A stretch of 39,639 nucleotides of DNA from an uncultured Candidatus Altimarinota bacterium (GTDB lineage Bacteria; Patescibacteriota; Gracilibacteria; BD1-5; UBA2023), in NCBI GenBank assembly GCA_936941205.1, contig CAKZJF010000082.1:66536-106174 (forward strand). The letters run 5' to 3'. The position numbers and the translations under genes were made by a program. How positions within the stretch are numbered: position 1 is the stretch's first letter; every line of letters begins with the position of its first letter. This document shows positions 1-39,639 of this stretch, piece after piece. A model generated the notes under the pieces. That model did no database searches, was not told the origin of the DNA, and saw only the letters and a program-made list of their open reading frames with translations.

Positions 1-1201
1 TATCAAAAACAGATTGATATGAAATATTTAGTAAATCTGAATAAAATCTATCATGAATAAGTGGGGTTTCTTCTTGATTGCAATATACTGGCAATCTATT
101 TACACGCTCTCGATTTGTATATACTGATGGCTGGTTAAATGGTCATGAAGCATGAATATAATCATGATAATCCACATCAAATCGAACATCAATATTTGAT
201 ATGGAGTACATCCCCATATTTGGATACTGATGTATATTTTTATAAAGTTCATCAATAGCAAAAGAAGAGAGAAAATTATCATCATCAAGAAATACAACAT
301 ATCGAGAAGTCTTATCTCGCTGAAGAAGTTTCCAACGAGTTTTTCAAACTCATAAATTTTTTCTATTCACAAAGTAATCAAAATTATGAAATTTATCTTT
401 ATATTGATTCAAGACTTTCAAAATATCACTTGTCTGTTTAGTGTTATATCCATCAACTCAAATAAAAATTTTAAAATTCATTTGAGTCTGTAAGAGTAAA
501 GATTCAAATAAATCTTTTATATATTTTGATCGAGCAACCGGTATATGGAGCGAAATAATCGGAACATATGTATGAAAAAAATCTTGTATTTTAAATTTCA
601 ATCGCGATTGTAAAAAAAAGATTGTATAGCACCAAATTTTTACTGGAAGTAATGATAATATGGCATCTTCTAAAAATATATTATTACTCGGGCAGGTATT
701 CATTTTTTGAATAAGAATACTATATAGCTTATATAAAGTTTGTGAGACTACTAAATTATCAGGAACAATTATACTTCTCGTAATCAGGATATTTTTTTCC
801 GAAGGAAAAATCGGAGACTGAATAAAATCGGTACAAGTAATCTTCTCAGTACATTCAAAAATTGGGATAATTACCTTAACTTCAGATGAAATCAAAGAAA
901 GTGTATGAAGTGCTATTCATGTAAGATGTTCAAAATAGTATAAAATATGATTTATACCTTTACACTCATCGTACTTTTCTATGAGGAAATATTTCCAATG
1001 TATTTTTGGAAGTCACTCCACATCAATACCATATATATCTCAATTAGTATCTACAAAAATAGTTTTCTTTTGAAATAAGGGTGAAGTATATCCGAAAAAT
1101 GAATATTCGTATAAATCTGCCTGATTGAACTCATTTACAAAATATCCACTCCCCTTATGTGAGTGGAGATAATTTCAAGAATCTTTCAGAAATATCTTCA
1201 T
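1..1201 (-). CDS. GT2-like glycosyltransferase, 3' end beyond window
   Basis: This is the last visible gene of the radical SAM/RiPP-like run. About 400 codons are visible, with the C-terminus cut by the window edge. The start is the ATG at 1201. Residues 1-210 match nothing I recognise. From about residue 215 the sequence resembles a GT-A (family 2) glycosyltransferase: IPVARSKYIKDL, then FKIFIGVDGYN, then NRKNLGVGKTRWKLL, then VVFLDDDN with the Asp triad near residue 305. Such triads bind the metal and nucleotide sugar. Several Gly codons are UGA, including the first G of IGVDG. It begins 29 bases after the upstream radical SAM gene, so co-transcription is likely. A role in glycosylating the peptide product is only an inference from position; it could equally serve surface polysaccharide synthesis. 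Confidence 0.7.
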
Positions 1202-1230
1202 AATAACAAATGATTCAAAAAAAGAGGAGT

Positions 1231-2124
1231 TTATGTTTTTTCAATTCTATTTCAACGGACATTTAGTATATTGTCATCACATTTCTTACAATATTCATTA
1301 TCAAGCCGAATAGTATCATAACATTGGTTTAATATATCAATCATTCCTCAGCTATAGGTATATTTATCAACATTTCAAAAATTATAATGAGAGCAAAATG
1401 TTCCGGCAGTTACTTCTCAGTTCCAAGTAAAAAAAGGTTTAAAGCCACACATTCCGTTATAATCATGGTATGGATCAGTTTCTCATGCAATATATAAGGA
1501 TTCATAATTTTCAAGCTTTCATCAAAAATTATGAAGCCTATGAACCACTCATTCCACTCATAAGGTATCACAAAATTTCTTAAAAGATGGGACCTCTTCT
1601 TTTGAATATTTTGTAAGTAAAAGCTCAAGACAAAAATCAAATTTTAATGATTTCATTCTTTTAATAGAATCTATGAGATCAGCATAATGATTTACACTTC
1701 AATATGTTCATCAATACATATGATTTACGATTTTCTCCCGTAAAGAATATAATCATAACTGAAGATTGATATTGATTCAATAATCTCGAAGTTCTTGGAT
1801 TTTAATAATGATATCATCCGTTAACCATCTTCAACCTTTTGTTGGGATAAGAAGAAAAATATCAGGGAGTTCTTTCAATTCATCAAGAATGAGGAGAATA
1901 TCTTTATTTAATAGTGACTCACCAATTCAGGCAAATGATATATATACAATATCATTTTTATTATATTGTATAAACTGAAGAATCTTTCTAAAATTTTCTA
2001 AAGTTAAATCTCATTGATTTTTAATAGTATGATGAATACATCAAATACAATTCAATCCACAACGAGAAGAAAGTTCAATATCAATTGGATATTTATATGG
2101 TTTTTCTGGATATTTTTCTATCAT
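1231..2124 (-). CDS. Radical SAM protein with C-terminal Cys cluster
   Basis: A 297-aa protein read in code 25. The radical SAM cluster motif is C22-x3-C26-x2-C29 (RCGLNCIGC, where G28 is a UGA codon). It is followed by YISFAGIGESLL near residue 55, which stands where other family members have GGE. The C-terminal third has scattered cysteines (MCGFKPF, TFCSHYN, NQCYD, YCKKCDDN), as in SPASM/twitch-type auxiliary cluster domains. The family reductively cleaves S-adenosylmethionine to start radical chemistry, often on peptides. The ATG at 2124 overlaps the 3' end of the upstream radical SAM gene by 32 bases, which suggests translational coupling. The substrate is unknown; the position implies the precursor-like peptide at 4030-4434. 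It is not recognisably HxsC. Confidence 0.8.
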
Positions 2125-3013
2125 ATTTTTTCAGTAAGGAAGAAAGAAGAACAAGGTTACTATATGATTGTTTTGTATTTCAATTATCAATAATATACTT
2201 AAGATAATCAAGATAACAATATTTCTTGAGTGAATCCTGTATTTTTTCTAGAGTCATATTGCCAATCTTTCCAATTGGAGTATTGATTTTCTTAACGATA
2301 TGAAAATATTCTTCAGCTGTTCCCATATTGTCTCACAAGATATCTCCATTTGGATTAATAGTGAATTCAAAATGATTATCTTTTGGTTGAAGGTAATAAA
2401 TATATCATATAGAAGCAATTTTGGTGAATTTTTCTATAAACCGTATAAACTCTAAAAGCTTCTTCATATCTTCATCCGTATATTGATGAACTAAAACTAT
2501 TGGGAGAATACAAATGTTTGAAAATCCTTGCTTGAGTAGAAATAAAAAATTCTCTTTCATCATCTTTCATGACACTTCTGGATCATATAGAAAATTAACC
2601 TGAACATTGTTTTTTTTGAGAAAAATTTGTGATATTTTCGCAAAAAGAACATGATTATTTCGATAATTCTCATTAAAACTCAAGGTAATATTATTAAGAT
2701 TAGTGAAAACTCTCTCATATATTTCATGGGTTATCAAGGTACCATTCGTAGTGATAGAAAAAGAAACGGTATCTCCCCTGCAAACAGAAAGAATTTTTTC
2801 AATTTTTTTCCATTGTAGAAGCGGTTCACCTCATATAAATTCTATATGTAGTGTATTAAAGGCGGTTTTATATTGTTGCACAAAATCTGCAATAGCATCT
2901 ATATGTATATCCGCAATAGTTTCCTTATTAAAATTTATTACACAATAAGAACATCGCAAATTACAATCATAACTGAGATATATAACAATATGCAGATATT
3001 GTTCTTTCTTCAT
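2093..3013 (-). CDS. Radical SAM protein, CNLRCSYC type
   Basis: A 306-aa protein starting MKKEQYLH at 3013. The cluster-binding motif is C17-x3-C21-x2-C24 (CNLRCSYC). The SAM-contacting motif IEFIGGEPLL lies at residues 57-66, and its first Gly (residue 61) is a UGA codon, strong evidence for recoding. The C-terminal half has INPNGDILGDNMG, a motif common in SPASM-containing peptide maturases, but few cysteines, so a complete SPASM domain is not evident. It ends LLKKYDRKISRKTI and overlaps the next radical SAM gene by 32 bases. It starts 27 bases after the U32-like gene. It is probably one of three radical SAM enzymes acting in one pathway; its substrate is unknown. Confidence 0.82.
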
Positions 3014-3040
3014 AAGATACTACTAAAATATGTTTGGAAT

Positions 3041-4012
3041 TTAAAAATACTTATCACAATTGGTACATTGATCACAATTGTGTGGACATGCTTGCATATT
3101 TTCAAAAAAATCTAACTTTGTAAGCTTCATATTATCAATAAATGGAACATATTTCTCAGCATCAAATATTCCCATATCAAGAAGGTCGAGAAGATTTCCT
3201 CTATATTCTTTATTTGAATAAGCAACCAGTTGTTTTTCAATATCGTTTGTTCAGAGGGTTCGTGTGGTTAGCTTAAAAATATCAACCACTTCCGTATATC
3301 TATTGAGATCTTCTGGTCGAACAAATGGTATCTGAAAAAAATACCGTTTATTTTCTTGAAGAAATGGAGTGCAAGACGATCATTCAATCAGATTAGAATA
3401 TTGAAGTTCATGCTCATTTGAACAATGAGAAAGAATATTGAAATGAGTCTGTCGAAAAGGGCAATCTTGTATACATCATTCATTCAGGAGAATTTGAATT
3501 TCTTTTCATGTGGCTTTCTTTATTTTTCCAATTAATTCAAGATTTCTATTAATATCACGATCGATTGTAATGATATCAACTCCAAGTTTTGCAAGATATT
3601 TTGCATGCAAAACCGTCTTTACATAACAATTCACAGACGAATATACACGTATATTGGGAATTTCTTTTTTAATAAAAGGAACATACAACATATTTGTAAG
3701 TGATACCGCAACAAGTCATTTACCATAAAGATCTTGAAGTACACTTAAAATTTTCTCGAGTTGCTGTTTTTCTCATGTCTTTTCTCATTCACAAGAAGAA
3801 TTTAATAAAGCAATTGATGTTATTCAAAATTTTGAACAAATATCAATCAGTTTTATAATTTCAGAGAAATATGTTAGATCTTGTACCACTCATCTTCCAG
3901 ATGGAATAATCTCTACTGGTAATGGAAAATAGATAGAGTGGATTTTTTCATTATGTTTCTCTACAAGATCGAAAAAATCTCATCTCCCATTATATCAAAT
4001 CGAAAATTTCAT
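3041..4012 (-). CDS. U32 peptidase/collagenase-like Fe-S protein
   Basis: A 323-aa protein that begins MKFSIGYNG, as U32-like proteins often do. The middle part, VYSSVNCYVKTVLHAKYL followed by GVDIITIDRDINRN, and then NEGCIQDCPFR near residue 178, matches the U32 (COG0826) core, whose conserved cysteines bind an Fe-S cluster in relatives such as UbiU/UbiV and RlhA. Further cysteines follow (SHCSNEH, SSCTPF), and the C-terminus ends in a dense cluster, CPHNCDQCTNC. U32 proteins include hydroxylases and maturation factors rather than true proteases in several cases, so the reaction here is open. An alternative in-frame ATG at 4036 would add MVIEQVHT and overlap the stop of the precursor gene; I chose 4012 from the family-like start. 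Confidence 0.65.
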
Positions 4013-4026
4013 AGTATGCACTTGTT

Positions 4027-4085
4027 CAATTACCATCTACTTCCATGACTTCCATGACTTCCATGACTTCCATGACTTCCATGAC
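4027..4085 (-). repeat. Five perfect 9-bp tandem repeats encoding HGS
   Basis: Five uninterrupted copies of acttccatg (plus strand) lie at about 4039-4085, flanked by a degenerate copy (actactatg). On the coding strand each unit is CAT GGA AGT, giving His-Gly-Ser. The repeat length is a multiple of three, so slippage would change the repeat number without a frameshift. It forms the C-terminal end of the precursor-like peptide. Confidence 0.9.
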
Positions 4086-4434
4086 TACTATGACCAAGGG
4101 TTGCAGTTCATGAAAGATCTGGAACTCCACTATAGTGTCAATTTACCACTCAACTTGCATGATTGGCAACAATACTTCCACGAATTCAACATGGTGCATT
4201 CATTCATGGTTGCTCAGAAGTTGCAGCATATGTATAATCTGGTCAGGCACGATTTGCTGTGGTACAGCTATTTGAATGACTCCAAGCAAGAACATCCTCT
4301 GCACTACTTAACAATACTGCTCAAGCACTGAGACCAAGGGCATCCTTTTTACTTATTTTTCCACTTTCATCCGTCAAGAATCATTTGATTTTCTTCTTAA
4401 GAACGGGAAATAATGGTTTCTTATTTTCTGACAT
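4030..4434 (-). CDS. hxsA: HxsA-like His-Xaa-Ser repeat RiPP precursor
   Basis: A 134-aa peptide that only appears when UGA is read as Gly. The N-terminus is basic (MSENKKPLFPVLKKKIKG), then comes a hydrophobic stretch at about 31-50 (DALGLSAGAVLLSSAEDVLA). The middle is rich in Gly, Ala, Ser and Thr and contains Cys57 and Cys82. The C-terminus is HSS at 115-117, then five HGS triplets at 118-132, then RW. His-Xaa-Ser repeats define the HxsA precursor family, and the gene sits directly between an HxsB-type maturase and further radical SAM genes. The five HGS units are identical at the DNA level. It begins 30 bases after hxsB. Cleavage site and modified residues cannot be read from sequence. 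The match rests on repeat type, size and context, not on an alignment. Confidence 0.75.
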
Positions 4435-4464
4435 AGAATGAAGTCTTATAAAATAAATGATATA

Positions 4465-5955
4465 CTAAACAACATCACACTGACCCACCACGAATCCAGT
4501 ATTAGCAACTCATACCCAAGATTCAAGGATTTTATTATTATCCTCATTTTTTAAATTCCTAAAAATATAGTCAAGAACAGCATAATCAAGAATTTTCTTA
4601 TGATCCTTTGAATAATTTGGAATTATATTTCATGTGGTTTTATATGAGTGAATAGGACATACTCCAATATATGGTTTATAAACACTTTCATTATATCCAG
4701 GTAAGCCATCCAGTGTACTTGCCTGAACCATAACTTTTGTAGTTTCACTATCAATCATAGAATTATATGCCTGTTCTGGATCATCCTGCACTTCTCCCAT
4801 TAAAAAGTTATCATCTCCCATACGCCCTAACATTCTTCATTCATCACAGCTATAGATCTTCCCATCATAATTATAAGCAACTTGTCCAATACAAGCACCA
4901 CAAGGACTTCTTTCATCAAGATAATTCGGATCAGTTTCTGTAAGAATCTTTAACAAATAAATACTCGAAAGGTTTTCTCGAAAAAATGTTCACTTCTTAT
5001 TTAATTCAAGAATGTAATCCATTGATTTTGTATAAAATTCAATAAATTCCTCTTGTGAATATCAGAGATTCTCAAGATCAGCAGCAGCAAATCCATAGGG
5101 ATTCAGTGGTCGGAGAAAAATAGAATCGAGTCCTAAGCTTATATATGTATCAATTACTTCTTTATATTTTGGAAGTGTTTTCTTTGTAACCGTAAGGAGA
5201 GCTCATACCTTAAGATTAATACCCCGTTTGATATACTCTTGATTAATTCGTTGAATCCAATATGAAACTTTCTCGAAGCTATTCCCCTCTTTATAAGTTC
5301 TATTAAAATTATGTGTTGTCTCATCACCATCAAGTGAAGTAGAGATTTGAATATTATGATCTATTAAATATGCCAATTTCTCATCATCCATAAGGGAAAG
5401 ATTTGAAACGAGAGCGAAAGTAATATTTTTTTTCAAATGAAAAGACTTAATCTCGGCATATTCTGTAATATATTTCACAATATCCCAATTTACTAAGGAT
5501 TCACCTCACTGAAATTCGATAGTAAGATTCGGTGAAGAAGTATAAAAAATAGTATCAACGACTTTTTTAGCAGTTTCTTCCGTCATATCCATATCTTTGG
5601 CAGTCATAGGTGCAACGGCTGCATGGCAATATTGACACTTATGATTACATCGAAGTGTTGTTACAATAATATGAAGAGTTGGACCATATGCAAGATACTG
5701 ATTTTTATTCATAAAGGCAACCGTCATATCCTGGAGATACGATGGTGTTTTTATGAACTTTTTTGTTACAAGTTCATTATATTTTTCTCCTGAACTCATT
5801 TCACCAGAAACAAAAGCATGAAATTCATCTTGGGAAAGAAATATATATTTACCAATATCATTCGTTAAAAGAAAAGATGTTTCATCAAATCGTTTAAAGC
5901 GGAAAAATCCGATAGTATCATTTTTTAGTGCAGCAATTTTAGAAAGACTAAACAT
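4465..5955 (-). CDS. hxsB: HxsB-type radical SAM maturase
   Basis: A 496-aa protein starting MFSLSKIAALKND at 5955. The N-terminal 90 residues (FFRFKRFDETSFLLTNDIGKY, FLSQDEFHAFVSGE) match the HxsB-type leader-engaging region: read-out of a Phe/Arg-rich strand followed by LTND and LSxxEFxxFV. The radical SAM motif TLRCNHKCQYC has Cys103, Cys107 and Cys110; TIEFQGGESLVNW follows, with Gly150 encoded by UGA. The C-terminal part has SPCGACIGQVAYNYDGKIYSC and later GVCPIH, consistent with a SPASM auxiliary Fe-S domain. Known HxsB proteins accompany HxsA, HxsC and HxsD and are presumed to modify HxsA. It lies just upstream of the HGS-repeat peptide and just downstream of the HxsD-like genes. Confidence 0.82.
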
Positions 5956-5960
5956 AGAAA

Positions 5961-6164
5961 TTAAATAGTTTCATTATAAAGAGCAAGTACATAATTCATA
6001 AATTCTCAAAATATTTCATCTATTCATTCTGGGGAGTCGCCCAGAACAAGAATATTTCCTTCTTGAAATTCAATCGGCGCATATTGTTTATAAAAATCAA
6101 CCGCATCTTGAACAATATCATCACAATATAGATTTTTATCGATCTTGAAACTTTGCTTTAACAT
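5961..6164 (-). CDS. Small acidic protein, possibly second HxsD-like partner
   Basis: A 67-aa protein starting MLKQSFKIDKNLYCDDIV. It overlaps the end of the HxsD-like gene by 29 bases and stops 5 bases before hxsB, so all three are likely translated together. The pattern NLYCDDIVQDAVDFYKQYAPI, then GNILVLGDSPEG, then EIFGEFMNYVLAL loosely follows the layout of HxsD (an N-terminal helix with aromatic residues, a beta strand, then a helix) in shortened form. It may be a second small partner that presents the peptide to the maturase. The relation to HxsD is my impression and needs profile comparison. Two Gly codons are UGA. Confidence 0.65.
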
Positions 6165-6702
6165 CTTTAATTGCATTAGGATTTAAGGTAATTTGAGGCT
6201 TAGAAGTTTCGAATTTTCCAGTTTCTTCTTCAATTTCTTTTAATATTCGTGCTATTTCTTCTTCATCAATCTTTAAGTCTGGATCATTTTCTATTTCTTT
6301 TAAAATCTCATCAATATCTCTATCAAAATCAATCATAGTATTCTCTTCTTTTTTATCAGTATTTAAGGCAACGAATCATTTCTTATCAATCGAATTTGCA
6401 ATGGCAGCTCATACAATTTTCTCTCTTATATCTTTATTATCAATCTCAAGTTTATTGCGTAAATATACACTTAAAATTTCATCACTCAAATCACCAATTA
6501 CATTTTCTATAGTTTTTCTTGAATTTGGTTTTAGAGTAATCTGAAGAATTATATTTTTATTCTCATCAAATCGAAAAAAGAAATATGCATCCTCTAGAAA
6601 ATTATAAGCAGCCTTCATGGCTATATCAGAATGAAACAAGGTTCAATCAATAAAAAATTCATATTTTCATTGTTCATTTGGGAGCTGACGTAAAAATTCC
6701 AT
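6136..6702 (-). CDS. hxsD: HxsD-like protein with long acidic C-terminal tail
   Basis: A 188-aa protein starting MEFLRQLPNEQGKY at 6702, the first gene of the run. Residues 15-110 follow the HxsD pattern: HSDIAMKAAYNFLEDAYFFF, a strand with ILQITLKPNS, then a helical part with DEILSVYLRNKLE, NKDIREKIVGAAIANSI. HxsD is a small protein that always accompanies HxsB and HxsC. Residues 118-165 are an added, strongly acidic, probably helical tail (DFDRDIDEILKEIENDP and EEEIARILKEIEEE), and the end is KPQITLNPNAIKDVKAKFQDR-like. An internal ATG at 6336 could start a separate product, but the frame is continuous through UGA codons, so one fused protein is the simpler reading. Confidence 0.65.
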
Positions 6703-6849
6703 AAACTATAATAAATTAGATGAATACATGTCATATATTATAAAAAAATACCGGAAAAGCAATATCGAAAAAATAGAAAAATCTAATAATATTCTCTTGT
6801 ATTTTTATCAGCCTTTTAGTATGATGTTGATATAATTTTTATTACCTAT
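6703..6849. promoter_or_regulatory. Divergent intergenic region upstream of the hxs-like run
   Basis: 147 AT-rich bases separate the minus-strand hxs-like run from a plus-strand membrane protein gene. A TATAAT-like sequence at 6831-6836 points at the plus-strand gene, but no good -35 box lies at the usual distance. On the minus strand a TATAAT/TAATAT element near 6738-6746 follows a TTGC-like box. Both strands therefore plausibly start here. The elements are weak. Confidence 0.35.
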
Positions 6850-7320
6850 ATGTTTCAGAATTTCTTATTTCTTTTTAGGAAGATTCCCTATATTATTGGC
6901 TTTTTTATATTAAGTATATCCTTATGAATTATTTGGTATTTCACCACCGATTTTTGATTTCTTATAGGAAATAATGGTCTGATGTCAGCATATCTTGATA
7001 TTACCCTCTCTCTTATAATGATAGGCATTTTCCCAATTTTTCTATTGTGAATACTCTACAAATCACTTCTTTTTGGAAGAAAAAATTCACATAAAAAAAA
7101 CATTATCTGAGGGATTGGATGAATGATAGGAACTATTTTATCATGATGTACTTGTTGCAGTGCATCACTTATTACCTATCTTTGACTTACTGGTTTTATT
7201 GTTCAATTCCCTATTATTGAACATAATCTTCTCCTGATTAAAGGAATATGAACCCTCCTTATGATACTTGCTTGTATTGATGTATTAAAAAACTTACAAT
7301 CTTGCAAAATGCAAAAATAA
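6850..7320 (+). CDS. Four-TM membrane protein with CTCC motif, unknown
   Basis: A 156-aa protein starting MFQNFLFLFRKIPYI. It has about four hydrophobic segments: residues 10-30, 47-75, 93-118 and 130-147. The third carries GGIGGMIGTILSGCTCCSASL, with three closely spaced cysteines facing or inside the membrane, and the C-terminus ends LQSCKMQK. Several of the glycines in the motif are UGA codons. Related small membrane proteins with a Cys-rich GxxxSGCxxC segment occur in many bacteria and archaea with no fixed function. It is divergent from the hxs-like run, so a link (export, redox handling) is possible but unproven. It converges with the downstream gene at a gap of 9 bases. Confidence 0.75.
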
Positions 7321-7329
7321 ATACATAGC

Positions 7330-8172
7330 CTACTGCATTTTAAAATACGAATCTGGATATGTTACTCGAAATTCAATAAAATTTTCCTTAAATGCAGTAT
7401 ATCATTTTTGATCGCTCGGACCGTATTTATTTCTCAGTTGATCAAAATTCATATATCGAATCTGTTTTTTCCAAGAATCTAGAAACCAATAATCGATAAG
7501 TCCTGTTCAGGCTTGAATTGGATATCATTCTTTTCCAGTAAATGCTACAAGATGAACACTTGAATTATTACAATAATCATGTACAGCGAGTCAAGCAACT
7601 ACAGAGCCATTAACATAACACAATAAGCTCCGTACACTTGTTGGATCGATTCAGGCCATGTGTTTATAGTACTTTATATAGTCATTCTTATAAAGATGTT
7701 TCACGCGGGTATTTTTAAATGCCAAAGAAAAAGTCTCAGCATCAACTTCGCGAATAATTGCTCACGAAGCAAGAAATTTTTTTCTAGCTCGTTTAGCACG
7801 TTCATTCCATTTTTTTGTATAATCCTCATTATCTAATATGGTAAAACCATTTTCTTGAAAATGCGATGAAACCCAAAGCTTTCTCCATCCAGAAGGTATT
7901 TCTTTTCTACGCCAAGGAACCCAAATACATATACCGTGTTCAAAGCCATGAGTTGACTTTAAGAAATCCATATCTGGTTCAATATCAATGCGCTCATATT
8001 TAATGATTTTCACAAATTTTCCTAAAAGATTCTTCACCCATCAAAACTGGGGAGTTTGAGGAAATGTAATAGCGGTCAATCAGCAATCTTCTAGATACTT
8101 TCGATATGTCGATGAAGCAGTACGGTGATAATAATGATCATCTGGGAGGTCAGCACGAGAGATATATTTCAT
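7330..8172 (-). CDS. Putative GNAT/FemAB-like acyltransferase
   Basis: A 280-aa protein starting MKYISRADLPDDHYYH. The C-terminal half reads VNGSVVAGLAVHDY, then SSVHLVAFTGKEGYPIQAGTGLIDYWFLDS, then KQIRYMNFDQ and KGYTAFKENF, close to the acetyl-CoA fold layout in GNAT and FemAB-type transferases, where a strand followed by a Gly-rich turn leads to a helix. The N-terminal half has a Trp-rich stretch (ICIWVPWRRKEIPSGW). It begins 60 bases downstream of rnc and may share its transcript. The substrate cannot be told. I am fairly sure the gene is real and less sure of the family. Confidence 0.6.
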
Positions 8173-8232
8173 AAAATAGAATTACTTGAAAAGTATATAT
8201 TGAATAGATGGAAAAATCAATTATATATACAT

Positions 8233-9006
8233 TTAAGCAGCTACCGTCACTTTCTTTGGAAGATTCACTTTTCATTCCCACACTGATTTTGCAGAGACAG
8301 CATTTTCAGCAGCATCTTGTTCAGCTTTCTTTTTACTACTTCCTGTTCATTGTGCAAATTCTATACCATCAAGCGATACGGATACAACATATGTCTTATT
8401 ATGATCTTGTCATACCTCGCTCATAACTTCATATAAGGGTGGCAACCCCCAAACAGCTTGAGTAAACTCTTGAAGATATGATTTTGGGTCAACATACAGT
8501 CATTTTTCCAAGATTTTTTCAAGGGTTGAATACACATGAAGAGAAAGAAAATTCTTGACCTGTTCAATTCAGCAATCAAGATATATAGCACCAATTATAG
8601 CCTCAAAAGTGTTTGCAAGAATATATGGATTATCTTGTCCATTTGCTAATGATTCTCATCGGGAGAGTTGAATTGCGTCAGAAATACCTAATCAAAGAGC
8701 TATCTCAGCTAAATTTCTTCAACGCACAAGAGCACTTCGTATATCTGTAAGCTCTCACTCAGTCTTTCAAGGAAAATCCAAAAATAGTCGTTCTGTGACA
8801 ACAAGCTCTAAAACAGCATCACCTAGGTATTCTAATCGTTCATTGGATTCAAGAAAACCACTTCGTTCCTCATTCAAAACAGAACGGTGTACACAAGCAA
8901 GTATATAGAGAGTAAGATTACTCGTTGGAATCTGAAGAGAAGATACAAGGATTTTTATCTTCGCTTCAAACTCCTGACGGCTATAACGAAGGGATGTTCG
9001 AGACAT
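8233..9006 (-). CDS. rnc: Ribonuclease III
   Basis: A 257-aa endoribonuclease that cuts double-stranded RNA, for example in rRNA precursors. The catalytic signature NERLEYLGDAVLE is intact, followed by FPGKTEGELTDIRSALV, where the first Gly is UGA. A second acidic motif is seen in NTFEAIIGAIYLDCG. The C-terminal double-stranded RNA-binding domain starts at DPKSYLQEFTQ and ends with GSSKKKAEQDAAENAV. I took the ATG at 9006; an in-frame ATG at 9021 is also possible. Either overlaps the 3' end of nusB. It is the third gene of the rpmF-nusB-rnc operon. Confidence 0.95.
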
Positions 9007-9493
9007 ATGCAGGGATGTCATGAAATAAAATAAATTTTGAAGGCTCAATTTCTTGAAGAAATTTTGGATTTATTTTTTGTTTCTCAACACAAGACGAAAG
9101 TACTCAATTTACAAACAATCGACCAGAATCATCTGAAAATTTCTTTGTCAATTCAATGGCCTCATTAATACTAACTCACGCTGGAATAGAATCAAATGTT
9201 AAAAACAAAAGCTCATAGAGCGATATATATAATGGAAGGAGATTAATAATAGCCATGGTTTCAATTTGAAACTTTGGAGCCAATTGTTCAATAATCGCTC
9301 AAATTATAGCTTGCTTTTCAAGTATTCCATATTCCACAGCATCAGCAAATGGAATATCTATTATTCAAATATCACCGGCTTGAAAATATTCAGACAAAAA
9401 AATATCCCGTCGAAATGTGCTACCAAGGAATATTCTCCCATATAGGGACTGAAGAAGAAACTCTCTCGTGCGACGACGGGATATAAAAGCCAT
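8981..9493 (-). CDS. nusB: Transcription antitermination protein NusB
   Basis: A 170-aa protein starting MAFISRRRTREFLLQSLYG, the typical NusB N-terminus (RRxARExxLQxLY). The C-terminal half has INEAIELTKKFS and then RLFVNGVLSS, matching the family's KFVNGVLD, with its Gly encoded by UGA. NusB binds the boxA RNA with NusE (ribosomal protein uS10) and keeps RNA polymerase from terminating in rRNA operons. It is longer than many NusB proteins (about 140 aa) because of extra residues in the middle and at the end. It lies between the bL32-like gene and rnc and overlaps the latter. Confidence 0.9.
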
Positions 9494-9530
9494 AGAAAAC
9501 AGATGATAAAGAACGGAAAAAGCGGATCAA

Positions 9531-9767
9531 TTATGCACGAATGGTGTGGATAGTTTTTGCTTTTTTCCCTACATGAAATACCTTTCGTCATTTGTATTCT
9601 CCTGTAATTGGAGATGCAAAATGGGAAAGTGCTATAGCATTTCCTTCAGCATCATACTGAAGTGAAGATGCAAGATTCTGTAAACGCTTTGCATTCAGCT
9701 TAAGCCATGCAGTATAACGCTTACGACCACGAACCTTAGAAAGTTGCTGAGGAGGAGAAATAGTCAT
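9531..9767 (-). CDS. rpmF: bL32-like ribosomal protein lacking Cys ligands
   Basis: A 78-aa basic protein starting MTISPPQQLSKVRGRKRYT. The SKxRxRKR-like N-terminus and the ending ALSHFASPITGEYKGRKVF resemble bacterial bL32, whose C-terminal part reads PHRVCPxCGYYKGREV. All four zinc-ligand cysteines are absent, as in Cys-free versions of zinc ribosomal proteins. Basic composition, size and position at the head of an operon with nusB and rnc support the call. Only the Gly in EYKGRK is encoded by UGA. An unrelated small basic protein cannot be excluded. Confidence 0.65.
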
Positions 9768-9801
9768 ATAACTTGAATAATAATTATTTAGAATGGGTGA
9801 G

Positions 9802-9829
9802 ATTATATGAAGAATTCTCCATATGTCAA
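9802..9829 (-). promoter_or_regulatory. Sigma-70-type promoter for rpmF-nusB-rnc
   Basis: On the minus strand TTGACA (9829-9824) and TATAAT (9807-9802) are both perfect consensus boxes with a 16-base spacer. The start codon of the bL32-like gene is 35 bases downstream of the -10 box. The -35 box begins 3 bases after the stop codon of the upstream 897-aa gene. Confidence 0.85.
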
Positions 9830-9832
9830 AAA

Positions 9833-12526
9833 CTAATTTGCAATATTTTTAAAACCTGGTGGTGGTGAATTCAAGAGTGCTGTGTTATATTCTATAATCA
9901 TAGAAAATCCTGAGTATGCATTGGCCCCAACTGAAAGATTTGATTTATGGGAAGCTTTTTGAATTGATGATAATCATCAAAATCCTGGACGAAAATGGTT
10001 ATAATCATAGCGCAAAGCAATATCTACCGTACATGGTTGAACACCTCCTGGACATACTGGAGCACTTATTTGTGCACTTCCACCAATAGTATTCTGAGAA
10101 AATAAAGATCAATGTATATAAAGTTGATTTTGTTTTTCTGGAGCATTTGTCATATATCATCCATAGTACGTCATACCATTTCCAGCAAAAACAGCATTAT
10201 CAGAATATAAGAAAGCTGCCATATTTTTCACATCTTTATCAATCCAGATATTTCCCCCTCTTCAACTCTCATCCTTCAGTGATATAATACCAATATTCCC
10301 TCATACATCAGAATTAATAACGATATCACACCCAAGAGTTATATAAGATTTCTTGGAGAATATTACTGGCAAAGTTATAAAGGTACCAGGACATGTTTTT
10401 ATAATTTCATAATCGAGATTTGTTGTATCTGTTATATTTCTTGATAAAAGTTCAACATTCTTTTTTATATTATTCCTTAAATCTGCCCATGAAAGAGTCG
10501 ATAAGCGATTTATATCATCCCCTTCTACCGTATGGTATACCGATTCTCCATTTGCATTCCCAATAATTTTCACAGTATCACCTACTGCATTTCATGATGA
10601 AGAAGATCAAGATAATGTACCTACTCAAGCCATTCGAAACGAAGGAAATACAACTTTCTTTCCATCCAAATAATAGGAAATTGTTGAGTAATAATTTGTA
10701 CTATAAGGAGGAACTGGAAAGAGTGATGTGGCAGATTTTTGTACAAAATAAATTCTAAAGAAATGAGTCCAGTATTGAAGCGGAAAGATAGTGGAATTTC
10801 AAATTTCCACGAGTGAAATATCCATCCATCACTTGGTACAATGTCATATATATCAGGTAGCAGTAAGTGCGTTCGCAAGACATCCAACATTTCAACCATC
10901 AAAATCAATAGGATCACGATATATTGCAAGATGATTATTGACTCAAGAAAGGGAAAGTCCATGAATACTTGAAAAACCTGTTAACGTTTTTGTGGTATTT
11001 GATTGGATTCATCCTGTCACAAAAAGATAACTTCATAAATTTACTGAACTTCCACTGAGAAAAACAATATCAGCCGCTGGTATAAATAAAAGATTCCCTG
11101 TGTTATACTTATGGGTAATATCAATTTCTCAAGAAGTGGATCAGAAGATTCCATCAACCATGTAAGAAAATCGTTTTAAGCTTCAGGTATTTCAAATAGA
11201 TGTCGGAGCAAATGAAGATATATTAATACCAAAGGCGTGTTTAATAGATTGTGGAAAAATAGAAATTCATGGACTTGTAAAAATATTATATGATTGAGTA
11301 GTTCATGAAAGATTAACAAAGAGCGCATCTCAAAAGTCATAATCAAATGCTCCCGAAAAAGTCGGTCACTCAGAAAAAATTGGAATCTGAAAGAAATCAA
11401 TAGTACTCAAAATATCAAATCAAATACTTACCTCCTTTACTCATGGTATCGTAATAACAGGATTTCCATATTTATCCCGTAAGAGTAATGTATATGGAAA
11501 ATATGTAAGATTATCTGCTACCTTCTTTCATATAAGTACTCAACCCGTAAGTCACTCATATCGAGTGGGGTAAAGAATTCAACCATCAATGCAATTATCC
11601 GAAGGAAGATGAGAAAGTGTTGAACAATATTGATGTAATTTATTCCCAGGAAGAAGAGAGGAAATACTTCACCCTGTAAGGATTTCTGAAGGTTCATTTG
11701 CATATACATCAAATCATCAACGTGTAATTGCATTATACGGATCAATCAATTCATACCGGTAAGAAGTCGCTATGGATAGATCAACATTTGCAAAAATAGG
11801 AATCACACTACTTGTAGAAAATATTTGCATTTCAGCCCCCGTTCCCATGAGATATTGTGGCCAAATAGTTAATATCCATGTACCCCACCGGGTATTACAG
11901 GTATCAACAGTAACATCAAAAGACTCATCAGTAACTCATCCAGTTCATATTGATATTTGTGGTGGACGAATACAAAAAAATACACCATCCTGTTCATCTC
12001 ATTCAAAAGGAATCCACCCTAAATTTACACTCCAAGCATGTCCATGCATTTTTCATTCAATAGGATCATAGGTTACTCAGGAAAAACCCGAAATGGGTCA
12101 TAACAGAATCCATCCAGCATTGATATTCCAAGCATATCCACTTACTTGACAAGATCCAGTTGAATATGATGGACAAATAAGAGTTGCTTGCGAGTTTGAT
12201 ACATTGTGATCAAAAGTTACCCATCCAACATTTTCCAACCAGAAAACCCCTGAAAATGTTCACACGATTCATCCGGTAAGTGGTCATGTAACATGAAAAT
12301 ATGGCTCATACCCTGCAGGAAGATATGGAGCAACATCAAAACGTACATTTCATGCATTTCATCATCCCCAAGAAATGGGAGGATGTATAACACCAGTAAG
12401 AGTGGATCAAGAGCTTATATATTCATCAACTCAATTTCCGTATACATCCATAAAAGATATTGCTATCATTCATATGATAGCAATAATCACAACCCAGAGA
12501 ATACTATGAAACTTCGATAAAAACAT
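9833..12526 (-). CDS. Secreted 897-aa protein with GWI/Trp repeats
   Basis: The protein starts MFLSKFHSILWVVIIAIIG, with a short basic end and a hydrophobic helix at about 9-27, so it is exported or anchored. Near the N-terminus three related units occur: GVFWLENVGWVTF, SGYAWNINAGWILL and GHAWSVNLGWIPF, a Trp-rich repeat of the form AWxxNxGWI seen in many secreted candidate-phyla proteins. The rest (about residues 200-897) is Ser, Thr, Gly and aromatic rich, with beta-strand-like segments and no recognised catalytic motif. Dozens of Gly codons are UGA. It starts 13 bases after the Cys-rich gene and probably shares its transcript. It is likely a cell-surface protein of unknown function. Confidence 0.8.
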
Positions 12527-12539
12527 GAGGCTAGATAGG

Positions 12540-13532
12540 CTAATTATTTTGTAATGTTATATTACACTGTTGTTTCATTTCTGTATCATGAATACTATTA
12601 CATCATGTAATATCTCTTTCTTTTAAAGAACGCCGCAAAGTAAGGATATCAAAACATTTTATCTGAAGTAACTCATCATTCATGGTATTACATTTACTTA
12701 TATCTCATAAAGATAGAATAGATTGAAAATCTTGAGATTCTTGAAATGAAGAAAGCTGTAAATTACATGCCGATTTCTTATCCTCTTGAATAATATCATT
12801 ACATACTGCCCCACTCTTTTCTTCAATTGCCCTCTGATGAACGAGGACATCATGACAAGATGTTTGTAGTTCTTGATTTTCGATTTTTTTGCAAGATTCG
12901 AGATTCTTATCCGTAATAGCAAGATTGTAGATTTCAGGATCATGAATTTGATTAGATTGCTTCAGACAGTAGTCTCTTTTATCATCTGATAGAGTATTGC
13001 ATGTTTCTTTGGTAATATTTCCCGATTCTATTGCTTTATCAGCAAGAGCAAGACGAATATGTTCAAGACAAGAAACTTTTTGAGTCTCCGAACTTAGCTT
13101 CTCACAAAATGTAGCATCTTGTTTTTTTAAAGCCTCTTGGCTAAAAAATGCATCAAAACATTTATTTTTAACAGATGGTGTGGTAATTTTCCCACATAAT
13201 TCTACATCTCAAAGTATTCAAGATTTTACAAAAATAATCTCATCATGACACATCTCTTGTGAGTTTATATCTTGAATCGAATCACATAAAATATCATCTC
13301 GTGTCTCAATTGCCTGATGAAGAATATCGGAGATGTTTTTTTTATTCTGAGCAATTGTTTTTTCATTCTTCTCCCATACCTTTCTCATATCGTCCGAACC
13401 AGTAGAAATCGGAGTTCAAATTGGAAGTGGACGTATAGTTGGAACATCGGGACGAACAGGGGTATAGAAAAAATATCAAATAATACCAATCAATGTAAGT
13501 CCTATTCCAAAAATCCATGATATAATTCGCAT
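12540..13532 (-). CDS. Membrane-anchored protein with eight C-x10/11-C modules
   Basis: A 330-aa protein starting MRIISWIFGIGLTLIG. One N-terminal transmembrane helix (about 5-23) is followed by a Pro-rich linker (TPVRPDVPTIRPLP) and then eight paired-Cys units at roughly 25-40-residue spacing. Examples are CDSIQDINSQEMC, CGKITTPSVKNKC, CEKLSSETQKVSC, CKKIENQELQTSC and CNSIHDTEMKQQC. All have eleven residues between the two cysteines except one (CNTLSDDKRDYC, ten). The units look helical and each pair probably forms a disulfide outside the membrane. I do not know a function. It is immediately upstream of the 897-aa secreted protein gene. Confidence 0.8.
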
Positions 13533-13608
13533 AATACAAAAAGACACTCAAATATGGTAATTTTCCGTATAGAGTATATGAAACCCTCGAAAAAAAACCA
13601 GGAAATTT

Positions 13609-14400
13609 TTATGAACCCCTTGACAACATCATTTGACGTTCTATTGCTTTTAACCGCTCCACTTCACGTACTACATCATGCAGTGATTTAATAGGAATAT
13701 GATTATTCGCTTGGATCAACAATGATTGAAGTGGACTAAGTGATGATGGATGCCTTCTTAAATAGATTTGTTCCTGTAATTGATCTATAAGAGTTTCTAG
13801 ATGATTCTTTTTTTCGATTCGAAGCTTTGCTAAATCGAATAAATCTCCCTTATTTTCTAAAAGTTCCTGAAGAAAGATATCAAGATCAGAGAAAAATGAT
13901 CAAGATGGAAAAAGATTACCCATAAAAGAATCATGCTGTACTTCAGTGTGTACATTGAATCTATTAGAATTATCAAGAATTACTGTATCAAGTTCAAGTC
14001 TTTTTCTTTTATAATCATCTTGGTTATAGGTAAAGCAATGGAAATTTTTATACTCTTCAGAATTTTTAAAATGGAGTTTTTTATCTTTTCGACTTTCTAG
14101 TAGGTTTGAAATATAAAGAAGTATATTTGCTCTCTTTACTGCATCTGGTTCAATAATTTTTACAAGATTCAACATATTCAATTGTTGGATAGAAGCTGGA
14201 TATTGTTGATACATATATCAAACACTATAAAAAAATCGGTCAATACCCACGGTATCAACGAGCTCTTGTCAGCAAGCAAATGCAAAATTAACTATCCATA
14301 CATATTCAATATCACACTGAATTTGTATGGAATGAAGTTCATCGAGTTTTGCTTCTAGAAACTGAATTTCTTTATGTTTATTATCTTGGATATTTGACAT
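13609..14400 (-). CDS. Predicted helical protein, unknown function
   Basis: A 263-aa protein starting MSNIQDNKHKEIQFLEAKLDEL at 14400. It is rich in charged residues and Leu, with likely coiled-coil stretches at the N-terminus (about 8-30) and in the C-terminal third (DLFDLAKLRIEKKNHLETLIDQLQ-like and DVVREVERLKAIERQMM). No catalytic or binding motif is visible and there is no signal peptide. In-frame UGA codons join three open segments into one frame. It is preceded by a good promoter and is divergent from the first giant SLH protein. Confidence 0.75.
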
Positions 14401-14420
14401 ATTAGTATTAATACATTCTA

Positions 14421-14449
14421 ATAATATCATATAGTTTATTATTTTGCAA
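14421..14449 (-). promoter_or_regulatory. Promoter for the 263-aa gene
   Basis: On the minus strand TTGCAA (14449-14444) and TATTAT (14426-14421) are separated by 17 bases. The start codon at 14400 is about 20 bases further on, giving a short leader. Confidence 0.6.
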
Positions 14450-14506
14450 TAAAAATACATATTTATAAATAGTCAATGTATTTATATACAAGAAAAAATA
14501 GGTTTC

Positions 14507-14535
14507 TTGCAAAAAAATAGGTTTTATGGTGTAAT
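14507..14535 (+). promoter_or_regulatory. Promoter for first SLH protein gene
   Basis: TTGCAA (14507-14512) and TGTAAT (14530-14535) are separated by 17 bases. The ATG at 14564 lies 28 bases downstream of the -10 box. Confidence 0.6.
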
Positions 14536-14563
14536 AATAAGGAATACATATATTTTTCTTATT

Positions 14564-17500
14564 ATGAAAAACTATCCACTCCTTCATACACTCTGATGAA
14601 CCACATTTCTATTGATATTATTGGTTATTTTCTGAAATTTGTATGCGGAAATATCTATAGATAAAGAATTCCTTACTGGAAGCGGATTTAATAATACCGT
14701 TTCTTATATCAAAAAACAGATAAATGGGCAATATATTATTGGTGGAAATTTCAGTACCTATAATAATAGTAGTGGAAGTAATCTTATAAGACTTCAATCG
14801 AACGGAATAAAAGATTCAGTATTTATCGGTGGAAATATTGGATTTTCAGGAAGCAATATTCAAATCAAAAGTATATTTCAAAAAACAAATGGGCAATATA
14901 TTATTGGATGATGGGGGTGGAGTCATTATAACGGAAGTATGATTTCTTCATGAATTCTTCAATTAAATAATGATGGGAGTATTGATAATACATTTCTCAG
15001 TCAACTTTGAGTAGGTTGTGATAACATGGTTCAAAGCATTATAACCCAACCGCTTGATGGAAAAATACTCATTGGAGGAGATTTTATCAACTGTAAAGGA
15101 ACGAATGTTTGACGAATTACACGCTTAACTGCAAGTGGAACAATCGATGGAACCTTTAATGCTCAAGCAACTCTTGGAAAATGAGCCAATGCAACTGTAC
15201 GGCAAGTTACTCTGCAAAATGATACAAGCATACTTATTGGTTGAGATTTTTCCCTCTATAATAATATAAGTGTACAACCACTTATTCGACTGACCCATAC
15301 TGGATGAGTAGATAGTACTTTTAATCTTGGAAGTATCAGTGGAAATAATGCTTCTTCTATTAAGAAATTTCTCATCTATACAGGATCAAATAATACGCTC
15401 ACTGGGAAAATATATGGACTTGGTATTTTCGGAGGGAATAACTACATATTTCGTGCAAACTCTAGTGGAAGTATTGATGGGACTTTCGCTCCAGTTATTG
15501 TAAATTCAGGAACCCAATCATTCGTTTTTCAAACAGACGGAAGAATCATTGTGTGAGATAATAATCAACTTATTCGATTCAATACAAACGGAACAAGTGA
15601 TGCAACCTTTAACGCTTCATGAACTCTTTTTAGTGGAAGTATTCTTGCTCTTGAGATTGTTTCAGAAACAATCGAAGGAAATACTCCAATTCAACTATTA
15701 GTTTGAGGGAATCTTGCAGCATTTTGAACAGGCATCATAGGTAATATAGCTCGAATCAATGTTATTCCTGATAAACCAACAACTCCAACTGTGGCTCCAA
15801 AAATTCTTTGAAGCTCTGACACTGGATATGATCCTAAAGACGGTATTACAAATAGAATGTATCCTATATTTACTGGAACTGGATGTATGAATGGAAATAT
15901 TGTAACACTTCAAGTAGATGGTGGAAATATCTGATCTGGAAGTTGTATTAATAATGAATATGTCATTCAAAGTAACATACCACTTTCCCATGGAATTCAT
16001 TGAGCAAATATACTCTATACAAATCTTGGAGGAACATCAAATATATCTCCAACTCTTTCTTTTGAAATTGATGTCATTAATCCAACTATCAATCCAACTA
16101 TCATTCTCCCACTCTCCGGAAGTACTTTTACTGGATGAATTATTACACTCAATGGTACTGGTGGAGCAAATTGAATTATTTTTCTACAAAAGAACGGAGT
16201 AAATTATCTTACTGGTAGCACTGATATATGAGGAAATTGGAGTATCACTACAGGTAATCTAGGAGAATGAACTCATAATTTTATAGCTCATTTCGAAGAT
16301 TACGCTGGGAATAGTTCCCCATTGAACTCATCATGAGTCTCCATTATTATAGCAACTATTACCCCAAATGCTCCAACAATTACAAGTCCATATAATAATG
16401 CTGTCCTCAATACTGCTCAGCCAACTTTTTTTGGAACTGGAACACCCGGAAATAACGTAAGCATTACTGTCGTAGGATATGGGAGCTATACTGGAACAAT
16501 CGGAATAGACGGTGAATGGACTATTCAACCAAATCTTATTCTCTCAGATGCAACGTATACACTCCAGTGAACACAAACCAATAATCTATGAGTTACTTCA
16601 ACTATTACTACTAAAACTTTTTCAGTAAGAACCAATAGTACCGTTATACCATTTGTTCCAGATATGATTGATGCAAGTGATACCGGAGATTCATATACTG
16701 ATAACATTACTAATAATCAACGTCCTACTTTTGAAGGAACGAATTGTACTGGACCAAGTGATCTTATTACTCTCAAGGTTGATGGTGAACTCTATGGAAG
16801 TGGCGTATGTACGAATAGCGGAACATATTCTATGACAGTAAGTAAGCCAATTTCTGATGGTATACACTATGTATCCGTTGCCTATACACTTCTCGGTGGG
16901 TATGTGACTCCTGATTCTGACTTTCTGAGAATTACCGTGGATACCGTCACGCCATGAGCATTTGCTCTTGATAATGTGGAATATATTGGACTTGTTGTTA
17001 CTCCAACGCTTTGGTCAAAGGTACAAAAACCAGTATTTTCTGGACTTACCGAATCTGGAATCACTGTATCAGTTACAACTCTTGTTGGTGCAACCCTTTG
17101 TTCTAATATTTCAAACAATAGTGGAGCATACTCTTGTACATCCATTAGTCCCCTTCTTGAATGACAAAATAGTCTTTCTATACGTATATGTGATAAAGCT
17201 GGAAACTGTCGAACACCGATGCCAACACTCAATGTTATTATAGATACTATAATTCCAACAAAACCAACCGTAACATATCCACCAAATAATGGAATTACCA
17301 ATAATGCCAAGCCAACATTTCAAGGAACTGCCTCGTCAGGGAACATTGTTCGATTAACTATAAATGGAAATATCTACTCATCTGTCGTTGATACCAATGG
17401 AAATTGGGTAATCTCAGTGACTAATTATCTGAATGATGGAACATACTCAGTTGATGTATATCAAATGGATAAAGCACAAAATACATCTGAACATATTACA

Positions 17501-19237
17501 CAGAATATTATCATCAATTCAAACGCCTCAAGTGGATTCTCTATAATTGCACCGATTCCTGGAACGTACCTTTTAACAAAAAATCTTTCTGGTACTGTTT
17601 TTAGTGGAACATGTCAAACAGGATCTGTTATTTTTATGGATACTCCTATTGTAGCAACTGGAACATGTATAAATAACACATGGGCCATACCTGCGAATCT
17701 TTCTGCTCTCACTGATGGAAATATCACAGTTACTATACGGCAAAGAGATGCTGGAAATAATTTTTCTCCTTCTCAACCATATTTTTATATCAAAGATACT
17801 GTTACTCCTGGATTATCATTCACTTCTTCTGTTATCCCATGAGGATGAACGATAGAGCCAATCTTCGTTACTCTTCTTGGAAATGAAGCACTATCGGGTT
17901 TTACGGTATCAAATATACTGATTTCTACATGAGCTCAGATAACGGATTTTGCAAAAATATCTGGTACAAATAATTATTCATTTGTCATTCGACCTTTTAA
18001 TGAATTTGTTGGACGAATTGGTATGTCACTTTGAACCGGAAGTACCACAGACCTTGCATGAAACACTATTATACCAGTTGCTTCTAATATTTATTGGAAC
18101 ATACTCCCCTATTCTCATGCTAATCTTTATGTAAATAGTCGAGTACAAGAATCCTATGATGATTATCTTGGAAAAACAATAATCACTGTAACTACTGATT
18201 ACGGAAATGATGGTCAGAGTCTCGCTGAAAATGGATCCATTTCTATCAAACTTGATCCTCGAGTCACTTTTATAGAAGCATACATAAATGATGGTACCTA
18301 CGGAAGAAAGTTAAGTTTCATGGAAAATATATCATCCTTATTGGTTCCAAATGCCATTGCATACTATTCATCTGCAGTTGGCTCATATCAACTCAATACG
18401 AAAACATATACTGTATCTCTCGGTAAGATTCTTGCAGGAGAAAAATGAAATATTGTCGTTCGAACCAGTGTTGTAAAAGATGGACTTACCGCATTGAATT
18501 TTCAAAGCACCATATATGGACAAACAAAATATCAAGATGCTGTACGAGAAACAAATACAAATGATAATACATCAATAAGTCACTATATAACCAATGAACA
18601 AGATTTACTCAGTTCCTATCTTCCAGATATGAATGCAGCGACTAATCAAAAAGTTATAAATAATTGTTCACCACTCCAAGAGGCAGTTCCATTAAGTGAT
18701 ATTCATCTCCTGGATAGTGAAAACCATTGGGCAAATACCTATATGAAAGATATTATTCGATATTGAATTGAAGAAAATAGTAATTACTATTTACCAAATC
18801 TTGCGATTACACGTGCTGAATTCATAGCCATGATAGTACGAGCATTACCATGCAAATATTCAATCGAAGAGTTAAATAATGCGGAAAGTAGTTTTAATGA
18901 TGTAACCAATGATGTTTGGTATTCTCGATATGTATGAGTAGCAGAAGAAAATTACTGGATATCAAATACGACATGATTCTTTAGACCATATGATGCTATA
19001 ACACGGTCTGAGGCAGTATTCATTATTATGAGAACACTTGGACAAATGGAAATTGGAGATGATATTGATTTTCATGACATTGAAGAGGGTTGATATTTTC
19101 AAGATGCTATAAGAAGTGCTCGATATTTTGGTATCATTGATGGTTCAAAGATATTCGGACTTTCCTACTTTTATCCAAGTAATGATCTCCTTCGTTGAGA
19201 GGCGGCAAAAATAATTGAAAATGCTTTTCTTCAATAA
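14564..19237 (+). CDS. Giant S-layer-anchored protein: delta-60, Ig-like, SLH
   Basis: A 1557-aa protein in one frame (code 25). The signal peptide is MKNYPLLHTLGTTFLLILLVIFG-like, ending near AEISI. Residues about 25-400 contain delta-60-type beta repeats: GQYIIGGNFSTY, DGKILIGGDFINC, VGRITRLTASGTIDGTFN. Residues about 405-1000 are tandem Ig-like modules, each beginning like PTFFGTGTPGNNV or PTFQGTASSGNIV and ending WTIQP or WVISV. From about 1380 to the end are three SLH domains (HWANTYMKDIIRYGI, ITRAEFIAMIVRAL, WYSRYVGVAEENYWI, ITRSEAVFIIMRTLG, LLRGEAAKIIENAF). SLH domains bind the secondary cell-wall polymer or self-assemble on the surface. It has its own promoter and terminator, and two paralogues follow. 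Confidence 0.93.
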
Positions 19238-19248
19238 TCAGATTCTAT

Positions 19249-19278
19249 AAAAAATACAGCACAATGTGCTGTATTTTT
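19249..19278 (+). terminator. Rho-independent terminator after first SLH gene
   Basis: A perfect 14-base hairpin (AAAAAATACAGCAC / GTGCTGTATTTTTT) with a two- to three-base loop and a run of T. It begins 11 bases after the stop codon. Confidence 0.9.
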
Positions 19279-19331
19279 TACATTAAATATAACATTTGTC
19301 ATCTCAAAATATTCATAGAATCCATATATTT

Positions 19332-19360
19332 TTGAAAAAAGGTCAAGAGTGTGGTTAAAT
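19332..19360 (+). promoter_or_regulatory. Promoter for second SLH protein gene
   Basis: TTGAAA (19332-19337) and TTAAAT (19355-19360) have a 17-base spacer. An AGGAG at 19363-19367 is one of the few Shine-Dalgarno-like sites in the window, although it lies 18 bases from the ATG at 19386. The nearer ATG at 19381 opens a frame that stops after 15 codons. Confidence 0.5.
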
Positions 19361-19385
19361 AGAGGAGAATTACTATTTTCATGCT

Positions 19386-22300
19386 ATGAGAACTTTTCAA
19401 TCTTTTGCCACAATTCTTTCAGGAATAATTATCTGAATACTTGGAATCAACTCTTCGCTCCTTGAGCAAGCATTTTGAATGATTGTACGAAATGATCCTT
19501 CATTTCAGCCATGACTTGGATTTGAAAGTCAATACAACGGTTATATTCAAGATATACAGTATACGAGCTATTGAAAGATAATTGCAGTAGGAGTATTCTC
19601 TTCCTATGGAAATAGTTCATCACATAATATTATCCAAATGGATATAAATGGAAATAAAGATGCTGGATTCAATATGGGGGGATTTTGATATGAAAATGGA
19701 ATGACCAAAGTGGTAGAATGAACAGGGTGTATTTATGTATTTTGATACTCTCGTTATTATAATACAGGGAGTGTAGGATTAATTAGTAAATTAACCAATA
19801 CCTGAAAATTGGATACTAGCTTTCAAGTGAATGCATCTACCTTTTCTGGAAGAAGCATTAACAATATTATTATACAATCTGATTGAAAAATTCTTGTAAC
19901 CAGTTCAAGTGGTTCTACAGACAATATTATTCGTTTGAATACAAATGGTACAGTTGATGGAACGTTCACTAGCTTAGTATTCTCTGGTGTTTATAATAAT
20001 ATTCGAACTATAGCACTCCAAGGTGATGGTAAAATTGTGGTTGGATGAGCGTTTAGTAGCCTTAGTGGTCAAAATATTGGGCAGATTGCACGACTTACCT
20101 CAACTGGAATAATTGATTCAACCTTTGGAACTGGATGATTTACTGTTTGTGGTGGCACAGAACCTCCAAGTGTAGCAAGTATTAAGATAGATGGGAGTGG
20201 CAGTATTGTAGCAGGAGGAAATTTCTCAAATTTTCAAGGAATTTATCAACCAAGTATTATACGTCTTACCTCAACTGGAGCAAAAGATCCAACATTTGTA
20301 GCGACTGGTTGGCAGTATTGTAATGTACAGATAGGATCTGTACTTGTAGATACAAATAATAATATATATGTTTGAGAAAATGGACCATTCGTAATAGGAA
20401 ATTACGCAGGTACAGGAGTAAGTGAGATTATAAAATTTACTTCAACTGGAGCTCATATTCAAAGCTTTAAAACAGATCTCACTGATATGAGTACGGTATA
20501 TAAACTCCTACTTGAATCAGGTGGAAAAATTTTGGCTCTATGATATGTTGGGAGCTGATCATCGCATGGAGTGGCCAGATTCTCTGGAATTGATGGAACT
20601 CGAGATAGTTCCTATATTCACTGAAATATACGAACCCCATATGAAGCAACTTCTGATGATACTCTAGCATTACAAACTGATGGAAAAATTCTTGTTGTCG
20701 GAGGATACACTCATTATAATGGAACCTCTATTTGAAATGGAATTATACGAATAAATACAAATGGGATGATTGATACTATCTTTAATGCATGATCAGGTTT
20801 TTGATGGCCAAATGATATAATTGTAAATAGCAGTGGAAAAATACTCCTTGGTGGAAGCTTTAATAATCAAACCTACCAGGGACAAGGACTTTCTGGATGT
20901 ATATTGCAACTCTCATCTACTGGATGATTGGAATTTGTATTTACAAATACTAAAGTGCTTTGAATCACTCCAGAAACCCAAGAATGTTCGGTTCGAAAAA
21001 TAAAAACCCTCAGTGGGTGAAAGCTCATTGCAGTTGGTTCTTGGTATAAGAACTTGGGAGGATGATCAATAGGTGACCTCAAGCAAATTGTTCGTTTCAC
21101 AAATACATGAGAGGTGGATCGTATTTACAATACTAGCATGTATGACTGGATGAGTTTTCAGGATCTCGAATATTCAGAATCCGATGGAAAACTGACACTT
21201 ATAGGAGGCTTTAACCTCAGTGGTTGAATGTGGCAACCAAAATGAGTAATTCGATACAATCAAGATGGAACTCCTGATTATACACTCAATACAGGAATAG
21301 GATTTTATGAAAATGGATCACCCATTTTCAGTATAAAAAATGGTATTATAGATAGTTTCTGAAATATTATTGTAGGTGGACCAAATGGATATAATGGAAA
21401 TTCTGCATCTGGAAAACTTATAAAAATTAATCCAATAGGAACATTTGATTCAATCTTTCCATATCATATATATAGCTCAGGTGGTATAGAAAAATACTGA
21501 AGCATAACTGGAAATAACGATATATTTATGCAGAGTGGCGGTAGAATACTTTTCGGATCAATTCGACCATGTACTCAATGGAATTGGTGTGAATATAATG
21601 GGATTACACGTCTTACACCATCTGGACAATTTGATACGAGTTTTGATATAAAAAATGGATTCAATGGGAAAATTGGTGGAATAAAAGAATATCCAGATGG
21701 AAGAAAGGTAATCATTGGTGGTTTTAGTTTTTACTATGGCATGTCAGTTGCTGCTCCTGGAATTTTAGTATTGAATGATATACCATCAAGACCTGATTTG
21801 ATAGCCTGATCTGATACGGGTGATTCTTCAACTGATAATATTACACGAGATACACAACCAACATTTTATTGAACAGGATGTGATATTTGAGATGTTATAA
21901 CACTTCATATTGGATATTCTGGAAGTATGATTGGATCTACTTTATGTAGTGGTGGTTCTCCTTCGTATTATTCTATACTTCCAACCAATCCCCTCATCGA
22001 TGGAAATTATATAATTACCGTAAAACATACAAGTAGTTACTGAACAACGGTAGATTCCCATCCCCTTTCACTCACTGTTGATACAACCATATCACTTCCA
22101 ACATTTTGAACAGGAAATAGTTTTACTGGGGATTCTACTCCAACTATTTCGGGATCATGAGAAATTTGAGCCACTGTATTACTTACCATTAGTGGAAGTA
22201 CGTATACCAATACGGTAAACAACTCTGGTATATGGAGCATCACTCCAAGTACCTTACAGGATGGAATATACCAAATGCAAGTATATCAAAGAGATATTGC

Positions 22301-25223
22301 TGGTAATATTTCAAGTAGTACTGTATGATCCATCGGAATAGATACAACTCCACCAGGAGAAGCAAGTGTCACCTATCCTCAAAACAATATAGTTACCAGT
22401 AATACAAAACCGGTAATTCTTGGACTCTGAGAAACTGGAAGTTCTATATTTATAACAGTAAATGGGAATACCTATTCTGGAAAAGTCGATGGAAATGGGA
22501 AATGGTTTATCCCAATTTTACAAGCCCTTACCAATGGTGGAAATGCACTAAATATAAAACAAAGGGATGGAATGGGAAATACATCTACTGGTTTTACTCA
22601 TTGGATTCATATTGACCCAAGTATAAGTAATACTCCTCTTATTTTATATCCAGTAAAATGAACACTCATTAATATAAAACGACCAGTGATTCAATGAGCA
22701 GGAGGAACGTGAGATCCTACGAAACCAATTACTATCAATCTCGATAGTATTACCTATCCTGTCACAGAAACACTCAGTGGATGGATACTTACTCTTTGAG
22801 CTGATCTTACAGAATGAGTACACACGATGATATTGGAACAAAAAAATCTGAGTTGAATGTTACTTTCTCAGAGTATTTCAAGTTTTATTATTGATACCGT
22901 TGCACCTGGCAGTCCAACCCTTTCTTCGCCCATTACTCGAAATATTCCACTTTCAGGAATAACAAATTTTTCAATGACTGGAAGTTGTACTTTTAAGAAT
23001 ACGGTAGAAATCTCCTGATCAATATCTGGTAGTACCCTTTGTACAGCTACTGGATGGTCTTATACAACAAATGTAAGTAGTCTTTGAGATGGAAACATTA
23101 CTGTTACACTCAAACAAATAGATGCAGCAAAAAATATATCACCAGGACTCACGACAATATTTACAAAAGATACTATTATTCCTACTATATTTATTCAACC
23201 AACCAATATTCCAGAATGATCGCTTATTAGTCAAACATCATCACCTATTACTGTGCTGATCAATGTATCTGAATCTCTTTCAGGTCTCGAATTAAAAAAT
23301 ATCTCTGTCTCATCAGGAATGATTGCTCGAAATCTCCTACCTGTAGGTTGATACACTGGGAAATATACATTTGAACTTGTACCAGATCTTACAAACCGAT
23401 ATGTTGGTACTTTTCAAGTTTCGATTCCTGCAAATGCCATGAGTGATCTTGTGGGAAATGGGAATCAAGCAAGTAATATTTTTACGTATGTTATCGATAC
23501 ACTTCCTCCGAATGCTCCAGGAGTTACAAGAATCAAAGAAGAAGCTACAGGACAAATAAGCATATATGGCACTGGAGAATATCGAGCAAATGTACTTATA
23601 AAAAATTCTTCTGATACGATAATCTGTGATACGCCAGTTATCAGTGATAATACATGGAAATGTGTCACTCCGCTGATAGTAGGAAACCAAAACTGGAATG
23701 CCTATCAAAAAGATATATATGGAAATATATCTCCTGCAAGAAACATTAATTTTCATGCCGATATAAATAATCCCTATTTTATTCTGAGTCCAAGCATATC
23801 AACAAATCAAACTCTCACTGGAAAAGTATATATTTCAGTAAGCACAAATACTCCTACTCAAACAGGTATAGATATGAATTCAATGCAAGTAAGTAGTAAT
23901 GCAACCATTGATTCTATCATAAATAATTCATGAACCTATCTCATAGGATTGACCGTAAAACCAGAAGTGGCTGATATGGTAACTTTTCTTATGAAAACTG
24001 GAAGTATTACGGATGGTATGGATAGAAAAAATATCAGTGCTCAAGAACTTCGTTGGTATGGATACACAAAAAGTGTTGCCCCTCTATTCTCCTGATGAAC
24101 AAATGGAATAGCAAATCTTCAACTTCAACTCACTCATAAATCATCCACTGAAGAAACTTCCACTACTCTCGTGAATTTCCAGAATACGAGCAATGTACTT
24201 ATACCATTCGGATATATAATCATCCAATTAGATCCAAATGTACTCTTTCAATCGGCTACTATACAGAATGATACAACATCTAAAAGACTTTCTTGGGAAT
24301 CTATTATTCCTTCGGTTAGTGCAAATATTTCTGAGGCAGGAGGAAGTTATGATACTGTCAAACATCAATATAGAATTTCACTTGGACAGATATATCCATA
24401 TGCTACTGGTAGCGTGGAGATTGTAACAAAATTTAATACAGATATCATACAGAGTAGTAATTTACCTATTATAACAAGCTGAAATATTATAGGAAATACT
24501 CTCTCTTGAAGTCTCATAAGTGAATCTAATATAATGGACAATCAATCATCATCTACTTATATTTTTGATAATAATGATCTCTTAGATCTCTATTTTTCAT
24601 GAACCAGTACATATAGTGGAGAAACTGAACCAGCACTTCGCTCATGTTCACTGGAAGAAAAAGTGCCACTAACAAATATTATAGGGAAAGATATTAATAC
24701 AAGTTGGGCAAAGGATCATATTAACACACTTATACAATTTTGGATAGTAAAAAATCTCGAGAATTACCGCCCAAGTGCGTCAATAACTCGTGGCGAATTT
24801 GTTGCCATGATTGTTCGATCGCTCCGATGTTACTATAGTGTAGATGAATTGGAAAGTACAACAACCAATTCATTCTGAGATGTTAATAGTACTGACTGGT
24901 ATGCGAAATATATTGGAATGGCAGAGTTACAAGGCTGGTTACCAGAAAATCTCTGATATACTTTCCGACCAAATGAAATTATCAAACGTCGAGATGCAAT
25001 TACCTTTATTATGGCTGCATTGGGCGATACGGAATCTATGAGTGATGGATTTGAAGATATTAGTGATCTTTCCTATTATATTCAATGAGCAATTATAAGT
25101 GCACAACATTTTGGAATTATTGATGGATTCTCTGCATATGGAATGAAATATTTTCTTCCTGAAAATACACTTTCTCGTGCAGAAGCCGCAAAGATTATAG
25201 ATAAAGCTTTTCTAAAGAAATAA
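19386..25223 (+). CDS. Giant S-layer-anchored protein with long delta-60 region
   Basis: A 1945-aa protein starting MRTFQSFATILSGIIIGILG (signal peptide). Residues about 50-800 are delta-60-type repeats, for example QSDGKILVTSSSG, NTNGTVDGTFTSL, GDGKIVVGGAFSSL and QIARLTSTGIIDSTFG. Residues about 805-1290 are Ig-like modules (PTFYGTGCDIGDVI, PTISGSGEIGATVLL, KPVILGLGETGSSIFI). A less repetitive region follows, and SLH domains occupy about 1768-1945 (SWAKDHINTLIQFWIV, ITRGEFVAMIVRSL, DWYAKYIGMAELQGWL, RRDAITFIMAALG, LSRAEAAKIIDKAF). The layout matches the first protein with a longer repeat region, so they arose by duplication. It probably forms part of the cell envelope or mediates attachment. 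Confidence 0.93.
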
Positions 25224-25244
25224 GACATACAGAATTAATATATG

Positions 25245-25278
25245 AAAATACCTCATACAAGTACATATGAGGTATTTT
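25245..25278 (+). terminator. Rho-independent terminator after second SLH gene
   Basis: A perfect 12-base stem AAAATACCTCAT / ATGAGGTATTTT with a ten-base loop, starting 21 bases after the stop codon. An AT-rich stretch follows. Confidence 0.85.
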
Positions 25279-25390
25279 ATATTATACAATATAAAAATAA
25301 ATAAGACATATAAAATATAAGCGTACTCTCTAGGAAATTTGTTTGTCAGATGAAAAGATGCTACTCTATTATTGCTATAGTTTTTATACC

Positions 25391-28300
25391 ATGAATTCCC
25401 TGAATCATCTCATCCTTGCACATCTTACATGATGAATAACAAAGAAATATTCTTCATGAATACTGCTATTTATAGTATGTATGCAAATTTTTCTTCCTAG
25501 AAATCTTTTTGCAGAGGCATATTACCCTGCACATGGTTCTTTTGTTGCAAAACGATATAGCATTATACACGGGACATGAACACCGAAACAAAAAATGGAA
25601 ATTCTCGAGAAATGAATTGTACTCTGTTCAACCGTATCAGCTGCTAATGGTGAATGGAAGTGCCCTCTTCAAGCATTAACAGATTGACGACATGATTTTA
25701 TATTACGAGAAACCATTGTTCATACTGAAAGTCCTATGCAGGTGGTTGATATTAACAGTGGATCGATTGGTTCCAGTCCGAAATATTTCACCTATGCTGA
25801 TAACTCTGTATACTATTCAGCATACCGCCCATGAGTTGGAACTGAACTTTTTAAAAGTTCCGTATTTACCACTGGAGCAACTCTTGTTCAGGATATTGCA
25901 ACTGGAAGTCTTGGTTCATTTCCTTCAAACTTTGCAAGCGTAAATAATACGATATATTTTTCTGCAAATGATGGGATACTTGGACAAGAACTCAGAAAAG
26001 CAAATAGTTCTGGTTCTCAAATCGTTTTTGATCTCATTCCATGAAGTGGAGGATCAAATCCATCATTCTTAAAAAATATAAATAATACACTGCACTATAT
26101 GGCGGAGGATCCGTCATTTTCATGAATCAATATATGGGCGATTGATGGACTCTGACTTCCAAGTCTTACGCTTGATAATACATTTCATCCATTGGTATTC
26201 TTAGCAGATAATCCTTATTGAGAAGTATATTTCGTCGATACCGATGCAACTACTGGTCATGAATTATCCTGGCTCAATACACTCACAAGAGAAACATATA
26301 AGTTTGATATACACACTGGAAGTAGTGCATCATTCCCATTTTATGGAATTTTTGAACATAATAATCTCTATTTTCATGCTGATGATGGCATTCATGGATC
26401 AGAAGTATGGAAAGCAAATGCAAATTCTGGTACAAGTTCAATCGTAAAGGATATCATGATTGGTACCTGAGCCTCATCAGAACCAAGAAATTTTACTGCC
26501 GTAAATGGAATAGTATATTTTACCGCAAATGATGGTATTCATTGAGTGGAACTTTGGAAAATTGATGAAAATGAGAATATTACAATGGTGAATGATATCT
26601 TTCCAGGAAATGAATGATCCGTACCAAAAAGCCTCGTAAATGCAGATGGAACTTTATATTTTTCGGCGAATAATGGAATAAATGGTGAAGAGCTCTGGAA
26701 GATAAATGAGAGTGGAAATGTGGAAATGGTAAGTGATCTTGCTCCATGAATAGACAGTTCATCACCGACTGACCTTACAAATATTCATGGAACATTATAT
26801 TTTTCTGCTACCAATAGTTGAGCAATTCTTGGAAAACTCCATAGAACTGTTATCGATGCATGAGTGGAAGTAGTTGCAAATAATATTTCTCTTCAAAAAC
26901 GAGCTGCATACATTACCTATACCGATAATGGAATATTTTTTGCTGGTGACAATGGAAGTACTGGTATGGAACCATGGAAAATACCATTAAATGTCTACAC
27001 TCAAGAAATACCCTATACACTTATTGTAGGAGATATACCTTCTGGTTTGAAAATATCATCTCCAGTATGAAGTGGTACAATAATATCAAGACAATTCGAG
27101 CAAAATGGAATACCAATTCTTATTGAATCTACTCAAGCAATTTGAGCCGTTTCCCTTTCCTGAATCACTATCAAAAATGGTATTGTAGATAATCTCCAAA
27201 GAGTATGAAATAAATTTACGCTTACAGTATATCCGTCAGGTCATATCCAAAATGATGTTATATCTTTACAAATAGCTACTGGCGCACTCAAAGATGCCTA
27301 TTATGATAGTGTGCTAGAAGCTTCAAATATTCTAACTTGGAAAATTGATACAGAAGAGCCAAATTCTCTTCTTCTTACATCAAATATACCAAATGACTCC
27401 TATCTTACTTGAGCAAGTCTATCTTGAGTTCAAGTAAAATTCTATACATCAGAATATATTGATGGATTTTCATTTTCCGATATTGTTTTAACATGATGAG
27501 TAGCAAGAGATATTCTTTGGAATACAGGTTGATACTATTCTTTTACTGTTGTGCCAAATACGAGAACCCCTACTCTTTCTATACAAGTAGCTGCCTGAAG
27601 TGTACAGGATATTATTGGAAATTATAACATTCTTTGATCGAATATATTAACCTATAATATTTCAAATGATATTATAAATTCTGCTTATATTACGTCTATA
27701 CAAGATAATGGCAATATATATACAAATGGTACTGGATTTACTTTCTCATGAATTACCAACCCATCAAATACGGTTCGTCTTATTGCAAAAGAGATAAATG
27801 GAACAGGTGGGGAAAGTTCATTCTTCTGTAGTAATGAAATAGATTATTTTGATGCGAGTATATTTACTTGTAACATAACTGAAACAGCGCTCAAAAATTC
27901 CAGTTATTCCATCAATACAGAATCCTGTAATTCATATGGAAGTTGTATTCGAGGAAATTCTATTACTGTTCATATCAATAAGAATTCAGGAAATCTCTAT
28001 ACTTTCACCCGAATGCAACAGCATATCTCATCAAATTCAGAACATACTTTCACGATTGCTACTGAATATGGAGAAAATAGATGAATAGCCATAAGCAATG
28101 CAGAAATTCAAATCTCGATAGATCCAAATACAGAATTTATTGATGCTTATTTTCTGAATACAGCATGAGTGAGTAGAAAACTTTCTTGGGAATCACGGTT
28201 TATAAACCATGTTTTTGCAGATAGTATGAGTGCTTCTGGAAATTATGATATGTGAAGTCATTCATATACTGTACAATTATGAACAATCCAACCGTATGAA

Positions 28301-29455
28301 CGATGAACCATTCAGATTCATACAAAACTCTGATCAGGAATTACAAGTAAAGAACTCGCTATTCTTTACCGTTCTAATATCTCTGTCATTGGATCTCAAT
28401 GAAATATTGATCCAAATCCCAATGATAATACATCAGAAACTCGATATCTCCTTAATAATCAGGATCTTCTTGAAATCTATTTCTGAAAGATAGAAACTTT
28501 TATACAAAATGATATAAAACGATGTGATAACTCTGAAATTATTATACCAGATGATGAAATCATCACAAAAGATATCACAAATTACTGGGCAGGATCATTT
28601 GTAAAAAATCTTATTAATCATTGAGTTATTGCAAATAATTCATACTTTCTTCCTCAAAAAAATATAACTCGTGCAGAATATGTTACAATGGTCGTACGTT
28701 GACTCTCTTGTAAATATGCTGCAGATATTCTCGATAATATTTCATCATTTAATGATATTGAAGAAACGAGTGAATATAATCCATATATCGGCTTTGCGGA
28801 AAGTAAAGGATGGATACAAAACCGAACTGGATACTTCCGTCCAAATGACTCTATAAGTCGTTCAGAAGCGGTACAAATACTCATGAATGCAATGGAAAAT
28901 ACAAATACTTCAACGGGAAGTTTTGATGATATTGGGCAGGCAGGAATATTTCAACAAGCCGTAAAAAGCGCAAAATATTTTTGATTCATCAATGGACAAT
29001 ATATCAATTGACTTTCTTTCTTCTTTCCAAACAGAAATCTCCTCCGTTGAGAAGCTGCTAAGATGATTAGTAAAGCATATTTCCCAAGCTTTACTGGAAG
29101 TACTGAGGTATTATCAATTTCAGGAAATACCACAGAAAATTCCGGATCAGTAGCTACTGGAAGTATAACACCTTGAAATAGTTATACGGGAAGTATAACT
29201 ATCAGTACTCCTACAAATAATACTACCATACCTCTGAATTATGCTTACATCGATGGATATGCAACGAAGAATTCTCTCGTGCGTATATTTGTAAATTGAG
29301 CTTTTCGGGTTACCTGAACTGCATGAGAAGATGGAACATTCCATATGTTTCTCAATAGTCTCGAAGCAACTAATACCATCTATGCAACTATTATTGACCC
29401 CAATGGTGCAGAACTTACAAGGAGTAATAGTATTCTTTTAAAGGTAATACAATAA
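25391..29455 (+). CDS. Giant SLH protein with ELWxxDGT-like repeats
   Basis: A 1354-aa protein. From the ATG at 25391 the start is MNSLNHLILAHLTGGITKKY and then the hydrophobic SSGILLFIVCMQIFL, ending at FAEAYY, a plausible signal peptide with an unusually long n-region. Residues about 117-535 carry beta repeats of the ELWxxDGT type: VYYSAYRPGVGTELFKSS, IYFSANDGILGQELRKAN, VYFTANDGIHGVELWKID, LYFSANNGINGEELWKIN. Ig-like segments follow. SLH domains lie at about 1057-1230 (YWAGSFVKNLINHGVI, ITRAEYVTMVVRGL, ISRSEAVQILMNAM, LLRGEAAKMISKAY). Unlike the other two, it has about 120 more residues after SLH, including another Ig-like module (AYIDGYATKNSLVRIFVNG). Confidence 0.9.
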
Positions 29456-29468
29456 AAAATTAGATAAT

Positions 29469-29502
29469 AAAAAATCTCCTGAGATACACCAGGAGATTTT
29501 TT
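29469..29502. terminator. Bidirectional terminator between convergent genes
   Basis: A perfect 13-base stem AAAAAATCTCCTG / CAGGAGATTTTTT with an eight-base loop. It has T runs on both strands, so it can end both the third SLH gene and the convergent two-TM gene, whose stop codon is at 29504-29506. Confidence 0.9.
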
Positions 29503-29503
29503 A

Positions 29504-30190
29504 TTAGAAGATTTCAACTTTTCCTCATTTTTTTGTCAGTTTTTCAAGAATATCGAGAATTTGTTTTCTCTGATCTGATGAAAGTGATGTTCGGTAATAT
29601 TTCATAACAAAGGCATAAAAAGAATCAAGTTCATTTGGTGTGAATGTTTTCTTTTTATAATGTTGCGTTATATATACAACAAGTCGATTTAATGCAGCAC
29701 GTTTCAGTTCTACCGTTTCTTCATTTGGAATATCAAAACGGAGACCTACCATTTTAGAGACATCAGTTGATTTAATAAGTGCAATAGTACTCTCATCAAA
29801 ATTATTCACTACTTTCTTTGTTACTGGGGTCTTTGTAACAATTGGAGTTGATGTTTTCACTGCTTTTTTTACTGGAGTTGGTTTTTTTCTTACAACCGAT
29901 GAACGAGAATGAGTCACTGTTAATGCTGGCTCACTTTGAGGTATTATTTCCACTTCCTCTAAAAGATTATTCTCATTCTGTAATCGAAAAAATATAACTT
30001 TAATAAAAAAAGTGAATATAAGTCCTGACACCAAGAAGAGTACCCCTGCAAATAACTCTGGATTTTGAAAGCGTTGTAGAAATGAGACTGGAATAATCTT
30101 CCATGCAATCGTTCCCATAAAAATCCACGCAAGACTAAACCCATAAATAAGAGCTACTGCAAATGATAATCGATGAAGAATGGAATTCAT
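29504..30190 (-). CDS. Two-TM protein with Lys/Pro/Thr linker, unknown
   Basis: A 228-aa protein starting MNSILHRLSFAVALIYGF. Two transmembrane helices lie at about 8-32 and 46-68. A basic linker follows (VVRKKPTPVKKAVKTSTPIV), then a soluble C-terminal domain from about 130 (STIALIKSTDVSKMVGLRF, LNRLVVYITQHYKKKTF). Only the sixth codon before the stop is a UGA: the end reads LTKKGKVEIF. No family is recognised. It may be an envelope-associated protein with a cytoplasmic domain. Confidence 0.75.
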
Positions 30191-30354
30191 AATATATGAA
30201 TAAAAGGAATAAACATACCCCTATAGGCATATGCTAAAATCGTATAATTGTACGATGGATGATTGCATTATATTTAAAAGAAAGAAAAATCAAACTTTGA
30301 AAAAAAAGCATATTCCCTATCATCAATCTTACTGAATAACTATTTTTACCTCCT

Positions 30355-31239
30355 ATGGAACATCTTGCTTTAAAATGAATTCGTGCCACCATGATTTCAA
30401 TTGGTTCTAATCTCTTCCTTGCTATTATTAAAGGACTTGCTGGGATTTTTGGAAACTCATTTGCCATGATTTCAGATGCAATTGAAAGCCTTACCGATGT
30501 TATATCATCTATTATAGTATGGATAGGACTTCATATATCTATGCGAAATCCCGATGAGAAACATCCCTACTGATATGGAAAAGCTGAACCAATTGCTGCA
30601 ATTCTAGTTGCATTCTCTCTTATATGAGCAGGGATTATGATTGTACAAGGATCACTCTATTATATATATACGGAACCAAACCATCCAACTCCAGCCTATT
30701 GGACACTTATTGTACTCTGAATAGTTCTGGTCATAAAATTTACTCTCTTTAAAAAAATTGGAGAAGTGGGAGATGAAATCGAAAGTACTGCCGTCAAATG
30801 AGATGCATGGCATCATATGAGTGATGCACTTACATCACTCTGTGCTGGAATTGGAATGCTGATATGAATACTCTGATGACCTGCAACTGCTGATGATTGG
30901 TGAGCACTTTTTGCAAGTACAATTATATTTTATAATGCTTGGAATATATTTCGCCCTGCATTTTTAGAAATCATGGATCGAGCACCTCATGGGGACCTTG
31001 TTCAAGAAATTACAAATATTGCAGAAAATGTTATATGAGTAAAAAATATACATCACTGTATTGTGAAAAAAGTTGGTTTTGATTATTTTGTAGAAATTCA
31101 TGTTGTGGTAGATTGAAATATACGTGTCAGTGAATGACATGCTATATGACATAGAGTCCATGATTCTATTCAGCAAAAAAAACCCATGATTCGGAATGTG
31201 ACTACACATGTTGAACCATGGTATGAAATTGTCCAATAA
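30355..31239 (+). CDS. Cation diffusion facilitator (CDF) metal transporter
   Basis: A 294-aa protein starting MEHLALKGIRATMISIGSN, the usual start of this family. The metal-site segments are SDAIESLTD (Glu44 and Asp48 at the site where FieF/YiiP has two Asp) and HHMSDALTS (His153 or His154 and Asp157). Between them HPYGYGKAEP at 70-79 matches the family signature, its first Gly being UGA. About six transmembrane helices are followed by a cytoplasmic C-terminal domain (GVKNIHHCIVKKVGFDYFVEIHVVVDG). It exports divalent cations (Zn, Fe or Mn) in exchange for protons; the specificity is not readable. Confidence 0.93.
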
Positions 31240-31245
31240 TAAAAA

Positions 31246-32433
31246 CTAAATCTGATAATCTCCTGTTGTTAGAGCATCAAATTCATTCTTTTGAATAAGA
31301 TACGAAGCGAGTTTTTGAAATTCCTCATCAGGAAGTCCATTAATTTCTGAAATAATACGATCAAGTTTTCCATCAGATTTCTTATATTGATACATATCCA
31401 TATCAGCAAGGTGTCTTGCTTTATGAAGTGGTACCGAATGATTATTAAGGTAGTATCAAACAGATGCTTCGATACGAAGAGGCTCCAAAGAAGATATTCG
31501 ATCACTCCCATTTTGCATTATCATTTCTCAGGATATGCTATCAATTGATTCAATAGCATATACTATACGCTGAGCTATTTCTTGAATATTTGAATGTGAC
31601 ATTTCATTGGAATTTTTCACTAACACGCAAAATTCATCACCTGAAATACGTACGGCTATATCTTCATGACGAAGACTTGATTTAAGAACATCTGCTACTT
31701 TATTGAGTACATCATCTCAAACTTTATGTCCATATGTATCATTAATTGTTTTAAAACGACTCAAATCGAGCATAATAACAGAATACTCCATATTCATGCG
31801 GAGTTCTTCTAGTATTTTCCCATTATTAATACCAGTAAGTTCATCCATATATGCATCTTTTATCGACTGAAGTACATGCTTCATCATAAGTTTTACAACA
31901 CGGGCGAAAAAAAATCGTTTTAAATGTTGTGAATTTATGGATGCTCACTCTGAATACTCAGTTTTAAATGTAAGCAATGCCCTATCTCAAAAGGCAGTAT
32001 CCATCCCAATGACTCAAATTTTATCCGTCTCTCAATCATTTTTATTTGGTTGATAAAATTTATCGCCCTTCCCATGTAATGCCATCTTCTCGAGTGCCAA
32101 CTCTTTTTTCTCTTCTATATCAGACACCGTTAAATACCCTCTATCTTCATAATCTACTAAAACACCTCGCTCTTTATCATATCTAAATGCTGACATTTGT
32201 ATGCCTTCAAATTCTCTTTCGAAAAAACTTTTTATATGAAGAAAAAAATCTCGTGGTTCATAGTATTTTCTCGCTAATATTTCCTCAAAGAATTTCAGGT
32301 TCACGGAAATAAGACGAACCATATCTCGAAGTACCTTTACTATTTCTTTGGTTTTCCTTTCTTCTGGCATTTCAATGCTATCAATTAGCTCTTGTAAGTC
32401 ACTTACGATGGCTAAAGTATCTTTTGAAGTCAT
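31246..32433 (-). CDS. GGDEF-domain protein (putative diguanylate cyclase)
   Basis: A 395-aa protein starting MTSKDTLAIVSDLQEL. The first 190 residues are mostly helical with GKGDKFYQPNKNDGE in the middle and may be a sensor or coiled-coil region. The GGDEF domain begins at about 195 (IKDAYMDELTGINN) and includes MLDLSRFKTINDTYGHKVGD and the active-site motif RISGDEFCVLV near residue 264. The SGDEF variant of the A-site is compatible with cyclase activity in known members. It would make cyclic di-GMP from two GTP. There is no EAL partner in the window. Seven bases separate it from the convergent CDF gene. Confidence 0.85.
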
Positions 32434-32457
32434 TATTTAAAAATAATTATCAAAGAT

Positions 32458-32486
32458 ATTTTACCATAATAATATAAATAAGTCAA
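32458..32486 (-). promoter_or_regulatory. Promoter for GGDEF gene
   Basis: On the minus strand TTGACT (32486-32481) and TAAAAT (32463-32458) have a 17-base spacer. The -35 box directly abuts the uvrB stop codon. Confidence 0.65.
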
Positions 32487-34451
32487 TTAACGTAACTTCT
32501 TGAGCGCAAATAACTCATCTCGAATTTCAGCAGCACGTTCAAAGTCAAGATTTGCACTTGCAACATCCATCTCAAGTTCAAGACGTTTGAGTCGTATAGC
32601 TATTTTTTCATGATTCGTTTCATAATCAAAAGAATCTTTCTTCTTTCAGAGTCAACCGGCAATATCTTTTACTTTTGAAATAATAGTTGTCGGTGTAATT
32701 CCATGAAGTGTATTGTAATCTATCTGAATTGTCCTACGACGATTCGTTTCATCGATTGCATCCCGCATTGCAGTTGAGATCTTTTTATCATGAGAATACA
32801 TGATAACTTTCCCATTTGAATTTCTTGCAGCACGACCAATAATCTGAAGTAATGAAGTTTTGGAACGAAGAAATCCAACCTTCTCTGCATCCAATATTCA
32901 AATAAATGAAGTCTCAGGGAGATCGAGTCATTCTCGTAACAGATTTACTCAAACGATAACATCAATATTTCAAAGTCTATATTCTCGTAATATTTCCAAT
33001 CGTTCAATCGTTTCAATCTCTGAATGAAGATAGCGCACTTTGACTCCATTTTCAGCCAAATAGAGAGCAAGATCTTCTGATGATTTTTTAGTAATAGTTG
33101 TTATAAGTGCTCGTTCATTCTGAGAACAAACCCGTGTAATCTCGCGCATGAGAGAATCTACCATAAATTCCATTTCTTCGATTTCAATGGTCGGATCTAA
33201 GAGTCCAGTCGGTCGTATCACTTGTTGTGCAATCACTGCTGAATGTTCCAATTCATAAGCTGATGGAGTGGCTGAAACATACACCGCTTGTCCAATTTTC
33301 TTTTCAAACTCATGAAATTGGAGTGGTCGATTTTCAAGGGCTGATGGAAGTCGAAAGCCATATTCAACAAGATTCGTTTTTCGAGCTCGATCTCAGGCAT
33401 ACATACCACCAACTTGTGGAATAGTAATATGTGACTCATCAATAAAAGTAAGAAAGTTCTCAGGGAAAAAATCAATAAGGGTAGATGGAGGATCTCATAA
33501 AACACGACTCGAAAGATACATCGAATAATTCTCAATACCGTTTACATATCATACCTCTTGGAGCATTTCCATATCATATTCAACTCGAAGCTTTATACGT
33601 TCTGCCTCGAGAGGTTTCCCCATTTCCTGAAATGCAGCAATTCGATTATCGAGTTCTTGACGGATTTTTGGAATTACTTCATCAACAATAGATCGTGAAG
33701 TTACAAAGTGTTTGGCTGGAAATATTACTGCCTCTTCAAGTTCTTCAATAATTTCATAAGTAAGAGGAATTCTTCGTGTTATTTTTTCAAGCTCATCCCC
33801 AAAAAATTCACAAGTAATAACCTCCTCGGAAGATGAGGGCCATATTTCAAATGTATCTCACAAAACACGAAACATACCAGGCTTAAAATCAGCGGTAGAA
33901 CGCTTAAATTGATGGGAAACAAGGAGAGCTATAAGTTCCTCAAGCACATAGGTATCGCCTTTTGCTATTCTAATAACCTGCTTTTCATACTCATCAACCT
34001 CTCCGATACCGTAGATACAAGAAACAGAAGCGACAATAATTACATCTTTTCGTGTTAAAAGTGACTCAGTTGCAGCATGGCGGAGTCGATCAATTTCTTC
34101 ATTAATAGTTGCCTCTTTTTCAATATACGATCCTGTTTTTACTACGTATGCTTCTGGCTGATAATAATCATAATATGATACAAAATAATGGACTGCATTT
34201 TCGGGAAAAAATTCCTTAAATTCCTGAGCCAGTTGGGCTGCAAGCGTTTTATTATGAGCAATAATTAAGGCAGGACGTTGAAGCTCTGAAATAATATTTG
34301 CCATAGTAAAAGTCTTTCCTGATCCGGTTACCCCCAGAAGAGCTTGAGACATATTTCAAGACCGTATAGAAGCTACAAGTTGTTTTATGGCTTCTGGCTG
34401 ATCACCAGTTGGACTATATTCAGAATGCAGTTGAAATGAGGTGGATTTCAT
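32487..34451 (-). CDS. uvrB: Excinuclease ABC subunit B
   Basis: A 654-aa protein starting [21 protein letters not shown]. Walker A is GVTGSGKT at 40-47. The damage-verifying beta-hairpin segment [12 protein letters not shown] and the motifs YVSATP and IGRAARN are all present, and the C-terminal UVR motif ([15 protein letters not shown]) contacts UvrC. It loads onto DNA from the UvrA complex and marks lesions for incision. UGA codons occur at several Gly positions, for example in IRSGNMSQ. The length is normal for the family. It is divergent from the Na+/Ca2+ exchanger gene. Confidence 0.97.
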
Positions 34452-34470
34452 AAGAAAAAAGATTCGGTGA

Positions 34471-34498
34471 AGTATACAAGAAAAAAATAGAATCACAA
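34471..34498 (-). promoter_or_regulatory. Promoter for uvrB
   Basis: On the minus strand TTGTGA (34498-34493) and TATACT (34476-34471) are separated by 16 bases, about 20 bases upstream of the ATG. No LexA-type box is evident. Confidence 0.6.
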
Positions 34499-34514
34499 TC
34501 TAGAATACATGAAA

Positions 34515-34543
34515 TTGCAAATAATTCTATGATATGATATAGT
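34515..34543 (+). promoter_or_regulatory. Promoter for CaCA exchanger gene
   Basis: TTGCAA (34515-34520) and TATAGT (34538-34543) with a 17-base spacer, 29 bases upstream of the ATG at 34573. Confidence 0.65.
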
Positions 34544-34572
34544 ACCATTATATTCTTCTTGCATTTTTTCTT

Positions 34573-35541
34573 ATGGATTTATTTATTGCACTCATTTCTA
34601 TATTTTGATGACTTGGCATTCTGGCATATGGAGCAAATTTTTTAGTAGATGGTGCATCTGGGATAGCGAGAAAATTTTGATTATCTGAAATGCTTATAGG
34701 ACTTACCGTTGTAGCCATAGGAACCTCAGCTCCTGAACTTATTGTTTCAGTAGTAGCAGCTATTCAGTGAAATACTGATATATCTATTGGAAATGTAGTA
34801 GGTTCAAATATTGCAAATATTCTCCTTGTACTCTGACTTACTGCAATTATCATGCCTATGACATTGGCACGTTCCACTCTCTTAATAGATATTCCTCTTA
34901 CTATTTTAGTAACATTACTATTACTCCTTCTTGTGAGTGATATCTGGATTGATGGCGCTGGATCAAATATTCTTTCACGCATAGATGGAATCGTCCTACT
35001 CCTCTTTGCTGTTATATTTTTCATCTATAATATTCGTGGAAAGGTCATAGAAACAACAGATATTATAGAAGAAGAAGTAACACACTCAACCAAAAAACTC
35101 CTATTATTCATAGGATGATGAATATTTGCTCTCTTCTTCTGAGGGAAAATACTCGTCGATTGATCAGTACATATAGCAAAGATATTTGGATTATCTGAGG
35201 CAATTATAGGACTTACTATCATTGCTATAGGAACTTCCACTCCAGAACTGGTAACATCAATAGTGGCAACATTCAAAAAAAAGACGAATATAACAATTGG
35301 AAATATTATTGGATCCAACATTTTAAATATTCTTATTATTCTTTGAATTTCTGCTTGCATTCGCCCACTTCCTTTCTCAAATATATTACAAATGGACTTG
35401 ATAGTCTCGCTCATGGCCCCAATTCTGCTCTTATCATTATCACAGATTTGGATTCGACACCGTATTGGACGTGCTGAAGGAATCATTTTATTCATATGTT
35501 ATATGTGGTACATTTCATTCTTAATAATACGAGAACTCTAA
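34573..35541 (+). CDS. CaCA-family Na+/Ca2+ exchanger-like transporter
   Basis: A 322-aa protein made of two inverted halves of about five transmembrane helices each. The alpha-1 repeat has TVVAIGTSAPEL (about 45-56) with GNVVGSNIANI, and the alpha-2 repeat has TIIAIGTSTPEL with GNIIGSNILNI. The glutamates of the two PEL motifs form the ion site in the family. The loop between the halves is short and acidic (TTDIIEEEV). It would export Ca2+ or another cation in exchange for Na+ or H+, as in YrbG-type proteins. Many membrane glycines are UGA. Confidence 0.93.
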
Positions 35542-35548
35542 GAGAGAT

Positions 35549-35582
35549 AAAAAAACCCATGAAATATTTCACGGGTTTTTTA
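35549..35582. terminator. Terminator between convergent genes
   Basis: AAAAAACCCATGAA pairs with TTCACGGGTTTTTT (one G-T pair), followed by T on each strand. It ends the exchanger gene and probably also the convergent small gene, whose stop codon is at 35580-35582. Confidence 0.8.
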
Positions 35583-35765
35583 TTCGATTGGTTGATGAAT
35601 AATTTTCTCTATTTCCTCATCAGATATAACAGCATAATACCGAAGGTAGTATAGAAATCGTATAGTGTCACATATCTGAGTAGATTCTTCTATATTACAT
35701 GAAGCCTCTTGGATACGTTGACGACACTCATTAATCCCACGATTATATTCAGAAGATAGGAGCAT
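35580..35765 (-). CDS. Small protein with four Cys, unknown
   Basis: A 61-aa protein starting MLLSSEYNRGINECRQRI at 35765, five bases after the stop codon of the peroxiredoxin gene. The frame is open upstream to 35831, but that longer version would lie within bcp and looks like noise. It is helical, with cysteines in NECRQRI, ASCNIEE and QICDTI, so the C-x11/12-C spacing resembles the Cys-module protein at 12540-13532. No function is known. Confidence 0.5.
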   Translation of the reverse strand: MLLSSEYNRGINECRQRIQEASCNIEESTQICDTIRFLYYLRYYAVISDEEIEKIIHQPIE

Positions 35766-35770
35766 AGATT

Positions 35771-36229
35771 TTATTTGGTAATTTCTCGAAGAATCTTTTC
35801 TGCATGTCACGTTGCTTTTACATTCCTCCATTCATTTAAGATATTTCCAGTAGAATCAAGAAGAAATGTGGAACGAATCACTCAGATGGTAATCTTTCCA
35901 TAATTATTCTTTTCTCCTATCACAGAAAATGCAGCATGAAGTTCTTCTGATTGATCAGAAATAAGATCAATTCCTAGTGCGCAAGAAACCGTAAATTTCT
36001 TATGGGAATCAAGCGTATCACGAGAAATCCCAACTATCTGTATTCCTTGTTTTATAAATTCACTTTGTAAACGAGTGAAATCTTCGGCCTCTTTCGTACA
36101 TCCAGGCGTATTATCTTTTGGATAAAAATATAAAAGTGTCTTGTCGCTTCGTAAAAGAAGTTCTTTTAAAGGCATGTTTATTTGATCTCAATTTTTTGTA
36201 AAGATGGAAATCAGAAGTGTAGTATTCAT
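35771..36229 (-). CDS. bcp: Bcp/PrxQ-type peroxiredoxin
   Basis: A 152-aa thiol peroxidase. The start at 36229 (MNTTLLISIFTKNGDQIN) is needed to include the N-terminal strand; the frame crosses one UGA. The active site is LYFYPKDNTPGCTKEA with the peroxidatic Cys44. The resolving Cys that Escherichia coli Bcp has five residues later is missing, so the enzyme would use another resolving thiol, perhaps the Cys in FTVSCALG, or act as a 1-Cys type. It reduces hydroperoxides using thioredoxin or a similar donor. The end reads NVKATGHAEKILREITK, as in the family. Confidence 0.9.
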
Positions 36230-36231
36230 TT

Positions 36232-36633
36232 TTAGATAGGGCAAGAAAGATAAAGTTGTGCAAGTCAGATTCGTGCATTTTCTGAATCGATAGGATGAAA
36301 CATATTTTCTTCTTCAATAATCCTATCAATGGCTTCTTGAAGAGAATTTTGATCTTTCAATACTCATACAGATAAAATCCGATTTTTTCCCGTTTCTCTA
36401 TCAGGAATAGAAGTAATAACATATGCCACTACTTCTTTTATTTTATAAAGAACAAATGCTATTTTTGGAGAAGAATACGCGCCAACTATATATTTGACTG
36501 TAGCAAAATGGACATGCAAATCACGTGAAAGCTCTGGAAAAATTTCAGATAATGAATCCGTTGAACTATATACTCATTCTAAAGTCATAGATCCAGTATG
36601 AACTACGATGTCTTCACGTGAGAAATTATTCAT
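36232..36633 (-). CDS. Hypothetical protein, 133 aa
   Basis: Starts MNNFSREDIVVHTGSMTLEG at 36633 and stops 2 bases before the bcp start codon. The sequence has alternating strands (FATVKYIVGAYSSPKIAFVLYKI, EVVAYVITSIP) and a C-terminal helix, with no signal peptide or recognised motif. Three Gly codons are UGA. Translational coupling with bcp and the preceding gene (8-base overlap) suggests a three- or four-gene operon. Confidence 0.65.
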
Positions 36634-36943
36634 ATTCAAGGGTATCACGGTTTAATTTCTTCGTACGAATCACTGGGAAAAGAACAAGAGTATCTTTCGG
36701 TGGAAATTTGGTTTCTACATGAATAAGGATAAGGAAAATTTCCTGTTTGAATCGTCGTAATGTACTTTTCCATACATGAAACATATGAATCTCTTCTTCT
36801 GTTTGCATAGTAAGTGCAATTCATTCCCGAATCTTCCACTCGTTATATTCTTGCCACATTCGCTCTATCTGAGAATGTTTTATTTCCCGATCTTCACGTT
36901 CTATGTGTGACCAAATATGTGTGAAATCAACTTTTTGTTGCAT
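36626..36943 (-). CDS. Hypothetical protein, 105 aa
   Basis: Starts MQQKVDFTHIWSHIERED. It is charged, with a helical N-terminal half, and a beta-rich C-terminal half (EIFLILIHVETKFPPKDTLVLFPVI). No family is recognised. One in-frame UGA (IREGIALT) joins its halves. It overlaps the next gene by 8 bases and is the first gene of the small operon ending with the 61-aa gene. Confidence 0.65.
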
Positions 36944-36976
36944 ACAAAAACAGTAAATTATCTCTTTATTAAAAGC

Positions 36977-37003
36977 ATTATAGCAAAGCTTTCCTTTTTT
37001 CAA
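36977..37003 (-). promoter_or_regulatory. Promoter for small-gene/bcp operon
   Basis: On the minus strand TTGAAA (37003-36998) and TATAAT (36982-36977) have a 15-base spacer, slightly short but with a perfect -10 box. The CIRCE element begins 22 bases upstream of the -35 box. Confidence 0.6.
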
Positions 37004-37024
37004 GATAATTGTAAAAATAATATA

Positions 37025-37051
37025 TTAGCACCTAATGTAAAAATGTGCTAA
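37025..37051. promoter_or_regulatory. CIRCE-like HrcA operator upstream of dnaK
   Basis: TTAGCAC and GTGCTAA are separated by 13 bases, total 27 bases. This is the layout of CIRCE (TTAGCACTC-N9-GAGTGCTAA) with the two innermost positions of each arm changed. CIRCE is bound by the repressor HrcA in heat-shock control. It lies 7 bases upstream of the dnaK -35 box. No hrcA gene is in the window. Confidence 0.8.
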
Positions 37052-37058
37052 AAATGTT

Positions 37059-37086
37059 TTGACATGGAGAAAAAATCTGATACAAT
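37059..37086 (+). promoter_or_regulatory. Consensus sigma-70 promoter for dnaK
   Basis: TTGACA (37059-37064) and TACAAT (37081-37086) with a 16-base spacer. The transcript would begin at about 37093, giving a 44-base leader to the ATG at 37137. Confidence 0.85.
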
Positions 37087-37095
37087 GCCTCCATA

Positions 37096-37111
37096 CTTCG
37101 AGAAATCGAAG
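37096..37111 (+). other. Hairpin with GAAA tetraloop in dnaK leader
   Basis: CTTCGA and TCGAAG form a perfect six-base stem closing a GAAA (GNRA) loop at the very 5' end of the predicted dnaK transcript. This could stabilise the message. No Shine-Dalgarno sequence follows before the ATG. Confidence 0.6.
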
Positions 37112-37136
37112 AAATTTATATCATTTATTTATAAAT

Positions 37137-39017
37137 ATGAGCAAAATTATCGGTATCGACCTTGGAACCACCAATTCATGTGTTGCCTTCATGGAAGGTG
37201 GGCAAGCAAAAATTATTCCAAATGCAGAAGGTGGGCGTACGACTCCATCAGTAGTTGCAAATAAAAATGGCGAAACTATTGTTGGTATGCCAGCACGTCG
37301 TCAAGCGGTTGTAAACCCTGCACAAACTATTTATTCAGCAAAGCGTTTCATAGGACGAAAGTTTAATGAAGTTCAAAATGAGCTTAAGAATGTTCCTTTT
37401 ACTGTAACTGAGGGACCAGATGGCGGATGTCTTATTGAGTGGAATGGAAAAGGAGTTCGTCCAGAAGAAATCTCTGCAAAGGTTCTTGAAAAACTCAAGG
37501 AAGATGCAGAAAAATTCCTTGGAACAAAAGTAACAGAAGCAGTTATTACTGTTCCTGCTTACTTCAACGACTCTGAGCGTCAAGCAACCATCAATGCAGG
37601 GAAGATTGCTGGTCTCGATGTAAAACGTATCGTAAATGAACCAACCGCTGCTGCCCTTGCGTACGGAAGTGATAAGAAAAAAGATCAGAAGGTTGCAGTG
37701 TACGATTTTGGTGGAGGAACATTTGATATCTCTGTTATCGAGATTGGAAGTGAAGGAACGGTAGAGGTACTTGCAACCAATGGTGATACTCACCTTGGTG
37801 GTGATGATTTCGATCAGTGTATTTTTGAATGGGTAATGGCAGAATTTCAGAAAAAGGAAGGTATTGATCTTCGTAAGGATGCTATGGCGGTTCAACGTGT
37901 TCGTACGGCTGCAGAACGTGCAAAGATTGAACTTTCGAGTGCTACACAAACAGAAATCAATGAACCATTTATCGCGATGAATAATGGTGTTCCAAGTAAT
38001 CTCAATATCACTCTTACTCGTGCAAAATTTGAAGAGCTTATCGGAAATCTCGTAGAACGCTCTATCGAGCCATGTCGAAAGGTTCTCTCTGATGCTGGAC
38101 TTCAAGCATCTCAGATTGATGAAGTTATCCTTGTTGGTGGATCAACTCGTGTACCTATGGTGTTTGCCAAGGTAGAACAGTTCTTCGGAAAGAAGCCAAA
38201 CTCAAGCGTGAACCCAGATGAAGCAGTTGCTGCTGGTGCTGCTATCCAAGCTGGTATTATCCAAGGTGATGTAACGGATGTTCTTCTTCTTGATGTTACT
38301 CCTCTTTCTCTTGGTATTGAAACACTTGGTGGTGTTATGACTCGTATGATTGAACGTAATACTACTATCCCAACAAGTAAATCTCAAGTGTACTCTACTG
38401 CGGTAGATAACCAACCATCCGTAGAAATCCATGTTCTTCAAGGAGAGCGCGAAATGGCAAATGACAACAAATCACTTGGACGATTCATCCTCGATGGTCT
38501 TGCATCTGCTCCACGCGGAATCCCTCAGATCGAAGTAATATTTGATATTGATGCATCAGGAGTTCTCCATGTAACTGCCAAAGACAAAGGAACTGGAAAA
38601 GAACAAAAGGTATCTATCCAAGGATCCACTGGTATGAGTGATGATGAAGTAGATAAGCTTGTAAAAGAAGCAGAAGCAAATCGCGAAACTGATAAGAAAA
38701 AGAAAGAATCTATCGAAGCTCGTAATATGGCAGACTCTGGAGTATACCAAGCTGAGAAGACTCTCGAAGATAATAAAGGAAAATATGAAGAAAAGGATGG
38801 TGAAGATGCAAAGGTGAAAATCGAAGAACTCAAAACAGTTCTTGCCGATGCAAATGCAACCAAAGAATCTATCGATGCGGCAAATAAAGCACTCACCGAT
38901 ATCATGATGAAGATAGGACAAGCCATCTATGCTCATGCTGGTGATGCTGAAAAACCAACAGAAGAAAAGAAGAATGATGATGGAAGTGTTGAAGCGGATG
39001 TTGAAGAAACGAAGTAA
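37137..39017 (+). CDS. dnaK: Chaperone protein DnaK (Hsp70)
   Basis: A 626-aa Hsp70. It starts [18 protein letters not shown] at 37137; the upstream open frame to 37059 is promoter and leader. ATPase motifs include [24 protein letters not shown] and [12 protein letters not shown]. The substrate-binding domain has [13 protein letters not shown] and [13 protein letters not shown]. The acidic C-terminus ends [12 protein letters not shown]. It folds proteins with DnaJ and GrpE, neither of which is in the window, so the gene is not in the usual dnaK-dnaJ operon. It is the only long gene here with no UGA codon: every Gly is GGN. It is flanked by a CIRCE operator and a terminator. Confidence 0.99.
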
Positions 39018-39028
39018 TGAAAATAAAT

Positions 39029-39058
39029 CCCCTACTTATTTGAGTGGGGGAATTTTTT
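39029..39058 (+). terminator. Terminator after dnaK
   Basis: CCCCTACT and AGTGGGGG pair (one T-G pair) around a six-base loop, followed by AATTTTTTT. It begins 11 bases after the stop codon. Confidence 0.85.
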
Positions 39059-39080
39059 TAAATTTTATAAATTAGAATAT

Positions 39081-39121
39081 TAATTAAATAATCCCTCCAA
39101 ATTGGAGGGATTATTTAATTA
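39081..39121. terminator. 41-bp perfect inverted repeat, probable minus-strand terminator
   Basis: Two 20-base arms, starting TAATTAAATAATCCCTCCAA, are exact complements around a single A. The arm on the right contains the TAA stop of the partial minus-strand gene. It could terminate transcription from both sides. The flanking T run is short, and the stem is unusually long and AT-rich at its base. Confidence 0.65.
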
Positions 39122-39639
39122 TGGAGCTGGATTCAATACAGGATTCAGATTGGGAACTTCTTTTTTCTTTGGCTTATTTCCAGAGAAGCTTCGCTTCTTC
39201 CATGCTGGGAGTCAACTCATCGTCTCTAGTACCATATTTCGAATCTTTCCTTCTTGCTCGGGGGTTCCAAGGATTGTATCAAATCGAAGCATAACAGTAT
39301 CTGAGAGAGTAATAATAGAAACAGGTTGCCTGAAGAAAGCAAGAATTGGACCAATTCAGATACCATATTCCCCTACTCCATGATCCATTTCAACTCAAGA
39401 AAGTTGGTCATTCCCCCACTCAACATGTCCATCAAACACAATTTCAGAAGAAAGGGATCAGGTATCATCGAGTTGAATAATCGGTGATGTATTCATTTCA
39501 GTGACTCATTCTGGAAGTTCTACATGAGAAAGTGCTCCGAGAAGCTGCTTCCATTTACGGTAAGGAAGTCAGAGTTCAGTTGCTATCAGTTTATCTTGAT
39601 CATGGAGCTCAAGATTGGAAGCAAGAGTATCTCGTATAG
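39119..39639 (-). CDS. Unknown protein, 5' end beyond window
   Basis: The last 172 or so codons of a longer gene, read in code 25 with several UGA codons. Visible parts are TELGLPYRKWKQLLGAL, then EYGIGIGPILAFF, then SIITLSDTVMLRFDTILGTPEQ, and a basic Pro/Lys/Asn-rich tail ending NLNPVLNPAP. No signal peptide can be judged because the start is missing. I do not recognise the family. It converges with dnaK. Confidence 0.6.

Follow-up and report, generated by a model that had tools for sequence, protein, structure and literature searches.

The window, a stretch of 39,639 nucleotides that forms the end of the 106-kb contig C82 in the tiny, UGA-recoded genome of a member of the Gracilibacteria, carries eight genes on the minus strand within positions 1–6702 when the open reading frames are read under code 25. 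An earlier note on this DNA had listed nine; the strand was right and the count was not. The first gene of the series (6136..6702) encodes an HxsD-like protein of 188 residues with an extra acidic C-terminal extension (TIGR03976, 40.6 bits; cut-off 50) and the second (5961..6176) a small HxsD_rel-like protein of 71 residues (NF038315, 39.2 bits; cut-off 41). Both matches span nearly the whole of the NCBIfam profile, yet fall below the cut-off. They are followed by the radical SAM peptide maturase HxsB (4465..5955, 496 residues; TIGR03978, 508.5 bits, cut-off 370) and by a precursor peptide of the HxsA type (4030..4434, 134 residues) that ends in (HGS)5-RW and scores 36 bits against the HxsA3 model NF038309 (cut-off 65) and 26.9 bits against the HxsA4 model NF038313 (cut-off 55). 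The maturase, the two HxsD-like proteins and the short peptide with its C-terminal (His-Gly-Ser)5 tract had been reported in the earlier note, and all are encoded where it placed them.

Beyond the precursor lies a U32-family-like protein with conserved Cys (3041..4012; PF01136, 20.4 bits, slightly under the cut-off of 22.4). The profile of its family matches the U32 structure 5d88 with an E value of 2.5e-5, and the protein is a possible candidate for an O2-independent hydroxylase. Two radical SAM proteins come next. The one encoded at 2093..3013 (PF04055, 62.6 bits; cut-off 29.5) is nearest to the PapB/ranthipeptide maturases (NF047865, 65.8 bits against a cut-off of 340), while that at 1231..2121 (PF04055, 39.8 bits; cut-off 29.5) has an orthologue of 62% identity in Candidatus Gracilibacteria STC_119. 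The last of the eight, at 1..1201, is a family 2 glycosyltransferase (PF00535, 43.3 bits; cut-off 23.3) that is truncated by the edge of the window and is 484 residues long on the contig.

What the window shows is the first fifth of a cluster. The gene run goes on leftwards for about 30 kb beyond the edge, to C82:36552, and the glycosyltransferase is followed by 27 further cluster genes. In total there are 35 genes in 36.7 kb, 34 of them on one strand, with gaps mostly of less than 30 bp. Eighteen are radical SAM genes, all above the Pfam cut-off for PF04055, out of 28 matches to this family genome-wide. Two of the remainder sit on contig C86, lack UGA codons and are probably foreign or contaminating; with this pair set aside, 18 of 26 radical SAM genes fall within 2.8% of the genome (binomial p of about 1e-22). 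The proteins comprise four that are MiaB-like, one HemN-like, one NirJ-like and several PapB-like and HxsC-like, labels that denote superfamily resemblance since all scores are far under the equivalog cut-offs. Tailoring functions are represented by the glycosyltransferase, a Polysacc_synt_2 epimerase, a PIG-L deacetylase, a short-chain dehydrogenase, a carbamoyltransferase, a PPDK N-domain protein, an APH-like kinase (below the cut-off) and two U32-like proteins. The last two genes encode an HxsC4-like protein (120.9 bits against the 500 of the HxsC4 model) and an HxsC-like protein (C82:36552-37490), the best TIGR03977 score of which, 94.7, does not reach the cut-off of 267.9. Each is 58–73% identical to its counterparts in ten other loci, a conservation similar to that of HxsB. 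After the HxsC-like end, in divergent orientation, stands the gene for an A24-type peptidase.

Reading these genes depends on the genetic code. In an alignment of 23 HxsB genes with one HxsB from a standard-code member of the Myxococcota, 254 UGA codons align with glycine, and only 3.4% of the non-glycine codons in the same comparison stand opposite a glycine. On the evidence of this alignment the assignment of UGA to glycine (code 25) is confirmed. Under table 11 the precursor gene is broken by eight UGA codons into nine pieces, the longest of about 25 residues, much as the earlier note had anticipated.

We then considered how widely the cluster occurs. HxsB and/or HxsA is present in 35 of the 59 genomes of the order, with HxsB above its curated cut-off in 33. 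Both are found in 30 genomes, HxsB only in four, HxsA only in one and neither in 24 (p 2e-11; this value, like the other co-occurrence figures given here for the A24 peptidase, the HExxH enzyme and the radical SAM counts, is uncorrected for phylogeny). The earlier note had tied its interpretation to the HxsB score, which at 508.5 bits exceeds the trusted cut-off of 370, and to the occurrence of the peptide gene in related loci; the peptide is encoded in 31 of the 59 genomes, 30 of which are HxsB-positive. The system is not a general trait of the Patescibacteria: besides our own genome, a 380-genome sample of the phylum yielded HxsB only twice, in G572 and G506, both of which use the standard code. 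Within the class, one genome from another order (G122) has it with a slightly lower score.

Neighbourhoods were read at 24 Gracilibacteria loci, of which CG12 and G010 are one contig; the relatives known by name are the Candidatus Gracilibacteria MAGs CG12_big_fil_rev_8_21_14_0_65_38_15, STC_119 and STC_120. The earlier note had proposed a comparison of gene order, and the order from HxsB to HxsC is repeated among relatives. Across the lineage the block, a presumed peptide-modifying cluster, occupies 9–37 kb and recurs in about half of the order. An assembly or binning artefact, or an ordinary Hxs locus that happens to adjoin unrelated radical SAM genes, deserves very little credence. The genome does carry 3.4% contamination and the suspect pair on contig C86. 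Contig C82, on the other hand, is UGA-recoded along its whole length, and the architecture returns across many independent MAGs, among them assemblies with long contigs, one genome that is a single contig (G043) and one in eight contigs (G047). It is this synteny that in the main refutes the artefact.

The ends of the cluster are fairly constant and its middle is variable. The 5' block consists of HxsD, HxsD_rel, HxsB and HxsA; the 3' block of the larger clusters consists of the HxsC4-like and HxsC-like genes and then the divergent A24-type peptidase, often with an adjoining gene for an alphaKG-HExxH enzyme. Between them come the tailoring enzymes and additional radical SAM proteins, about 15 at most. 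In our cluster the 5' half of the middle is common to STC_119 and the 3' half to G012, G037, G045 and G051. This looks like an exchange of modules. Among the 18 loci with a 3' marker and a readable precursor, the number of radical SAM genes ranges from 2 to 18, with a median of 8. G049 is one of the small clusters, with two such genes, and G014 and G027 have three each.

There is one precursor per cluster, and a genome search found one precursor gene in our own genome. Twenty aligned precursors share a lysine-rich start, the motif F-L-T-x-E-S-G-K-I, a short hydrophobic stretch with V-x-A, a variable middle, the motif H-A-S-G-I-V-N-G-H-Y-S and a C-terminal repeat that in most of them terminates in tryptophan or tyrosine. 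The leader comprises residues 1–50 (4285..4434, minus strand, as are the features that follow), in which Glu23, Ser24 and Ala50 are invariant; cleavage is predicted after Ala50. The core-proximal motif HASG(I/V)VNGHYS (4129..4161) is conserved in the 20 loci and contains the invariant Asn98-Gly99-His100. The (His-Gly-Ser)5 repeat itself (4039..4083) is built from a 9-bp DNA unit. In most relatives it is (HGS)4–11; in several small clusters HGS is replaced by (GS)n, (HSS)n or degenerate repeats. Assemblies from short reads contain N gaps within the repeat, as in G010. Of the family models, HxsA3 is matched by the leader and HxsA4 by the C-terminal half, both below the cut-off, and HxsA2 gives 15.4 bits against 48.

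Two functions suggested by the leader are disfavoured. It resembles a Tat signal with KK in place of RR, but Tat export was rejected because TatC was detected in none of 59 relatives compared with 11 of 14 control genomes. The prepilin-like sequence G-F-L-T-x-E might be cut by the A24 peptidase; position -1 varies, however, and F-L-T-x-E is also present in Hxs loci of other Patescibacteria, in which no A24 homologue was found in a search run without a positive control. Since these loci retain F-L-T-x-E, it more probably serves in recognition than as a place where A24 cuts.

The AlphaFold model of HxsB (pLDDT 84, pTM 0.87) points to a candidate leader-binding domain. Residues 19–84 are modelled with high pLDDT as an N-terminal winged helix of order E-E-E-H-H-H, as in RREs, and a body of the radical SAM/SPASM type follows. 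Structure comparison places CteB, anSME, TigE, ChlB and SuiB as the closest folds in the PDB. HxsD was also considered as a leader-binding RRE and rejected: its predicted fold is beta-alpha-beta-beta-alpha, with weak matches to the RNA polymerase subunit Rpb11 (E above 0.005). Homologues of the HxsD-like protein are present in 21 related loci, and those of the HxsD_rel-like protein were aligned from 17.

Two further enzymes follow the distribution of the system. The A24 prepilin-type peptidase (PF01478, 33.1 bits; cut-off 26.5), in which the catalytic Asp23 and Gly83-Asp84 are invariant in 12 homologues, occurs in 26 of 35 Hxs-positive genomes and in none of 24 Hxs-negative ones. The corresponding figures for an alphaKG-HExxH peptide beta-hydroxylase are 23 of 35 and 0 of 24. 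This family is without a Pfam match and was identified through TIGR04267 (61.6, 52.3 and 62.4 bits; cut-off 40); its motif His206-Glu207-x-x-His210 is invariant. HExxH enzymes require O2. In most relatives the gene adjoins that of the A24 peptidase, and in our genome it lies on the same contig, 20 kb past the cluster end. This distance and the O2 requirement count against the pathway favoured below. The family profile matches ChlH (8s5f, E 0.0017), a RiPP hydroxylase whose targets are His and Asp (PMC12636437). With a His-Gly-Ser core and a ChlH-like enzyme, beta-hydroxylation of histidine is the natural prediction and a plausible step of the pathway.

Searches of the code-25 translations with the Hxs models, which the earlier note had called for, thus gave a divided answer: HxsB is above its cut-off, and the HxsA, HxsC and HxsD homologues are under theirs, which by sequence makes this a divergent Hxs variant. 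Only HxsB and the HExxH hydroxylase exceed curated NCBIfam cut-offs. The assignment to a radical-modified RiPP pathway of the Hxs type nevertheless has good support, given HxsB, a precursor with conserved leader and core, and a maturase fold with an RRE-like N-terminus. The locus is not a compact one, however. The genes first noticed open a 37-kb cluster at its 5' end, and this cluster includes 18 radical SAM genes and a dedicated A24 peptidase, with an HExxH hydroxylase linked to it. We regard it as probable that a Hxs-type pathway has here grown into a radical SAM megacluster of modular build, with one exported precursor as the most likely target of the cassette.

For an action of the middle enzymes on the repeat, the strongest hint is that its type tracks the number of radical SAM genes. 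At least four HGS units are present in all ten complete loci with at least eight radical SAM genes and in two of the eight with fewer (p 0.0015, phylogeny uncorrected; Spearman 0.51). The same observation bears on an improbable alternative. On this view the His-rich repeat would serve chiefly in metal binding or as a structural element at the surface, HxsB would add a simple cross-link, and the middle genes would belong to other surface chemistry, for example of glycans, and merely share the locus. The His-rich cores, the export-like leader, the neighbouring secreted exoproteins and glycan-type enzymes, and relatives with just 2–4 radical SAM genes would all fit such a peptide. Against it, the middle genes are interleaved in one tight run between both Hxs blocks, the type of repeat changes with the number of radical SAM genes, and Hxs-positive genomes have an excess of radical SAM genes (median 14 per genome versus 6 in Hxs-negative genomes). 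The large exoprotein beside the cluster, which we had tried as a part of the system, belongs to a family present in 54 of 59 genomes and is not Hxs-specific.

We also think it unlikely that HxsA is a disposable scaffold, on or beside which the middle enzymes make a small molecule or cofactor that is then excised, as for PQQ or mycofactocin, to leave a non-peptide product. The mixture of NirJ-, HemN- and MiaB-like radical SAM proteins with a glycosyltransferase, deacetylase, epimerase and carbamoyltransferase is odd for a peptide, and the middle of G012 includes NifH- and BchB-like genes. These family names hold at the superfamily level, however, the scores being far under any cut-off; a repeat number of 4–11 is odd for a fixed small product, and the hydrophobic stretch in the leader is export-like.

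Returning to the enlarged peptide pathway, synteny, co-occurrence and the repeat-type correlation are the three lines that suggest HxsA as the substrate of the middle enzymes. The leader would be bound by the RRE-like N-terminus of HxsB, and the His-x-Ser core would receive its first radical modification from HxsB and the HxsC-like pair. What the middle enzymes might then introduce would differ between lineages and could include methylthio groups, thioether or C–C links, hydroxylation, glycosylation or carbamoylation, and the HExxH enzyme would beta-hydroxylate histidine. Export would proceed through Sec, TatC being absent from the relatives. The A24 peptidase, or a cut behind the V-x-A site, would trim the peptide, and the product would be displayed on the surface or secreted. 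This chemistry and the biological role are deduced from the genes; the product could act as a bacteriocin-like agent, as a host-attachment tool or in metal binding at the surface. More tentatively, and on balance we would not assume it, the cluster may be a radical SAM assembly line in which one conserved scaffold peptide meets an exchangeable set of as many as 18 radical SAM enzymes, with lineage-specific combinatorial chemistry as the outcome. If true, ultrasmall and probably host-dependent bacteria would be devoting nearly 3% of the genome to such an assembly line.

A lineage with few genes gives 9–37 kb to one repeat peptide, and the largest cluster takes up the majority of its genome's radical SAM enzymes; a large benefit is to be expected from the peptide. 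The natural series of 2 to 18 enzymes per precursor, with a linked candidate histidine hydroxylase, could allow reactions to be assigned enzyme by enzyme. Our literature search found no paper describing this enlarged system and none giving the product of Hxs systems. The earlier suggestion that such loci are under-reported on account of UGA is plausible and fits this silence, and translation under code 25 would reveal a set of clusters fragmented by standard pipelines. Nevertheless, NCBIfam already holds models for HxsA3, HxsA4, HxsC4 and HxsD_rel, so related forms are known to curators. What is new is the enlarged modular cassette on one precursor, together with the A24 peptidase and the hydroxylase; strict membership of Hxs is confined to HxsB. 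We know of no described RiPP cluster with as many radical SAM genes.

Among SPASM RiPP maturases, CteB of the SCIFF system (5why/5wgg) is the closest solved fold to HxsB, but identity is about 19% and the precursor here differs, without a Cys-rich core. ChlB and ChlH pair a radical SAM enzyme with an alphaKG-HExxH enzyme in cyclophane formation and beta-hydroxylation of His and Asp. Our system likewise combines a peptide-modifying radical SAM enzyme with a TIGR04267 hydroxylase, the target here being His-rich; it has far more radical SAM enzymes and no evident cyclophane-type aromatic core, and the relation is at the family level only. The loci of G572 and G506 share with ours HxsD, HxsD_rel and HxsB in the same order, HxsC4-like genes, the F-L-T-x-E leader, several radical SAM genes nearby and, in G572, a precursor with His-x-Ser repeats. 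They differ in their standard code, in the lack of an A24 match (in the search without a positive control), in smaller sets within the stretch read and in belonging to a separate lineage. Hxs systems were named more than ten years ago (TIGR03976–TIGR03979, with HxsA2/A3/A4, HxsC4 and HxsD_rel in NCBIfam). Our cluster shares with them an HxsB equivalog above the cut-off, a His-x-Ser precursor, HxsD and HxsD_rel homologues and HxsC- and HxsC4-like proteins. It departs from them in HxsA, HxsC and HxsD that score below the cut-offs, in the up to 15 extra radical SAM enzymes that separate HxsA from HxsC, and in a dedicated A24 peptidase, an HExxH hydroxylase and the use of code 25.

The Hxs cluster is flanked by two minus-strand members of a secreted exoprotein family, one at 9833–12526 of the window and the other, on the opposite side, at 29822–35002 of the same contig (C82). 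This family is multi-copy and is present in 54 of the 59 genomes of the order. Three giant surface proteins of 1576, 1945 and 1370 residues are encoded in succession on the plus strand (14507–29455 of the window), the first two of which carry bacterial Ig-like, beta-propeller and S-layer homology domains.

DnaK/Hsp70 (652 residues; plus strand, 37059–39017 of the window) is encoded without a single UGA codon, while its neighbouring genes are rich in UGA. Highly expressed genes may avoid the use of UGA for glycine. In the frame antisense to DnaK, the match to NAD-GH (PF10712) is spurious. Elsewhere in this UGA-recoded genome, contig C86 carries two adjacent radical SAM genes of about 450 residues each (19847–21916; locus L010). 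Since this pair is free of UGA, the contig is probably a contaminant; contamination of the bin is 3.4%.

Among the relatives, G029 has two HxsA precursor genes at separate loci (L091, C1:203407–203796; L092, C6:20442–20795), both with radical SAM genes nearby and one with a Gly-Ser/Gly-Thr repeat. Despite these genes, no HxsB maturase scores over the cut-off in G029. The radical SAM cassette of the G012 cluster (L054:15954–19653) includes NifH-like and nitrogenase/BchB-like genes. In G010 a run of N near position 6240 of contig C47 (L061) coincides exactly with the His-Gly-Ser repeat. Short-read assembly breaks down at this repeat and, therefore, repeat numbers from MAGs may be unreliable.

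In a myxobacterial relative, a Polyangia MAG (locus L066), an HExxH peptide beta-hydroxylase gene (87 bits) and an HxsB gene lie approximately 6 kb apart (2350–3930 and 9956–11494), which suggests that the pairing of these enzymes extends beyond Gracilibacteria.
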